Of a stretch of 64,000 nucleotides of DNA, positions 1 through 64,000 are shown piece after piece. The stretch comes from Psychrobacter sp. JB385 (GTDB lineage: Bacteria > Pseudomonadota > Gammaproteobacteria > Pseudomonadales > Moraxellaceae). Location: contig NZ_FUKN01000014.1 of NCBI RefSeq assembly GCF_900163785.1, positions 186,001 through 250,000 on the forward strand. The letters are read 5' to 3'. How positions within the stretch are numbered: the stretch's first letter is position 1; every line of letters starts with the position of its first letter. Position numbers and translations under genes: made by a program. The notes below the pieces were generated by a model. That model was not told the DNA's origin. It worked only from the letters and a program-made list of their open reading frames with translations, and searched no databases.

Positions 1-1
1 A

Positions 2-856
2 ATGGCAACGGGTCTATTGCCTATTTGTATGGGCGAGGCGACTAAGTTTAGTCATTATCAGTTGGATGCAGATAAGTCTTATCAAGCCACTGTCTTACTT
101 GGTCGTCAGACCGACACTGGTGACGCTGATGGTCAAGTCATTGAACAATCTCCTATACCAGCATTTGATGATGCGTTACTGGATAAGATTGCTCAGCAAT
201 TTTTAGGTGCTCAGCAGCAAATACCACCAATGTATTCTGCTTTGAAGAAAGATGGCAAAAAGTTGTATGAATACGCTCGTGCTGGTGTTGAGGTAGAGCG
301 ACCGCCAAGAGACATCGTTATCAAGGCCATTGATATAAAAAAGATTGATGATGAACAGATTCAACTGACGGTAACTTGCACCAAAGGTACTTATGTTCGT
401 GTATTGGGCGAAGATATTGCCAAAGCAATGGGGACGTTGGGGCATCTGACGACGCTGCGACGTACGCAGGTTGGGAAGTTTAGCATTGATGATGCGATTA
501 CGTTATCAGCGTTAGAAGACTTGATATTGACTGAGCGAGAAGAACAATTAATGCCAGTGGACGCTTGTATCGATATCGCTGCCACTTTGCTACTAACATC
601 CGAGCAATGTACGCGTATACACATGGGCCAACGATTAAACGTGTCCGATCAGCTTACAGACGGTCTTAAAGAGTATATATCAGAAAAAGTCAATGAGCAG
701 CTTTTGCGAGATAAAGATGAGGATCATAAAGAGCCGCAGATTGAACATGAAATACCCATCGATATCCGTTTGATCAATGAGGAAGGCGAGTTCCTTGGAT
801 TGGGAGCGATCAGTCTAAATGGTCGGTTACAACCCAAAAAGCTGATTCAGCGTTGA
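2..856 (+). CDS. truB: tRNA pseudouridine(55) synthase TruB, 5' end cut by the window
   Basis: TruB isomerises U55 to pseudouridine in the T loop of tRNAs. The reading frame enters at the window edge inside the conserved block that continues as ATGLLPICMGEATKF; the catalytic Asp lies just before this block in the family (GHTGTLDPxATG) and is therefore outside the window. The core continues through QxPPMYSALKKDGKKLYEYAR and the TKGTYVRVLGEDIA motif, then a C-terminal PUA-like region with a rather acidic insert around residues 215-250. The apparent Met at position 3 is an internal codon of the family block, not a start. In many gammaproteobacteria truB is directly followed by rpsO and pnp; here about 1.9 kb with other genes separates truB from rpsO. 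A strong terminator follows at 936-968. Confidence 0.95.
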   Translation: MATGLLPICMGEATKFSHYQLDADKSYQATVLLGRQTDTGDADGQVIEQSPIPAFDDALLDKIAQQFLGAQQQIPPMYSALKKDGKKLYEYARAGVEVERPPRDIVIKAIDIKKIDDEQIQLTVTCTKGTYVRVLGEDIAKAMGTLGHLTTLRRTQVGKFSIDDAITLSALEDLILTEREEQLMPVDACIDIAATLLLTSEQCTRIHMGQRLNVSDQLTDGLKEYISEKVNEQLLRDKDEDHKEPQIEHEIPIDIRLINEEGEFLGLGAISLNGRLQPKKLIQR

Positions 857-935
857 TAATGGCTTTTGATAGCACTTTGAAGTTGAACCGATTTACTAAC
901 AGTTTACACTAATCACATATCGTCACATTTCATTG

Positions 936-968
936 CAGGTTTCGCCTATAGCGAAACCTGTTTTTTTT
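936..968 (+). terminator. Intrinsic terminator of truB
   Basis: A perfect 10-bp stem (CAGGTTTCGC / GCGAAACCTG) with a 5-nt loop is followed by eight T residues. It ends the truB transcription unit and so isolates the downstream genes from it. Confidence 0.9.
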
Positions 969-1283
969 GTACATTAGTTACATCAGCTAAGGAGAGCGGA
1001 CAAGAACAATAACGAAGGATGATAATAATAATTAATAGAATAATGAGAAGCATCAGACGTCATTCGGCAATGAATAATAATTAAAACGAGCATTGACTAT
1101 GAAGATGACTGAAATCGAAGAAGAACTGAAATATAAGAATAAAAAGTATGGATAGCTACAGACAGGACGTTTTTTATAAAAAGAAGAAGTGAAGCTTCCT
1201 ATATACAATAACTAGAAATAATAGAATAACCAGACAGAGAACTTTTTGACTAACCATTCATCAATAGAAAAAGAAGAGATATT
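969..1283. other. Intergenic region, no gene seen
   Basis: About 315 bases between the truB terminator and the DJ-1/PfpI gene. The stretch is A-rich and has stops in all frames. It must hold the promoter of the downstream gene, but I see no convincing -35/-10 pair. A ribosome binding site (GAAGAG) sits just before position 1284. Confidence 0.6.
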
Positions 1284-1808
1284 ATGAAAACGATTGCCTT
1301 TTTGCTCCATAGCAACTTTGAACAAGCAGAATACGAGGACGTTAATAACCAGTTGAAAGACAAAGGTTATAAAACCATTCTCATTACTACCAATAAAGAA
1401 AAACAAGTTCAAGCAATGAACCAAGATGTAGATAAAGGCGATACCTTTACTGCGGATATTTTTGCAAGCGAAGCAAATGTAAATGATTATGATGCCTTGG
1501 TTCTGCCAGGTGGTACGGTAAACGCTGATACCATTCGTGGCAACGAAGAAGCCCACAAAATTATTAATGCGATTAATGATGCTGGTAAGACACTAGCTGC
1601 TATTTGTCATGCACCTTGGGCGCTTATTAATACTGGCATTGCTAAAGGTAAGACGCTTACTGCTTATCAATCCCTCCAAATAGATTTAGAAAATGCGGGT
1701 GCCAATTTTGTCGATAAAACAGTACAAGTAGATGGTAACCTGATTACTTCACGTAATCCGGATGATATCGACAATTTTGTCGAGGCGATTGACAAGGCGC
1801 TCTCTTAA
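1284..1808 (+). CDS. DJ-1/PfpI family protein (type 1 glutamine amidotransferase-like)
   Basis: The 174-residue protein has the complete DJ-1/PfpI fold signature: an N-terminal beta strand (KTIAFLLHSNFEQAEYED) with the conserved acidic residue near position 16, the LVLPGG strand-turn at about 73-78, and the nucleophile elbow AICHAPWAL with Cys108 followed by His109. The C-terminal region contains LTAYQSLQIDLENAGANFVD and LITSRNPDDIDNFVEAI, typical of the PfpI/YhbO branch. Members of this branch have been described as stress-protective proteases, deglycases or glyoxalases; the substrate cannot be told from sequence. It has its own ribosome binding site (GAAGAG) and is followed after 61 bases by a small acidic gene that may be co-transcribed. 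General stress protection is an inference. Confidence 0.88.
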   Translation: MKTIAFLLHSNFEQAEYEDVNNQLKDKGYKTILITTNKEKQVQAMNQDVDKGDTFTADIFASEANVNDYDALVLPGGTVNADTIRGNEEAHKIINAINDAGKTLAAICHAPWALINTGIAKGKTLTAYQSLQIDLENAGANFVDKTVQVDGNLITSRNPDDIDNFVEAIDKALS

Positions 1809-1869
1809 CTCGATATTTTATAACGTATAACATAAAAAACTAACCATGACTAAAACTAAGGATATTCTC

Positions 1870-2031
1870 ATGTCGAACCCTAATCCAAATGATACTGCTC
1901 TTGAACAAGAACGTTCTGAATCTGCATCTGCTGCTCTTAAAAGCCAGACTGAAGGTAATCACACAGAAGATTCTGAAGGTGCAGCAGATCGCATTGCTGA
2001 TAATTTAAATAGTGCAAAAGAAGACAAATAA
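1870..2031 (+). CDS. Small acidic hypothetical protein (53 aa)
   Basis: I do not recognise a family. The start at 1870 (MSNPNPND...) is preferred over an upstream in-frame ATG at 1846 because AAGGA lies 8 bases before it, while nothing suitable precedes 1846. The product is short, hydrophilic and rich in Glu, Asp, Ser, Asn and Ala, with no hydrophobic segment and no Cys, and so is probably disordered. A strong terminator at 2041-2075 closes the unit, which supports a real expressed gene, alone or together with the DJ-1/PfpI gene 61 bases upstream. A second acidic mini-gene of similar character follows at 2247. Confidence 0.6.
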   Translation: MSNPNPNDTALEQERSESASAALKSQTEGNHTEDSEGAADRIADNLNSAKEDK

Positions 2032-2040
2032 TTAGTCTAC

Positions 2041-2075
2041 TGCCCTATAACTACTAAAGTTATAGGGCAATTTTT
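2041..2075 (+). terminator. Intrinsic terminator
   Basis: A perfect 12-bp stem (TGCCCTATAACT / AGTTATAGGGCA), 5-nt loop and T-run directly after the small acidic gene ending at 2031. Confidence 0.92.
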
Positions 2076-2246
2076 ATTGAGTTGATAACGGCAGACAGTG
2101 CTAAGAGAAGATGGGCCTTTTTTTTTCGAACAACTAATTTTTAATGACTAATACCTAGAAAAAAACCACTGAATAAATGATGTTTATACACATCATCGCT
2201 AAAAATGTAAAAGGGATATTTTACTAATAATAATTTAGGAGCCAAA

Positions 2247-2420
2247 ATGAACAATGCACCCAATGAATTAGATGAACAAGAGCAAGAGATTCAACAACTT
2301 GCAGCAGATATTGACCCTAGTGAAGAAACCACACCTGACAGTCTAGCAGAAGCCACTACGGCTCCTCTTGCAGACGATGAATTGGGCGATAACGCGACTA
2401 AGGATAAGGCTGAAAAATAA
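2247..2420 (+). CDS. Small acidic hypothetical protein (57 aa)
   Basis: An ATG at 2247 with a good ribosome binding site (TTAGGAG, 2235-2241) opens a 58-codon frame ending in TAA at 2418-2420. The product starts MNNAPNELDEQEQEIQQLA and ends KDKAEK. It is strongly acidic (many Glu and Asp), rich in Ala, Thr and Gln, with a short possibly helical N-terminal half, no hydrophobic core and no Cys. A terminator follows at 2477-2505. Good ribosome binding site plus terminator argue for a genuine gene although no function is recognisable. It resembles the 53-residue protein just upstream only in size and composition, not in clear sequence identity. Confidence 0.6.
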   Translation: MNNAPNELDEQEQEIQQLAADIDPSEETTPDSLAEATTAPLADDELGDNATKDKAEK

Positions 2421-2476
2421 GTACATTTATTTGAGCCAAGTGGTTATATGCTTTTGATGTTAGTAAAACTATTATG

Positions 2477-2505
2477 AAAAACTGCTGCTAGTTCAGCAGT
2501 TTTTT
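2477..2505 (+). terminator. Intrinsic terminator
   Basis: An AAAAACTGCTG / CAGCAGTTTTT stem with a 6-nt loop and T-run closes the small acidic gene. The T-run immediately precedes the putative rpsO promoter. Confidence 0.85.
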
Positions 2506-2513
2506 GTTATAAT
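2505..2513 (+). promoter_or_regulatory. Putative extended -10 promoter for rpsO
   Basis: TGTTATAAT fits the extended -10 pattern TGnTATAAT exactly and overlaps the end of the preceding terminator. No good -35 is seen. It would give an rpsO leader of roughly 260 nt. No other feature was recognised in the 2514-2782 leader. Confidence 0.45.
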
Positions 2514-2782
2514 TGCCCGCACATTTGAATTGAGTTTTAGATAACGCGTTGTGCTTAATCTCACTGCTTTAGATGGTGAGCTAAGTTTTATATTATTTCG
2601 CGTTGATTTACCTTTATTTTAAATGATGGTTACAATAATTGAGCTCGTCGTACACTAGGTCAACTCTAGTAATGCAGGGTTGTCCTGAATGGCGTATGAG
2701 TTACTTTATTTATTATTTTACTGTTTTTATGAAGACTCGTTTTGAGTCTGTCTAAAAACTTTTAGCATTGCCGGAGATATTT

Positions 2783-3049
2783 ATGCTAACTAATACCGAT
2801 CGTGAACAAATCATTGCACAATACCAACGCGGCGAAAACGACACTGGTTCACCAGAAGTTCAAGTAGCTCTATTGAGTGCTCGTATCAACGATTTGCAGA
2901 ACCATTTCAAAGCGCACAAAGCTGACCATCACAGCCGTCGCGGTCTTATCCGTATGGTTAACACCCGTCGTAAACTGCTTGATTACCTAAAAGGTAAAGA
3001 TCTTGGTCGCTATACCACCCTTATTAGCCAGTTAGGTCTACGTCGTTAA
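2783..3049 (+). CDS. rpsO: 30S ribosomal protein S15
   Basis: S15 binds the central domain of 16S rRNA and bridge B4 of the ribosome. The 88-residue product (family usually 89) contains the hallmark blocks [37 protein letters not shown] and [13 protein letters not shown]. The start is the ATG at 2783, preceded by GGAG with a 7-base spacer; an upstream in-frame TTG at 2768 is not needed. The long leader could host the autoregulatory structure known for rpsO in other bacteria, but I did not identify one. A terminator follows, so rpsO and pnp are probably not purely co-transcribed. Confidence 0.97.
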
Positions 3050-3170
3050 TTTAGCGACAATAGTGCAAGTGGTTGCTGAAATGAAAAGCGCCATCAGATG
3101 GTATCTTTTTCCTATTTTTGCTAAACCGCTTAAAACTTACTTGCTGATATTGATACAATAGATTTTTTCT

Positions 3171-3207
3171 AAAAACGGTGTGGAATAGTTTCACGCCGTT
3201 TTTTTAT
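3171..3207 (+). terminator. Intrinsic terminator of rpsO
   Basis: AAAAACGGTGTG pairs with CACGCCGTTTTT (one G-T pair) and a long T-run follows, about 120 bases after the rpsO stop. Confidence 0.85.
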
Positions 3208-3779
3208 GCGTATTGGATGAGGTTTTGATACGTAGACCATTTGCGCTACTACGACGGTCTGAGATGAGTTTTCGAAGGAAGACAGTAAGAAAAACTTAGA
3301 TTCACCGTAGCATAAGCAAGCTGATAGGACAGTGACAGGAACGATCAAAAATGAGTCAATGCTCAGTTTTGCAATTCATTGGTCAATGCCCATAAATCCC
3401 TGTAAAATAATGTATTGTGAGTTTTAACCCATGACCATTGTTCATACAGCGAGTAGTGATAGTAAGTGGTCAATTAAAGAAAGATAAAGTGAAAATGATA
3501 CGTGCAAGGGTTTATTGAAACGAAAGAATGCCTTGTGGGTTTGGTTTTTACCATTTGACAGTATTTATAATAATATCGATATCAAATGATAAGAGACAGA
3601 TGATAGTGCAATGACTATCGTAGATACACAGATAATTAAATCACAGTATAAATTCTAGTTAATACGGCTTTTCATAAAAAGCGTATCAATTAGCGGTTAT
3701 ATACAACGCATTTTAATGACAGATATCAGCTTGTTAATATGCTGATATTACTTTTGTCAGTCAACATTAGGAATATTAT
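3208..3779. other. Leader region of pnp, no gene seen
   Basis: About 570 bases without a credible reading frame. Two small hairpins are visible on the plus strand: GATAGT/ACTATC at 3602-3619 and ATATCAGC/GCTGATAT at 3723-3748, the latter ending about 30 bases before the pnp start. A weak promoter-like pair (TTGGTC at 3379, TAAAAT at 3403, 18-base spacer) is possible. In enterobacteria the pnp leader forms a stem cut by RNase III in PNPase autoregulation, and these hairpins could play that part; this is inference. Confidence 0.4.
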
Positions 3780-5882
3780 ATGACAATGTTTAACACCATT
3801 AAGCGTGAATTCCAGTATGGCAACCAGCAGGTTGTTATCGAAACGGGTCGTGTGGCACGTCAGGCCAATTCTATTTTGGTACATATGGGCGGCGTGACAG
3901 TACTAGTCGCAGCGGTTGTAAAATCAGAGGCTAAAGAAGGTCAAAACTTCTTTCCACTTACTGTAAACTATCAAGAAAAAATGTATGCAGCGGGTAAAAT
4001 CCCAGGTGCTTATGGCAAACGTGAAGGCCGTGCTAGCGAATTTGAAACGCTCACCTCACGCTTGATTGACCGTCCGATTCGTCCACTATTTCCAGAAGGT
4101 TATGTGAACGAAATCCAGATTACAGCTACCGTTGTTTCATCAGATAAAACTCAGTCTGCAGATATCGCTGCATTGATTGGTGCTTCAGCGGCGTTGGCTA
4201 TCTCTGATGCGCCATTCAACGGCCCTGTTGCCGCTGCGCGTGTTGGTTTCATTAATGGTGAATATGTCCTTAACCCAACACTTGAACAGCTTAAAGAAAG
4301 TGATCTTGACTTGGTTGTCGCTGGTACCAAATCTGCGGTATTGATGGTTGAATCTGAAGCAGCAGAGCTGTCTGAAGATCAGATGTTAGGCGCTGTATTG
4401 TACGGTCATGAGCAGCAGCAAATCGTCATTGATAATATTGCTTCAATGGCAGAAGAAGTAGGTACGGCTAAGCAGCAGTTCACTGCGCCTGAGCGTGATA
4501 AAGCGTTAGAAACCAGCATGAAAGAGCAGTTTGGTGAGCAAGTGGCAGACGCTTATACTATTACTGATAAGCAAGAGCGTTATACCAAACTTGACGACAT
4601 TAAGCAGTCAGTTATTGATGCGCTTGCTGGTGATGCTGAATCAGAAACCTATGCTGAAACTGTATCTGAGCTAAAAGAAATCTACAACGACCTTAAATAC
4701 CGTACGGTTCGTGACAATATCTTGTCAGGTAAGCCACGTATTGATGGCCGTGATCTTGAAACCGTTCGCGCTCTTGACGTACAAGTCGGCGTACTACCTT
4801 ATACGCATGGTTCAGCGCTGTTTACTCGTGGTGAGACGCAGGCATTGGTTACGACCACGCTTGGTAACAGTCGTGACGTCAACATGATTGATTCACTAGG
4901 TGGTACGATTCGTGATCATTTCATGTTGCATTACAACTTCCCGCATTTCTCAGTGGGTGAGACAGGTCGCGAAGGTATTCCAAAACGTCGTGAAATCGGT
5001 CATGGTCGCTTGGCACGCCGCGGTGTAGAAGCAATGCTACCAGACAGCGAACGCTTCCCATATGTCATCCGTGTGGTGTCAGAGATTACTGAATCAAACG
5101 GTTCATCTTCTATGGCGTCTGTTTGCGGTGCGAGTTTAGCGTTGATGGATGCAGGTGTACCATTAAAAGCCCCTGTCGCTGGTATCGCAATGGGTCTGGT
5201 TAAAGAAGGCGAGCGTTTTGCCGTCTTATCAGATATCTTAGGTGATGAAGATCATCTTGGCGATATGGACTTTAAAGTGGCTGGTTCTAAAAATGGTATC
5301 ACTGCACTACAGATGGATATCAAGATTGAAGGCATTACGCCTGACATCATGGAGCAAGCGCTTAAACAAGCCCATGCTGGTCGTATCCATATCTTGGACG
5401 CGATGAACAAAGTCTTGCCAGAAAGCCGTACTGAAATCAACGCTCACGCACCAAACTACGCTGTTATCGAAATCAATCCAGATAAGATTCGTGACGTCAT
5501 CGGTAAAGGTGGCGCAATGATTCGTCAGCTAACTGAAGAGACCGGTGCCGTTATCGATATCGATGATGGTGGTACGATTCGTATCTTTGGTGAAAACAAA
5601 GCTGCAACCAAAGCTGCTATTGGTAGAATTGAAGCATTGACGGCAGAAGTTGAAGTCGGCAAAACGTATGAAGGTACGGTTGCTCGTATCGTTGACTTTG
5701 GTGCGTTTGTGAATGTGCTGCCAAATACCGATGGTTTGGTTCATATCTCACAAATCGCAGAAGAGCGCGTCGAGAATGTATCAGACTATCTAAAAGAAGG
5801 TCAGGTTGTTAAAGTCTTTGTTCAGGACGTTGATAACCGTGGTCGTATTAAGTTAACGATGAAAGGTATCGAGCAAAACTAA
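3780..5882 (+). CDS. pnp: Polyribonucleotide nucleotidyltransferase (PNPase)
   Basis: PNPase degrades RNA 3'-5' by phosphorolysis and is a degradosome component. The 700-residue protein has the full domain order: first RNase PH domain (from about residue 10, with [20 protein letters not shown] and [21 protein letters not shown]), an all-alpha linker, the second, catalytic RNase PH domain ([57 protein letters not shown]), a KH domain ([18 protein letters not shown]) and an S1 domain ([31 protein letters not shown]). Length is normal for the family. The first of two close ATGs (3780, 3786) is chosen because AGGA lies at a proper distance from it. A bidirectional-looking terminator follows. PNPase is important for growth in the cold in several bacteria. 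Confidence 0.98.
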
Positions 5883-5910
5883 TTTTTAATCATTAGTTTG
5901 GTCTAGCTAT

Positions 5911-5947
5911 AAAAAACCGCTTTGAGATGCTCAAGGCGGTTTTTTTA
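5911..5947 (+). terminator. Intrinsic terminator of pnp
   Basis: AAAAAACCGCTTTGAG pairs with CTCAAGGCGGTTTTTT around a 3-nt loop with one G-T pair, followed by a T-run. Confidence 0.92.
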
Positions 5948-5999
5948 TGCGTTAGAGATATAGTCAATCCAAAGTAAAAGTGGTAAATACGATCATTAT

Positions 6000-6076
6000 G
6001 TTCTACTGGTATAAATTTTACTCGCTGGCTGTTCGCAAGCGTGACAGATGCTTCGTAAAATTTATACCAGTAGAAC
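6000..6076. repeat. Perfect 22-bp inverted repeat around a 33-bp core
   Basis: The arms at 6000-6021 and 6055-6076 are exact reverse complements (22 of 22), beginning GTTCTACTGG and ending CCAGTAGAAC. The 33-base centre contains CGCTGGCTGTTCGCAAGCG. The element lies between the convergent pnp and the minus-strand gene at 6092, already separated from pnp by a normal terminator. It may be a bidirectional terminator/stability hairpin or a small dispersed palindromic element (REP/MITE-like). A 12-base piece of the arm (ATACCAGTAGAA) recurs at about 16872, also intergenic. Confidence 0.85.
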
Positions 6077-6091
6077 TGAGCTCTAATGGGT

Positions 6092-6655
6092 TTATATGGT
6101 AATATTTTTAGGAAGATGAATATCGATACGTAGTTTGGGTAAATCTTGCAGCTGCTGAATTAACAAAGGCAAAGTATCATGGTGCCAATCTAAAGGCAGT
6201 ATATTCACTGAGCCTGACGAATCAATCTTATGGTCTCGCGGGTTATCATACACGAGTGGGCGGGCAAGTAGCGCAACTCTGCGTATGCCTTGGTAACGAA
6301 TCAGCGGTAGAAGCTGCTGTTGTAAATCTAGCAAAGCCGCACTGAGCCAGCGCAGTCGAGCTGAATGATAGGGGTGGTCAGATATGACCAAGTTGGCAAT
6401 ATAGCTTGGCTGATTACCACTACTGCTAGCACCCAAACCTGTTTGCTCAAGTGCGCGCTTAATCAACAAGCAGCTACCAACCTGTAGATTACCATCACGA
6501 CAGGCTTGGTAGTAAGAGTGATAATTATCAGAAAATAAGGTTTTGGTTCGTGACAGCACGGGATCTAAAAGAATGCCTGCTGTGTTCACTGGTAAGATAA
6601 GTAGCTGTGCGCTGCTATTTAAAATAGGGGCATGCGTTAGTTGTATGTTCGCCAT
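6092..6655 (-). CDS. Macro-domain-like protein
   Basis: The 187-residue protein looks like a macro (ADP-ribose binding) domain. After an N-terminal strand the segment LLILPVNTAGILLDPVLSRTK, then YHSYYQACRDGNLQVGSCLLI, follows the DarG-type macro-domain layout (VNTVGVMGKG...F...F...Y...C..G.l..G). The glycine-rich ligand loop is less canonical than in active de-ADP-ribosylases (ILLDP in place of VMGKG), so binding or catalysis is uncertain. A later strand-helix region (IRRVALLARPLVYDN) fits the end of the fold. It stands alone downstream of a membrane-protein gene; no DarT-like toxin is adjacent. A separate family with a similar Rossmann-like fold cannot be excluded. Confidence 0.6.
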   Translation of the reverse strand: MANIQLTHAPILNSSAQLLILPVNTAGILLDPVLSRTKTLFSDNYHSYYQACRDGNLQVGSCLLIKRALEQTGLGASSSGNQPSYIANLVISDHPYHSARLRWLSAALLDLQQQLLPLIRYQGIRRVALLARPLVYDNPRDHKIDSSGSVNILPLDWHHDTLPLLIQQLQDLPKLRIDIHLPKNITI

Positions 6656-6690
6656 TGTTAGCCTTTAGCCCCTCGGTAAATACAGTGATG

Positions 6691-7230
6691 TTATTCTACA
6701 GCTGTCTCATTCGCTTCAAGCTCGGCAATTTGTTGTTCTAACAGCGCGATTTGTTCTGCTTTCATATCAGTCAGTTTTTTGTTCATGGCCAATTGTTCGG
6801 CTGCCAGTTTTTCCTGCTCAGCCATACGTTGACGTTCGTCTTCTAAGCGATCAATTTCTTCTTTGGCCAGACTATTTGTTTCTGGTAGGGGTGCATCTAA
6901 GATAGCTTTAGGATTTGGCGTTTCAACACGCTTATCGTCGTTTGCACTGGTGTTTTCATTAGTGACAATGCTGTCAGGGAGCACAGTGTCAGGCTTGTCA
7001 GTTACGACGTCTGGAGTTGAAGCCGATTGAGCGGCCTCAGTTTGCTCATTTATCGTAGGCGGTTGACTGACAGGTAAAACCATTTCTGGCTCGGGTTTTA
7101 TCCAAAGTAAGTAACCAATAGCCATGAGTATCACCGCAACAATAAGTACTACCCAAACTCGTCGGCCTGCTTGCGCAGTTTTTGCTTTAGAAGACTTGGT
7201 CGATACAGGGCGCATTTTTTTACGGTTCAT
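6691..7230 (-). CDS. Single-pass membrane protein with C-terminal coiled coil, unknown function
   Basis: No family is recognised. The product has a basic N-terminus (MNRKKMRPVSTKSSKAKTAQAGRR), one hydrophobic segment (VWVVLIVAVILMAIGYLLW, about residues 25-43), a Pro/Thr/Glu/Asp-rich linker and a heptad-like, Glu/Gln-rich coiled coil (about 125-175) ending in ELEANE. Topology is most likely N-in, with the coiled coil outside the membrane. The ATG at 7230 is chosen; an in-frame TTG at 7251 would add seven residues, and a second ATG at 7215 is possible. It lies 35 bases upstream of the macro-domain-like gene on the same strand, so the two may be co-transcribed. Confidence 0.7.
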   Translation of the reverse strand: MNRKKMRPVSTKSSKAKTAQAGRRVWVVLIVAVILMAIGYLLWIKPEPEMVLPVSQPPTINEQTEAAQSASTPDVVTDKPDTVLPDSIVTNENTSANDDKRVETPNPKAILDAPLPETNSLAKEEIDRLEDERQRMAEQEKLAAEQLAMNKKLTDMKAEQIALLEQQIAELEANETAVE

Positions 7231-7283
7231 ATTATGATCAATTGATGGCAAGAATATAAGTAGACCTACTATAGCAAACTCAA

Positions 7284-7314
7284 AATAAAAAGCCTATCTA
7301 TTGATAGATAGGCT
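7284..7314 (-). terminator. Intrinsic terminator of the prlC-yheV unit
   Basis: AGCCTATCTA / TAGATAGGCT perfect 10-bp stem with 4-nt loop; read on the minus strand it is followed by TTTTATTTT. Confidence 0.85.
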
Positions 7315-7372
7315 TAAGTCAGTATTAAATAGTGAATTGTTTAGGCGGTAGTCTAGAAACAACACTGGATAA

Positions 7373-7630
7373 CTAGGGTTTGAACTTTACGGTACCACTG
7401 GTACCTGTTGTCATGGCATCGCGAGCAAGCTGATCCTCAAGGTTGTTTTTGGCGCTGATGGCATCAGGGTCAGGGCGATGTTCCGAATGTCCGCACTTTG
7501 TGCATTCGATGTATTCATCTGGCGCTGGCGTGACGATATTCACTTGCACGACAGCATCCATTGCCTGACATTTGGGGCAGCGCACGCCTGCCAAAAATCG
7601 ACGCTTTGGACGTGATGATTGATAGCGCAT
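7373..7630 (-). CDS. yheV: YheV-like putative zinc-ribbon protein
   Basis: The 85-residue protein matches the YheV/DUF2387 family: the N-terminal KRRFLAGVRCPKCQAMDAV carries one CxxC, and YIECTKCGHSEHRPDPD carries a second CxxC, together a likely zinc-binding ribbon. The C-terminal 30 residues are polar and variable. Its ATG (7630) follows the prlC stop with no gap (TAA then ATG), so translation is probably coupled. A prlC-yheV neighbourhood is common in gammaproteobacteria. The function is unknown. Confidence 0.88.
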   Translation of the reverse strand: MRYQSSRPKRRFLAGVRCPKCQAMDAVVQVNIVTPAPDEYIECTKCGHSEHRPDPDAISAKNNLEDQLARDAMTTGTSGTVKFKP

Positions 7631-9826
7631 TTAAATCACCTCGCGCGTCGTTTGAGCATTGGCAGCATCAGGACTTTTTGTATCGGTAAAACCGTTATGG
7701 CGTAGCAATGCATCTATGCTCGCACTACGGCCACGGAAGTTTTCGAAATTGGTTTTGGCTGGGAAACTGCCTCCAACAGACAAGATCGACTCACGAAAAG
7801 CTTTACCCGTTGCTGGGTTAAAAATACCGTCTTCTTCAAACTTACTAAAAGCGTCCGCCGAAAGCAGCTCAGCCCATTTATACGAGTAATAACCAGCGGC
7901 ATAGCCACCTGCGAATATATGACTGAAGCCATTGGCAAAACGGTTATAATCAGGGGTTTGCATGATAGCGATATCGCTTCGCACAGCATTCAAAGTGGCG
8001 AGAATACCCTCATAATCGAGTGCGGGCGTGTGTGCATGAATCAATAAATCAAACAGCGCAAACTCAATCTGGCGCAGCGTTTGTAGGCCGCTTTGGAAGT
8101 TTTTGACGGCCAATAGTGCATCAAGTTTGTCTTTAGGCAATGGCTCGCCAGTGTCGACATGACTGCTAATAAGTGCAATGCCTTCAGCATCCCACGCCCA
8201 GTTTTCCATAAATTGACTGGGCAGCTCAACTGCGTCCCATTCTACGCCATTGACCCCTGCGACATCACCGACCGTCACTTGGGTCAACAAATGATGCAAA
8301 CCATGACCGAACTCATGGAATAAGGTCAGCACTTCGTCATGGGTCAATAAGCTTGGTTTGCCATCCAGTGCGGGCGTAAAGTTACCCACCATAAAGCAAA
8401 CAGGCAGCTGCTGATGTGCTTTCGCTTCATAACTATAACGCGCTTGGAAACCATTCATCCACGCGCCGCCGCGCTTACCACTGCGCGAAAATAAGTCAAA
8501 GTAAAACCCGCCAATCAAGCGATCATCAGCGTCAAACAGCTGATAAAAGCGTACATCATCGTGCCAGCGTGATACAGAATGGCCACCTGCACCCTCATAG
8601 CTTTGCTCTTTTACTGTAATACCGTATAGACGTTCAACGATAGCAAACAAACCGCTAGTCACTTTTGGCAATGGGAAGTAAGGACGAATCTCTTCTTGCG
8701 ACAAGCTAAATTCACTTTGCTTTACTTTTTCAGCGATATAGGCGCTATCCCAAGGTTGTAATTCATCAATACCATAATCCTGCGCACATCTCTGTAACTG
8801 TGCTAAATCTTTCTGCGCGGCTGGGGTCGCTTGGGCTGCCAAGTCACGTAAGAATGTCTCTACTTCCAAGACACTGTCTGCCATCTTAGTCGATAGAGAT
8901 ACTTCAGCATAATTATCAAAGCCTAATAACTTGGCCTTTTGCTCACGCAAGGTGAGAATTTGGCTCATGATGTCGGCATTGTTTAATGACTCACCTTTAG
9001 CATTGGTATGCTCGTCAAACTCAGAGGCGCGGGTAACATAGGCTCGGTATAGCGTCTCACGTAGACCGCGGTCATCTGCATGAGTCATCACCGCCAGATA
9101 GACAGGGATATTTAAGCTGGCAACATAATAAGGTGTTGGTAATGCTGCCGCTTCTTCTTGCGTCAGTGTGCCGCTGGCAAGCAGTTTTGCTTTGTGCTGC
9201 TCGCCTGCATCTGCCAGTAGCGCCAGACCACTTTCTGTCAATCCTACCAATTGTTCATCATTGAGCACCAAAGCATACGCTTGAGTCGCATCTAACACAT
9301 GATCAGAAAACGTTGCCGATAGCGTTGAAAGCTTACTTTGAATAGCAGCGAATTGCGCCTGCTTGTCTGTTGGCAAAGCGACTCCTGATAACTCGAAGCT
9401 CTGTAGCGCAAGCTCAATAGCGCGCGCACGTGCAGGATCAAGTGTCGCAAAAAATGCCGTGTCGTTTACGATCGTTTGATAATGACTGAATAAAGGCTGA
9501 TGCTGCCCAACCCGCGTACCATAAGCGGATAGAGTGGGCAGTAGCTCATGATGGACATGACGTATTTCATCCGTACTCGTCACGCCATTGAGATGCGATA
9601 AGATTCCCCAGCTACGATCTAGCGCTAGATTGATATGGTCAAATGCCATGACATCCATCAATGCTTGTTCGGCGCTGATATCAGCATGATGAGTTTCTGA
9701 CGTCGCTGTCATATCATCCAAAAAAGCATTGGCCTTATCAATGGCACTCATGACTTCGTCACGTAATGTATTTGGTGCGACATTGGCAAAATCAATGAGA
9801 TGTAAGTCTGTAAAAGTAGCGTTCAT
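7631..9826 (-). CDS. prlC: Oligopeptidase A (M3 family zinc metallopeptidase)
   Basis: PrlC/OpdA degrades small peptides, including cleaved signal peptides, in the cytoplasm. The zinc site HEFGHGLHH lies at about residues 504-512, followed by the conserved VEWDAVELPSQFMENW block (Glu is the third zinc ligand in M3 peptidases). The C-terminal part (FSHIFAGGYAAGYYSYKWAELLSADAFSKFEEDGI) is typical, as is the long helical N-terminal half. With the ATG at 9826 it is 731 residues, longer than E. coli OpdA (680). An upstream in-frame TTG at 9844 is less likely; neither has a strong ribosome binding site. It forms a two-gene unit with yheV. Confidence 0.96.
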   Translation of the reverse strand: MNATFTDLHLIDFANVAPNTLRDEVMSAIDKANAFLDDMTATSETHHADISAEQALMDVMAFDHINLALDRSWGILSHLNGVTSTDEIRHVHHELLPTLSAYGTRVGQHQPLFSHYQTIVNDTAFFATLDPARARAIELALQSFELSGVALPTDKQAQFAAIQSKLSTLSATFSDHVLDATQAYALVLNDEQLVGLTESGLALLADAGEQHKAKLLASGTLTQEEAAALPTPYYVASLNIPVYLAVMTHADDRGLRETLYRAYVTRASEFDEHTNAKGESLNNADIMSQILTLREQKAKLLGFDNYAEVSLSTKMADSVLEVETFLRDLAAQATPAAQKDLAQLQRCAQDYGIDELQPWDSAYIAEKVKQSEFSLSQEEIRPYFPLPKVTSGLFAIVERLYGITVKEQSYEGAGGHSVSRWHDDVRFYQLFDADDRLIGGFYFDLFSRSGKRGGAWMNGFQARYSYEAKAHQQLPVCFMVGNFTPALDGKPSLLTHDEVLTLFHEFGHGLHHLLTQVTVGDVAGVNGVEWDAVELPSQFMENWAWDAEGIALISSHVDTGEPLPKDKLDALLAVKNFQSGLQTLRQIEFALFDLLIHAHTPALDYEGILATLNAVRSDIAIMQTPDYNRFANGFSHIFAGGYAAGYYSYKWAELLSADAFSKFEEDGIFNPATGKAFRESILSVGGSFPAKTNFENFRGRSASIDALLRHNGFTDTKSPDAANAQTTREVI

Positions 9827-10331
9827 AAAGGTATCCGATATCAATGAGTGAAGTATAAAAGGATCAAATGGATGTCATAAATAGTTGTGTACTGCCGTCA
9901 TTATGGACGGCATAGAGTCGTTCTGACTTTTTATATAGGTTATACAAAAGATGGGTTCGTTTACCAAAAATGCAACCTAGCGACCTATATAGTTGATTGA
10001 CTCTGATAGTTAATTGACTTTAAAAACAGGCAAAAGAAAATCGTTCCAAACAGAGAGAGTAGTCTTTTAACAATACTGAGCGTTCTACTTACAAAGCATC
10101 ATCATTTGCTTGCAAATTCACCCTATAGTGGTTCATAGCCAGCTGTTAGCATCAAGGCAATGGAATAAAAAATAATGATTAAAACTGATAAAAGCGTTCA
10201 ATAACCTAAATCCTAATACGAATGGTGATATTAAGAAAAGTGCTCATAGTAGGATTAGGCAATCAGTACAAAATGCTTAATAAATGAAAATAACCGTCGA
10301 ACATAAATGATAATAAAACAAGGAGTCATAC
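9827..10331. other. Intergenic region between divergent prlC and the Balon-like gene
   Basis: About 500 bases with stops in all frames, holding the promoters of both divergent units. I see no confident promoter, repeat or RNA gene. AAGGAG at about 10319-10324 is the ribosome binding site for the gene at 10332. Confidence 0.5.
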
Positions 10332-11444
10332 ATGAAAGCCACTCTTAAAAGTTTACGTCAAACCAAAGCCGACCCTGCGGTCAGTATCTTTGTAAAAACG
10401 CATCGTGCACACCCTGCTAACGATCAGGATCCTATTGCCTTGAAAAACCAGCTAAAAGTAGCTGAGGATCGCTTAACCAATGAGTATGATAAGCGCACCG
10501 CCACCACGATTTTAGACAATATTCATGCGAAAACGAGCGAGCTGAATCACAACTATAATCTGGATACCCTAGCGATATTTGCTAGCACAGACGACGTACA
10601 GATCATTCGTATGCCAATTGACACGCAAGAGCGTGTGGTTATCTCCAACCGTTTTGCTACTCGTGACTTGGTTCGTGATATGGCAAGTGCCGTTCATTAC
10701 TATACAGTCGTACTAACGCGTGATAATGCGCGTCTGATTGAAGCGTCTAATGATCGTGTTGTCAAAGAATTCGATAAAGATGATAACGCACAGAACAACA
10801 TGGAAAATATCCCGTTCCCTGTTGAAAACAACGGCTTGTATACCACAGGTGATGCTGGTTCAGATCGTTCAGCAAACAATGAAAGCAGTTATTTAAAAGA
10901 ATTCTTTAACCAAGTCGATAAAAGTGTGCAAGAGCTGTGGGGAGAGCATAAGATGCCACTGGTCGTCGTGGGTGATGCAAAAAATATTGCTTACTATAAA
11001 GAGGTCTGTGATCGTCCAGACAATATTATTGCCACTGTTTCAAACGCGACTCACTTAGATGACGGTAGCGCTCAGCACATTGTCGATAGTGTACAAGAAG
11101 CAGTAGAAAAATATCGCACCTCGCTGCATCAAGCGGCCTTAGGTGAAATTGATAAAGCACGTGGCGCTAATATGTTGCAAACGGACTTGCAAGAAGTGTA
11201 TCGCAGTGCTTTTCAAGGGGCAGGCGAGACCCTTTATGTGCGTCGCGGTTATATCCAATCAGCTAAAATTGATGAAAAAGCGCAAACGTTGAGCGTAACC
11301 AATGATCCAGCTGCTGAAGGTGTGACTGATGATGCTATCGGTGAAGTCATAGAGCATGTGATTCATAATGGCGGTAAAGCCGTATTTATGCCACAGGATA
11401 TCATGGGCGAAGATCAGCCGATTGCTTTGGTGACTCGTTATTAA
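10332..11444 (+). CDS. Bacterial archaeo-eukaryotic release factor (baeRF)-like protein, candidate Balon-type ribosome hibernation factor
   Basis: The 370-residue protein shows an aeRF1/Pelota-like three-part layout. The N-terminal domain has the segment LDTLAIFAS...IIRMPIDTQERVVISNRFATRDLVRDM. A middle domain begins YYTVVLTRDNARLIEASNDRVVKEF and MPLVVVGDAKNIAYYKEVC. The C-terminal L7Ae-like domain contains AFQGAGETLYVRRGY and ends VIHNGGKAVFMPQDI...PIALVTRY, matching eRF1 domain 3. No GGQ motif and no NIKS motif is present, so peptide release is not expected. Balon, described in Psychrobacter urativorans, is such a GGQ-less aeRF1 homologue that occupies the A site with EF-Tu in dormant ribosomes; orthology here is inferred. 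The gene is monocistronic, with a strong ribosome binding site (AAGGAG) and a strong terminator. Confidence 0.65.
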   Translation: MKATLKSLRQTKADPAVSIFVKTHRAHPANDQDPIALKNQLKVAEDRLTNEYDKRTATTILDNIHAKTSELNHNYNLDTLAIFASTDDVQIIRMPIDTQERVVISNRFATRDLVRDMASAVHYYTVVLTRDNARLIEASNDRVVKEFDKDDNAQNNMENIPFPVENNGLYTTGDAGSDRSANNESSYLKEFFNQVDKSVQELWGEHKMPLVVVGDAKNIAYYKEVCDRPDNIIATVSNATHLDDGSAQHIVDSVQEAVEKYRTSLHQAALGEIDKARGANMLQTDLQEVYRSAFQGAGETLYVRRGYIQSAKIDEKAQTLSVTNDPAAEGVTDDAIGEVIEHVIHNGGKAVFMPQDIMGEDQPIALVTRY

Positions 11445-11525
11445 TTTGGTAAAACTGATTTTATAAAACTGTCGATTTATATTATTGGCAGATTTAGAAG
11501 CCAGTGGTACAAGCGCTATCTTTTA

Positions 11526-11560
11526 AAAGCATTGGCTTAATATAAGCCAATGCTTTTTTT
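11526..11560 (+). terminator. Intrinsic terminator of the Balon-like gene
   Basis: A 14-bp perfect stem (AAAGCATTGGCTTA and its complement) around a 3-nt loop, ending in a run of seven or more T. Confidence 0.92.
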
Positions 11561-12032
11561 ATGAATGCTCTCATATTTTTTATCTCTAAAACGGTATCTT
11601 TTTTATATAAATTAGCAGCACTGGTGCTTACAAGAAGGTTAGTGCTTTCTTATGGTAGATTATTATTTTGCCACAAGTAAAAATTCCTGAAGCCTTTATT
11701 TTTCAATGTATACAGAGAGTTGCAAAACTGTTTTTGCTTATAAATAAAGCGCCGTTTGTCGCTGGTGTTTTTAGTAGTAACTTCTGTTTTCAATGAAGGA
11801 TAAGCAATAAACGGATAGCAGAAAGTTTTGTCTGGCATATGGAGTTCACCATTGTTGATACACAGTGGTTGAGTATTGCTTCGATTAATTATGAAAAATG
11901 AGCCATGAAAATAGGTGTCATCGGTCAGAGTCGCTTAGCAATACTACAACGCGTTATCGCTGATTAACTACTGCTGATGAATCAGACTGCTGTTATACTC
12001 GGTAGCGTATTCATCTGCTTATCGACCTTTTT
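11561..12032. other. Intergenic region, no supported gene
   Basis: About 470 AT-rich bases. A 62-codon minus-strand frame at 11650-11838 has no family resemblance and no convincing ribosome binding site and was not accepted. The promoter of the downstream nuclease gene should lie at the right end but is not recognisable. Confidence 0.5.
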
Positions 12033-12803
12033 ATGACGACTGAATTTATGACTACTCCCTCTTTTGTTTTGACCAGCTATAATATTCACAAAGGCATGTC
12101 ACCGCTAAATCGCCAAGTAAAATTACAGGGTATCGCCAAAGCACTTGAGATCATTGGCTCCGATGTGCTGTGTTTGCAAGAAGTGCAAGGCCAAAACCTC
12201 AAGCGTAATATGCAATATAACGAATATCCTGACCAATCGCAGCACGAATGGTTTGGTGAGTATTTGCAGCTGCAAAACAGCTATGGCAAAAATTCTGAAT
12301 ATGACAATGGTCATCATGGCAATGCGGTACTCAGTCGCTTTCCTTTAGACCCAAAACATAACGTCAATATCACGGTCAATAAGCTTGAGCAGCGCGGTGT
12401 ATTGCATTGTGAAGTGCAGCCAGTCGGGTGGGAGACGCCTGTGGTAGTACTGTGCGCTCATTTAAATCTGCTGGAACGAGATCGTATCAAACAGTATCAG
12501 GCAATTAGCGATTATGTGCGCAATGAGATTGCCCATGACCAACCGCTTATCTTGGCAGGGGATTTTAATGACTGGAAAAAAATGTCCTGTGACAAGCTCG
12601 CCACAAGTTTAGGGATGACCGAGGCTTTTAAGCATTGCCATGGCAAACTGTCAGCCACCTTCCCAGCCAAACTGCCTGTGCTCAGCTTGGATCGAATCTA
12701 TACCCGTAATCTGGGTGTCAAAGATGCGTGGGTACATACTGGCAAACCTTGGTCAACATTATCAGATCATCTACCAATTAGTGCAGAGCTGGTATTATTG
12801 TGA
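12033..12803 (+). CDS. Endonuclease/exonuclease/phosphatase (EEP) family protein
   Basis: The 256-residue protein has the metal-dependent EEP fold (DNase I / exonuclease III superfamily). Motifs in order: VLTSYNIHKG (Asn of the first motif), DVLCLQEVQ (metal-binding Glu), GNAVLSRFPL, VVVLCAHLNL (catalytic His region), PLILAGDFNDW (Asp/Asn pair) and the C-terminal SDHLPISAEL (catalytic His). It resembles the YbhP branch, whose substrate is unsettled (nucleic acid, phospholipid or inositol phosphate are all possible in the superfamily). No signal peptide, so it is probably cytoplasmic. The start could also be the ATG at 12048; neither has a clear ribosome binding site. Confidence 0.88.
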   Translation: MTTEFMTTPSFVLTSYNIHKGMSPLNRQVKLQGIAKALEIIGSDVLCLQEVQGQNLKRNMQYNEYPDQSQHEWFGEYLQLQNSYGKNSEYDNGHHGNAVLSRFPLDPKHNVNITVNKLEQRGVLHCEVQPVGWETPVVVLCAHLNLLERDRIKQYQAISDYVRNEIAHDQPLILAGDFNDWKKMSCDKLATSLGMTEAFKHCHGKLSATFPAKLPVLSLDRIYTRNLGVKDAWVHTGKPWSTLSDHLPISAELVLL

Positions 12804-12877
12804 TAGGGTGCTAAAGCAATCAAAATTGAGCTGTAGTGCAAAAATAAAATAATAGCAACTTATAAGGATATAGAACG

Positions 12878-13873
12878 ATGTCTAACCATCCGTTACCAAC
12901 CAGCCAACATGCCGTGCTGATACGTGAATTTGGCGAACCAGAAGTCATGAAATATCAGGACGGCGTTGCCATTCCTGAGTTACAAGACAATCAAGTATTG
13001 GTCAAAATTGCTTATGCTGGTATCAATCCAGTTGATTACAAAACCCGCCAAGGAAAAGGCTGGGGTGCCGATAATATTCGTAAAGAAAAATTCGACAATG
13101 ATCAGCCCGCTATTTTAGGGTTTGACATGGCAGGGCAAGTGGTCAAAAGCAATAGCGATCAGTTTAGTAAAGGTGAGCAAGTGGCTGCACTGTCATTCAA
13201 TGGCGGCTGCTATGCGGAGTATGTGGTTATTGATGCCAAGCTGTTGGCAAAAGTACCAACTTCGGTCACGCTAGAGCAAGCAGGAGCGTTGCCTTGTATC
13301 GGACAAACGGCTCTGCAATTTGTAGAGTTTGCCGATATCAAAGCTGGCGAGCATGTGGTCATCAATGCACCCGCAGGCGGTGTTGGACACTTGCTGATTC
13401 AGCTATTGATGGACAAAATTGCTCAGGATAATATCAAGGTCACTGTCATTTGCTCATCAGAAAAGTACGCCAAGCTTGAGCAAATAATCGACACCAGCAA
13501 GCTGACAGGTTGGATTGATTATACCAAAGATGACGCATTCCCTGACTTGCAAGCTGACATGCTATTGGATTTGGTTGGCGATGAAGCAGGAGTTCGCGCC
13601 TTGAGTGTACTTCGATCTGGTGCGCGAGTGAACGTATTACCGACGATCTGGGTCGATAAGCTCAAAGAAGCGGGCCAGCAGAAAAACTTAGCCGTGGCAG
13701 GTTATAAAGCCCAGCGTAGTGGAGAAGACATGGCGCGCGTTTTACAGCTGGTTGCGGATGGCAAATTGACCTTAATCATTCAGCAAGTGTATCCGTTGTC
13801 AGAAGTGGTTACGGCCCATCATGCGCTACAACAAGGCGATGCGTTTGGTAAAATAGTTCTGAAAGTTGATTAG
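12878..13873 (+). CDS. NAD(P)-dependent MDR-family oxidoreductase (quinone oxidoreductase-like)
   Basis: The 331-residue protein belongs to the medium-chain dehydrogenase/reductase family. The GroES-like N-terminal domain contains VLVKIAYAGINPVDYKTRQG and ILGFDMAGQV; the Rossmann domain has EQAGALPCIGQTALQFV and the dinucleotide loop INAPAGGVGHLLIQL. The Cys ligands of the structural zinc in classical alcohol dehydrogenases are absent, as in the zinc-free quinone oxidoreductase branch. Likely it reduces an enone, quinone or aldehyde with NADPH; the physiological substrate is unknown. AAGGA precedes the ATG at a proper distance. It converges with the AlkB-like gene with a 4-base overlap of the ends. 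Confidence 0.9.
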   Translation: MSNHPLPTSQHAVLIREFGEPEVMKYQDGVAIPELQDNQVLVKIAYAGINPVDYKTRQGKGWGADNIRKEKFDNDQPAILGFDMAGQVVKSNSDQFSKGEQVAALSFNGGCYAEYVVIDAKLLAKVPTSVTLEQAGALPCIGQTALQFVEFADIKAGEHVVINAPAGGVGHLLIQLLMDKIAQDNIKVTVICSSEKYAKLEQIIDTSKLTGWIDYTKDDAFPDLQADMLLDLVGDEAGVRALSVLRSGARVNVLPTIWVDKLKEAGQQKNLAVAGYKAQRSGEDMARVLQLVADGKLTLIIQQVYPLSEVVTAHHALQQGDAFGKIVLKVD

Positions 13874-14487
13874 ACATTATGCATGCGTCGAAACGTCAAA
13901 CTAATACGTCCCGTTGAAACCTTTTTGGTCTTAGTGATGGTGTGTTTCCAAAATGTTTGCGTATCACCATGCATGACAACTAGCTGACCAGACTCAAGAC
14001 AAAGCGCCACTTTGTCTTGAGTTTTTTTATGTTTAAAAACAAACTTACGCGTGGCTCCTAACGACAGTGAGGCGATGATTGGCTGATCACCCAATTCTTT
14101 TTCGTCGTCAGCATGATAGCCCATACCGTCAGTACCTGATGGATAGTAGTTGAGTAGGCACGAGTTAAAATCTGCCGTAATGCCTATATTACTCAGTAAC
14201 CGCTCAATATGCTGTTTCACGTGGAACACTGTGTCTGACCAAGGAATGGCTTGTCGTCCGTGTCCTGAATAATGATAACTGATATCTTCTGTACCCATCC
14301 AAACAATCTGACGCGTTGTAACATGGGTTTTGCCAAACAGCGTCACAATATCAGATTGCCAAGGTAGCGCTGTTGATAAGGCATCATAAAGCGTACGAGC
14401 ATCATCAATGACGATACCTAAGTCATTGACTTGGCCGTCATAGGGCAATAAGTTGTCTGTGGGCGCAGGCGCGAAGAGGTCGGTCAT
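13870..14487 (-). CDS. AlkB-like Fe(II)/2-oxoglutarate-dependent dioxygenase
   Basis: AlkB-family enzymes oxidatively remove alkyl groups from nucleic acid bases. The 205-residue protein has the family core: FNSCLLNYYPSGTDGMGYHADDE, with the iron ligands His125 and Asp127 (HxD), then IIASLSLGATRKFVFKH, the third iron ligand His in TFWKHTITK, and the 2-oxoglutarate-binding Arg in GRISLTFR. The tyrosine-rich LNYY and the GMGYHADDE block place it in the AlkB/ALKBH2-3-like repair branch. Repair of 1-methyladenine and 3-methylcytosine is the family expectation. It stands alone; the preceding ABC transporter on the same strand is separated by over 200 bases and a terminator. Confidence 0.92.
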   Translation of the reverse strand: MTDLFAPAPTDNLLPYDGQVNDLGIVIDDARTLYDALSTALPWQSDIVTLFGKTHVTTRQIVWMGTEDISYHYSGHGRQAIPWSDTVFHVKQHIERLLSNIGITADFNSCLLNYYPSGTDGMGYHADDEKELGDQPIIASLSLGATRKFVFKHKKTQDKVALCLESGQLVVMHGDTQTFWKHTITKTKKVSTGRISLTFRRMHNV

Positions 14488-14642
14488 GGTTATGCCTATT
14501 CATCGTGGTAATAATGATTCATGAGAAATTGAAAAGTAATGACAAGCAGTAAGAGACGATTGGGTGTTCAATAAAAGGTACGTTTTTGAGCGACAACTAC
14601 ATTGAGTGACGGCTAGCTGAGTGACTGTTAAATAGTGATTCT

Positions 14643-14671
14643 AAAATAAAAATTGACACGTCCTTGTGTCA
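14643..14671 (-). terminator. Probable terminator of the ABC transporter gene
   Basis: TGACAC / GTGTCA six-bp stem with 6-nt loop at 14654-14671; read on the minus strand it is followed by ATTTTTATTTT. It is about 35 bases after the transporter stop. The stem is short, so the call is moderate. Confidence 0.55.
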
Positions 14672-14703
14672 GGTTTTTAGTGACATTTTTTAAATGATAG
14701 TAA

Positions 14704-16608
14704 TCAGCTGTCTTCGCCCAAGAAGCCGCCACTTTGACGATGCCATAAGCGTGCATACACACCTTGTAATGCCAACAGTTCATCATGACTGCCTTGCTCG
14801 ATAATCTGACCTTTGTCCATCACCACCAGTCGATCCAGTGCGGCAATGGTTGAGAGACGATGGGCGATTGCAATCACTGTCTTGCCAGTCATGATGTCAT
14901 TTAGACTCTCGGTAATGGCAAACTCAATCTCAGAATCAAGCGCACTTGTCGCCTCATCCAACAACAAAATAGGCGCATTTTTGAGCATGACCCGTGAGAT
15001 GGCGATACGCTGACGCTGACCGCCAGAGAGTTTGACACCGCGCTCGCCTACTTGCGTATTCAGCCCCGTGTTGCCTTTATCGTCATATAAATCTTTGATA
15101 AAGTCCCACGCTTGCGCTTGCTTGGCAGCTGTCATGATCTCTTCATCAGTCGCATCAGGACGACCGTAAGCGATGTTTTCACGCACCGTACGATGCAGCA
15201 GTGAAGTATCTTGCGTGACCATGCCAATCTGTTGACGCAATGACTCTTGAGTGACGTCGTCGATAGCCTGTCCGTCGATTAAGATTTTGCCTTTATCCAC
15301 ATCAAAGAAGCGCAGTAACAGATTCACTAACGTAGATTTACCAGCGCCTGAACGTCCAACCAAGCCAATTTTTTCGCCTGGTTTGATATCCAAATAAAAG
15401 TTATCAAGAAGTTTGGTGGTCTTGGTCGCTGAGGCATTGACTTCGTCTATATGCTCGCCTTCTATATCAGTGTTATCATCATGCTCATAACTGAAATCAA
15501 CATGATCAAATACGATACGACCCTCAGTGACTTTGACCGTCGGCGCATCGGGTTTATCAACGATGGTTTGCGGTGCAGATAATGTGCGCATGCCATCTTG
15601 TACTGTACCAATGCTCTCAAACAGACTGGCAGTTTGCCACATAATCCAGCGTGTCAGACCATTTAAGCGTAGTGCCATTGCTGTTGCTGCTGCGATAGCT
15701 CCCACACCGACCGCACCTTGTTGCCATAGGTAAAGACCAATACCTGCTGTGCCACTGACCAAAATCACACTAATCATATGGGTTGAGACTTCTAAATAGC
15801 TGACCCAGCGCATTTGCGCATGTACGGTACCCAAAAACTGACCCATGGCGTTTTTGGCATAACTCAACTCACGGCGAGAATGGCTAAACAGCTTAACGGT
15901 CATGATATTGGCATAAGCGTCCGTTATACGGCCTGTCATCAGCGCGCGCGCATCGGCTTGTATGATGGCAGTGAGTTTTAATTTAGGAATAAAGTACCAG
16001 ATGCATAGAGCGACCAAGACAAACCAGACGATAAAGGGAATCAGCAATAGGCTATCTAGATTAAACAGAATGACCCCTGAGGTAATAAAGTAGACGGCAA
16101 CATACATAAACATGTCGGTGACCGTCATAACGGTATCACGTACAGCCAAAGCCGTTTGCATCACCTTGGCTGACACACGCCCTGAAAATTCATCTTGATA
16201 AAACTGCATCGATTGCCCAAGCATGCGTTGATGAAAACGCCAGCGCATCTGCATAGGGAATACCCCTTGCAGGGTTTGGAAATGCACCAATGATGATAAA
16301 GTAATCCAGATGGGGCTTACTATCATGACAGCAAGCATCAAGAGCAGCATATTGCCTTTTTCTGCCCATAGGTTTTGCGGGGTATAGACACCCAGCCAAT
16401 CAACGATATTCCCAATCCAAGCAAACAGCATGGCTTCGTAGATACCGATGCCTGCTGACAACACCATAAATAGCAACAGCCAGCCGCGTAGACCATTGGT
16501 ACATGCCCACAAAAACTTAAGCATGCCGTCACGAGGTGAGGGCAGTGGCATGGGCGTTTCAGGAAAGGCAGGCAGGCGGTTTTCAAAAAATCGAAATAGA
16601 GCATTCAT
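14704..16608 (-). CDS. ABC transporter, fused permease and ATPase (MsbA/exporter type)
   Basis: The 634-residue protein has an N-terminal membrane domain with six hydrophobic segments (about residues 35-330) and a C-terminal nucleotide-binding domain. The ATPase shows Walker A GLVGRSGAGKST (about 415-426), Q-loop IGMVTQDTSLLHRTVRENI, signature LSGGQRQRIAISR, Walker B APILLLDEATSALD and the H-loop IAHRLSTIA. It is a half-transporter expected to act as a homodimer. Substrate is unknown: lipid, drug or peptide export are all possible, and similarity to the lipid A flippase MsbA is only at fold level. A hydrophilic acidic insert (EHDDNTDIEGEHIDEVNAS) sits between the core strand and Walker A. It is a single-gene unit. 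Confidence 0.9.
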   Translation of the reverse strand: MNALFRFFENRLPAFPETPMPLPSPRDGMLKFLWACTNGLRGWLLLFMVLSAGIGIYEAMLFAWIGNIVDWLGVYTPQNLWAEKGNMLLLMLAVMIVSPIWITLSSLVHFQTLQGVFPMQMRWRFHQRMLGQSMQFYQDEFSGRVSAKVMQTALAVRDTVMTVTDMFMYVAVYFITSGVILFNLDSLLLIPFIVWFVLVALCIWYFIPKLKLTAIIQADARALMTGRITDAYANIMTVKLFSHSRRELSYAKNAMGQFLGTVHAQMRWVSYLEVSTHMISVILVSGTAGIGLYLWQQGAVGVGAIAAATAMALRLNGLTRWIMWQTASLFESIGTVQDGMRTLSAPQTIVDKPDAPTVKVTEGRIVFDHVDFSYEHDDNTDIEGEHIDEVNASATKTTKLLDNFYLDIKPGEKIGLVGRSGAGKSTLVNLLLRFFDVDKGKILIDGQAIDDVTQESLRQQIGMVTQDTSLLHRTVRENIAYGRPDATDEEIMTAAKQAQAWDFIKDLYDDKGNTGLNTQVGERGVKLSGGQRQRIAISRVMLKNAPILLLDEATSALDSEIEFAITESLNDIMTGKTVIAIAHRLSTIAALDRLVVMDKGQIIEQGSHDELLALQGVYARLWHRQSGGFLGEDS

Positions 16609-16965
16609 AGGCAGTCATAAAGCATCAATAGCAGTACGCCAAAACCAACGATGTCACTCGTTGTTTTGAATCGTTACTGTTGTTATTAGGGAGACTGTCT
16701 ATTTTAACAAATTTCATAATTAGACCTGCATGCGAATTGTAATTTGCACCCTCCAGACTGCCTTTGCCATTCATCAATTCATGTATAAATGCATTGCTGT
16801 AAAAGAAATATTTTGTTACATTCCATACGTTTAACTTACCTCAAGGCTCTTACTTTGAAGCCATGACCTTGATACCAGTAGAATATGGCGGTTAACGTAC
16901 AGGCAATCTCAGATAAATAAAAATAGTCATCACACAAAAATAGTGGTTTTAAAAGGTAGAAGTAC
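16609..16965. other. Intergenic region between divergent ABC and DMT transporter genes
   Basis: About 357 bases with no supported gene. It should hold two divergent promoters. ATACCAGTAGAA at about 16872 repeats 12 bases of the arm of the 22-bp inverted repeat after pnp, without a partner arm here. Nothing else stands out. Confidence 0.5.
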
Positions 16966-17814
16966 ATGATGTATTTAATGATCGCGGTGCTCTGTAGTGT
17001 CGCCGTGTCAGTGTTGCTAAAAATATTACGGCAAAAACAGATAGACATCCGTCAAACCATTGTTGCAGGCTACCCAGTGGCCTTTTTGTTGACTTGGTTT
17101 TTGTTAAAACCAGATCTTAGCGCAATCAATACACTTGGTGATGCATGGGGCGTCATTATTGCGCTTGGTGTCATATTGCCTACGGTATTTATATTACTTG
17201 GCCGCGCCATTGAAGCGGTCGGCATGGTGGCAACCGATGCCGCGCAGCGTTTGTCCTTGATTATTCCGATTGTGGCAGCCTTTTTATTGTTTGGTGAAGT
17301 GCTGACAGGCACGCGTGTCTTTGGATTGGCATTAGGATTCTTAGCCCTCGGCGCTTTGGTGTATCGTCCGCAATCTGGCAGCATCAATAAAGTAGCCAAA
17401 CATACACCACTTTGGCTGTTGGGCGTATGGCTAGGCTATGGAATTGTCGACATTTTATTTAAGCAAGTTGCCAAGCATGGAACGGCTTTTCCACTCACGC
17501 TGTTTGTCAGTTTTGGTTTGGCAGGACTGCTATTGTTTGGGTATTTGTTGTTCACTCGCGTACGCTGGCAAGGGGAGGCGCTTGCAGCAGGGCTGCTCTT
17601 AGGCGCGCTTAACATGGGAAATATTTATGCCTATGTCCGTGCCCATCAAGTATTGTCCGAATCACCAAGTATTGTCTTTACGGGTATGAATGTTGGCGTC
17701 ATTGCGGTTGCTACCATCATCGGTGTGGGTGTATTTAAAGAAACGCTCAATCGCATTAACATCATCGGTTTATTGCTCGCGGTTTGTTGTGTGGGCGTCT
17801 TATTTTTGGCCTAA
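16966..17814 (+). CDS. DMT superfamily (EamA-like) transporter
   Basis: The 282-residue protein is hydrophobic throughout, with about ten transmembrane helices in two similar halves, the arrangement of the drug/metabolite transporter superfamily. The first half includes VILPTVFILLGRAIEAVGMVA followed by LSLIIPIVAAFLLFGEVLTGTR, the typical EamA helix-4/5 motif; the second half ends with GVFKETLNRINIIGLLLAVCCVGVLFLA, the equivalent repeat. The substrate cannot be inferred. The ATG at 16966 is followed at once by a second ATG; AGGT lies 8-10 bases upstream. It is followed by the aldolase gene after 160 bases, perhaps as a separate unit. Confidence 0.85.
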   Translation: MMYLMIAVLCSVAVSVLLKILRQKQIDIRQTIVAGYPVAFLLTWFLLKPDLSAINTLGDAWGVIIALGVILPTVFILLGRAIEAVGMVATDAAQRLSLIIPIVAAFLLFGEVLTGTRVFGLALGFLALGALVYRPQSGSINKVAKHTPLWLLGVWLGYGIVDILFKQVAKHGTAFPLTLFVSFGLAGLLLFGYLLFTRVRWQGEALAAGLLLGALNMGNIYAYVRAHQVLSESPSIVFTGMNVGVIAVATIIGVGVFKETLNRINIIGLLLAVCCVGVLFLA

Positions 17815-17974
17815 CAATCAGCGCCAGTTTTATAAAAACGTTAACGTATCGTATATAGGCAGGCAGAGTGTCCTATGCTAAGGTTAGCTAAAAATAGTGA
17901 GGCTTATAGCACTAATAATAAGCCAATCATTTGTGACTTTTGACTTCAATAGATAAAAATAGGATGCACTCTCC

Positions 17975-18865
17975 ATGGAATACGAAAAACAATTACAACG
18001 TATCAAAAACGGCTCGGGTTTTATTGCAGCACTTGATCAGAGTGGTGGCAGCACCCCAAAGGCACTAGAGAACTATGGTGTCAATGGCGATGCTTATGAC
18101 AGCGATGAGGCGATGTTTGATTTGGTGCATGAGATGCGCGCGCGTATCATGACCTGTGATGCGTTTGACAATGAGCGTGTGCTTGGTGCGATTTTATTTG
18201 AAGATACGATGGAGCGTGAGGTCAATGGTAAATCGACTGCCAACTATCTTTGGGAAGACAAAAATATTGTCCCATTTTTGAAGGTAGATAAAGGATTGGC
18301 TGAGCAAATGAACGGAGTGCAAGTCATGCGTCCTATGCCAGAGTTAGACCAGTTGTTGGATAAGGCCAAAAAATATCCCGTGTTTGGTACCAAAATGCGT
18401 TCTGTTATTTATGCGCCAAGCGTTGATGGCATTGAGCTGGTTGTACAGCAGCAGTTCGATGTGGCAAAGCAGATTATCTCAAAAGGTTTGATGCCGATTG
18501 TTGAGCCAGAAGTGGATATTAATAGTGATAAAAAGCACGAGAGTGAGCTGATACTTAAGACCAGCATTTTGCATAATCTAGAGCGTTTGAGTGACGATCA
18601 TCAAGTGATGCTCAAGCTGACGCTGCCTGAAGAAGCAGGATTTTATAAAGAATTGATTGATCATCCAAAGGTGCTCAAAGTGGTCGCATTATCTGGTGGC
18701 TATAGTCGTAGTGAGGCATGTGCCAAGCTCAAACAAAACCCTGGGATGATTGCCAGTTTCTCTCGCGCCTTTACTGAAGGGCTGAGTAAGCAGCAAAGCG
18801 ATGAAGCCTTTGCTAATACGATTGATGCTTCAATCCAAGAAATTTATGAGGCATCGAAGGTTTAA
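17975..18865 (+). CDS. fda: Class I fructose-bisphosphate aldolase
   Basis: This Schiff-base aldolase interconverts fructose 1,6-bisphosphate and two triose phosphates without metal. The 296-residue protein matches the bacterial class I family related to staphylococcal Fda: N-terminal GFIAALDQSGGSTPKALENYG, a GAILFEDTM block, VPFLKVDKGL, PIVEPEVDI, and VMLKLTLPE, where the Lys is the expected Schiff-base residue, then VVALSGGYSR for phosphate binding. In an organism like Psychrobacter, which lives mainly on organic and amino acids, its main use is probably gluconeogenic (inference). AGGA lies about 10 bases before the ATG. A terminator follows. Confidence 0.93.
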   Translation: MEYEKQLQRIKNGSGFIAALDQSGGSTPKALENYGVNGDAYDSDEAMFDLVHEMRARIMTCDAFDNERVLGAILFEDTMEREVNGKSTANYLWEDKNIVPFLKVDKGLAEQMNGVQVMRPMPELDQLLDKAKKYPVFGTKMRSVIYAPSVDGIELVVQQQFDVAKQIISKGLMPIVEPEVDINSDKKHESELILKTSILHNLERLSDDHQVMLKLTLPEEAGFYKELIDHPKVLKVVALSGGYSRSEACAKLKQNPGMIASFSRAFTEGLSKQQSDEAFANTIDASIQEIYEASKV

Positions 18866-18891
18866 TAATTTTTAATTTTCTTGATATTCAG

Positions 18892-18924
18892 AACCCAGTA
18901 AATTAAAATTTTCTGGGTTTTTTT
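18892..18924 (+). terminator. Intrinsic terminator of fda
   Basis: AACCCAG / CTGGGTT stem with a long AT-rich loop followed by seven T residues. Confidence 0.8.
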
Positions 18925-19030
18925 CGGATTTGTATTTATTTGTATTGATTAAGTATCAAAGTTAATCTACTATTAGCAAAATTAAGTTCACTGCTAAATC
19001 AAATAGTTACTACTCTGAATGGATATATCA

Positions 19031-19915
19031 ATGAATACACGTTACTCAAGTTTGGTTCTTGCTTCTGTACTAGCACTTTCTGGTTGTGGTAGCGATGATA
19101 GTGGTAGTGGCACTTCCCCTACGCCTTCTGAGGAGGTTGTAGATAAGGTTGCACAGCGTCAAGAGCCTGAATCTTTTGCTGGCTCCTACGGAACAGTAAT
19201 TAATAGAGCTTTAGAAGATATCTATAAAACCAATTTATATATGAGCACTATAGTCAATAATGATGGCGAATACTGGATGATATATACTAATAATGGTTTC
19301 ATCTATAATCCTAACGACTTAGTGTTCGGTCTAATTAATGGTAAATTCAAGGAAAGTAGTGCCCCAAATGCCACTTCATTATCATCAAGGGCTACTGATT
19401 ATAGCTTTACCAATAATAGTATTAGCACAAGATCAATTGATCTTGAGTCTAGAAGTGACGGCGATGCATATTTCACTTTTCTGGAAACGGTGGTTTATGA
19501 GGATGAGTCTAATCCAGAAGGGTTTGAAGAAGAGGTCTGGTATCCCGTATTTTTAAACCGTACTGAAGGCAATTCTACAGATCAATTAAAAGACTATAAA
19601 GGAATGTATCAAGGTGCATTAGTAACTACTAATACGCGCAACAAGGCTAGCTTGGTTACGGACAATATTTCACAAGGCAAAATGAGATATAGCATCGTGG
19701 ATGAACAGGGCTGTATTATTGCAGGTAATATTATCTTTGATCCAAAATCTGTTTATCTGCGTGTAGATGGAGTCGTCGACAATTCAGCGGTCACTTGTCT
19801 TATTAAGGCGGGTAAGGCGCATGGTCTTGTGACTAAAGATCGTTACGATGCAAAAACTTTAATACTTGTTAATGATGATAATGAAGAAGCTTACGTATTT
19901 AGTGTTATTAGCTAA
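19031..19915 (+). CDS. Predicted lipoprotein of unknown function
   Basis: The start at 19031 gives MNTRYSSLVLASVLALSGC, a clean lipoprotein signal peptide with lipobox LSGC and the acylated Cys at residue 19; an upstream ATG at 19019 would put four extra residues in front of it. The mature part begins with a Ser/Gly/Asp-rich tether (GSDDSGSGTSPTPSEE), followed by an about 250-residue domain rich in beta-type sequence (YGTVINRALEDIY, YWMIYTNNGFIY, YKGMYQGALVT, KMRYSIVDEQGCIIAGNIIFD, VYLRVDGVV). I do not recognise the family; the pattern suggests a beta-sandwich or beta-barrel outer-membrane-attached domain. It is a lone gene closed by a strong terminator. Confidence 0.75.
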   Translation: MNTRYSSLVLASVLALSGCGSDDSGSGTSPTPSEEVVDKVAQRQEPESFAGSYGTVINRALEDIYKTNLYMSTIVNNDGEYWMIYTNNGFIYNPNDLVFGLINGKFKESSAPNATSLSSRATDYSFTNNSISTRSIDLESRSDGDAYFTFLETVVYEDESNPEGFEEEVWYPVFLNRTEGNSTDQLKDYKGMYQGALVTTNTRNKASLVTDNISQGKMRYSIVDEQGCIIAGNIIFDPKSVYLRVDGVVDNSAVTCLIKAGKAHGLVTKDRYDAKTLILVNDDNEEAYVFSVIS

Positions 19916-19931
19916 GTTAGTAAAAATTAAT

Positions 19932-19968
19932 AAAAAGCCCGAACCTAATAATTAGGTTCGGGCTTTTT
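19932..19968. terminator. Strong bidirectional terminator
   Basis: A near-perfect palindrome (AAAAAGCCCGAACCTAAT and its complement) with A-run on the left and T-run on the right between the convergent lipoprotein gene and thiC; it can terminate both. Confidence 0.93.
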
Positions 19969-19994
19969 TATACTATCTGAAAGGTACTATCTAC

Positions 19995-22363
<2,369 letters not shown>

Positions 22364-22505
22364 TTAAGACTTCCCTGCGTCGGTACTAACCGCATCAGGT
22401 TCGGCGGGTGATCTCTCAGCGAATGTAGATAGGCGGCTACTTTTATCAATGTTTAACTATAAACGTTTAATAAAGTAGGCCAATGCTACACCGCACCCCG
22501 AGTCT
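22364..22505 (-). promoter_or_regulatory. TPP riboswitch (THI element)
   Basis: Read on the minus strand the conserved parts appear in order: CGGGGTGC (22493-22500), then CTGAGA (22414-22419), ACCCGCCGAACCTGATGCGG, and GGTTAGTACCG, CGCAGGGAAG ending near 22370. These are the invariant thi-box sequences that bind thiamine pyrophosphate. About 70 bases lie between GGGGTGC and CTGAGA, so the optional P3 arm is long. It lies upstream of thiC on the same strand and is expected to lower its expression when TPP is abundant. Confidence 0.95.
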
Positions 22506-22672
22506 GTCAGTGTTGTGAATCAACTTCATACTAGCAAAATTCTGTCCTAACGGCTAATGGTATTTGAAGAAAACCTCGTGCTCAAAAAACAGCTGCCTTG
22601 TGTCTTGGGTTTATAAAGGCATGCAAAAGGTAGCGCTGCGCTGTTGGAACTCTAAAATAAAAGATTCAAGTC

Positions 22673-22704
22673 ATTGTCATTAAACTGTCATAAAAACTTG
22701 TCAC
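22673..22704 (+). promoter_or_regulatory. Pho box upstream of pstS
   Basis: TTGTCAT (22674-22680) and CTGTCAT (22685-22691) are direct repeats exactly 11 bases apart, the spacing of PhoB sites, with AT-rich spacers. A third, less well-spaced TTGTCAC follows at 22698. The site ends about 60 bases before the pstS start, where PhoB would activate the operon under phosphate limitation. Confidence 0.85.
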
Positions 22705-22765
22705 TATAGCTCGCATGTCACAAACAATGTTTTTTTGTATCGTTGTCAAACTTTAGGAGTCTTAC

Positions 22766-23944
22766 ATGCGTTATTCGTTATTAGCAGTGGCCGTCAGCTG
22801 TACCTTAGTACTTACGGCGTGTAACAAATCGACCGATACGACAGAGCCGGCTGCTGATACTAGCAGTAGCGCTGCCGCAACGACTGAAACAACCAGCACG
22901 GCCACTTCAAGTACAGCCTCTGCTGCTACTTCAGGGTTCAAGTCTGCTGAAAACATTGCCATGAACATCACTGGCGCAGGCGCGTCGTTCCCGCAGCCTA
23001 TTTATGCCAAATGGTCTGCTGACTACAATGCTGCTACTGGCGGTCAAGTCAACTACCAATCAATCGGTTCTTCTGGCGGTATCAAACAAATCCAATCAAA
23101 AACCGTCGATTTTGGTGCCTCTGATGCGCCAATGACACCTGAAGAGCTTGAAGAATCTGGTCTTATACAGTTCCCAACCGTTATTGGCGGCGTTGTACCG
23201 ATTGTCAATATCGATGGGGTTGAGCCAGGCGCACTAAAATTAGATGGCGAAACCTTAGCCAATATTTACTTGGGTAAAATCAGCAAATGGAATGACCCTG
23301 CGATCAAAGCCATGAATCCAGATTTGACGCTACCTGATGCGGCCATTACTACGGTCTTCCGCTCAGACGGATCAGGTACGACGTTTAACTTTACTGATTA
23401 TCTCGCCAAAGTGTCACCAGATTGGAACGATACCGTTGGTGTTGATAAAACGGTCAAATGGCCAACGTCTGCAACAGGTGCTGGTGGTAAAGGTAATGAA
23501 GGCGTTTCAAGCTACGTCAACCGTATGAAAAACTCTATCGGCTACGTTGAGTATGCTTACGCTAAGCAAAACAACATGTCACATACGGCTCTTAAAAATG
23601 CCGCCGGTAATTTTGTACAACCTTCAGCCGAGACATTTGCAGCGGCAGGCGATATCGACTGGTCAAAGCAAGAAGGCTTTTATAAAGTCATCACCAATTC
23701 TGAGACCGCTCAAGCATGGCCAATCGCTGCCGCGACATTCATTTTGGTACATAAGCAACCAGAGAATCCTCAGCAAGTGGCTGGTGTGTTGAATTTCTTT
23801 GACTGGGCATATACCCAAGGCGATGATGATGCCATGGCATTGGATTACGTTCCTTTCTCGGATACGGCAGTGGCATTGTTCAAAGCAAAATGGAATGACG
23901 TAAAAGGCAGTGACGGACAGCCAGTTTATAAGCCTGCTCAGTAA
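22766..23944 (+). CDS. pstS: Phosphate-binding protein PstS (lipoprotein-type)
   Basis: PstS is the periplasmic phosphate receptor of the high-affinity Pst ABC transporter. The signal MRYSLLAVAVSCTLVLTAC has a lipobox ending at Cys19, so the protein is probably lipid-anchored, followed by an about 45-residue Ser/Thr/Ala linker. The binding domain starts NITGAGASFPQPIYAKW and includes YQSIGSSGGIKQI and DFGASDAPM, VFRSDGSGTTFNFTDYL and AGGKGNEGVSSYV, all of which hold phosphate ligands in the family. RBS TTAGGAG precedes the ATG. First gene of pstSCAB-phoU behind a Pho box; a terminator-like hairpin separates it from pstC. Confidence 0.96.
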   Translation: MRYSLLAVAVSCTLVLTACNKSTDTTEPAADTSSSAAATTETTSTATSSTASAATSGFKSAENIAMNITGAGASFPQPIYAKWSADYNAATGGQVNYQSIGSSGGIKQIQSKTVDFGASDAPMTPEELEESGLIQFPTVIGGVVPIVNIDGVEPGALKLDGETLANIYLGKISKWNDPAIKAMNPDLTLPDAAITTVFRSDGSGTTFNFTDYLAKVSPDWNDTVGVDKTVKWPTSATGAGGKGNEGVSSYVNRMKNSIGYVEYAYAKQNNMSHTALKNAAGNFVQPSAETFAAAGDIDWSKQEGFYKVITNSETAQAWPIAAATFILVHKQPENPQQVAGVLNFFDWAYTQGDDDAMALDYVPFSDTAVALFKAKWNDVKGSDGQPVYKPAQ

Positions 23945-23984
23945 TTGACCTACTTTAGAGGCGGTTTCATCAATCTCTAAACGC

Positions 23985-24026
23985 CCTCTCAAACCACTAT
24001 TCTCCGGTAGCGGTTTGAGAGGTTTT
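23985..24026 (+). terminator. Hairpin between pstS and pstC (partial terminator or 3' stabiliser)
   Basis: CCTCTCAAACC (23985-23995) pairs perfectly with GGTTTGAGAGG (24012-24022), with a further CTA/TAG pairing in the loop, followed by only TTTT. A leaky terminator or 3' stabiliser here would give more PstS than membrane components, a common arrangement. Confidence 0.65.
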
Positions 24027-24161
24027 ATCACAGTGAGTTTAAGGACGATGTTGGTGGGTTTTCTCTATAGATAATCCATGCCTATGTTTAAGTTTACTGT
24101 GATAAAACCTGCGTAACCTTTCTAACATTTTGACTTGATCCTAATCAACGCTGAGACACTT

Positions 24162-25115
24162 ATGAATGACTTAAGGTCCCAATTGGCCAAACAAAAACGT
24201 TACGATACGCTGTTTGTCAATGCAACCAAGGCTTTTGCCATACTGGTACTCCTCTCTTTAGGCGGCATTTTGGTCTCCTTGATTGTTGGAGCATGGCCTA
24301 GTATTCAGGCGTTTGGACTTGGTTTTTATACCAGCAATAATTGGGACACGGTTGCCAATGAGTATGGGGCATTAGCGCCTATTTATGGCACGTTGGTGAC
24401 GTCATTTGTGGCGATTATGATTGCCGTACCAGTCAGTTTTGGTATTGCGATCTTTTTGACTGAGATGTGTCCAAAGTTCTTAAAAAAGCCTTTGGGTATC
24501 GCGATTGAGCTTTTGGCCGGTATTCCTTCTATCATTTATGGTATGTGGGGATTGTTTGTGTTTGCGCCGTTTTTTGGCGATCACATCCAGCCATGGTTTA
24601 TTGAGCATGTGGGCCCATTACCCATCATCGGTAAGCTGTTTACAGGAGCCCCAATGGGACTTGGGTTGTTCACCGCGTCCTTGGTGCTTGCCATCATGAT
24701 TATCCCTTTTATCGCGGCTACCATGCGTGATGTTTTTTCGGTGGTGCCAGACTTACTCAAAGAGTCGGCTTATGGCATGGGTGCCACGACGTGGGAAGTC
24801 ATGTTTAAGATTATTTTGCCTTACACCAAAGCAGGCGTGGTTGGCGGCGTTATTTTGGGATTGGGCCGTGCATTGGGCGAAACCATGGCGGTGACTTTCT
24901 TAATTGGTAATGCCTTTAATATCAGTCCAAGCCTATTTACTTCTGGCGTCACGATCACCTCTGCCTTGGCCAATGAATTCGCTGAAGCGTCAAGTGAGCT
25001 GCATTTGGCTTCGTTACTCCATTTAGGCTTAATCCTCTTTGTCATTACTTTCATCGTCTTGTCCCTTGCAAAGCTCATGCTGATGCGTATGGACAGCAAA
25101 GCGGGCAATCGGTAG
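24162..25115 (+). CDS. pstC: Phosphate ABC transporter permease PstC
   Basis: The 317-residue protein (ATG at 24162; an upstream in-frame TTG is not needed) has six transmembrane segments and the binding-protein-dependent permease signature. Recognisable PstC blocks are [55 protein letters not shown], and the EAA loop [21 protein letters not shown] followed by [18 protein letters not shown]. It pairs with PstA to form the phosphate channel and docks the ATPase PstB. It is the second gene of the operon. Confidence 0.95.
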
Positions 25116-25151
25116 ATATATAAAGGTATTTGCTTGTCTTAAGAAGTTTTG

Positions 25152-26096
25152 ATGACTATTGGTATGGATAAAAAACGGGACACAAAATATATGCTTTCTA
25201 ATAACACAGTCAATGCGCCACTACCCGTGAATACAGGCTTTACAAGTCGCTATGACCGAAGCCTATATAACAAGCGACGCTGGGCCAACAAACTGGGTTT
25301 GGGCTTTGCCATGTCGGCCATGGTATTTGGTTTGTTTTGGCTATTTTGGATCTTGTTCACGCTTTTTATCGAAGGTTTTCAAGGCATTGTGCAACTGCCT
25401 GTATTTACCGCTGACACGCCGCCGCCCATGAGTCCTGGTGGTTTACGTAATGCCATTGTCGGTTCGGTCATGCTGGCATTTTCTGGATTGTTAATCGGCG
25501 CTCCAATTGGCCTGATGACGGGTATTTATTTATCTGAATTCTCTCAAGGCAGTATGCTTGGCAAAGTGACGCGTTTTTTGAATGATATTTTATTGTCGGC
25601 ACCCTCTATCGTGATTGGTCTGTTTATTTATGCGCTGATGGTAAAAGGTCAAAGCTTCTCTGGTTGGGCAGGTGCATTGGCATTGGCGCTGATCGTCATT
25701 CCTGTGGTTGTACGTACCACCGAAAATATGCTCAATCTGGTGCCCAATAGTATTCGTGAAGCCGCTTACGCCCTTGGAACACCCAAATGGAAAATGGTGA
25801 CGCAAGTGACCATCAAGGCTGCCAAAGCAGGTCTGACCACAGGGGTGTTACTGGCCTTTGCGAGAATCACAGGTGAAACGGCTCCTTTGCTATTTACCGC
25901 GCTGAACAACCAGTATTTCAGTACTGATATGAGTCAACCACTCGCCAACTTACCAAACACCATTTATCAGTTTGCGATGAGTCCTTATGAAAACTGGCAT
26001 ACGTTGGCATGGGCAGCAGCCCTGCTCATCACCGCCTCGGTCTTGATATTGAATGTGACCGCCAGATTTATCGGTGCTCGAGGTCAGGTTAAATAA
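25152..26096 (+). CDS. pstA: Phosphate ABC transporter permease PstA
   Basis: The 314-residue product has six transmembrane helices and the PstA motifs GGLRNAIVGSVMLAFSGLLIGAPIGLMTGIYLSE, LLSAPSIVIGLFIYALMV, RTTENMLNLVPNSIREAAYALG (EAA loop) and ARITGETAPLLFTALNN. The N-terminus carries a polar extension (about 45 residues, NTVNAPLPVNTGFTSRYDRS) before the first helix. The ATG at 25152 is preceded by AAGAAG; a second ATG at 25164 is also possible. It lies 36 bases after pstC and is surely co-transcribed. Confidence 0.94.
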   Translation: MTIGMDKKRDTKYMLSNNTVNAPLPVNTGFTSRYDRSLYNKRRWANKLGLGFAMSAMVFGLFWLFWILFTLFIEGFQGIVQLPVFTADTPPPMSPGGLRNAIVGSVMLAFSGLLIGAPIGLMTGIYLSEFSQGSMLGKVTRFLNDILLSAPSIVIGLFIYALMVKGQSFSGWAGALALALIVIPVVVRTTENMLNLVPNSIREAAYALGTPKWKMVTQVTIKAAKAGLTTGVLLAFARITGETAPLLFTALNNQYFSTDMSQPLANLPNTIYQFAMSPYENWHTLAWAAALLITASVLILNVTARFIGARGQVK

Positions 26097-26186
26097 AACC
26101 TGATCACAGATTGACCGTAACAGGTAGTAGCAATAAGCATTACTTGAATTTATACGAATTTTAATTGAGCTAGGTTGGATAAGACT

Positions 26187-27122
26187 ATGAATGACGTCAT
26201 AAGCAAAGTTCGCAAAAATAAGACCGCTGATCGCTTCAATGGGACAGTAGACACTAAGACAACTGGCAACCTGTTAAATAGAACCAAGTCTACTAGCGGG
26301 CAAACAGAACAACCAGATGTCGCCAGTCTGACCAAGCAAACGCTTCATGACATTCCCAAAAACATGCCACCTGCCAAACTACAGATTCGGGATTTAAATT
26401 TTTATTATGGTGATTTTAAAGCCCTAAAAAACATCAACATCGATATCCCAGATAAAAAAGTGACTGCCTTCATTGGGCCGTCAGGGTGCGGCAAGTCGAC
26501 GCTACTACGTACTTTTAACCGTATGTACGATCTGTATCCTGGTATGCGCGCCGAAGGCAATATCAACCTTGACGGCAAGAATATCTTAGACAAAGACATC
26601 GATGTCAATTTACTGCGTGCTCAAGTCGGCATGGTTTTTCAAAAACCCACGCCTTTCCCGATGTCAATCTATGACAATGTGGCGTTTGGCGTGCGGCTGT
26701 ATGAAAAATTGAGCAAAGCGGAGCTGGATAATCGTGTGGAATGGGCACTGAGAAAGTCAGCATTGTGGCCTGAGGTTAAAGACAAGCTAAAGGCATCTGG
26801 ATTGTCGCTGTCAGGTGGGCAGCAGCAGCGTCTATGTATCGCACGTAGTGTCGCCACCAAACCTGAAGTCTTGTTACTCGATGAGCCAACCTCAGCACTG
26901 GATCCTATCTCGACAGGCGCTATTGAAGATTTGATCGAAGATTTAAAAAATGACTATACCATTGCTATCGTGACCCACAACATGCAGCAAGCGGCTCGTG
27001 TGTCAGACTATACCGTCTATATGTATCTAGGCGATATGATCGAGATGGGCGAGACTGATCAGATATTTACCAAGCCAAATCAAAAAGCGACGGAAGACTA
27101 TATTACGGGTCGTTATGGTTAA
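26187..27122 (+). CDS. pstB: Phosphate ABC transporter ATP-binding protein PstB
   Basis: PstB energises phosphate import. The ATPase core starts near residue 60 ([23 protein letters not shown]), with Walker [19 protein letters not shown], the PstB-specific [21 protein letters not shown]-loop, signature [14 protein letters not shown], Walker [14 protein letters not shown] and H-loop [15 protein letters not shown]. With the ATG at 26187 it is 311 residues, about 55 longer than E. coli PstB at the N-terminus; this polar extension ([18 protein letters not shown]...) has no recognised domain. An upstream TTG at 26175 is less likely. Confidence 0.96.
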
Positions 27123-27229
27123 AAGTAAGGTTTGAGCAGGCACAGGTGTTCAATGCATTTTATGAGCTGATGGGTTTGGCTCAGCGGCACCTTCGCTATT
27201 AAAAGTATAGATTTTAGGGAATTCCTCTG

Positions 27230-28033
27230 ATGCAAAGTGAAAAGCATATCTCAAAAAGTTTCGACCAAGATCTCGATGAAGCCATCCGTTTGTTTTTGTA
27301 CATGGGTGACAATGCAGCCAACCAAGTTGCCAAAGCCATTCATGCGCTCATTGATAAAGATGAGACACTGGCGCAAGAAGTCATTGATATGGACTTCGAC
27401 ATCAATCGTATGGAAGTGGATTTGGATGAGCATATTTTGCTATTGGTTGCCAAACGCCAGCCTGCTGCCAGTGATTTACGCTTGGTGATGTCTATCAGTA
27501 AAGGGGTGGTGGATCTGGAGCGTATTGGCGATGAAGCTGTCAAAATTGCGCAAATGGCCAAAAAGATTGCCGCACAAGGTAAGTCCTCTTATGGTTATGC
27601 CGAGGTTCAGCACCTGAGCAACCAAGTACGGCTTATGCTTCACAATGCGTTAGAAGCATTTAGTCAGTCAAATGCTGAGCAAGCGTTTGAAGTCATGCGC
27701 AATGATGACATGGTCAATGATGAGTACCAGTCAGCCATCCGTGCCTTGATGACTTATATCATGGAAGATTCGCGTCATGTGTCAAAAGTCATCAATATCA
27801 TGTGGGTCTTGCGCGCGCTTGAGCGAATTGGTGATCACGCACAAAACGTGGCTGAGCTAGTCATCAACTATATCAGCGGTCAAGACGTGCGTCATTCTGA
27901 CTACACTAAGGTCGAAAAAGCGGTGCAAGTGGCCAATGATCGGATGGCAGCGCGGCAAGTGGGCACTGTGTCAGCTAACGCCTCAGAAGTCTCATCAACC
28001 GAACTTGAATCCTCAGATAACAATATCAATTAA
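27230..28033 (+). CDS. phoU: Phosphate transport regulator PhoU
   Basis: PhoU couples the state of the Pst transporter to the PhoR/PhoB system and limits phosphate uptake. The 267-residue all-helical protein shows the two PhoU repeats: DMDFDINRMEVDLDEHILLLVAKRQPAASDLRLVMSISKGVVDLERIGDEAVKIA and the second NDDMVNDEYQSAIRALMTYIMEDSRHVSKVINIMWVLRALERIGDHAQNVAE, each with the metal-binding E/D-x-x-x-D pattern. A Ser-rich tail of about 25 residues is extra. It ends the pst operon, before a strong terminator. No phoB or phoR is in the window. Confidence 0.95.
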   Translation: MQSEKHISKSFDQDLDEAIRLFLYMGDNAANQVAKAIHALIDKDETLAQEVIDMDFDINRMEVDLDEHILLLVAKRQPAASDLRLVMSISKGVVDLERIGDEAVKIAQMAKKIAAQGKSSYGYAEVQHLSNQVRLMLHNALEAFSQSNAEQAFEVMRNDDMVNDEYQSAIRALMTYIMEDSRHVSKVINIMWVLRALERIGDHAQNVAELVINYISGQDVRHSDYTKVEKAVQVANDRMAARQVGTVSANASEVSSTELESSDNNIN

Positions 28034-28054
28034 TCACCATCAAAAACTGCCCAC

Positions 28055-28093
28055 AAAAAACGCGCTATCATTGAGTGTATAGCGCGTTTTTTA
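28055..28093 (+). terminator. Intrinsic terminator of the pst-phoU operon
   Basis: AAAAAACGCGCTAT pairs with ATAGCGCGTTTTTT around a 10-nt loop; T-run present. The flanking A-run would also let it serve the convergent yggX gene. Confidence 0.92.
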
Positions 28094-28117
28094 TGAAATG
28101 TAATCAACGAGTACTTA

Positions 28118-28408
28118 TTATCCTTCAGGCGTCCAGCCTTGGGCGCGCTCATAATCTTCATTATCTAAAAACTTATCACGCTGCTCTGTTAAGAATTTTT
28201 TGGCTTCAGGATCCATCATGCTCAAATGGTTTTCATTGATAAGCATGGTTTGATGCTCAAGCCATTCTTTCCACGCTTTGTCAGATACCGTCTCTTGTAG
28301 CTCTTGACCTTTTTTATTAGGGAAGGGCGGATGCGGCATTTTTGGTAGCTCTTGCTGATACTTACGGCAAAAAACCGTATTGGCTTGCGGATTAAATGTC
28401 TCAGTCAT
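28118..28408 (-). CDS. yggX: Probable Fe(2+)-trafficking protein YggX
   Basis: The 96-residue product matches YggX, a small protein linked to protection of iron-sulfur clusters against oxidative damage. The family pattern is complete: [13 protein letters not shown] at the N-terminus with the conserved Cys, then [42 protein letters not shown] and C-terminal GWTPE. In E. coli the gene follows mutY; here it is alone between phoU and argH. AGGAG lies just before the ATG. Confidence 0.95.
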
Positions 28409-28658
28409 GAGGTACTCCTTATTTATTATCGTCAGTGATTCAAAAATATTATTGATCTATGATAACGGTCTTGGCAGATTTAGCAAAGGATATCTAGGAT
28501 ATACCCTTAATCTTAAACAAAATCAGTAAACGCATGATAACGTTTTGCTAGGATAATTTTTCTTGCTTGCTGTGCCTGCGCAGACAGAGGCGGCGAAAAC
28601 TTATCCTAGCAGCACAATGTTTTTACATTGGACTAATTGCCGTTGGTTGGTCGTATGA

Positions 28659-28689
28659 CAAAAAAACACCCGCTTACGTGGCGGGTGTT
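28659..28689 (-). terminator. Intrinsic terminator of argH
   Basis: AACACCCGC / GCGGGTGTT nine-bp stem with a 7-nt loop; read on the minus strand it is followed by at least six T residues, about 25 bases after the argH stop. Confidence 0.88.
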
Positions 28690-28714
28690 CAATCTATCGT
28701 TTATTCAAAATATA

Positions 28715-30220
28715 TTAAGCAAAGGCTTTTAAACGAGCGCGGCCATTGACTACTGCTTGCTTAACTTGGTTTGGTGCAGTGCCGCCCAAGTGGTCACGGG
28801 CTGCTAGTGAGCCTTCTAGCGTGAGGTAATCAAAAACATCATCGCCGATTGCATCGCTGAACTGTTGTAGCTGTGCCAAAGATAGGTCACTCAAATCAAC
28901 GCCCTCTTTGATACCCAAAGCAACGGCATTACCAACCACTTCGTGTGCATCACGGAACGCTACACCATTACGTACCAGATAATCGGCTAAATCAGTGGCA
29001 GTTGCATAACCTTTCATAGTAGCAGCACGCATATTTTCTTTATTTGGCGTGATATTCGGTAGCATATCAGCGAAGGCAAGGAGCGATCCTGTCAGTGTAT
29101 CAACGCAATCAAAAAGGGGTTCTTTGTCTTCTTGATTGTCTTTATTGTAAGCAAGTGGTTGGCTTTTCATAAGGCTCAGCAAGGTCATAAGCTGACCGAA
29201 CACACGCGCGGCTTTACCACGTACCAATTCAGGCACGTCTGGGTTTTTCTTTTGCGGCATGATAGAGGAGCCAGTACAGAAGCGGTCTGGTATCTGCACA
29301 AAGTTGAATTGTGCTGACATCCACAAAATGATCTCTTCACTCATGCGTGACATATGCATCATGAGAATAGAAGCCGCTGAGGTAAACTCAATCGCAAAAT
29401 CACGATCTGAGACGGCATCAAGTGAGTTTTGGCAAATGCCTTCAAAGCCTAATAATTCAGCCGTAATGGTACGATCGATAGGAAAGGTTGTACCAGCAAG
29501 CGCCGCGCTGCCAAGTGGCATCTGATTGATACGGCGACGTGCATCGACGAGGCGTTCGGTATCGCGATACAACATCTCAAACCATGCCATGACATGATGA
29601 CCAAAGCTGACAGGCTGCGCGGTTTGCAAGTGCGTGAAGCCTGGCATGATGGTGGTGGTATGTTGTTCAGCCAAATCAAGCAGACCGCTTTGCAGACGCA
29701 CCAACAGGGCAATGATGTTATCCGTCTCTTCACGTAACCAAAGACGAATATCCGTGGCCACTTGGTCGTTACGGCTACGTCCAGTGTGTAGCTTTTTGCC
29801 GACCGAACCGATAATGTCTGTCAACCGTGATTCGACGTTCATGTGTACGTCTTCAAGCGCGATAGACCAGTTAAAGTCGCCCGCTTCAATCTCACGTAAC
29901 ACTTGCTGGAGACCATCAATAATGGTGGCAACTTCCTCAGCGGTTAAAATGCCGCACTCTTTAAGCATGGTCGCGTGAGCAATTGAGCCTTGGATATCAT
30001 GACGGGCAAAGCGTTGATCAAAACCGACAGAGGCGGTAAAAGCGGCCACAAAACTGTCGGTTGCTTCGCTAAATCGACCACCCCACATCTGCTGGCCCTG
30101 ACTGCTTCCAGTAGCGTTCTGTGAAGCGGTGTTGGTTATTGAAGCTTCTGTGCTAGAATCAGAAGCAGAAACGTTTATATTTGATTCAGGATTACTATGG
30201 TTTGAAGAATTGGCATTCAT
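28715..30220 (-). CDS. argH: Argininosuccinate lyase
   Basis: ArgH splits argininosuccinate into arginine and fumarate, the last step of arginine synthesis. The family core begins at [32 protein letters not shown] and includes [43 protein letters not shown], and the signature [20 protein letters not shown]. With the ATG at 30220 the protein has an about 42-residue Asn/Ser/Thr-rich N-terminal extension ([13 protein letters not shown]...) that E. coli ArgH lacks; a shorter start cannot be excluded. It lies divergent to the algZ-like gene, the same neighbourhood as in Pseudomonas (argH / algZ-algR-hemC-hemD). Confidence 0.96.
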
Positions 30221-31353
30221 ATCGGTACAGGACAAGTCAAGAGAATAAGAACTCAAGTATAGCAAAGGATGAGGTTGCCTTACTAGCGGAGCGCTTAGAG
30301 TTTTTTATTCCCAAGCTCATGGACGTCATGAGACCTTGGCAGTGGCTACTGTACATCTTTTTTTGGTCATTGTTTGTGACCGTGATGGAGCGCCATGGCT
30401 TAGCCACTTGGTCAGATTTCCTGATTAAATTTTCATGTAGATTTATTCAAAACATATTAATTGTTATACCCTCTTTATACCTTGTCGATTACCTACGGCC
30501 TATCTTCAAGCATGCCAGTATCTCAAGCGTGACTATTCGTGTCGTATTACTCATGATGCTGGCTTCTATCATATCCATGACTTCGGTGATGCTGGTTACG
30601 GTCAATATTGGCTTGGAAGAATACGACTTACAAACGTTTATTTTCAATGTATTGTTTGATACGTTATTCACAGGCGGTTTTACTCTCGTATTTTTACTCT
30701 ACTTTTTGCGTATCCATCGCGAGCTCAATGCGCTCAAGTCATCGTTTGAGTATAAGTTGGCCACACAAAACGACATAATCAAAGCCCGTATCGCCCCGCA
30801 TTTTTTCTTTAATACGCTAAACACCCTGACTTCGCTCATAGAATCTAATCCAGCAAGGGCTTCGTCCTTATTGCAACACGTCTCTGCGCTGTTTCGTGCC
30901 AGTTTTACAGGCGCGCATGAAGTCAGTTTTGAAGAAGAAATTGCCCTTTGTGAGCATTATTTGGCCATTGAATCGAGTCGTTTGGCAGATAAGCTTGAAG
31001 TCAGTTGGCAGCTGCCTGATGAGGATGTCATGTATGATATGGTTATCACAGCGCTCACGTTACAAAGCGTGCTAGAAAAAATGCTGATTAATGTGGTCGA
31101 GATGACGACTGAGACCATCTCTATAGAGATTAAAGTAACGTGGGAGCAGCACCGAGTAATCACCGTTATCAGTGTCGACTTACCCAAAAAGACCTTGATT
31201 GTGAATTATAATTTGCGTCAACATATGGATTTTCATATCCAAACGGAGCGCTTACGTGCCTATTTTGGTCACAGCTCCGACATCAAAAGTATCATTACCA
31301 GTACCCAAATCATCACGGTCATGGACTATCCGTTGCAGGATGTCAGTTTATAA
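30181..31353 (+). CDS. algZ: AlgZ/FimS-like sensor histidine kinase with degenerate ATPase region
   Basis: This protein has about four transmembrane segments (from [15 protein letters not shown] to [12 protein letters not shown]), then the LytS-type phosphoacceptor motif [41 protein letters not shown]. The following region should be the ATP-binding domain, but the N box (usually ENAVRHG) reads [10 protein letters not shown] and no DxGxG box is seen. FimS/AlgZ of Pseudomonas is likewise an unorthodox kinase. The start is uncertain: the conserved EFFIPKL region lies before the first ATG (30319), so a non-ATG start, TTG at 30181 or 30202, is implied, overlapping the divergent argH 5' end. Identity as AlgZ rests strongly on its place next to algR and hemCD. 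Confidence 0.8.
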
Positions 31354-31402
31354 TCCATCTACCTTCTAAGTTTGCCCGTTTTTTCTGCGCTAAAACTGAG
31401 CA

Positions 31403-31418
31403 TGGCACACTTATTGCA
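31403..31418 (+). promoter_or_regulatory. Putative sigma-54 (RpoN) promoter upstream of algR
   Basis: TGGCACACTTATTGCA fits the -24/-12 consensus TGGCAC-N5-TTGCA without mismatch; GG (31404-31405) and GC (31416-31417) are separated by exactly 10 bases. Transcription would start near 31429, about 150 bases before the algR ATG. A TATAAT at 31424 may be an alternative sigma-70 -10 box, but has no good -35. Confidence 0.6.
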
Positions 31419-31580
31419 TCTCTTATAATAAACTTACTAGTAATAGAAACGTATTGACTATACCAAAAATAAGTACATTCGGGCCTTAGTATTCAAGGAT
31501 TGAGCTTTGCCTCAGATAATAGTCAGTAATTGCTAGTACGATGGAAAATATATTAAGTCTGCCCGAAGATAGGAGTTTAC

Positions 31581-32318
31581 ATGCGTATCGTAGTTTGTGA
31601 TGATGAGCCGCTAGCGCGTGAGCGTTTGGTCAGAATTGTCCAAGAGTCAGGTCACGAAGTCGTTGCTCAAGCAACCACTGGGGCAGAAGCCATTATTGCT
31701 GTCAAAAGCAAGCAGCCAGATATTATATTGTTAGACATTCGTATGCCTGAAATGGACGGTGTCAATTGTGCGCAAGAGCTTGCCAAACTTGAGCATCCGC
31801 CAGCGATTATATTTGTCACCGCGTATGACCATTATGCAATCGCGGCGCTCAAAGCCAGTGCAATTGGGTATCTGTTGAAGCCTGCCAATAAAGACGAATT
31901 ATTAGAAGCACTAAATAAAGCCAAAAATCTAAACGCGGCTCAGTTAAATGAGATTCGTAAGCTTGAAAACCCAGCAGCCCGACCAGTACGTGAACACATC
32001 GCTGCTCGCACGCACCGCGGGGTTGAGCTGATTAAATTTAAAGACATCTATTATTTTACCGCCGACCAAAAATATGTCAAAGTACGTCACAAGGATGGAG
32101 TAGTACTGATTGACGAAACCCTAAAAGAGCTGGAACAGGAATTTGGTGATCGACTCTTCCGAGTGCATCGTAATGCGATTATCAATCTCAGTTTTCTCGA
32201 TTTTTTAGAGACGCTGGATGCAGGGCAGTATCAGATACGCTTCAAGGGCATCACTGAGACATTGGCAGTTAGCCGTCGTCACTTGCCTGCGCTGCGTGAT
32301 AAAATTCAAAGCATGTAA
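31581..32318 (+). CDS. algR: LytTR-family response regulator AlgR
   Basis: The 245-residue protein has a receiver domain (acidic pair Asp7/Asp8, phosphoacceptor Asp52 in LLDIRMPEMDG, Thr in FVTAYD, Lys in LLKPANKDEL) and a C-terminal LytTR DNA-binding domain (about residues 140-240: RTHRGVELIKFKDIYYFTADQKYVKVRHKDG, RVHRNAIINLSFLD, VSRRHLPALRDKI). In Pseudomonas AlgR controls type IV pili, alginate and virulence genes together with FimS/AlgZ. AGGAG precedes the ATG. It is 227 bases from the kinase gene, with its own promoter candidate in between, and a terminator follows. Confidence 0.93.
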   Translation: MRIVVCDDEPLARERLVRIVQESGHEVVAQATTGAEAIIAVKSKQPDIILLDIRMPEMDGVNCAQELAKLEHPPAIIFVTAYDHYAIAALKASAIGYLLKPANKDELLEALNKAKNLNAAQLNEIRKLENPAARPVREHIAARTHRGVELIKFKDIYYFTADQKYVKVRHKDGVVLIDETLKELEQEFGDRLFRVHRNAIINLSFLDFLETLDAGQYQIRFKGITETLAVSRRHLPALRDKIQSM

Positions 32319-32359
32319 CTGCTGAGACTCTGATCAACATCATCATCCCGTATCATCAA

Positions 32360-32393
32360 ACCCTTATTTATGCTTAAATAGGGGTATTTTTTT
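32360..32393 (+). terminator. Intrinsic terminator of algR
   Basis: ACCCTTATTTA pairs with TAAATAGGGGT (one G-T pair) followed by ATTTTTTT; it separates algR from the hem genes. Confidence 0.82.
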
Positions 32394-32458
32394 GTGTCAG
32401 TATTGATAGTCAGTAACGGGTATTGCCCGTAAGCTATGGCAAATTATCCATGTTTCTC

Positions 32459-32522
32459 AGTACCAAAATTTTTAAGTACTAAAACTTCTTAGTACTGAAG
32501 TTTTTAAGTGCTGTTATTTGAA
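32459..32522 (+). repeat. Four imperfect 16-bp tandem repeats upstream of hemC
   Basis: Units at 32459-32474, 32475-32490, 32491-32506 and 32507-32522 each begin AGTACY or AGTGCT and continue with an A/T-rich half; the first reads AGTACCAAAATTTTTA, the second AGTACTAAAACTTCTT, the third AGTACTGAAGTTTTTA. They end about 50 bases before the hemC start, in the likely promoter region, and may be regulator-binding sites or a slippage-prone spacer. Confidence 0.75.
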
Positions 32523-32573
32523 TATGAGTATCTACGTACTGACAGTATAGTATCAAATTTATCGAGGTCCTTT

Positions 32574-33608
32574 ATGAGCAACCCGCAGCAATCTGCTTTG
32601 ACTACCTTGACGATTGCCACCCGTCAGAGTCCATTGGCATTATGGCAAGCTGAGCATATTCGTGCTCGCCTGCTTGAGATGTACCCTGATTTGACAATTC
32701 AATTACTAAAAATTGTCACTAAGGGTGACAAGATTTTGGACACACCTTTGGCCAAAATTGGCGGAAAAGGCTTATTTGTCAAAGAGCTGGAACAAGCTTT
32801 GTATGATAAGCAGGCAGACATTGCCGTGCATTCACTAAAAGATGTGCCAATGCAGTTACCAGAAGGCCTAACGCTGGGTGTCTACTGCAAGCGTGCGTCA
32901 CCCACTGATGCTTTTGTTTCTAACACCTATGAGAGTATTGATGAGTTGCCGCAAGGGGCTATTGTTGGAACATCAAGCTTGCGCCGCCAGTGTCAAATCA
33001 AAGCCTACCGTCCCGATTTACAGATCAAAACGCTGCGCGGCAATGTGGGTACTCGTTTGGGCAAATTAGATGCAGGCGAGTATGATGCCATTATTTTAGC
33101 GACCAGCGGGTTACAGCGTATTGAGTTAAATGAGCGTATACGTGGCGAGCTTGATATAGATGCTTGTTTACCTGCCGTTGGACAAGGTGCGTTGGCGATT
33201 GAGTGCCGTGAAGGTGACGATGAGGTATTGAAGCTATTAGCGCCGTTGAACGATGATAAAGCTCGTATTCGCCTCATTGCAGAACGTGCATTAAACCGTC
33301 ATTTAGACGGCGGTTGTCAGGTGCCTATTGCCGCTTATGCGGTGCTCCAAATGGCGGATGAAACCGATGCCAATAATGATCACAATGGCGATAACGGCAA
33401 TAATGACGGTGGCAATGTGCTATGGCTACGTGGCAGGGTAGGAGCAGCAGACGGTAGCAAGCTGCTAAAAGCAGAGAAGCGGGTGACACTGGTCGGCACA
33501 CAAGCTGATCTAGAAGTGCAAGCCAATCAGTTGGGTATCGATGTGGCCAAGAAGCTACTTGCTGATGGCGCAGGTGACATTTTATCCGCGATTTATCACC
33601 CTGAATAA
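32574..33608 (+). CDS. hemC: Porphobilinogen deaminase (hydroxymethylbilane synthase)
   Basis: HemC polymerises four porphobilinogens to hydroxymethylbilane in heme synthesis. The start at 32574 is chosen for the GAGG ribosome binding site seven bases upstream; a GTG at 32508 falls in the tandem repeats. Family blocks: [81 protein letters not shown] and [15 protein letters not shown], whose Cys carries the dipyrromethane cofactor. At 344 residues it is about 30 longer than usual owing to an Asn/Asp/Gly-rich loop at about residues 261-281 in the C-terminal domain. Confidence 0.96.
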
Positions 33609-33650
33609 GATGTGAGCCATCTGGCCATCAACCGTTATGCATATCGGTCT

Positions 33651-34652
33651 ATGAATGAACCGATTTTATCAGTCTTTTGTCATGGTACTCGTATGTTATC
33701 GTCCACCGATCTTAAGTCTAAAAACGCCTGCCAGTCCATCAGCCAGACACTATCTTCGCCGCAATTGGTCATCAATACGCGACCAGTAGAGCGTGCGGCA
33801 CCCTTGACGCAATGTTTACAAGTAGCGGGGTTGAGTGTGATTGACATGCCGATGTTGACATTACAATCACGGGCCATGACTGATAATGACATGATGACGA
33901 TGCATCAATGGTTGGCAGGAGCGTACAAGGCACTGGTGGTAGTCAGTCCCACTGCTGCCGCATCAGGTTTGGCAGCTTGGCAATTGCTTGAGCGTGACAC
34001 ACAAGGCAGTGCCGAGCAGCAGGTAGATAGAGCAGCATGTGAGACTTTAAAAGTACCAAGTCCTCTCATTGCTGTTGGTGATGCCACGGCGGCGGTCTTG
34101 AAACGTGCCAAATTAGACACGACAAGCCACCAAGTATGCCAACCCAAAATTGCGAACAACGAAGGCATGCTGGCCATGCCTGAAATTGAGCGTTTACAAA
34201 CAGGAGACAAGCTACTGATATGGCGCGGGCTTGGTGGACGACGATTGTTGGTCGATACCTTAGAGGCGCGCGGTGTCCATATCGATAGCATTGCGTGGTA
34301 TGAGCGTGTGATGCCGATTGAGGCAATGGCACAATATCAGCAGTGGCTACAAAGGTTTGTACAGCCCGATACGGTTAACGGTCGTACGCAGCAGGATATG
34401 GCGCTATCAAGCCAGTCCAAGCCTATCGTTATTGTCAGTAGTGGGACGGCTTTTGAGCATTGGTCAACTGTGGTTAATGAAACCGCAAAGCACGCTGTGC
34501 TATCAAATATGTCACTGACATTGTCCGATTTTGCCTATGTTGTATTGGGTGAGCGTTTGACTCACTGGGTGGCACAACAACAATTAACACATTGGCGTGT
34601 GGATGATTTGTCACCCGAAACTATTTTGACGGCTATCGTCTCAAACACTTAA
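33651..34652 (+). CDS. hemD: Uroporphyrinogen-III synthase
   Basis: HemD cyclises hydroxymethylbilane with inversion of ring D. The sequence is poorly conserved, as is usual for the family, but shows LVINTRPVERAAPLTQCLQVAGLSVIDMPMLTL at the N-terminal core, LVVVSPTAAASGLA, LIAVGDATAAVLKRA and the DKLLIWRGLGGRRLLVDTLEARGV...WYERV pattern typical of U3S. The start is uncertain: GTG at 33612 lies 3 bases after hemC, ATG at 33651 is used here, and ATG at 33693 is also possible; all leave extra residues before the core. Position directly after hemC makes the assignment firm. Confidence 0.9.
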   Translation: MNEPILSVFCHGTRMLSSTDLKSKNACQSISQTLSSPQLVINTRPVERAAPLTQCLQVAGLSVIDMPMLTLQSRAMTDNDMMTMHQWLAGAYKALVVVSPTAAASGLAAWQLLERDTQGSAEQQVDRAACETLKVPSPLIAVGDATAAVLKRAKLDTTSHQVCQPKIANNEGMLAMPEIERLQTGDKLLIWRGLGGRRLLVDTLEARGVHIDSIAWYERVMPIEAMAQYQQWLQRFVQPDTVNGRTQQDMALSSQSKPIVIVSSGTAFEHWSTVVNETAKHAVLSNMSLTLSDFAYVVLGERLTHWVAQQQLTHWRVDDLSPETILTAIVSNT

Positions 34653-34724
34653 GCCTCAAACACTTAGTATTTTTTATTTACTTGCGATAAATATGTTCAC
34701 ATTTATCCATAACGGTACGGCCTT

Positions 34725-35726
34725 ATGTCCATGAATTCTGAATCATTGTCTAAAGATCCATCTCCTGTACAACAGCGCCGGCAAGCGACTATGTTTTTGC
34801 TAAGATTGCAGTGGGTGGTTATTTTATTGCTGATTGCTGCATTACTGGCGCTATACATTAACCAACAGCGTTTTCAGCAAAACGTTAATGAACGTTTGCA
34901 AAGCAATGAACACGTCGCTAGCCGTCTCAATGAGATGGATGATCGAATCTTTGCAATGAGTCAGCAGACTCTGCCAGAGCCAAGTACGGTGGCCAGTAGC
35001 CAAGCTCAGAACCAGTTGGACTTATTGCGTATTCAAACCAAAGCGGCGGATCGATTGCTGGTAGACAATAACAGCAGTGCGGCGATAGAGTTGTTGCGAG
35101 GTCTACACTGGCAGCTTTCTCAAAGCAATAATGAGATCGCCCCAGCTCTTACCGTTGTCATCAAGCAAAGTTTGATAAAAGACATTGAGCGCTTGCAAGC
35201 AAAAAGTGCTCAACCCAGTCCTTGGCAACTCCAAAACCTTGCTATCCAAAATATGCAAGATTTTTTGCACGACTATGAGCGGACCATGACCGCCAATGCA
35301 CTGAGTCGAAGTGCTGACAATAAAATGAGTCTAACGCGCCAGCAGCTGGTGATTCACGAGGTGATTATGACCTTGAACTTAGCGATTCAAGCAAGCAACA
35401 TGCGCGAGAGAGAGCAGTTGATTGTCTATCTGAGTCAAGCGCGCAAACAACTACAAACCTTGGTGTCTCAAGATTTACTGGCGCGAAGTACCGTGCCACA
35501 AATGTCAGCACCCGCGTCAAAAGCCAAAGAAGCCACTACCAATGGTGACTCAAACAATTCTGATTTAGACGTTGAAACCAACGCATCTGACGAAGGCCGT
35601 TTACCAATCAAATCGTCTCCTACAGATATTCCAGAAGTGATAGACGAGCTGGATCAGCTGATTACCAATGCGCCAAAAACAACCCCATTATTGACCACCC
35701 AAATTTTAGAAAAGCCGCCACGTTGA
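34725..35726 (+). CDS. hemX: HemX-like membrane protein of the hem operon
   Basis: The 333-residue protein has a short cytoplasmic N-terminus, one transmembrane segment (MFLLRLQWVVILLLIAALLALYI, about residues 24-46), a heptad-patterned region with NERLQSNEHVASRLNEMDDRI, and a periplasmic helical domain with LLVDNNSSAAIELLRGLHWQL followed by a disordered Thr/Ser/Asp-rich tail. This is the layout of the proteobacterial HemX found after hemCD; the old name uroporphyrinogen-III C-methyltransferase is not supported, since no methyltransferase motif is present. Sequence divergence is considerable, so the name rests partly on position. The function is unknown. Confidence 0.72.
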   Translation: MSMNSESLSKDPSPVQQRRQATMFLLRLQWVVILLLIAALLALYINQQRFQQNVNERLQSNEHVASRLNEMDDRIFAMSQQTLPEPSTVASSQAQNQLDLLRIQTKAADRLLVDNNSSAAIELLRGLHWQLSQSNNEIAPALTVVIKQSLIKDIERLQAKSAQPSPWQLQNLAIQNMQDFLHDYERTMTANALSRSADNKMSLTRQQLVIHEVIMTLNLAIQASNMREREQLIVYLSQARKQLQTLVSQDLLARSTVPQMSAPASKAKEATTNGDSNNSDLDVETNASDEGRLPIKSSPTDIPEVIDELDQLITNAPKTTPLLTTQILEKPPR

Positions 35727-35774
35727 TCACCAATGCGCGAGCGCTATATTCATAAAAATAAGAGACAAGACACT

Positions 35775-36266
35775 ATGGATCGTTTTGAACAAACCACCAA
35801 TCTCACCGCTGACGTTTTAGACAGTGAGTACCCTAAAGAGTTGGCACATTATCCCATCATGCATCGACAGCCGATACATTGGGGTGAGATGGACGCCTTT
35901 AACCACTTAAATAATGTGGTCTACTATCGTTATGCTGAATCCGCACGGATTGGCTATTTGCAAGCGTTAGGGATGTTTGATGGGAGTATGGTCACGGTGC
36001 TTGCGCAATCAAGTTGCCAATACTTGCGCCCAGTGACTTACCCTGATACCTTATTATTGGGAGTGCGTTGCCAGCGTTTGGGCAATACCAGTATCGTGAT
36101 GGAGTATAGCTATTATAGCACTGCACAAAAAGCCATCGTGGCGACAGCTGAAGCGGTCGTAGTGCGTTTAGAAAGTAATGGTAAAGACAAACGGCCTTGG
36201 ACAGAAGCAGAACGTGAACGATTATTTGCATTAGAAGAAAAAGTTGGTCACGTCCCTAACACTTGA
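35775..36266 (+). CDS. Hotdog-fold acyl-CoA thioesterase
   Basis: The product (about 163 residues from the ATG at 35775, which has AAGAGA upstream; an ATG at 35733 would add 14) carries the 4-hydroxybenzoyl-CoA thioesterase/YbgC-type signature HWGEMDAFNHLNNVVYYRYAESARI, in which the Asp is the catalytic residue and HLNN is the substrate loop. The rest (SCQYLRPVTYPDTLLLGVRCQRLGNTSIVMEYSYYS, ATAEAVVVRLE) forms the usual strand series. It likely hydrolyses acyl-CoA; chain length is not predictable. It follows the hemX-like gene within 50 bases and so ends the hem transcription unit. Confidence 0.9.
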   Translation: MDRFEQTTNLTADVLDSEYPKELAHYPIMHRQPIHWGEMDAFNHLNNVVYYRYAESARIGYLQALGMFDGSMVTVLAQSSCQYLRPVTYPDTLLLGVRCQRLGNTSIVMEYSYYSTAQKAIVATAEAVVVRLESNGKDKRPWTEAERERLFALEEKVGHVPNT

Positions 36267-36321
36267 AGTAAGAGGAATTTTGCTCAGTTAAAATACGTCT
36301 TAAACAGTAAACGTATTAGAT

Positions 36322-36359
36322 AAAAAAAGGCACGCCAACGTTGATGGGCGTGCCTTTTT
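36322..36359. terminator. Bidirectional terminator
   Basis: AAAAAGGCACGCC / GGCGTGCCTTTTT 13-bp stem with A-run left and T-run right between the convergent thioesterase and ribB-type genes. Confidence 0.92.
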
Positions 36360-36393
36360 CATATTTATTTGTCACTTAACGATGCAAAACCGA

Positions 36394-37506
36394 TCAGTCT
36401 TGGTTTGGTGAATGAACAAAATCCACCACATTTAGCTCAAAGCCTGATAAGGCATAAAATTTCATGGGTGATGACAATAGACGCATGTCACGAACCCCAA
36501 GATGACGCAATATCTGCGCGCCCACCCCAATGCTACGATATGGCTGCTTGGTAATGGTCGATGACGGCTGATTGTTTGAAGCATTATCCAGTGCCTCGCC
36601 CAAATCAACGGGCTGATGACTACCGACCCACACCAAAACCCCACGATCTGACGCACTGATTTCTTGTAGCGCCGATTGTACACTCCAACCACCGCGACCA
36701 GTGGTGTCGTTTTTGGCAGCGAACAAATCACGCAATGGATGGAAGCCGTGTACCCGTACCGTGCTGACGCCTTCGCTCACATCACCTTTGACTAATGCCA
36801 AATGCGTTTCATCAGCGCCAAACTCGCGGAAACGATGCAACGTAAAGGTGCCATATTCGGTTTCAAAAGGATAGGTTTCAACCTCTTCTACCGTTTGTTC
36901 ATTGGCGATACGGTAGTTGATAAGGTCAGCAATCGTTCCTATCTTGATGTCATGCTCTTTTGCAAATATCTCAAGATCATCACGGCGCGCCATCGTACCA
37001 TCAGCATTGATGATTTCTACAATCACAGCAGCTGGCTCAAGACCTGCCAATCGTGCCAAATCACACCCAGCTTCAGTATGGCCAGCACGATGAAGAACGC
37101 CGCCATTTTGTGCCATGATCGGGAAAATATGCCCAGGCTGGACAATGTCTTCTGGTTTTGCCGAAGAAGAAACGGCGGCTTGAATGGTGCGCGCGCGATC
37201 AGCGGCAGAGATGCCAGTGGTGACGCCTTCCGCGGCTTCAATAGACACCGTGAAGTTGGTACTGAATTTGGCTTCGTTGCGATCAGACATCAGCGGCAAT
37301 GCCAATTGCTGACAGCGCGCTTGTGATAAGGTCAGACACACCAAGCCGCGTGCGTGGGTAATCATAAAGTTGATGTCGTCAGGACGCACATGGGTCGCTG
37401 CCATGATGATATCGCCTTCATTCTCGCGGTCTTCGTCATCCATCAAGATGACCATTTTACCAGCACGAATGTCTTCGATAATCTCAGGAATCGTATGTAA
37501 ACTCAT
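36394..37506 (-). CDS. ribB: 3,4-dihydroxy-2-butanone 4-phosphate synthase with degenerate GTP cyclohydrolase II-like domain
   Basis: The N-terminal domain (residues 1-205) is a complete RibB that makes the four-carbon precursor of riboflavin: ILMDDEDRENEGDIIMAA, FMITHARGLVCLTL, TNFTVSIEAAEGVTTGISAADRA, GHIFPIMAQNGGVLHRAGHTEAGCDLARLAGL. The C-terminal 165 residues follow the RibA fold, but the zinc motif (C-x2-G-D...LRCDCG) is missing: VRVHGFHPLRDLFAAKND contains no Cys, and the catalytic segment is not recognisable. GTP cyclohydrolase II activity is therefore not expected, as in other proteobacterial RibBX-type proteins. The ATG at 37506 is chosen with GAG upstream; a TTG at 37518 is less likely. 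Confidence 0.93.
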   Translation of the reverse strand: MSLHTIPEIIEDIRAGKMVILMDDEDRENEGDIIMAATHVRPDDINFMITHARGLVCLTLSQARCQQLALPLMSDRNEAKFSTNFTVSIEAAEGVTTGISAADRARTIQAAVSSSAKPEDIVQPGHIFPIMAQNGGVLHRAGHTEAGCDLARLAGLEPAAVIVEIINADGTMARRDDLEIFAKEHDIKIGTIADLINYRIANEQTVEEVETYPFETEYGTFTLHRFREFGADETHLALVKGDVSEGVSTVRVHGFHPLRDLFAAKNDTTGRGGWSVQSALQEISASDRGVLVWVGSHQPVDLGEALDNASNNQPSSTITKQPYRSIGVGAQILRHLGVRDMRLLSSPMKFYALSGFELNVVDFVHSPNQD

Positions 37507-37898
37507 AGTAAATCTCAATATTTTATTATTTATAAATAAGTGTGATTTGGAATATAAAAAGCAATCTGCCTATTGTAGCAGCAGATGGCAAAACGCACTG
37601 TTATGGTTAAGCAAAATACGTTGTGGTTCATGCAAGTAATTCTCGATACGCCTCAATCATTACTTGTCTATATCACTATGGGGACATTTTAACGTTTTTT
37701 ATCCCAGCGTGCTGCGTCATCTCTGAACTATATTGACTAGACACTCAAAAATAGCCATCAGTTTTATCAATGATCAGGGCGCACTTGATTGATTGGTAGT
37801 TATCAAGTGTCTGTCATTAAGTGGCTTCTATTAAGAGCTTGTCATTCAATGACTGTCTTAACGGTAACGGCATGAACTGACTGAGTAGCCTTTGCCAA
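37507..37898. other. Intergenic region between rarA and the ribB-type gene
   Basis: About 390 bases holding the ribB promoter and the 3' end of the rarA transcript. I looked for an FMN riboswitch (RFN element) before ribB and did not see its conserved sequences. No gene or strong hairpin is visible. Confidence 0.5.
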
Positions 37899-39188
37899 TT
37901 AGGTATCGTTACTGGCGGCTTGGTTTTTTAACCAATCCATAAATTGTTTGCTGTGCTGCTCTCGTTGATTGTCGGCAAACTCATAAAAGCGGGTACCTAA
38001 TAAGTTGTCAGGCAAGTAGCTTTGCGGATAATAGTGATTGGGATAATCATGTGGGTAGGTATAACCCTGACCGTAGCCTTGATTGCGCATTAACTTTGTC
38101 ACACCATTACGTAGAGGTAAGGGAACGGGCGAGGCGTCTTTTTCTGCCAAAGCCATGGCGGCATTAATGGCCTTATACGTGCTGTTACTTTTGGCACTGG
38201 TAGCTAGATAAACCACCACTTGCCCTAAGATAATACGCGCCTCTGGCATACCGATAGATTGTACACTGCGCAAGGCAGCATCAGCGAGGAGCAATGCATT
38301 GGGATTGGCGTTGCCAATGTCTTCGCTGGCCAAAATCACCAGACGCCGCGCAATAAAATCGGCAGGCTCACCGCCAACTAGCATCCGAGCCATCCAATAT
38401 AACGCCGCATCAGGATCAGAGCCGCGCACAGATTTTATCATGGCTGAGATGATATCGTAGTGCTGCTCACCATCCTTATCATAACGAACCAAGGCAGTTT
38501 GTGCGACGCGGCTGACCAGTTCATCATTAATGACAAGCGGGGTTTGGTTGGTGTCAGCCGTTTGGATAGCCAGCTCCAATATATTCAAGGCTTTTCTTGC
38601 ATCACCATGTGCCAATCGACTGATGGTTTCTTGCGCTTGCAAGTCAATGCTCAGTTTTTGCAGTATGTTGTCTTCTGATAGTGCTCGCTGCAATACGGCA
38701 GCGATTTGCTCTGGTGTCAGTGGTTCTAGACGATACACTTGACAGCGTGACAACAGCGCATTATTGACACTAAAAGAAGGGTTTTCTGTGGTGGCACCTA
38801 TCAAGGTGATGTCGCCTGATTCTACTGCGCCCAATAGCGCATCTTGTTGGGCTTTATTAAAGCGGTGAATCTCATCAATGAACACCACAGGTGACTCAAA
38901 GCTAAGAGAATCCTTGGTCTCCAATACCTCGCGTAACTGTTTAACCCCGGTATTTAAAGCAGACAGCGCATGAAATGGTCTGCCAACAGCATCTGCCAAT
39001 AGCATGGCGATAGTGGTTTTGCCAATACCCGCTTCACCATGCAAAATAATAGAGGGCAAATGACCTTGCTCGACCAAACGTCGCAGCGGCGCACCGTCTG
39101 CCAATAGATGCTCTTGACCAATAATGGCCTCAAGGCTAGTCGGACGCATACGCTGGGCAAGGGGCGTGTCAGGATGAAAAGTAGACAA
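37899..39188 (-). CDS. rarA: Replication-associated recombination protein A (RarA/MgsA AAA ATPase)
   Basis: RarA is a clamp-loader-like ATPase acting at stalled replication forks. The 429-residue protein starts [31 protein letters not shown], then Walker [10 protein letters not shown], Walker [22 protein letters not shown], sensor 1 [24 protein letters not shown] and the C-terminal RarA-specific parts [42 protein letters not shown] and [13 protein letters not shown]. There is no ATG at the proper position: TTG at 39188, with GAGAG upstream, is the likely start; the next ATG (codon 14) would cut the conserved N-terminus. It is a single-gene unit. Confidence 0.95.
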
Positions 39189-39623
39189 TATAGAACTCTC
39201 TATGAAGATGATAAAATATAAAACGATGCGGCAGTAATAGGTTTCGACACGAATCGTAAAAATGCGCTAACTTGGATGTATAAATAGATTGCTATTATAT
39301 ATGGTCAATCCTGAATAAAAGGATACGAGTATGACAACGTGCTACGGTTATAAATATCTCCCAGTTGCACTGTATTTATTTTATAGTAGATCAACAATAG
39401 TTTTTATAGCAGATAAATAATAGGAATAGGCTACCGCATATTTACGTTAATAAAAGTCAATCAAATGTACAGCTTATGTCCCTGACGCTTTATTTTTCTT
39501 GTTTTTACCCTTATTAAAGGTACATCGATAAACACAATCTCAATCAATTCATTCTCTTACTGAAACTGTTGACTATAAGTACATATAAAAAATAAATGCA
39601 TATAAAAATAAGGTAAGACATTA
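39189..39623. other. Intergenic region between divergent rarA and the HExxH protein gene
   Basis: About 435 AT-rich bases without a supported gene. A TTGACT at about 39569 with an AT-rich run downstream could be part of a promoter for the gene at 39624, but the -10 is poor. Confidence 0.45.
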
Positions 39624-40136
39624 ATGAGGCTTCAACCAATGCTTAAGCACTTATCGGATCGCCATTTGCCCATCAAGATCAGAAAGCAGCGCACGCGCTT
39701 GCTGACCGCTGGCGAGATAGCACTGGCACGCTCAGTGTTTGGTGATAGTATTTGCTTAAATGAGGTTCAGCTAAAGACGGCTTGGTGGGTGCTAAGACAC
39801 TATGCGGTCAGTCCCAATGGCAATATTTATTTTCATCCAGACGATTGGATCGAAGATTTTAGCCGCGCCTCCCTTGGCAAACAGAGCTGGCTAATACATG
39901 AATTGACTCATGTCTGGCAATTACAGCGCGGTTTAAAGGTGGTACGGGGCGCTGTCATCAATCGACGTTATGATTATGTACTGGTCACGGGCAAGTCATT
40001 TTTTAAATATGGTATCGAGCAGCAAGCACGTATGGTGCAGGATTATTTTACTCGTCGTCAGCATGGACATGATTGTCGAGATTTAGAAGCTTGTATTCCC
40101 TTTTTGACGGTTCAGTCAACGGATAAAACCACGTAG
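39624..40136 (+). CDS. Putative zincin-like protein with HExxH motif
   Basis: The 170-residue protein carries HELTH at residues 92-96 within LIHELTHVWQLQRG, the zinc-binding and catalytic motif of zincin metallopeptidases. Preceding it, LTAGEIALARSVFGDSICLNEVQL and NGNIYFHPDDWIEDFS resemble the conserved region of small proteins annotated near Vgr/DUF4157-type domains, where the LTAGEI...fg sequence precedes the HExxH helix. No signal peptide or membrane segment. A third zinc ligand is not certain; EQQARMVQDYF downstream has a fitting Glu. Whether it is an active peptidase is unknown. The following lipoprotein gene is 63 bases away and may be co-transcribed. Confidence 0.7.
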   Translation: MRLQPMLKHLSDRHLPIKIRKQRTRLLTAGEIALARSVFGDSICLNEVQLKTAWWVLRHYAVSPNGNIYFHPDDWIEDFSRASLGKQSWLIHELTHVWQLQRGLKVVRGAVINRRYDYVLVTGKSFFKYGIEQQARMVQDYFTRRQHGHDCRDLEACIPFLTVQSTDKTT

Positions 40137-40199
40137 TGTAAGCAGTAACGATGACAATGTTAGTTTTTACTATTTGCCTTTATAAGGATAAAGACGCTC

Positions 40200-41156
40200 A
40201 TGTTTAAATTTTTGCCAGCAATGTCTGCAATTGATGTAAACCCTAAGGCTCATGCATTTGAGGATCAACAAGCGAATGCTTCTTCTTGGCAATCACCCAC
40301 TTTACTCATGGCGACATTGGCAGGTGCACTGTTTTTGACGGGATGTCAGCAATCTGACACACAGCCTGTGTCAGAAAACACTCAACCTGCTGAAAAGACC
40401 GCTGCTGAAGACAGCAAGCCGATGAAAAAAAGCGATTCAGCAGCCGCGCGTATAGAGCAATTCCAACCAATATATGTTGTACAAGCGCAAAACTTACAGC
40501 GTCGCCTGCAAGCAGAGTATGAATCATTGCAAGCAGCAGATACGTCCGACAGTGAAAATTCGCTATTGACCGATCCTACTACTGACAGCAATGGCATGGC
40601 TGATGAGGCAGAAGCGAGTGCGAACACAGACAATACTATTGAACCTAGTGCAGCGTCAAATACTGCCACTGCTACAGACAGCGAAACGGCATTGGCTACT
40701 GAAGAAGACGTTAATACCAGTACAGAAGTCGGCGAGCGTGATTTGACTGTCCTAAAACGCATCAGTCTTGAGCCACGAAAACCCACCATGCTAACCGAAG
40801 AGCAAATCATTGACCGCTATCAGCAAGTGATGGACGCGCTTTATCAACCAGTGACCACGCCATTGACCGCGGAAGAAATAGACACGTTGATTGATGTGGC
40901 AACCTTAGTGCCGCAATTGTTTGAGCATGCTGAAATTGCTGGACGCGTTAGCGCAAAAAGTCCTGCGCTGGCACGACTCATTATCCAGCATCAAGTTTGG
41001 GAGCAAATACAAGCTCAGCAAATTGTAGATATGCAGCAAATGAAAGTGGACCAACAAAAAGAGTTTGAAACGCTCATGAGTAAATTTAATGATACGATTC
41101 AGGGATACGATGAGCAAATCGCCAAGTACGAGCAGACTTTGAGACAATTTCAGTAA
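40200..41156 (+). CDS. Probable lipoprotein with disordered acidic middle and C-terminal coiled coil
   Basis: No family is recognised. With the ATG at 40200 (AAGGA upstream) a 36-residue hydrophilic stretch precedes the hydrophobic segment LLMATLAGALFLTGC, whose LTGC is a good lipobox; this n-region is unusually long and has few basic residues next to the core. A start at the inner ATG (40308) would make the signal too short, so the long form is kept. The mature protein has a Ser/Thr/Asp/Glu-rich, probably disordered region (about 95-180), then a helical domain (EEQIIDRYQQVMDALYQPV...) and a Gln/Lys-rich coiled coil (QQMKVDQQKEFETLMSKF). It follows the HExxH gene. Confidence 0.68.
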   Translation: MFKFLPAMSAIDVNPKAHAFEDQQANASSWQSPTLLMATLAGALFLTGCQQSDTQPVSENTQPAEKTAAEDSKPMKKSDSAAARIEQFQPIYVVQAQNLQRRLQAEYESLQAADTSDSENSLLTDPTTDSNGMADEAEASANTDNTIEPSAASNTATATDSETALATEEDVNTSTEVGERDLTVLKRISLEPRKPTMLTEEQIIDRYQQVMDALYQPVTTPLTAEEIDTLIDVATLVPQLFEHAEIAGRVSAKSPALARLIIQHQVWEQIQAQQIVDMQQMKVDQQKEFETLMSKFNDTIQGYDEQIAKYEQTLRQFQ

Positions 41157-41236
41157 TGGGTCAAGTGACACAAGTGAGTGCCATACTACTTATTTTTGAA
41201 TGAAATCCATGCCGTTTAAGTGATAAAAGCAAAGCA

Positions 41237-41266
41237 AAAAAATCCCGCTCATTGGCGGGATTTTTT
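41237..41266. terminator. Bidirectional terminator
   Basis: AAAAAATCCCGC / GCGGGATTTTTT stem with a 6-nt loop between the convergent lipoprotein gene and gltA. Confidence 0.92.
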
Positions 41267-41277
41267 ATCGATAAAAA

Positions 41278-42564
41278 TTATTTTTGCTTACGGTCTTCAA
41301 CTTTCACAAAATCGCGACGCGTTTCACCTGTGTACAACTGACGTGGGCGACCGATTTTGAATGGTGCGCTGTGCATCTCTAACCAATGGCTGATCCAACC
41401 AGAGGTACGAGCTAGTGAGAAGATCACCGTGAACATTGACGTTGGGATACCGATGGCTTTTAGAATGATACCAGAGTAAAAATCAACGTTTGGATATAGA
41501 TTACGCTCAACGAAGAACGGATCTTCTAAAGCGATCTTCTCAAGTGCCATGGCAAGCTCAAGCTTAGGATCGTTGATACCAAGGGCACCAAGCACTTCGT
41601 CACAAGTTTCTTTCATGACTTGGGCGCGTGGGTCAAAGTTTTTGTAAACACGGTGACCAAAGCCCATCAATTTCACTTCACGGCTTTTCACTTTTTCCAT
41701 GAATTCAGGCACGTTTTCTACTGAACCGATTTCATCTAGCATTTCAAGAACGGCTTCATTCGCGCCACCATGTGATGGTCCCCACAATGCTGCGATACCA
41801 GCAGCAATACATGCGTAAGGGTTGGCACCTGTAGAGCCGGCCAAACGTACAGTAGACGTTGACGCATTTTGCTCATGGTCAGCATGCAAGGTAAAGATCT
41901 TGTCCATGGCGCGGGTGATGACATCATTGGTTTTGTAATCTACATCACCAGGCGTTGCAAACATCATGTACAAGAAGTTTTCTGCATAGTTGAAGTCGTT
42001 ACGTGGATACATGAACGGTTCGCCTCGTGAGTATTTATAACTCATCGCAGCAAGCGTTGGCATTTTTGCAATCAGACGAATTGCAGTGATTTCACGATGC
42101 TCTTCGTTACTTACGTCCAAATGCTCATGATAGAACGCTGATAACGCGCCAACGACACCAACCATGATTGCCATTGGATGTGCATCACGGCGGAAGCCTT
42201 CAAAGAACTTACGCAGTTGATCATGAACACCGGTATGTTCGCGGATTTTTTGGAAGAAATCGGCTTTTTGCTCACTGTTAGGAAGATCACCATGGATCAA
42301 CGCATAAGCCACTTCTAGATATTCTGCATTGTTTGCTAGCTGGTCGATAGGGTAGCCACGATGCAATAGCTCGCCTTTACCGCCGTCAATGAAGGTAATT
42401 TTTGATTCGACAGGCGCTGTCGCCATAAAACCTGGATCATAAGTCCAGTAGCCAGCTTTTTGGAAGGCAGCAACCTCAATTACCGAGGGGCCTAAAGTGC
42501 CTTCAATAATAGGAAGTTGGTAATCCTTACCATCTACAGTCAATGTGGCTTGATTATCAGCCAT
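41278..42564 (-). CDS. gltA: Citrate synthase (type II)
   Basis: GltA condenses oxaloacetate and acetyl-CoA, the entry step of the TCA cycle. The 428-residue protein matches the hexameric, NADH-regulated proteobacterial type: N-terminal [25 protein letters not shown], then [66 protein letters not shown] with catalytic His, [15 protein letters not shown] with the second His, and [16 protein letters not shown] with the catalytic Asp. The last residues ([12 protein letters not shown]) are normal. It is divergent from sdhCDAB, from which it is separated by about 1 kb of non-coding DNA. Confidence 0.98.
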
Positions 42565-43595
42565 AATTTAATCTCCATTTTTTTTAGCTTGTTAGAATAA
42601 AATTATCTCGGACGCATACCCTCGCGTCGTCATTAGTCAAACAAGTCATTTGAACTTAGCTCATTTGATACGCAAGGTATATTAGCAGTAATTCTTTATG
42701 ATTTGAAAAGACTTTTACCAACAGTGCCCCTAATTGGCGCGGTGTAGACGTGTTTATTCACTGTAATTTTTGTATCAAAATATGTCTGATTGGTTATTTT
42801 GCTTAAAAACTTCTCTTTTAAGACAGTAAGTGAGACGCTCTTCCTGCGGCAATTTTTAGACGGTCTCAACGACACAGTAAGTTATTCTCAATAATTTTAT
42901 GAGTCAAAAACAGACAGGGTATGAATAGTAGGTGCCTTAAATTGAAACCCAGTTTCGATAAAATACCGCAATTCTCTATATTTGATATTACGCATCCCTA
43001 TTTATTTGTTAAGCCAATGTTCTTCTTTGACTATTTAGGGGATAAATTTGTAATTATTGCTCAGTCATTTTATAATTAGAGGAATTTAACTGGCACTAGC
43101 TTTGTGCGAATTGATAAGTGGTCATGATATAATATCGTTTAGAGTCTTCTCTATTGATACTTGGTTACGACTCAATAATGTCTTGATAGGCAAGAATCGC
43201 CATTTGCGGTTCAAGCGTTCTTGTTAACTGTTCTATTTTTAAGTACTTATTTTAGCTTTTAATTGCTTAGCACAAGGTTTGTATTGGTATAAGTGACAGA
43301 GCAGCGTTATTTTTATCGATATAAACAGTAAAAATAGACTAGTTAATCGATCTCACGTGTGTTTATTTCCATTGTCCTATATTAGATGGGTTGTTTTATA
43401 AATCTGTCAGTTTGACGAGCGATTTTAAACCGTTTATCAATACCTTATACCAAATGATCGTCTCTTCATATTTAGCATAAACTAAACGAAGTCAGCTAGC
43501 TCTTCCTTACTTTATTCGTCTCGTGTGTTGCTCAGTGTTTAATACCATTTATGTTAAGCATGGATAGCATATACAGGAGTATAACCGCAAAAAGG
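42565..43595. other. Long intergenic region between divergent gltA and sdhC
   Basis: About 1 kb with no supported gene. It holds the divergent promoters of two TCA units and long leaders. The best promoter signal for sdh is TGATATAAT at 43125-43133 (extended -10). A TGGCAC at 43091 is followed by TTGTG instead of TTGCA and so is not a good sigma-54 site. No clear operator, riboswitch or small RNA was recognised. Confidence 0.5.
43125..43133 (+). promoter_or_regulatory. Putative extended -10 promoter of the sdh operon
   Basis: TGATATAAT matches TGnTATAAT; no good -35. It would give an sdhC leader of about 450 nt. Confidence 0.4.
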
Positions 43596-43982
43596 ATGCC
43601 CGCTGTGAAAAGCAACCGACCTATTGATCTGCCTTTAAGCCAAGTGATTAGTGTTAATCGATCACCGATTGCAATCGCCTCAATTTTGCATCGTATCTCT
43701 GGCATTATTTTATTTTTACTGATTCCTGTCATGCTGTGGTTACTACAGAATTCTTTGGCGTCGCCTGAGAGTTTTGAGACCGTATTTGATAACGTACTTG
43801 TACGCTTTATCGCATGGATTTTTGTGGCCTCAATTGCTTATCACTTTGTGATGGGTATCAAGCATTTAATTGCTGATATGGGCAAGACTGAAGAGCTAAA
43901 ATCTGGCCGTACTGCTGCGATGGTCAGTTTTGTGATTTCAGCGATTCTAATTGTCGCGTCATTTGTATGGGTGATGTTCTAA
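43596..43982 (+). CDS. sdhC: Succinate dehydrogenase cytochrome b556 subunit
   Basis: SdhC is a membrane anchor binding heme b and ubiquinone. The product (128 residues from the ATG at 43596, MPAVKSNRPIDLPLSQV...) has the family motif SPIAIASILHRISGIILF, with Ser and Arg of the quinone site, three transmembrane helices, and AYHFVMGIKHLIADMG, whose His is the heme ligand. AAGG sits very close to the ATG; an upstream ATG at 43551 and a GTG at 43605 are alternative starts. Its TAA overlaps the sdhD ATG by one base (TAATG). Confidence 0.92.
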   Translation: MPAVKSNRPIDLPLSQVISVNRSPIAIASILHRISGIILFLLIPVMLWLLQNSLASPESFETVFDNVLVRFIAWIFVASIAYHFVMGIKHLIADMGKTEELKSGRTAAMVSFVISAILIVASFVWVMF

Positions 43983-44389
43983 TGATAAAAAATAATTCAG
44001 GAATCAAAAGTGCCACTGGTCTGACAGGATCAGGTTCTCGTGATTGGATAGTACAACGTATTAGTGCTGTCGTTTTGGCTGTTTATAGTGTGGTATTACT
44101 GGGATTCTTTTTGACTCATGGTAATGTCACTTTCATTGAATGGTCATCATTTATGACAAGCCTTCCTATGCGCTTATTTAGCTTGGTAGCTGTACTGGCG
44201 CTAGCTGGTCACGCTTGGGTTGGCATGTGGACAGTATTCACTGATTACATTACGTCTGGCAAAATGGGCGAAAGCGCACCAAAACTACGTTTGGTATTAC
44301 AGACTTTAATGATTATCGCCATCTTAGTGTTTCTATTTTGGGGCATCATGATTTTTTGGGGTACAGGCTTTAACGCTGTTGCAGTGTAA
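43982..44389 (+). CDS. sdhD: Succinate dehydrogenase membrane anchor subunit
   Basis: SdhD pairs with SdhC in the membrane. The 135-residue product begins MIKNNSGIKSATGLTGSGSRDWIVQRISAVVLAVYSVVLLGF, the typical SdhD N-terminus (DWIVQR and Ser/Arg near the quinone), has three transmembrane helices and the heme-region GHAWVGMWTVFTDYI. The start overlapping the sdhC stop (TAATG) shows translational coupling; an upstream ATG at 43967 lies inside sdhC. A 359-base gap with a hairpin separates it from sdhA. Confidence 0.94.
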   Translation: MIKNNSGIKSATGLTGSGSRDWIVQRISAVVLAVYSVVLLGFFLTHGNVTFIEWSSFMTSLPMRLFSLVAVLALAGHAWVGMWTVFTDYITSGKMGESAPKLRLVLQTLMIIAILVFLFWGIMIFWGTGFNAVAV

Positions 44390-44425
44390 TTGCGAAATTA
44401 TTACCTTTTAATATCTATAAACCAT

Positions 44426-44480
44426 AACGAGCGAATGTAGAAAAATTGCCTGCTGTTAGTCCAGCAAAAAGTCGCTCGTT
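44426..44480 (+). other. Nested hairpin between sdhD and sdhA
   Basis: AACGAGCGA (44426-44434) pairs with TCGCTCGTT (44472-44480), and inside it TGCTG pairs with CAGCA (44451-44466). There is no T-run after it, so it looks like an mRNA processing or stability element more than a terminator. The rest of the 44390-44748 gap shows no gene. Confidence 0.6.
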
Positions 44481-44748
44481 CGTAGCCAAAAATAGTCATA
44501 GCATTGGGCTGATGCTGGTTTGACCAAGGACTTAGATCATAAAAAACTAAGTCGATACAAGGTTAAGCAAACGTAGCCTAATATAACGATAGATATGCGA
44601 ATTAAGTGGTCAAAGGTTGTTTGTAACATCTGCTTGAATAGTGACATGTATTGACCAAGTATAAAGATAATTGATTTGGTAATGACATGATGTTCAAAAT
44701 AGCCTTTTTATTTACTTTTAAGCATTAACAGGCATTAGGAAAACCGTA

Positions 44749-46599
44749 ATGGCAACTAGACAAGATAACACCATTAGTAATATCAAGACTCTAAACTATG
44801 ATGCAGTCATCGTTGGTGGTGGCGGCTCAGGTATGCGTGCTTCACTACATTTGGCTGAATCAGGCATGAAGGTTGCGGTCCTGACCAAAGTATTCCCAAC
44901 ACGCTCACATACAGTTGCAGCACAGGGTGGTATTGGTGCAAGTTTGGGCAACATGAGCAATGACAACTGGCACTTTCACTTCTATGATACCGTCAAGGGA
45001 TCAGACTGGTTGGGTGACCAAGACGCTATCGAATATATGTGCCGTGAAGCGCCAAAAGTGGTTTATGAGCTTGAGCACATGGGTATGCCGTTTGACCGTA
45101 ACGAAGATGGCACGATTTATCAGCGTCCATTTGGTGGTCATACCTCAAACTATGGTGAAAAAGCCGTTCAACGTGCGTGCGCCGCAGCTGACCGTACTGG
45201 TCACGCATTGCTACATACGCTGTATCAGAAAAACTTAGAGCAAGGCACTGAGTTCTTTATCGAGTGGATCGCACTTGATTTGATCAAAGATGAAGCGGGC
45301 AACATCAACGGTGTCATCGCCCTTGAGCAAGAGACAGGTACTGTGGCGGTATTTCAGTCACCAGTCACTGTGCTAGCTACAGGTGGCGCAGGTCGTATCT
45401 TTGCAGCTTCTACCAACGCTTATATCAACACTGGCGACGGTATTGGCATGGCAGTTCGTGCTGGTATCCCACTACAAGATATGGAATTCTGGCAATTCCA
45501 CCCAACGGGCGTTCATGGTGCAGGTGTACTATTGACGGAAGGTTGCCGTGGTGAAGGTGCTATCTTACGTAACAAAGATGGCGAAGCCTTCATGGAGCGT
45601 TATGCCCCAACCGTAAAAGACTTGGCACCGCGTGATCTAGTATCGCGTTCTATGGATCAAGAAATTAAAGAAGGCCGTGGTTGTGGTCCTAATGCCGATC
45701 ATATCGTAATGGATATGACGCATTTAGGGGTAGAAACCATCATGAAGCGTCTACCGTCAGTATTTGAGATTGGCAAAAACTTCGCCAATGTCGATATCAC
45801 CAAAGAGCCAATTCCAGTTATCCCAACGATTCACTATATGATGGGTGGTATTCCAACCACTATTCATGGTCAGGTGATTGTGCCAGATCTAGAAGCGGGT
45901 ACTGATGAAGACGGTTTATATGCTCATGGTAACGTGGTTCAAGGGCTGTATGCTATCGGTGAGTGTGCTTGCGTAAGCGTCCACGGTGCCAACCGTTTAG
46001 GTACTAACTCACTACTTGATTTGGTCGTATTTGGTCGTGCTGCTGGTAAGCACATCGTTGATGAGTTCCATCAAAACGATCACAACTACAAACCCCTTGA
46101 TCCTCATGTACTTGATATCACAGTTGGCCGTTTAGACAAATTGCAGCAATCAACGTCAGGCTACAATGCACAAGATGTTGCTGATGAAATTCGTGCCATC
46201 ATGCAAGCGCATGCGAGTGTGTTCCGTACACAAGCTATGATGGACGAAGGTGTTGAAAAGATTTTAGCACTGAGTGATAAGATTGAAAAAATTCACTTGG
46301 GTGATAAATCACAAGTATTCAACACAGCACGTATTGAAGCGTTTGAAGTTGCAAACTTATATGAAGTGGCAAAAGCAACGATGATATCAGCCGCAAAACG
46401 TCACGAAAGTCGCGGCGCGCATAGCGTATCTGATTATGATCGTCCAGAAGATGATGATTATGCACCAAATGGCCGTAATGACCATGAATGGATGAAGCAT
46501 ACTTTATGGTATTCTGAAGGCAATCGCGTTATCTATAAGCCAGTTCGCAAAGTACCATTAACGGTTGACTATATCGAACCGAAAGTTCGTGTCTATTAA
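44749..46599 (+). CDS. sdhA: Succinate dehydrogenase flavoprotein subunit
   Basis: SdhA oxidises succinate to fumarate with covalently bound FAD. The 616-residue protein shows YDAVIVGGGGSGMRASLHLAESG (dinucleotide fold), FPTRSHTVAAQGGIGASLGN with the His that carries FAD, MEFWQFHPTGVHGAGVLLTEGCRGEGAILRN with the active-site block, ARG-containing RDLVSRSMDQEI, IPTIHYMMGGIPT and the C-terminal HTLWYSEGNRVIYKPVRKVPLTVDYIEPKVRVY. Length and motifs are normal. A hairpin at 46713-46739 lies between it and sdhB. Confidence 0.98.
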   Translation: MATRQDNTISNIKTLNYDAVIVGGGGSGMRASLHLAESGMKVAVLTKVFPTRSHTVAAQGGIGASLGNMSNDNWHFHFYDTVKGSDWLGDQDAIEYMCREAPKVVYELEHMGMPFDRNEDGTIYQRPFGGHTSNYGEKAVQRACAAADRTGHALLHTLYQKNLEQGTEFFIEWIALDLIKDEAGNINGVIALEQETGTVAVFQSPVTVLATGGAGRIFAASTNAYINTGDGIGMAVRAGIPLQDMEFWQFHPTGVHGAGVLLTEGCRGEGAILRNKDGEAFMERYAPTVKDLAPRDLVSRSMDQEIKEGRGCGPNADHIVMDMTHLGVETIMKRLPSVFEIGKNFANVDITKEPIPVIPTIHYMMGGIPTTIHGQVIVPDLEAGTDEDGLYAHGNVVQGLYAIGECACVSVHGANRLGTNSLLDLVVFGRAAGKHIVDEFHQNDHNYKPLDPHVLDITVGRLDKLQQSTSGYNAQDVADEIRAIMQAHASVFRTQAMMDEGVEKILALSDKIEKIHLGDKSQVFNTARIEAFEVANLYEVAKATMISAAKRHESRGAHSVSDYDRPEDDDYAPNGRNDHEWMKHTLWYSEGNRVIYKPVRKVPLTVDYIEPKVRVY

Positions 46600-46712
46600 T
46601 TTTAGACCACGCTTTTGACGTATTAGCACCGTATAAACGTTTTATCCTTTATTAATTTATTAAAAGGTGACCGCCAGCTACATGCTCATGCCAGCACTAT
46701 CCTGTGATCAAC

Positions 46713-46739
46713 CAGTGCTCATATCGATTATGAGTACTG
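46713..46739 (+). other. Hairpin between sdhA and sdhB
   Basis: CAGTGCTCAT pairs with ATGAGTACTG (one G-T pair) around a 7-nt loop, about 70 bases before the sdhB start, with no T-run. Confidence 0.55.
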
Positions 46740-46809
46740 ATCAACAGTTAGCGCCATTATGTTGCAATCTTTGTATGCCCGCCATCACCTATGTGTGGAG
46801 TTTAGCATT

Positions 46810-47520
46810 ATGAGCCGAGGTACTCGCACCATCGAAATCTATCGCTACGATCCTGATGTGGACGCAGCACCGCGCATGCAGACTTATACGATTGAGCTAT
46901 TAGACTCAGATCGTATGTTGCTTGATGTGTTATTACGCCTAAAAAAGGAAGATGAAACCATCACCTTCCGCCGCTCTTGCCGTGAAGGTATTTGTGGTTC
47001 TGATGGCGTTAACATCAATGGCAAAAATGGTCTTGCATGTCTAATCAACATGAACACGTTGCCAGAAAAAGTCACTGTTCGCCCATTACCTGGTCTACCA
47101 GTGGTTCGTGACTTGGTTGTAGATATGAACCAGTTCTACGAGCAATACGAAAAAGTACATCCGTACTTAATTAACGATCAGCCAGCACCGCCGACAGAAC
47201 GTCTACAGTCTCCTGAACAGCGTGAGAAATTAAACGGTCTATACGAATGTATCTTATGTGCTTGTTGTTCAACCAGCTGCCCATCATTCTGGTGGAATCC
47301 TGACAAGTTCCTAGGTCCATCAGCACTGTTGCATGCCTATCGTTTTGTGGCGGACAGTCGCGATTCGGATACACAAGCGCGTTTGGCGCGTTTAGACGAT
47401 CCGTTCAGTCTATTCCGTTGCCGCGGAATCATGAACTGCGTATCGGTTTGTCCAAAAGGCTTGAATCCAACCAAAGCGATTGGTCATTTACGCAGTATGC
47501 TTATTGACCAAGCAGGTTAA
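46810..47520 (+). CDS. sdhB: Succinate dehydrogenase iron-sulfur subunit
   Basis: SdhB passes electrons from FAD to ubiquinone through three clusters. The 236-residue product (ATG at 46810 with GGAG nine bases upstream; an earlier in-frame ATG at 46759 is rejected) has the 2Fe-2S ligands in SCREGICGSDGVNINGKNGLAC, the 4Fe-4S motif CILCACCSTSCPS and the 3Fe-4S motif CRGIMNCVSVCPKGLNP. The N-terminus SRGTRTIEIYRYDPDVDAAPRMQTY is the usual ferredoxin-like start. Last gene of sdhCDAB, followed by a strong terminator. Confidence 0.97.
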   Translation: MSRGTRTIEIYRYDPDVDAAPRMQTYTIELLDSDRMLLDVLLRLKKEDETITFRRSCREGICGSDGVNINGKNGLACLINMNTLPEKVTVRPLPGLPVVRDLVVDMNQFYEQYEKVHPYLINDQPAPPTERLQSPEQREKLNGLYECILCACCSTSCPSFWWNPDKFLGPSALLHAYRFVADSRDSDTQARLARLDDPFSLFRCRGIMNCVSVCPKGLNPTKAIGHLRSMLIDQAG

Positions 47521-47555
47521 TGATCTGTTGATATGAGGCTTTTACATCTATAGCA

Positions 47556-47592
47556 CAAAAAACACCATCCAATTATTGGGTGGTGTTTTTTA
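47556..47592 (+). terminator. Intrinsic terminator of the sdh operon
   Basis: AAAAAACACCATCCAAT pairs with ATTGGGTGGTGTTTTTT (one G-T pair), with T-run. Confidence 0.92.
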
Positions 47593-48438
47593 TTGAATAT
47601 ATGCCAGAACCAGATGGGGCATTAAGATAGATTACAGAAACGAAGATAACGTTGAGACAGGCAGGTTAAGGGTGTACTTACAATACGTTGGTCGTATGTA
47701 AATAAAGGCGAGCAATCTATATAATTACTGTAAGAAAAACGCATTCACTAAGAGATATTGGCTAAGTTAAATGTTAGAATAGCGCATGAGTTTGCGAGTT
47801 GACTGCTTGTAAGAGGCTGAGTCCCTTATGACCAAATATCTCGTTTGAATACAACTCAAAAAAATAACATTATATGATGATACACAAAGAGTGATATCAG
47901 ATATTCATTAGCTAAATGTTTAGTATTGAACAAACAAACTATGGCTAAAAAGCTAGGCATGTTATTCTATGCAGCAATGTATGTTTGCCCGATAATAATA
48001 AATATAACAGAAATATCAAAGAATATTCGCGTCATTAGCGAATTTTTTGTTGGCTAAAATTGCTGAGTATTCAGCCATACCTTGTTATTCAGACAGATAC
48101 TAAGCTATTGGTTATGTCTGAAAATAGTATATATAAATTAATGTTGTGGAACGAGTCGGATAAGAAAACTGAACGTTCACAAATAATTATTTTTTAATAG
48201 CAGTATTGAAATGATGGCGGTCATTACTATTTAGCAGATCTTGTTATCTTAACTAATGCCCTCAGATTTTTATGACGATAAGCAATTTTTATCGAATGAT
48301 ACTGTTTTATCGTACGGTACTATTTTATCGCACGATATTAGATGGTATCTGACACAGTGTCAAACTGGTCAATATAAGACAGATTTCACAAGAATAAGCA
48401 CGATTCCATTCATTTATCTATCAAAATAGACGATTATT
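47593..48438. other. Intergenic region between sdhB and sucA
   Basis: About 850 AT-rich bases with no supported gene; a 37-codon frame at about 47942 has no ribosome binding site. The right end carries the tandem repeats listed separately. The sucA promoter must lie here but no convincing -35/-10 is seen. Confidence 0.5.
48263..48337 (+). repeat. Imperfect 18-19-bp tandem repeats upstream of sucA
   Basis: Four units follow one another: about 48263-48280 (CAGATTTTTATGACGATA), 48283-48301 (CAATTTTTATCGAATGATA), 48302-48319 (CTGTTTTATCGTACGGTA) and 48320-48337 (CTATTTTATCGCACGATA). The shared pattern is TTTTATCGnACGATA. They end about 100 bases before the sucA start and could be an operator array or the result of slippage. 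Confidence 0.75.
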
Positions 48439-51324
48439 ATGAATAGTATAACTAAAGAAGCAGTGAGTCTCGACCATACAGAACTGGCTGCTGACAACGC
48501 CAGCTATGTAGAAGCGCTTTATGAGCAATATCTCAATGATCCTAGTAGTGTAGATCAAGATTGGCAAACGTATTTTGAACAATACAGATCGCCAAACGAC
48601 GCACCGCACAACGCTATTAAAGATCAGTTTTTATTGCTTGCCCGCAATCAAACCGCCAACAAAGGTAGTGCTCAAACTACCGATTCAAACGTCAATAATC
48701 CTTCTGACTGCGCTGATCCAAAGCAGATGGGTGTTCAGCAGCTGATTTCTGCTTATCGTCGTCGTGGTCATCGCCGTGCTAAGCTTGATCCGTTAGATCT
48801 ACATCCACGCGCAGAAGTGGAAGATTTGACGCTTGCTTATCACAACTTGTCAGACGCGGATCTTGATACTGTATTTCCTACCAATGATTTAAATATTGGT
48901 AAAGATGAAGCCACATTGCGTGAAATCATCGAGATCATGGAGCGCGTATATTGCCGTTACATCGGTATTGAGTATATGCACGTAACCACCAGCAAAGAAA
49001 AACGCTGGATGGAGCAATATTTAGAAAGCAATCTGGGTTACATCAAGTTTGATAAAGAAAAGCGTTTATCTATCCTTGAGCGCCTGACAGCGGCTGAAGG
49101 CCTAGAAAAATATTTGGCACGTAAATACACGGGCGTTAAGCGTTTCGGTTTAGAAGGCGGCGAAAGCTTTATCCCTGCTATCAACGAAATCATCCAACGT
49201 GCTGGTCATTATGGCACCAAAGAGATGGTCATTGGTATGGCTCACCGTGGTCGCCTAAATCTACTGGTGAACATTTTAGGTAAAAATCCTGCCGATTTGT
49301 TTGACGAATTTGATGGTAAAGTGCAGCCAGAAAAAGGCTCAGGTGACGTTAAATACCATAATGGTTTTTCGTCCAATGTGATGACCCCAGGTGGTGAAGT
49401 GCATTTGGCGTTGGCATTTAATCCATCGCATCTTGAAATCGTAGCCCCAGTACTACAAGGGTCAGTGCGTGCGCGTCAAGTTCGCCGTAATGATGAGCCT
49501 TTAATGGAGCATACCGATGGTAACTCAGTATTGCCAATCGTTATCCATGGTGATGCCGCATTTGCTGGTCAAGGCGTGGTTCAAGAAACATTCCAAATGT
49601 CACAGACCCGTGCTTATACCACAGGTGGTACGGTACATATCGTTATCAATAACCAAGTTGGTTTTACCACTAGTCGTCAAGAAGATGCTCGCTCAACTGA
49701 GTATTGTACTGACGTTGCAAAAATGGTCCACGCGCCAATCTTGCACGTAAATAGTGATGATCCTGAATCTGTTGTATTTGCCGCTCAATTGGCCTTGGAT
49801 TATCGCCGCGAGTTTGACAAAGACATTATCATTGATTTGTTCTGTTATCGCCGTAACGGTCATAACGAAGCAGATGAGCCTTCAGCCACGCAGCCATTGA
49901 TGTATGCTGTGATCAAGAAGCTACCAACTGCTCGTACTATCTATGCACAGAAACTTATCGAAGACGGTATCTTAAGTGCAGATGAAGAAAAACAGTATGA
50001 AGATGATTATCGTGAGTCGTTAGATCGTGGTGACTATGTTGCCAACTCGCTAGTTAGCGAGCCTAACGAAGCATTATTTGTCGATTGGAAACCGTATCTC
50101 GGCCATGATTTGGTTGACGAGTGGGATACCAGTGTCGATATTGAGAAGCTCAAAGCTTATGGACGCCGTATGGCTGAAATGCCAGAAGGCTATAAGTTAC
50201 AGCGTCAGGTTCAGAAGGTAGTAGAGCAACGCTTAGCCATGCAAACTGGTGAAGAGCCACTGAACTGGGGTGCAGCTGAGACATTGGCTTATGCATCATT
50301 AGTAGACAACGATGATGTACTGGTCCGTATTACTGGCGAAGATGTCGGCCGTGGTACGTTCTCACATCGTCATAGCGAAATCTATAATGTCAACGATGGC
50401 AGCATGTATGTGCCATTGGCTCATATGAGTGACACGCAAGCCCGTTTTGCTACTTATAACTCATTGTTATCAGAAGAAGCCGTATTGGCTTTTGAATATG
50501 GTTATGCAACGACCGTACCGAACGCATTGATCGTTTGGGAAGCGCAGTTCGGTGATTTCGTCAACGGTGCACAGGTAGTGATCGATCAGTTCATCGCCAG
50601 TGGTGAGACCAAGTGGCAGCGCGTTTGTGGTCTGACTATGTTATTGCCGCATGGCTTTGAAGGTCAAGGCCCTGAGCATTCATCAGCACGTCTAGAGCGT
50701 TTCTTACAGCTGTGTGCTGAAGACAACATGCAAGTGATTACGCCAACCACGCCTGCACAGATTTACCATGCGCTGCGTCGTCAGGCTGTACGTCCAATTC
50801 GTAAACCATTGATTGTCATGTCACCGAAAAGTTTGTTACGCCATAAGTTGGCAACGTCGAACTTAGAAGAGCTTGCTAATGGTAAGTTTGAAACCGTATT
50901 GCCAGAGATGGACGATCACAACGCAGACAAAGTGACTCGTATGGTCTTATGTGGTGGTAAGGTTTACTACGATCTATTAGAACAGCGTCGTGCATTAGGT
51001 CTCGATCATGTTGCTATTGTCCGTATTGAGCAGCTTTACCCACTACCAGAAAAACGTTTGATTGCTGAGATTGAAAAGTATAGCAACTTGGCAGAGATCG
51101 TATGGACGCAAGAAGAGCCGCTTAATCAAGGCGCTTGGTATTATTTAGCACCGCATATGTTCCGTATTGTCGTACCGCACCCAACCAAGGCGAAAGTCAT
51201 GGAGCCGGTGGCACGTCCTCCTAGTGCAGCACCTGCGACAGGCTCACCAAAGATACATGCTCAGCAGCAGCAAGCGTTGATCGCTGGTGGACTTGGCATC
51301 AGTGTTGATGAGTTATCTCAGTAA
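48439..51324 (+). CDS. sucA: 2-oxoglutarate dehydrogenase E1 component
   Basis: SucA is the thiamine-diphosphate enzyme that decarboxylates 2-oxoglutarate and transfers the succinyl group to the lipoyl domain of SucB. The 961-residue protein has the N-terminal recruitment segment ELAADNASYVEALYEQYLNDPSSVDQDWQTYF, then GMAHRGRLNLLVNILGK, FNPSHLEIVAPVLQGSVRARQ, HGDAAFAGQGVVQETF (cofactor region), INNQVGFTTS and ITGEDVGRGTFSHRHSEI, LLPHGFEGQGPEHSSARLERFLQL in the C-terminal half. Ribosome binding sequence is weak. It is the first gene of sucAB-lpd-sucCD. Confidence 0.98.
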   Translation: MNSITKEAVSLDHTELAADNASYVEALYEQYLNDPSSVDQDWQTYFEQYRSPNDAPHNAIKDQFLLLARNQTANKGSAQTTDSNVNNPSDCADPKQMGVQQLISAYRRRGHRRAKLDPLDLHPRAEVEDLTLAYHNLSDADLDTVFPTNDLNIGKDEATLREIIEIMERVYCRYIGIEYMHVTTSKEKRWMEQYLESNLGYIKFDKEKRLSILERLTAAEGLEKYLARKYTGVKRFGLEGGESFIPAINEIIQRAGHYGTKEMVIGMAHRGRLNLLVNILGKNPADLFDEFDGKVQPEKGSGDVKYHNGFSSNVMTPGGEVHLALAFNPSHLEIVAPVLQGSVRARQVRRNDEPLMEHTDGNSVLPIVIHGDAAFAGQGVVQETFQMSQTRAYTTGGTVHIVINNQVGFTTSRQEDARSTEYCTDVAKMVHAPILHVNSDDPESVVFAAQLALDYRREFDKDIIIDLFCYRRNGHNEADEPSATQPLMYAVIKKLPTARTIYAQKLIEDGILSADEEKQYEDDYRESLDRGDYVANSLVSEPNEALFVDWKPYLGHDLVDEWDTSVDIEKLKAYGRRMAEMPEGYKLQRQVQKVVEQRLAMQTGEEPLNWGAAETLAYASLVDNDDVLVRITGEDVGRGTFSHRHSEIYNVNDGSMYVPLAHMSDTQARFATYNSLLSEEAVLAFEYGYATTVPNALIVWEAQFGDFVNGAQVVIDQFIASGETKWQRVCGLTMLLPHGFEGQGPEHSSARLERFLQLCAEDNMQVITPTTPAQIYHALRRQAVRPIRKPLIVMSPKSLLRHKLATSNLEELANGKFETVLPEMDDHNADKVTRMVLCGGKVYYDLLEQRRALGLDHVAIVRIEQLYPLPEKRLIAEIEKYSNLAEIVWTQEEPLNQGAWYYLAPHMFRIVVPHPTKAKVMEPVARPPSAAPATGSPKIHAQQQQALIAGGLGISVDELSQ

Positions 51325-51368
51325 CAGATTATCTAATTGAAAGATTATATAAGATAAATGAATCAGGC

Positions 51369-51420
51369 GATAACAGTCAGCACAATGTAATTTTATCCAG
51401 CGTGGTGCTGACTGCTTATC
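51369..51420 (+). other. Long hairpin between sucA and sucB
   Basis: CAGTCAGCAC (51374-51383) pairs perfectly with GTGCTGACTG (51405-51414) and the stem extends with GATAA/TTATC across a one-base bulge. No T-run follows, which suggests mRNA stabilisation or processing. Confidence 0.65.
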
Positions 51421-51466
51421 ACGACTTAATAATAAGTATGAATATCCAAATCTAAGGAGTATATCG

Positions 51467-52708
51467 ATGGCTGATATCAAAGCCCCCGTTTTTCCAGAAT
51501 CGGTTGCCGATGGCACAATCGTTGAATGGCATGTTACTGAAGGTCAGCAAGTAAATCGTGATGACCTATTGGCCGAAATCGAAACCGATAAAGTCGTATT
51601 AGAAGTGGTAGCGCCTGATAATGGCGTTGTGACTAAAATCGTTAAACAAGTAGATGACACGGTATTGTCTGACGAGCTTATTGCTGAATTCGAAGCGGGT
51701 GCAAGCGCCAGTACAGATTCTGCTCCAGCTGTAGATCCAGATCAACCAGCCGCACCAGTACAAGCAAAGCAAGCCGCTGATGGTGGCGAGCCTGTGCAAG
51801 TGACAGATAAAAAGAACGAAGATGATCACAAAGATCAAAGCCCAGCAGTTCGTAAAGCAGCAAAAGAAAGCGGCGTAGATCCTAAAGAAGTTGAAGGTAG
51901 TGGTCGCGGTGGCCGTGTTACCAAAACAGATATGGCAAACCCAACGTTGAAAGCAGACAGTAGCATCAAGTCTGATAGCGGTCGTCCAGTTGCTGAATCA
52001 GCAGGTGAGCGTACTGAAAAACGTGTCCCAATGACACGTCTTCGTAAGACAGTGGCAAATCGTTTGCTAGCAGCATCTCAAGAAACCGCGATGCTAACGA
52101 CGTTCAACGAAGTTAACATGAAGCCGTTGATGGATATGCGTGCTAAATATAAAGACCAGTTTGAAAAACGTCATGGCGTACGTTTAGGCTTTATGTCATT
52201 GTTTGTAAAAGCTGCGACAGAAGCACTCAAACGCTTCCCAGCCGTAAACGCTTCACTAGATGGTGATGACATTGTTTATCATGGCTTCTATGATATCGGT
52301 GTTGCCGTATCATCAGATCGTGGCCTAGTCGTTCCTGTATTACGTGATACCGATCGCATGAGCATGGCAGATGTAGAGAGCCGTATCCGTGAGCTTGGCG
52401 GCCTTGCCCAAAAAGGTAAGCTTGGTATCAGCGATATGACTGGTGGTACGTTCACAATCTCAAACGGCGGTGTGTTTGGCTCATTGATGTCAACGCCAAT
52501 TTTGAACCCACCCCAAACCGCTATCCTAGGTATGCATGCAATCAATGACCGTCCTATGGCTGTTGATGGTAAAGTTGAAATCTTACCAATGATGTATCTC
52601 GCACTTTCTTATGACCATCGTATGATTGATGGTAAAGAAGCGGTGCAATTCTTAGTAACGATCAAAGAGCTGGTTGAAGATCCAGCCATGTTACTACTAG
52701 ACTTATAA
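51467..52708 (+). CDS. sucB: 2-oxoglutarate dehydrogenase E2 (dihydrolipoyl succinyltransferase)
   Basis: SucB carries the lipoyl group and transfers succinyl to CoA. The 413-residue protein has one lipoyl domain ([10 protein letters not shown]-like start, lipoyl Lys in [11 protein letters not shown]), an Ala/Pro/Gln-rich linker, the E1/E3-binding domain ([32 protein letters not shown]), a second linker and the catalytic domain ([53 protein letters not shown], and [16 protein letters not shown] with catalytic His and Asp). AAGGAG precedes the ATG. A hairpin with T-run follows. Confidence 0.97.
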
Positions 52709-52714
52709 GCTTCT

Positions 52715-52750
52715 AAGCTTGTATTGGCAAACGCTGATACAAGCTTTTTA
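52715..52750 (+). terminator. Terminator between sucB and lpd
   Basis: AAGCTTGTAT pairs with ATACAAGCTT around a 12-nt loop, followed by a short T-run, directly after the sucB stop. Partial termination would separate sucAB from lpd. Confidence 0.7.
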
Positions 52751-52960
52751 ACTTTAGTATCAATGTTGGGCAAGGTAGTTAATAAGCTGTATATCGATTG
52801 GCATATCAAAGCAATCTGGTCATCAGTATTGAGTATTTATTAACGAGTAAGAGCATAATCTGCCGTCATAGTGTATTAACTATGATTGGGGTCTGCCTTT
52901 TATCCATTGATAACAAAGCCCACAGTTTGAATAATACATAAACTTAGAATTGAAAAATAG

Positions 52961-54424
<1,464 letters not shown>

Positions 54425-54495
54425 GTAGTTATTTTAATAAGTACCGACTTATAACCTGATTGTGGCAGCGCTAGCATAGCGGTTGCTACGATCAT

Positions 54496-54543
54496 AAGTG
54501 CGTCAGACATACGTTAAATATGTATATACGACGCACTTGTTTT
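54496..54543 (+). terminator. Hairpin between lpd and sucC, weak terminator
   Basis: AAGTGCGTC (54496-54504) pairs with GACGCACTT (54530-54538), with a further pairing region inside, followed by GTTTT. It could act as a weak terminator or a stability element. Confidence 0.6.
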
Positions 54544-54581
54544 CACTTTTTATTAATTGTAAAAAATAAAGGATACAATCA

Positions 54582-55748
54582 ATGAATCTACATGAGTATC
54601 AAGCAAAAGAGCTATTAAAGAGCTACGGACTGCCTATCCAGGAAGGTATTATTGCCCATAACGGCGACGAAGCTGCCGCTGCTTTTGATAAGACACCAAC
54701 TGACATCGCGGTTATCAAAGCACAGGTACATGCAGGTGGTCGTGGTAAAGCGGGTGGTGTAAAACTGGTTAAGACTCGTGAAGAAGCCAAGCAAGTTGCT
54801 GAAGAGCTTATCGGTACTAACCTAGTAACGTTCCAAACAGATGCTGACGGTCAGCCAGTTAACTTCGTATTGGTTGCAGAAGATATGTATCCAGTACAAA
54901 CTGAGCTATATCTTGGCGCAGTGGTTGATCGTGCAACTCGTCGCGTGACTTTCATGGCATCGACCGAAGGCGGTGTGGATATTGAAGAAGTGGCTCACAA
55001 CACGCCAGAAAAAATCTTCAAAGTACACGTTGATCCTTTAGTTGGTCTACTACCTTTCCAAGCGCGTGACGTTGCGTTCAAGCTAGGCCTAGAAGGCAAG
55101 CAGATCAATCAGTTTGTTAAATTAATGACTGGTGCTTATAAAGCATTTGTTGAAAATGACTTTGCTTTGATGGAAATCAACCCATTAGCAGTCCGTGAAA
55201 ACGGCGAAATCGTTTGTGTTGATGGCAAAATCGGTATCGACTCAAACGCCCTTTATCGTCTGCCAAAAATCGCAGCGCTACAAGACAAAACGCAAGAAAA
55301 TGAGCGTGAGCTTAAAGCCGCTGAATTTGATCTAAACTACGTTGCTCTAGAAGGTAACATCGGTTGTATGGTCAACGGTGCTGGTCTTGCCATGGCGACC
55401 ATGGATATCATCAAATTGTACGGTGGCAAGCCTGCTAACTTCTTGGACGTTGGCGGCGGTGCAACCAAAGATCGCGTTGTTGAAGCGTTCAAAATTATTC
55501 TAGAAGACAGCAGTGTTGAAGGTGTTCTTATCAATATCTTCGGCGGTATCGTACGTTGTGACATGATTGCAGAAGCCATTATCGCTGCTATCAAAGAAGT
55601 TGACGTAAAAGTACCGGTGGTTGTTCGTTTAGAAGGTAACAATGCTGAGAAAGGCGCACAGATCTTAGAAGAGTCTGGTTTGAAGCTTATTTCTGCTCAA
55701 GGCCTATCTGACGCTGCTCAAAAAATTGTCGATGCTGTTAAAGCCTAA
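54582..55748 (+). CDS. sucC: Succinyl-CoA synthetase beta subunit (ADP-forming)
   Basis: SucC with SucD converts succinyl-CoA to succinate with ATP or GTP formation. The 388-residue protein has the ATP-grasp fold: [38 protein letters not shown] (nucleotide binding), [45 protein letters not shown], and the C-terminal [14 protein letters not shown]...[16 protein letters not shown]. Length equals that of E. coli SucC. AAGGA precedes the ATG. sucD follows after about 155 bases. Confidence 0.98.
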
Positions 55749-55904
55749 GTTTTTAAACATAGGTCTTTACACATAAACGTTTAGAAATAAACGCTTAAGC
55801 ATAGTAGTCAAAGCGTGATAAAAGCTTGTTGGCATAAAAATAGATCATTGATCAATAAGCCATCAAGTGATTATTACAAGACAACCGAATACAAGGAAAA
55901 CATA

Positions 55905-56780
55905 ATGAGTGTATTAATCGATAAAGATACCAAAGTATTGGTACAAGGTTTTACTGGTAAAAATGGTACGTTCCATTCTGAGCAAGCCATTGAATACGGT
56001 ACAAAAGTTGTTGGCGGCGTAACCCCAGGTAAAGGTGGTCAGACTCACCTAGGTCTACCAGTATTCAACACAATGGCGGAAGCCATGGAAGCCACTCAAG
56101 CGGATGCTTCTGTTATCTATGTACCAGCACCGTTCGTACTAGATTCTATCATCGAAGCAGTCGATGCAGGCGTTAAATTGATCGTTGTGATCACCGAAGG
56201 TGTTCCAACGCTTGATATGCTAAAAGCCAAGCGCTATCTTGAATCAGCGGGCGATGTGCGTCTTGTTGGTCCTAACTGCCCAGGTGTCATCACGCCAGGT
56301 CAATGCAAAATCGGTATCATGCCAGGCCACATCCATCAGCCAGGTAAAGTGGGTATCATCTCACGCTCTGGTACATTGACTTATGAAGCCGTTGCTCAAA
56401 CAACTAAGCTTGGTTTTGGTCAGTCTACTTGTATCGGTATCGGTGGCGATCCTATCCCTGGTATGAACCAGATTGATGCGTTGAAATTGTTCGAAGCTGA
56501 TCCACAGACTGAAGCGATTATCCTAATCGGTGAAATCGGTGGTACTGCTGAAGAAGAAGCAGCTGCTTATATCAAAGACCACGTCACTAAGCCAGTCGTT
56601 GGTTATATCGCTGGTGTTACCGCTCCAGAAGGCAAGCGTATGGGTCATGCTGGCGCTATTATCTCTGGTGGTCAAGGTACTGCTGAAGAGAAATTCAAAG
56701 CCTTTGAAGATGCTGGTATCGCATACACGCGTGACCCATCTAAACTTGGTGAGAAGCTAAAAGAAGTTACTGGTTGGTAA
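55905..56780 (+). CDS. sucD: Succinyl-CoA synthetase alpha subunit
   Basis: SucD binds CoA and carries the phosphorylated His. The ATG at 55905 is chosen because AAGGA lies eight bases upstream; an earlier frame opening at 55815 is not needed. The 291-residue product starts [31 protein letters not shown] (CoA-binding Rossmann fold), with [22 protein letters not shown] and [17 protein letters not shown], where the first His is the phosphorylated residue. Last gene of the suc cluster, closed by a strong terminator that marks the edge of the housekeeping block. Confidence 0.98.
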
Positions 56781-56827
56781 TATAGCCATGAGCTTATTAA
56801 CTACTAAAACTGTATTGTAATATCAAG

Positions 56828-56859
56828 AAGACACCCCTACAATGGGGTGTCTTTTTTTT
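56828..56859 (+). terminator. Intrinsic terminator of sucCD
   Basis: AAGACACCCC / GGGGTGTCTT ten-bp stem with a 6-nt loop, followed by a T-run to 56859. It lies only 25 bases before the start of the next gene. Confidence 0.93.
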
Positions 56860-56884
56860 GTTTAGCTACATGGGATTAACAGTT

Positions 56885-59092
56885 ATGTCAGATGCTCAGA
56901 ATGAAATCAGTAACCTTAAAAATATGCTTATTGAGTTGAGCCAGCGAGTAGAAGATGCCGCAATTAATTCTGAAAGAAATATTCATAGAAATGTCTTCGA
57001 TGACGAAAACGATTCTGAACAATATTTAAATCTCAGTGAGTTAAGACAAGATCTAGAAGAAGCAAATTCTAGGAATCAAATATTGAACCAAGAAATAGCA
57101 TCCTTGAAGATAGATAAAACAAACTTAGAGTATGAAAATAACAAGAATATTAAGAAAAAAGACTATTATGCAAAGCAGATGGAACAGCATGAAAAAAGGA
57201 ATAGGAAGCTTTTTGAACTATATTCAGCAGATAAGGAAGAGCTTTTTAATTATAAGTTACTAACTGAAAAACTGAGACAAGAAATAGTTAGTTTGGAAAA
57301 TAATATTGATAAACAAGAACAACGCTATGAGAATCTGAAAAATCAGTTATCATATAAACTCGGCAGCAGATTAATTGGCCTAAAAAAATCAAAAGATTTA
57401 TTAAAATTACCAAAAAATTTATTGGACGACTATGTTTCTGTTAAGTCCAAAGTTAATAACTCGTCTGCTTTATCACTTATAGAGCAGACGGTGCCTTTAG
57501 CCTCGCAACCAATTTATAACAACAACAGAGAATATACAATTTTCAATAAAAGTGCGACTTTGCCACTTAAAAGTAATCCCAGTACTGTTATTTTCGATCA
57601 AGGCTTTAAAGGTTCTTTAGATTTGCAGTTATATGGTGTAAAACCTTCTGCAACTGTTGAGATTGAGCTAACTATTCGTGCATATCAAAGTGACTCTATT
57701 TTCAGAATAATGCCAGACCTAAAGCATGTGCATCATCTTCCTGCTAACGAAGCTATGACAATTCCCATTACGGTCAGTGATGATCAAGCCCATCAGTTCA
57801 TGCAAATAATGAGTTCCAACGGAGCTATTGAAGTTTCTTTTAGAAAAAAACGTGGTGTTCCTTCTTTTATACATCTCCTACAGGTAGGGCATCATAATAA
57901 TATTATTTTAGATAGTAATAGCATGAACGACAGCAATAAGGCTATTTCTAATGAGAAAATAATTCCTAAGCCTAAGAAGAAAAGTTCACTATTTAGAGAA
58001 GCATTAGATATACAAAAGCAATTTGATTTCAATATTGCACGATTATTTTTAGAAAAATACACTCCTGAAGATCAAAAAAGTACGATCAATATTTTTTATG
58101 CAAATAATGAATTAGCGAATCAAACAAGATGGTTGAGTTATATAAATACATACATTAAGGATCATGGTATGCAACCTATCGAGTTGAAAGACAACGAAAA
58201 AGAGAAATTTTATCGTATTCATAGTCCAGCAAGCTATAAAGTCGAGGATGGGACAAAGATATCTGTCATCATGCCAGCGTACAATGCTGAGAAGACAATT
58301 GAACTCTCTATGAAATCGATTTTAAATCAGACTTGGCAAAATTTAGAGTTGATTGTTATTAATGACTGTAGTGCTGATCGCACATCTGAGATTATTAAAA
58401 AGATAGCTTTAACTGACTCAAGAGTCAAATTTATAGATAACCCATGTAATGTGGGTGCATATGTTTCTAAAAATTTAGGTCTCATAATCGCTAAAGGCGA
58501 TTATATTACTGGACATGACGCCGATGATTGGGCATATCCGCAGCGTCTTGAACAACATATGAAACTTATAAGATCAGAAGTTACACCGCCTCGTGCTAGT
58601 AATACACGTATGATCAGGATGGAAGAAAGTGGGTATCTACCGTTGTATCCATTTGGTGCTTTCTGTCATGATGGAGTTATGAGAGTGGCTTCTATTACTT
58701 GTATGTTTGAAGTCAATTTCTTACGCAATACACTAGGAGGATGGGACTGTTCTCGTTTCGGTGCCGATAGCGAAATTATAAGCCGCTGTAAAATGGTCAT
58801 TGGTGATGAGTTTAAAAACTATAAATCATTAAGTATGATTTGTTTAGATGAACCTACTAGCTTAACCAACCACCCGATTCATGGTGTTTCAAAATCTACA
58901 GGTATATCACCCTCTAGAAAATTTTACAAAGAACAATGGACCGAGTGGCATAAGAACCTTCAAATTTCTAATGTCTATTTAGAATTTCCTCATCTAGATA
59001 GAAAGTTTGCTTTACCTCAGGGAACAGAAATTCCAGAAGAAAATATAATAGAGGCTATTAATAATTTAGAATATAGAGTTGGGAGCAAATAA
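56885..59092 (+). CDS. Family 2 glycosyltransferase with N-terminal coiled coil
   Basis: The 735-residue protein (ATG at 56885; ATG at 56870 or TTG at 56858 are alternatives and would run into the terminator) has three parts. Residues about 10-170 are a long coiled coil (LNQEIASLKIDKTNLEYENN..., KLRQEIVSLENNIDKQEQRYENLKNQL). Residues about 200-440 form a domain I do not recognise. From about 459 comes a GT-A fold glycosyltransferase: KISVIMPAYNAEKTIELSMKSIL, LELIVINDCSADRTSEII and the metal-binding GHDADDWAYPQRLEQH. It probably adds sugars to a surface glycan from a nucleotide donor in the cytoplasm. DNA is distinctly AT-rich. It abuts the next gene (TAA then ATG). Confidence 0.85.
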   Translation: MSDAQNEISNLKNMLIELSQRVEDAAINSERNIHRNVFDDENDSEQYLNLSELRQDLEEANSRNQILNQEIASLKIDKTNLEYENNKNIKKKDYYAKQMEQHEKRNRKLFELYSADKEELFNYKLLTEKLRQEIVSLENNIDKQEQRYENLKNQLSYKLGSRLIGLKKSKDLLKLPKNLLDDYVSVKSKVNNSSALSLIEQTVPLASQPIYNNNREYTIFNKSATLPLKSNPSTVIFDQGFKGSLDLQLYGVKPSATVEIELTIRAYQSDSIFRIMPDLKHVHHLPANEAMTIPITVSDDQAHQFMQIMSSNGAIEVSFRKKRGVPSFIHLLQVGHHNNIILDSNSMNDSNKAISNEKIIPKPKKKSSLFREALDIQKQFDFNIARLFLEKYTPEDQKSTINIFYANNELANQTRWLSYINTYIKDHGMQPIELKDNEKEKFYRIHSPASYKVEDGTKISVIMPAYNAEKTIELSMKSILNQTWQNLELIVINDCSADRTSEIIKKIALTDSRVKFIDNPCNVGAYVSKNLGLIIAKGDYITGHDADDWAYPQRLEQHMKLIRSEVTPPRASNTRMIRMEESGYLPLYPFGAFCHDGVMRVASITCMFEVNFLRNTLGGWDCSRFGADSEIISRCKMVIGDEFKNYKSLSMICLDEPTSLTNHPIHGVSKSTGISPSRKFYKEQWTEWHKNLQISNVYLEFPHLDRKFALPQGTEIPEENIIEAINNLEYRVGSK

Positions 59093-60748
59093 ATGCAAAA
59101 TTTATATAGTCATATTCAAACTCATGCGAATAACACGCCCAATAAAACAGCTATTGTTTTTAAAGATGTCTCTGTTAGTTATGAACAATTTGATAAATTT
59201 ACGCAGAAAGTTCGAGCGTGGATTAACGAACAAAGTATAGAGAAAGGGCGTATAGGCTTAATATTTCTACCTCAGACACCTCAGGCAATCATGTGGTTTT
59301 TTGGATTAATGTCGGCTGGCATAATTCCTTCATTTATGCCGCTACCAAGCCACAAACAAGATGTAAAAAAATACTGGGAAAGCCATCAACAATTAATTGA
59401 GTTAACAAACCCATCATTAATTATTACGACAGATGAGTGGCTGTCTTCTTTTGATAAGATTACAGAAAAAATCGAATGTACTGTATATGATAATAATGTG
59501 TTATCTTCTTATATATCGAATGAAACTGTTCATGATACTACTTATCAAGTTGCGTTCTTGCAGCACAGCTCAGGTACTACAGGTCTGAAGAAAGGGGTTG
59601 CCCTATCTCATGAAGCTGTAATGGATCAGATTGAGTCGTATTCTACTTCCTTATCTGCTACTTCTGAAGATGTTATTGTTTCTTGGTTACCGATATATCA
59701 TGATATGGGATTGATTGCTTGTACTATCATGCCGTTGATATTAGGACAAACGATTATATTACTAGATCCATTTGAATGGGTAAGTAAACCTATAAGTCTA
59801 TTACAAGCCATTACTGAGTATAGAGGAACATTAGTTTGGCTGCCAAACTTTAGTTTTGAACATTTACGTCGAACTGTCAAAACCAAGAAGTTTGAGGGTT
59901 TAGATCTTTCTACAGTGCGAGCTTTCGTAAACTGTTCTGAACCTTGTAAAGCAGAAACCTTTGATAGGTTTTTCAATCATTTCCAAGACATTGGTGCTAC
60001 ACAAGAAAAGTTGCAAGTATGTTATGCAATGGCTGAAACGGTATATGCAGTAACTCAGACAGAAGTTGGTAAGGTTGTAAACAAGATCTGGGTGGATGAA
60101 CAAGCATTGTTAGAGAGTAAAGTATTGCTAACTAGCCGTGGTAATGGTTCACAATTACTTAGTTGTGGAAAAGTAATAGAAGGTTGCCAAGTAAAAATAT
60201 TGAATCCAGACTCTTCTGAGTTAGTAAGTTCAGATTGTGTAGGAGAGATAGTAATTTCTGGTAAATTCTTGTTTGATGGCTATTATCATCGTCCTGAAAA
60301 AACCAAAGAAGTATTTGATGGCTCATGTTATCGGACCCGTGATTTGGGATTTATACATGATGATGAACTTTATGTCCTAGGACGAAGAGATGATTTAATC
60401 ATTAGTAACGGCAGAAACTATTTTGCGCATGAAATCGAAAGAATTGTTAATGATTTACCTAATATCAAACCAGGTCGTAATATTGCGCTAGGGGTATATA
60501 GCGAACAAATAGGTAGTAATGAAATCTATCTGGTTCAAGAAAGAACAAAAGAAGAATTAACTGATGAAAAACTTGATAAACAGTTAATTAAAGTAATGCG
60601 TCAAGCAGTTCAGGACGAAATAGGTTTATTATTACGTGATGTGATTTTAGTAGAGCCTTCATGGTTACATAAAAGTAGTAGTGGTAAAATAAGTCGAGAA
60701 TTGAATAAAAGTAAATTACTAGAATTTTTAAATAAGGACAAACTATGA
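59093..60748 (+). CDS. AMP-forming acyl ligase, fatty-acyl-AMP ligase (FAAL)-like
   Basis: The 551-residue protein belongs to the ANL superfamily. Motifs: LQHSSGTTGLKKGVALSH (P-loop-like A3, about 159-175), SWLPIYHDMGLI, CYAMAETVYAVTQTE (A5), the A7/A8 region YRTRDLGFIHDDELYVLGRRDDLIISNGRNYFAHEIE, and the catalytic Lys in SSSGKISRE near residue 530. The wording LPIYHDMGLI and GRRDDLIISNGRNYFAHEIE is closest to fatty-acyl-AMP ligases, which activate a fatty acid as acyl-AMP and pass it to an acyl carrier protein instead of CoA. Start ATG directly follows the glycosyltransferase stop with GGGAG upstream. The end overlaps the ACP gene by four bases (ATGA), so it probably loads that ACP. Confidence 0.85.
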   Translation: MQNLYSHIQTHANNTPNKTAIVFKDVSVSYEQFDKFTQKVRAWINEQSIEKGRIGLIFLPQTPQAIMWFFGLMSAGIIPSFMPLPSHKQDVKKYWESHQQLIELTNPSLIITTDEWLSSFDKITEKIECTVYDNNVLSSYISNETVHDTTYQVAFLQHSSGTTGLKKGVALSHEAVMDQIESYSTSLSATSEDVIVSWLPIYHDMGLIACTIMPLILGQTIILLDPFEWVSKPISLLQAITEYRGTLVWLPNFSFEHLRRTVKTKKFEGLDLSTVRAFVNCSEPCKAETFDRFFNHFQDIGATQEKLQVCYAMAETVYAVTQTEVGKVVNKIWVDEQALLESKVLLTSRGNGSQLLSCGKVIEGCQVKILNPDSSELVSSDCVGEIVISGKFLFDGYYHRPEKTKEVFDGSCYRTRDLGFIHDDELYVLGRRDDLIISNGRNYFAHEIERIVNDLPNIKPGRNIALGVYSEQIGSNEIYLVQERTKEELTDEKLDKQLIKVMRQAVQDEIGLLLRDVILVEPSWLHKSSSGKISRELNKSKLLEFLNKDKL

Positions 60749-60993
60749 CTCATGAAAAAATTATGAAGTTAGTCGCAAATACTATTGAAGAAACATTTAT
60801 GGTTGATGCAACTGAAGTGACAAGAGATACTGTCGCTATAGATATATCAGGTTGGGATTCACTTTCTCACACTATTTTATTATCGAATATTGAAGATCAA
60901 TTAGATCAAACTTTGGATTTAGAAGAGTTGGATTTTAAAAATGTTGGTGACTTAGTCGATTTTATAATCAAACAAGTAAATAGTAGCCTTTAG
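60745..60993 (+). CDS. Acyl carrier protein
   Basis: The 82-residue protein is a stand-alone carrier domain. The phosphopantetheine attachment Ser39 sits in GWDSLSHTILL, in the usual D-S-L motif, with four predicted helices (MTHEKIMKLVANTIEETF..., ...SNIEDQLDQTLDLEELDFKNVGDLVDFI). The start ATG overlaps the ligase stop (ATGA), so the two are translationally coupled. It is not the housekeeping AcpP (no fab genes nearby and different sequence). Role: to receive the acyl group made by the ligase and offer it to another enzyme of the locus (inference). Confidence 0.9.
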   Translation: MTHEKIMKLVANTIEETFMVDATEVTRDTVAIDISGWDSLSHTILLSNIEDQLDQTLDLEELDFKNVGDLVDFIIKQVNSSL

Positions 60994-61038
60994 ATCATAT
61001 TTTATACGTACAAGTATTAAAATTCTAAGAGAAGATAT

Positions 61039-61887
61039 ATGGCAAAAATTATACATGATGAATTTAATTGCATTGATAGAATCGCTTTAACAGATGATCC
61101 AGTAAGTGATTTTAGTGTGGTAATGCAAGGTATTCAGTTAGATTGTCGTTTGAATCAGAAAGTAAAAAATGACTATTTGATAGTGACTCCTAATGGAGCA
61201 GTTGATAGGACAAAAGTTGAACTACCTGCCTTTGCGCGTTGGAACTGGCACGGGATTTTCAATAGTAATATACTTGCTATTTCAGACCCTACATTACATT
61301 TTGATCAGAATATACCAATAGGTTGGTTTGCTGGTACCAAGTACCAAAATGTTGCTGCATTTGTTGCAGATGTTGTAGTTAAAGTGGCATCTTTACTAGA
61401 TATTCCACCTAATAAAATAGTTTTTTGGGGAAGTTCTGCTGGGGGGTTTGCAAGTATATCGCTTGCCTCAGAAATTGACGGCGCTTGCTTTGTCAGTGCA
61501 AATGGTCAAACAGACATTTTGAATTATTATGCAGGACATATTGAACATTTCAGAAGAGTGTTTGATCCTAATTTCTCGGCTGAAAGTTTAGCAAGTAAAT
61601 ATCCTGAAAAATGGTCTGCAATTACGGCATTACAAAACTCTTACGATGCTATGAAATCAACACATGGCGTTATTGTTCAAAATATTGTCGATGCTAAGCA
61701 TTATAATGAACATTATATACCGTTTTGTAATCACTTTCATTTACCAATAGAAGGTGGAAGTGTTGAAAAACTAAACTTACATAGTTTATTATTTTCTCAT
61801 GAGAAAGGGCATGGGCCTGAACCTGCAGAGATAGCAAAACAGGTCGTTGAAGAATATCTACCAAAACTCTTAGGTGAAAATAAGTAG
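61039..61887 (+). CDS. Alpha/beta-hydrolase-fold protein, possible acyl transferase or esterase
   Basis: The 282-residue protein has the nucleophile elbow GSSAGG (Gly131-Ser132-Ser133-Ala134-Gly135) after the strand KIVFW, fitting GxSxG with Ser133 as nucleophile, and a C-terminal His in SHEKGHGPEP. The N-terminal part (YLIVTPNGAVDRTKVELPAFARWNWHG, ILAISDPTLHF) resembles hydrolase-like proteins of surface-polysaccharide loci. No signal peptide. It is the fourth gene of the GT-ligase-ACP operon (45 bases after the ACP gene, GAGAAG upstream of the ATG). It could transfer the acyl group from the ACP to the glycan or act as an editing thioesterase. Its exact family is not recognised. Confidence 0.7.
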   Translation: MAKIIHDEFNCIDRIALTDDPVSDFSVVMQGIQLDCRLNQKVKNDYLIVTPNGAVDRTKVELPAFARWNWHGIFNSNILAISDPTLHFDQNIPIGWFAGTKYQNVAAFVADVVVKVASLLDIPPNKIVFWGSSAGGFASISLASEIDGACFVSANGQTDILNYYAGHIEHFRRVFDPNFSAESLASKYPEKWSAITALQNSYDAMKSTHGVIVQNIVDAKHYNEHYIPFCNHFHLPIEGGSVEKLNLHSLLFSHEKGHGPEPAEIAKQVVEEYLPKLLGENK

Positions 61888-61888
61888 A

Positions 61889-62749
61889 TTATCTTGACTT
61901 GACGGTATCAATTACCGCTTTACCCCAACCTGTATATGGATTAAATATAGGTTGGCTTTTATCGAATTCAATTGACTGACTGCTTTCCCATATCAATACC
62001 CCATCAGCGTTTAGACTCTTTAGATAGTCTAAACGCTTTTTCATATCGCTTTCAGAGAGCTGTTTGATAACAAAACCTTTCGGATTATCTGTTCGTCGCT
62101 TCACCTTATAGATTGGTGAGAGATAAGGAATAATCTTGTGGGTATTACTATATTTTTTTGTTTCTTCAAATGCAAAATCAGCTGATATCTTCCATTTTTC
62201 AAAATCCTCTCCATCGTAGTTATATAATACTGGGCTTAATACGGTAGTCAAAGAAGCAATATTGGCATATTTTTCATTCAGTTTACTATACTTAGATCGC
62301 TGAAAATTACTGCCAACAGTGTTCTGAGGTAGTAAGCCATAAACTCCTACAAGATTATTACCATTATTTTTGTGATATAAGTTTAGGGTTTTCTCGACTG
62401 TAGGTAGTATGGTTTCGGGCTTAATTTTATTACCAATTTCTATATCAAATGATATTAAAGCATCCGAGTTTCCCCTCGATAATTTTGCTACTTTTTCGAT
62501 CTTAACAGGATCTGGTTTATCTTGGGTAAACATGCCTTTTGGATAGATAACAAAAGCTTTTTTAGTGCCATACTGTGTGAGGTAATCATCTAAATTCTTG
62601 GTTTGATGTAACTCACCTTTCTCTAAGTAGTATTTCCACGGAACAAATGTGTATACATCGAAACAATAAACCTTAGAGCTAACCATTAACAATATAAATA
62701 CAGCTGTAAATTTATTTAAGTGAAAAGTAGAGCACGTATATTTATTCAT
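61889..62749 (-). CDS. Exported protein of unknown function, possible TIM-barrel glycoside hydrolase
   Basis: The 286-residue protein has a signal-peptide-like N-terminus (KFTAVFILLMVSSKVYC, about residues 13-29, after a 12-residue polar start). The mature part shows alternating strand/helix character: KAFVIYPKGMF, DALISFDIEIG with acidic residues at a strand end, LVGVYGLLPQ, LTTVLSPVLYNY, KIIPYLSPIYK, LNADGVLIWESSQSIEF, and a C-terminal FNPYTGWGKAVIDTVK. This is consistent with a (beta/alpha)8 barrel of a glycan-active hydrolase, but I cannot name a family. Its end lies one base from the end of the convergent hydrolase gene. It is AT-rich like its neighbours. Confidence 0.6.
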   Translation of the reverse strand: MNKYTCSTFHLNKFTAVFILLMVSSKVYCFDVYTFVPWKYYLEKGELHQTKNLDDYLTQYGTKKAFVIYPKGMFTQDKPDPVKIEKVAKLSRGNSDALISFDIEIGNKIKPETILPTVEKTLNLYHKNNGNNLVGVYGLLPQNTVGSNFQRSKYSKLNEKYANIASLTTVLSPVLYNYDGEDFEKWKISADFAFEETKKYSNTHKIIPYLSPIYKVKRRTDNPKGFVIKQLSESDMKKRLDYLKSLNADGVLIWESSQSIEFDKSQPIFNPYTGWGKAVIDTVKSR

Positions 62750-62893
62750 AATAATACCTTTGATAATTGGTATTCTTGTTTGCTTTCAGAAGGACTTAGC
62801 CATTAAGCAGATAGGTTATGTATATTTCTAATATAATAAAATTTTTTCAATTAACGGCAATTATATTTTTTACCAAGCTATAAGTCGATGAAT

Positions 62894-63928
62894 TTATACC
62901 TGATAAAACCTCAGATAATTAGAGAAGATACTACCCTTTAATAAATCTTGAAATAACCTTGCTTCTGCTTCACTAAACAGCTGACCTAATTGCTTGTCTA
63001 ATTCTGGACTATATTCTGGGAAATAACGTCCAGGATGTGGTGTCAACTCTCCTAAGTAGTAGCCATCTACACCTTTATAAAAATCGATGCGCATAAATGG
63101 AGCAGGAATGTTCAGAGATATTTTTTTAGCATACTCTATGACTTGGGATTCAAACCCTGTTCCTTCGAACCATGGTTGGCTGCGACGTTCGCTCTCAAGG
63201 ATATCACCTTTCTCGTTGTACCAGCACTGATAGGCTTTATCGGCTCTTTTTATTTCTAATACGGCTCCGATTTCTCCATAATAAGCATATACTTTTATAT
63301 CATGAGCTGCTTTTCCATCACGGTTCAATATGAGCGTTTCAGTCTGCCATGATCCTTGAATTTTTCTACGAGCTATCTCTGCTTTGAATGCTTCCAAGCT
63401 TGTAAAAGTATCGTTTGTTTTGACTTCTACTATGTTCTCACTATTAAAATAGAAGAAAACGTTTCTAGATGAGCTATCAAATGAGGGTTTAATGACGATA
63501 GATTCAGTAAATTCAATATTCTCAAACTTACATTCACTTTGAATCAATTGTGGCGTAGGGATATCTAAAGACTGCGCAAACTCCTGATCTGTCTTTTTGT
63601 TATTATTCCAAGGAGAAATATTACAGTCTATAGCACTTAAATGCTGTTTAAAGCGCATATACTCTATTTGTTTGGCAACATGAGAGTATGAGGAAGGTAG
63701 AGACATATAGGGTGCTATATATGTTTGTCTAATCTCTTTAGAAGGAATGACTTTATATACAAGCTCCAATGCTTCTACGTACTCTTGACTATTATAACCA
63801 TATTGGAAGGCAATGTTGTTTAACATTAGGCGGATAGATTGTTGATTATTATCAAGTTGTTTAATATTTATCTTAAGCTGGGCCAGAGTGTTATTATAAA
63901 TTTTTGACTGTGTCGTTGAGTCCGGCAT
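62894..63928 (-). CDS. ATP-grasp protein, TupA-like
   Basis: The 344-residue protein has an ATP-grasp domain: IVIKPSFDSSSRNVFFYFNS (ATP-binding strand-loop), WQTETLILNRDGKAAHDIKVYAYYGEIGAVLEI, and the C-terminal MRIDFYKGVDGYYLGELTPHPGRYFPEYSPELDKQLG, matching the pattern R-x-D-F-Y...GE-x-T-x-x-P-x-G of TupA-like proteins, which contain the Mg/ATP acidic residues. TupA takes part in teichuronopeptide synthesis, and relatives in polysaccharide loci ligate amino acids or similar groups to glycans. The N-terminal 100 residues are helical and unassigned. The next upstream gene ends two bases before its ATG, so they form one operon. Confidence 0.78.
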   Translation of the reverse strand: MPDSTTQSKIYNNTLAQLKINIKQLDNNQQSIRLMLNNIAFQYGYNSQEYVEALELVYKVIPSKEIRQTYIAPYMSLPSSYSHVAKQIEYMRFKQHLSAIDCNISPWNNNKKTDQEFAQSLDIPTPQLIQSECKFENIEFTESIVIKPSFDSSSRNVFFYFNSENIVEVKTNDTFTSLEAFKAEIARRKIQGSWQTETLILNRDGKAAHDIKVYAYYGEIGAVLEIKRADKAYQCWYNEKGDILESERRSQPWFEGTGFESQVIEYAKKISLNIPAPFMRIDFYKGVDGYYLGELTPHPGRYFPEYSPELDKQLGQLFSEAEARLFQDLLKGSIFSNYLRFYQV

Positions 63929-63930
63929 AG

Positions 63931-64000
63931 TTATACTAAATCCCTTAGTGGTGAATACCCATATTTGTTAAAACCAGAATCTTTTGCAGTGGTTAGAGAT
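63931..64000 (-). CDS. 3' end of an upstream gene, cut by the window
   Basis: On the minus strand a frame open to the window edge ends in TAA at 63931-63933, two bases before the ATP-grasp start. The visible C-terminus reads SLTTAKDSGFNKYGYSPLRD, then LV. The tight spacing fits an operon. The piece is too short to assign a function. Confidence 0.5.
   Translation of the reverse strand, partial: SLTTAKDSGFNKYGYSPLRDLV

What the first reader, a model, noticed from the sequence alone, without database searches (positions are those of the whole stretch)
56885..61887. Glycosyltransferase + fatty-acyl-AMP ligase-like enzyme + dedicated ACP + hydrolase-fold protein in one coupled operon
Seen: four genes with stop/start contacts (TAA-ATG, then ATGA overlap, then 45 bases), encoding a coiled-coil family 2 glycosyltransferase, an acyl-AMP-forming ligase with FAAL-like wording, a carrier protein with Ser39 in DSL, and a GxSxG protein. 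Known: FAALs hand acyl groups to ACPs and usually serve polyketide or lipopeptide synthesis. No ketosynthase or peptide synthetase is present here. Inference: the set activates a fatty (or other carboxylic) acid, holds it on the ACP and transfers it to a sugar, giving an acylated surface glycan or a glycolipid. I know of no named system with this composition.
Basis: partly seen in the sequence, partly recalled or inferred. Interest (0 to 1): 0.82.

Follow-up and report, generated by a model that had tools for sequence, protein, structure and literature searches.

The report
Carrier-protein acylation cassette for capsule sugars
In a bacterial capsule gene region, four coupled genes look like a small assembly line that activates an organic acid, parks it on a carrier protein and attaches it to capsule sugar; distant bacteria carry the same acid-loading pair next to, or fused with, quite different transfer enzymes.

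Summary
In detail: GT2, ligase, ACP and hydrolase-fold genes, coupled, at 56885-61887. The genome is a Psychrobacter; the operon sits in an AT-rich capsule-type region (sucD-galU), with an ABC-type capsule export locus elsewhere. The ligase is FAAL-type: the insertion is present (44 residues; 20-22 in four own paralogues). Ligase and hydrolase (strong matches) occur in the same 3 of 249 Moraxellaceae genomes. New here: the ligase belongs to a clade of 15 (support 100/99), apart from 30 other FAALs, with bulkier residues at presumed acyl-pocket positions (W249 15/15 against 0/30). An ACP lies in the same cassette or protein in 14 of 15 (one weak). The third partner varies: alpha/beta hydrolase, DUF2920, WcbI, AlgX-like, or a fused hexapeptide transferase; 4 of 15 have none confirmed. 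Most likely a small carboxylic acid is activated, loaded on the ACP, and transferred by the hydrolase-fold protein to a capsule sugar; the GT is glycan-specific, not part of the core. Loading is well supported; transfer, acid and sugar are inferred. A new variant of a known kind (ACP-dependent glycan acylation) that suggests an ACP as the missing donor for WcbI-type enzymes.

The parts
56825..56856 (+). terminator-like hairpin after sucD, upstream boundary of the cassette
   Evidence: 13-pair stem, T tail
56885..59092 (+). family 2 glycosyltransferase with N-terminal coiled coil (735 aa); probably glycan-specific, not part of the acylation core
59093..60748 (+). FAAL-type acyl-AMP ligase (551 aa), member of a distinct clade
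59837..59839 (+). codon of Trp249, clade signature at a presumed acyl-pocket position
   Evidence: W in 15 of 15 clade members, 0 of 30 other FAALs
60035..60169 (+). stretch E315-G359 that holds the FAAL-specific insertion
   Evidence: 44 residues; 46-53 in 30 other FAALs; 20-22 in four AMP-binding paralogues of the same genome (a fifth, poorly aligned, 30; two do not align there)
60686..60688 (+). codon of Lys532 in the C-terminal SSSGKISR motif (presumed adenylation lysine; role recalled)
   Evidence: invariant in six aligned ligases
60745..60993 (+). dedicated acyl carrier protein (82 aa)
60859..60861 (+). codon of ACP Ser39 (DSL), phosphopantetheine site
   Evidence: invariant in the three Psychrobacter copies
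61039..61887 (+). alpha/beta-hydrolase-fold protein (282 aa), proposed capsule acyltransferase
61435..61437 (+). codon of Ser133, presumed nucleophile (GSSAGG)
   Evidence: invariant in three copies
61690..61692 (+). codon of Asp218, candidate catalytic acid
   Evidence: invariant in three copies; role inferred
61810..61812 (+). codon of His258 (KGHGPEP), presumed catalytic histidine
   Evidence: invariant in three copies; role inferred
61889..62749 (-). context: convergent ORF of unknown role, also beside the cassette in G259; in G008 another gene stands there
   Evidence: (Glyco_hydro_56 below cut-off)
62894..63928 (-). context: TupA-like ATP-grasp enzyme of the same capsule-type region
   Evidence: PF14305, 9e-32

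Best explanation
A capsule-decoration cassette. The FAAL-type ligase uses ATP to turn a small carboxylic acid into an acyl-adenylate and passes it to the phosphopantetheine arm on Ser39 of the dedicated ACP (well supported by family, insertion and gene fusion elsewhere; not shown biochemically). [quoted passage not shown] The GT2 adds a sugar of that particular glycan and travels with the cassette because the decoration belongs to that glycan (inferred). The ligase-ACP pair is a portable loading module to which different lineages have coupled different transfer enzymes.
For: FAAL: 44-residue stretch with the insertion against 20-22 in four own paralogues; M205 and F253 in 15/15 clade and 30/30 other FAALs; tree; FAAL 3pbk and FAAL-like chains among the best PDB hits. 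ACP in the same cassette or protein in 14 of 15 clade members (one weak, E 0.03; three were found through their ACP). Transfer slot, over Pfam cut-offs: WcbI in three loci, DUF2920 in two, AlgX in one, hexapeptide domain fused to ligase and ACP in two related genomes. Glycan destination: capsule-type region with KpsC-like, TupA and (by eye) sugar-dehydrogenase genes; KpsC/KpsS-type and Poly_export genes elsewhere, with KpsM/T/E-like ORFs by eye. Hydrolase: weak best NCBIfam hit XcbB/CpsF capsule family (E 4e-4, far below cut-off); relatives in capsule-type loci of genomes without the ligase and in two plasmid polysaccharide loci; fold matches include CsaC, Z 12.3, Ag85C, Z 12.5, and the Gap123 complex, Z 13.5; CsaC is a proven alpha/beta-hydrolase capsule acetyltransferase (PMC7501274, passages). 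Small acid: W249, C281, A312, A209 in place of smaller residues.
Against: The hydrolase model is weak (mean pLDDT 57.6) and ordinary hydrolases score as high as or higher than CsaC (13.2, 13.0); a sequence profile finds no solved hydrolase, only three ATPase hits at E 0.2-0.4 that I take for chance. One plasmid relative of the hydrolase (Cereibacter) does not lie in an evident capsule locus. Hydrolase and DUF2920 are not detectably homologous (hhalign probability 3%). No transferase partner was found in 2 of 15 clade members (L112, on a contig of 5.8 kb, and L113) and none was confirmed in 2 more (L080, L111). The pocket argument rests on recalled structural equivalences; the ligase model was too poor to test it (pLDDT 41.5). 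The paper searches gave no capsule structure for a strain known to carry the cassette.
Confidence: 0.6

Rival explanations
1. The hydrolase-fold protein is a proof-reading thioesterase that frees the ACP; the transferase is another protein, perhaps the GT or a gene elsewhere.
For: GxSxG alpha/beta hydrolases beside carrier proteins are often thioesterases (recalled); thioesterase DcsB is among the fold matches, Z 12.8.
Against: Distant relatives of this hydrolase lie in capsule-type regions of three Psychrobacter genomes that have no close ligase and in a Citrobacter capsule locus with no annotated ligase in 12.7 kb (that annotation is incomplete by its nature). In other clade members the third gene belongs to families tied to glycan acylation (WcbI, AlgX, hexapeptide).
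Confidence: 0.18
2. One reading: a long-chain fatty acid is loaded and attached to a sugar, giving a glycolipid or a lipid-modified glycan.
For: FAALs as a family activate fatty acids (PMC11837247, abstract start, passages); the three other FAALs scanned are fused to ACP and a PlsC-type acyltransferase.
Against: Bulkier clade residues at presumed pocket positions; no PlsC- or MBOAT-type Pfam hit in the six ORFs scanned here.
Confidence: 0.14
3. The acid is put on an amino group of a nucleotide sugar before polymerisation (N-acylation, as with tetronate on perosamine), and the hydrolase-fold protein has another role. (The rivals are not mutually exclusive, so the odds need not add to 1.)
For: P. 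marincola capsule carries N-lactoyl pseudaminic acid (PMC7281560, abstract passages); V. cholerae O1 perosamine is N-acylated with tetronate (PMC3441752, passages); three clade members lie beside amino-sugar or nonulosonate-type genes (L108, L109, L112; named by eye).
Against: No aminotransferase recognised by eye among the ORFs between sucD and pgi in this genome (not searched by profile); WcbI and AlgX are O-acylation families (WcbI as proposed in PMC4104973; AlgX recalled).
Confidence: 0.2
4. The set makes a small diffusible acylated product unrelated to the capsule.
For: Described FAAL roles are largely in polyketide and lipopeptide synthesis (PMC11837247, abstract start, passages).
Against: No ketosynthase or condensation domain in the six ORFs scanned; placement in a capsule-type region in all three Psychrobacter genomes that carry it.
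Confidence: 0.04

Closest known systems
Fatty acyl-AMP ligases (FAAL; e.g. 3pbk, FadD28/FadD32)
   Same: Fold family, FAAL insertion, conserved Met and Phe, work with an ACP
   Different: Separate clade; bulkier presumed acyl pocket; partner genes of glycan-acylation type instead of PKS, NRPS or PlsC
alpha/beta-hydrolase capsule O-acetyltransferases (CsaC of N. meningitidis A, CssE/OatC, proposed E. coli K15 ORF5)
   Same: Serine in a GxSxGG-type elbow with invariant His and Asp, capsule-type locus, compatible fold
   Different: CsaC uses acetyl-CoA; here a ligase and an ACP are supplied; no detectable sequence similarity to solved structures
V. cholerae O1 tetronate genes and Aeromonas flagellar glycosylation island group II
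   Same: AMP-forming enzyme and ACP among genes that decorate a surface glycan (seen in print for Aeromonas; for V. cholerae the gene functions are recalled)
   Different: Those include reductase and LuxC/LuxE-type steps; none was recognised here; relatedness of their ligases to this one was not tested
WcbI capsule protein (PF18588)
   Same: WcbI-family proteins occur with related ligases and ACPs in three loci of the same clade
   Different: A different fold family from the Psychrobacter hydrolase; studied as a CoA-binding protein without detectable activity alone
dlt system (DltA ligase, DltC carrier, DltB MBOAT, DltD)
   Same: Ligase plus carrier protein feeding acylation of a surface polymer (recalled)
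   Different: No MBOAT hit in the six scanned ORFs; DltA structures score far below FAALs with this ligase (1.8e-14 against 4e-51 for 3pbk)

Membership tests
FAAL | FAAL-specific insertion in the N-terminal domain | tested here: met
   44 residues from E315 to G359; 46-53 in 30 other FAALs; 20-22 in four own AMP-binding paralogues (taken as CoA ligases), 30 in a fifth that aligns poorly, two not alignable there
FAAL | conserved Met and Phe of the blocked CoA pocket | tested here: met
   M205 and F253 in 15/15 clade and 30/30 other FAALs, in none of the paralogues that align there; residue roles from PMC8460268 (passages); matching of positions is mine
FAAL | groups with FAALs in a tree | tested here: met
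   45 FAAL-type rows against 7 own paralogues, 100/100; the tool warns of long branches at this join
FAAL | transfers acyl-AMP to holo-ACP, not to CoA | not testable with these tools
   needs purified proteins
acyl-CoA synthetase (FACL) | no FAAL insertion | tested here: not met
alpha/beta-hydrolase capsule O-acetyltransferase (CsaC/OatC type) | Ser nucleophile in GxSxGG with conserved His and Asp | tested here: met
   S133, D218, H258 invariant in three copies; the first G of the motif is N in the P. immobilis copy; triad roles inferred
alpha/beta-hydrolase capsule O-acetyltransferase (CsaC/OatC type) | alpha/beta-hydrolase fold close to CsaC | tested here: inconclusive
   CsaC Z 12.3 but ordinary hydrolases tie or score higher; model pLDDT 57.6; no sequence hit
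alpha/beta-hydrolase capsule O-acetyltransferase (CsaC/OatC type) | acyl transfer to capsule hydroxyl | not testable with these tools
   needs enzyme assay and capsule NMR
dlt D-alanylation system | DltB-type MBOAT in the operon | tested here: not met
   no MBOAT hit in the six ORFs from 56885 to 63928
PKS/NRPS-linked FAAL pathway | ketosynthase or condensation modules nearby | tested here: not met
   none in the six ORFs; a whole-genome search for such modules was not run

The most novel reading that the evidence does not exclude
A separate clade of FAAL-type ligases, with their ACPs, forms a general small-acid loading module for surface glycans, into which at least four unrelated acyltransferase families (alpha/beta hydrolase, WcbI, SGNH/AlgX, hexapeptide) have been plugged, in one confirmed case (two related genomes) by fusion of ligase, ACP and transferase into one protein and perhaps in a second (L111). 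WcbI-type and hydrolase-type capsule enzymes would then in part be acyl-ACP-dependent, which would explain why WcbI showed no activity with acetyl-CoA.
Probability: 0.4. Interest if true: 0.8.

Novelty: new variant of a known kind. Interest (0 to 1): 0.66.

Why it matters
Capsule acylation affects antigenicity and phage reception (general knowledge), and the well-studied enzymes draw on acetyl-CoA. A dedicated ligase-ACP loading module with interchangeable transferases would widen the range of acids that can be attached, give a sequence signature for finding such capsules, and offer a testable answer to the open question of what partner WcbI-type proteins need. FAALs would also gain a role outside lipids, polyketides and lipopeptides; in a 2025 review of FAALs (PMC11837247) a term search of the main text found no polysaccharide, sugar or glycosyl and two uses of glycolipid, the shown one on mycobacterial lipids.

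Tried and rejected
Acyl-CoA synthetase reading of the ligase: rejected by the insertion and tree. Coupling of all four genes as one mechanism: weakened, because the GT differs between copies and the wider clade keeps other partners. Homology between the Psychrobacter hydrolase and DUF2920: not detected. WcbI membership of the third gene of L080: not confirmed (no Pfam hit; hhalign probability 2.9% despite a shared GNCQA/GNCHA start). Fused C-terminus of L111: looked SGNH-like by eye, but no Pfam hit and no solved relative (one designed protein at E 0.63). Third gene of L112: no Pfam hit.

Searches that gave little: genome-contig scan with the ligase (103 pattern matches, 3 loci kept, of which 1, P. 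immobilis, is an ortholog; the patterns were narrow); E. coli genomes with ligase and hydrolase DNA (no match); class-level sampling with the ligase (18 of 369 genomes; apart from this one, matches of 28-34% identity) and with the hydrolase (1 of 369, itself); plasmids with the ligase (14 of 72,556 records, one of them in the clade, the others about 28-31% identical) and the hydrolase (5 records; three of the five looked at, one of them, Cereibacter, outside an evident capsule locus); ten paper searches, in whose listings I recognised no paper on this cassette.

Rows dropped: the two very long proteins of G1032 (L097, L104) were left out of the tree; one own paralogue (L004) gave no BLAST hit and was left out, and three of the 11 AMP-binding places of the genome (one of them the window's ligase) had no locus to take; L071 was left out of the WcbI alignment after a frame error. 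The ligase structure prediction failed for want of alignment depth. The fold search of the hydrolase does not discriminate among alpha/beta hydrolases.
Full report
What is there. A terminator-like hairpin follows sucD upstream. G+C falls from 41-47% in the 1-kb steps from 50000 to 56999 to 32-36% from 57000 on, which fits an acquired or exchangeable region. The genus is Psychrobacter: G008, 'same genus' as the window, has its ligase on a contig of the same length (80,410) as the P. immobilis contig found, with the same 74% match.

Setting. On the other side lie, convergent, an unknown ORF, a TupA-like ATP-grasp enzyme, a GT2 of 363 residues, a sugar dehydrogenase and a one-domain KpsC-like protein, then galU and pgi (dehydrogenase, galU and pgi named by eye). 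Five other Psychrobacter genomes were read at this place (L014, L021, L022, L024 and, cut by a contig end, L023): as far as each stretch reaches, the ends stay and the middle varies, as in capsule loci. Elsewhere in the same genome, PF05159 and PF02563 find KpsC-, KpsS- and export-type genes at C1:587-593 kb, with ABC-transporter (KpsM/T-like) and KpsE-like ORFs just upstream (named by eye). I read this as an ABC-transporter-dependent capsule, in which polymer and decoration are finished in the cytoplasm (knowledge of group 2 capsules, recalled).

Co-occurrence. Among 249 sampled Moraxellaceae genomes, this one included, the ligase is found in 3 at E up to 1e-80. The hydrolase is found in 6 at E up to 1e-5: strongly in the same 3 (E below 1e-120) and weakly (21-30% identity) in the capsule-type regions of three other Psychrobacter genomes that lack the ligase at that limit. 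In all three strong cases the order GT2-ligase-ACP-hydrolase is kept. Ligase copies are 77 and 74% identical to the window's, hydrolases 74 and 62, ACPs 69 and 61, GTs 70 and 33; the third GT lacks the coiled coil. The genes show purifying selection, with dS near saturation.

The ligase is a FAAL. NCBIfam's best match is a fatty acyl-AMP ligase model (281 bits, below its cut-off of 600). The best solved sequences are 3kxw (which I recall as a FAAL; its record bears another name), three chains named polyketide synthase, and the FAAL 3pbk. The stretch from E315 to G359 is 44 residues, against 46-53 in 30 other FAALs and 20-22 in four own AMP-binding paralogues; of three further paralogues one that aligns poorly shows 30 and two do not align there. 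M205 and F253, which I match to the conserved FAAL Met and Phe described in PMC8460268 (passages), are present in 15/15 clade members and 30/30 other FAALs.

A separate clade. A profile of the three Psychrobacter ACPs matched 15 of 398 Pseudomonadota genomes, this one included. Stretches round the 15 other matches (14 genomes) were fetched. In 3 of the 15 a ligase 38-41% identical to the window's lies in the same cassette (L069, L071, L080); several others have FkbH-like or MBOAT-like neighbours (Pfam-confirmed for L073 only) and one has WcbI (L068). A profile of the six ligases then matched 20 of 260 genomes of the class of G663 (at most five candidates a genome were scored). Beside G663 itself I took the 8 best places (383 bits and more); the next ones (351 bits and less) are open frames of 948-1031 residues, and two of 2415 and 2557. 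A plasmid search gave one further distant member, Leptolinea L113 (33%). In a tree of 52 rows these 15 ligases group at 100/99; the 30 other FAALs group only at 84/69; both together stand apart from 7 own paralogues (100/100). The tool warns of long branches, among them two clade members (L110, L112).

Signature. At W249 the clade has W in 15/15, the 30 others never; C281 is C in 14/15 against G in 29/30; A312 is A in 13/15 against G in 30/30; A209 is A in 12/15 against G in 30/30. By recalled comparison with 4-coumarate-CoA ligase and acetyl-CoA synthetase, the positions of C281 and A312 line the acyl pocket, so the acid is probably small. This is inference; the ligase model was too poor to test it.

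The partners. An ACP lies in the same cassette or protein in 14 of 15 (in L069 and L071 with the WcbI gene between it and the ligase). In L069, L071 and L080 this is so by the way they were found. In the eight found by ligase alone it is independent: seven clear and one weak (L111, fused, E 0.03). Of the seven, L105 and L112 were not in the ACP profile that found them (2e-23 and 2e-19); L106, L107 and L110 had shown up by BLAST, and L108 and L109 by Pfam, before they entered it. The plasmid member has none in the 19.7 kb read. Third partners over Pfam cut-offs: WcbI in L069, L071 and L105 (about 2 kb upstream of the ligase ORF with another gene between); DUF2920 in L106 and L107 and AlgX in L110; a hexapeptide domain at the end of the same protein as ligase and ACP in L108 and L109 (the PP-binding hit of L108 is below its cut-off, that of L109 above). 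That is 8 of the 12 loci outside Psychrobacter. Not confirmed: L080 (a GSCFA gene and a WcbI-like start, no WcbI hit) and L111 (fused C-terminus without a hit). None: L112 (a contig of 5.8 kb) and L113. As a comparison, three of the 30 other FAALs were scanned, and all three are ACP-ligase-PlsC fusions: there too a FAAL and ACP feed an acyltransferase, but a lipid-type one.

The ACP. Its profile's best solved match is 2lml, 'putative acyl carrier protein', E 3.7e-9. I recall, without a check, that this is GmACP3 of Geobacter metallireducens; [quoted passage not shown]

The hydrolase. S133, D218 and H258 are invariant in three copies. Its best NCBIfam hit is the XcbB/CpsF capsule family, E 4e-4, 19.6 bits against a cut-off of 125. 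A profile finds no solved hydrolase. The model is of low confidence (57.6) but has alpha/beta-hydrolase topology. Fold matches include the Gap123 glycosylation-associated complex (Z 13.5), Ag85C (12.5) and CsaC (12.3), with ordinary hydrolases level or higher (13.2, 13.0). A 28% relative lies in a Citrobacter plasmid capsule locus with wecB, wecC, galU and capsule genes and no annotated ligase in 12.7 kb, another in an E. coli plasmid polysaccharide locus; a third, in Cereibacter, is not in an evident capsule locus. CsaC is shown to acetylate capsule through an acyl-serine (PMC7501274, passages), and E. coli K15 ORF5 is proposed to do so (PMC7387560, passages).

How it most likely works. Shown by sequence: a FAAL-type ligase, a carrier protein with its serine, a serine-hydrolase-type protein, and a capsule-type setting. 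Inferred: small acid to acyl-AMP, to acyl-ACP, to acyl-Ser133, to capsule sugar, before export. Precedents for ACP-linked decoration of surface glycans are the Aeromonas group II island (ACP, AMP-synthetase, reductase, luxE, luxC, GT; PMC7874193, passages), V. cholerae tetronate (PMC3441752, passages; its ACP and ligase recalled) and the F. psychrophilum O-antigen ACP (PMC6519341, passages). Short-acid decoration occurs in the genus: lactoyl pseudaminic acid in P. marincola capsule (PMC7281560, abstract passages).

Why it is of interest. WcbI binds CoA tightly but showed no acetyltransferase activity in three assays, and its authors proposed a partner that presents the acceptor (PMC4104973, abstract and passages). 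Three loci here put WcbI-family proteins near an ACP and a dedicated ligase, which suggests, differently, that at least some WcbI-type enzymes take their donor from an ACP. The ten paper searches run listed nothing that I recognised as this cassette; most subscription papers are not in that library.

Limits. The genome searches sampled a fraction of known species; the clade was gathered by similarity and partly by ACP neighbourhood, so its signature and partner counts are not those of a random sample; gene calls in high-G+C loci were made with a simple codon score; the other FAALs were not checked for neighbours at the same depth. Acid, sugar and linkage are unknown.

Noticed in passing
L014:2748-3794 and 16850-17905: Two very similar galE genes flank the capsule region of P. 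immobilis (G008); such a pair could promote exchange of the middle part by recombination.
   Followed up: no
L021:16915-19078: In G259 the sugar-dehydrogenase gene of the capsule region is split by an insertion with transposase-like ORFs, and a KpsC-like remnant lies at 7891-8280 (by eye).
   Followed up: no
L033, L030, L098: The three other FAALs scanned are single proteins ACP - FAAL - PlsC-type acyltransferase, the lipid-type counterpart of the module described here.
   Followed up: partly
L072, L073, L074, L075, L076, L078: Relatives of the cassette ACP lie beside FkbH-like proteins, some also beside MBOAT-like proteins, suggesting another ACP-dependent acylation system (Pfam-confirmed only for L073; others by eye).
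   Followed up: partly
L108 and L109: A ligase-ACP-hexapeptide transferase fusion sits next to asparagine-synthase-like, NeuB-like (L109) and amidotransferase-like ORFs (named by eye), so the acid may go onto a nonulosonic-acid-type sugar there.
   Followed up: no
L115:5130-6729 and L023:8198-10219: A DUF6270 gene precedes the hydrolase relative in a Citrobacter capsule plasmid, and a similar N-terminal part seems fused to the hydrolase relative in Psychrobacter G027 (by eye).
   Followed up: no
L024, match G189:C2:429809-430237: The distant hydrolase relative in Psychrobacter G189 carries an in-frame stop and may be a decayed gene.
   Followed up: no
window 61889-62749: Unknown ORF with a signal-peptide-like start (by eye) and a weak hyaluronidase-family hit below cut-off; kept beside the cassette in G259 but not G008.
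   Followed up: no
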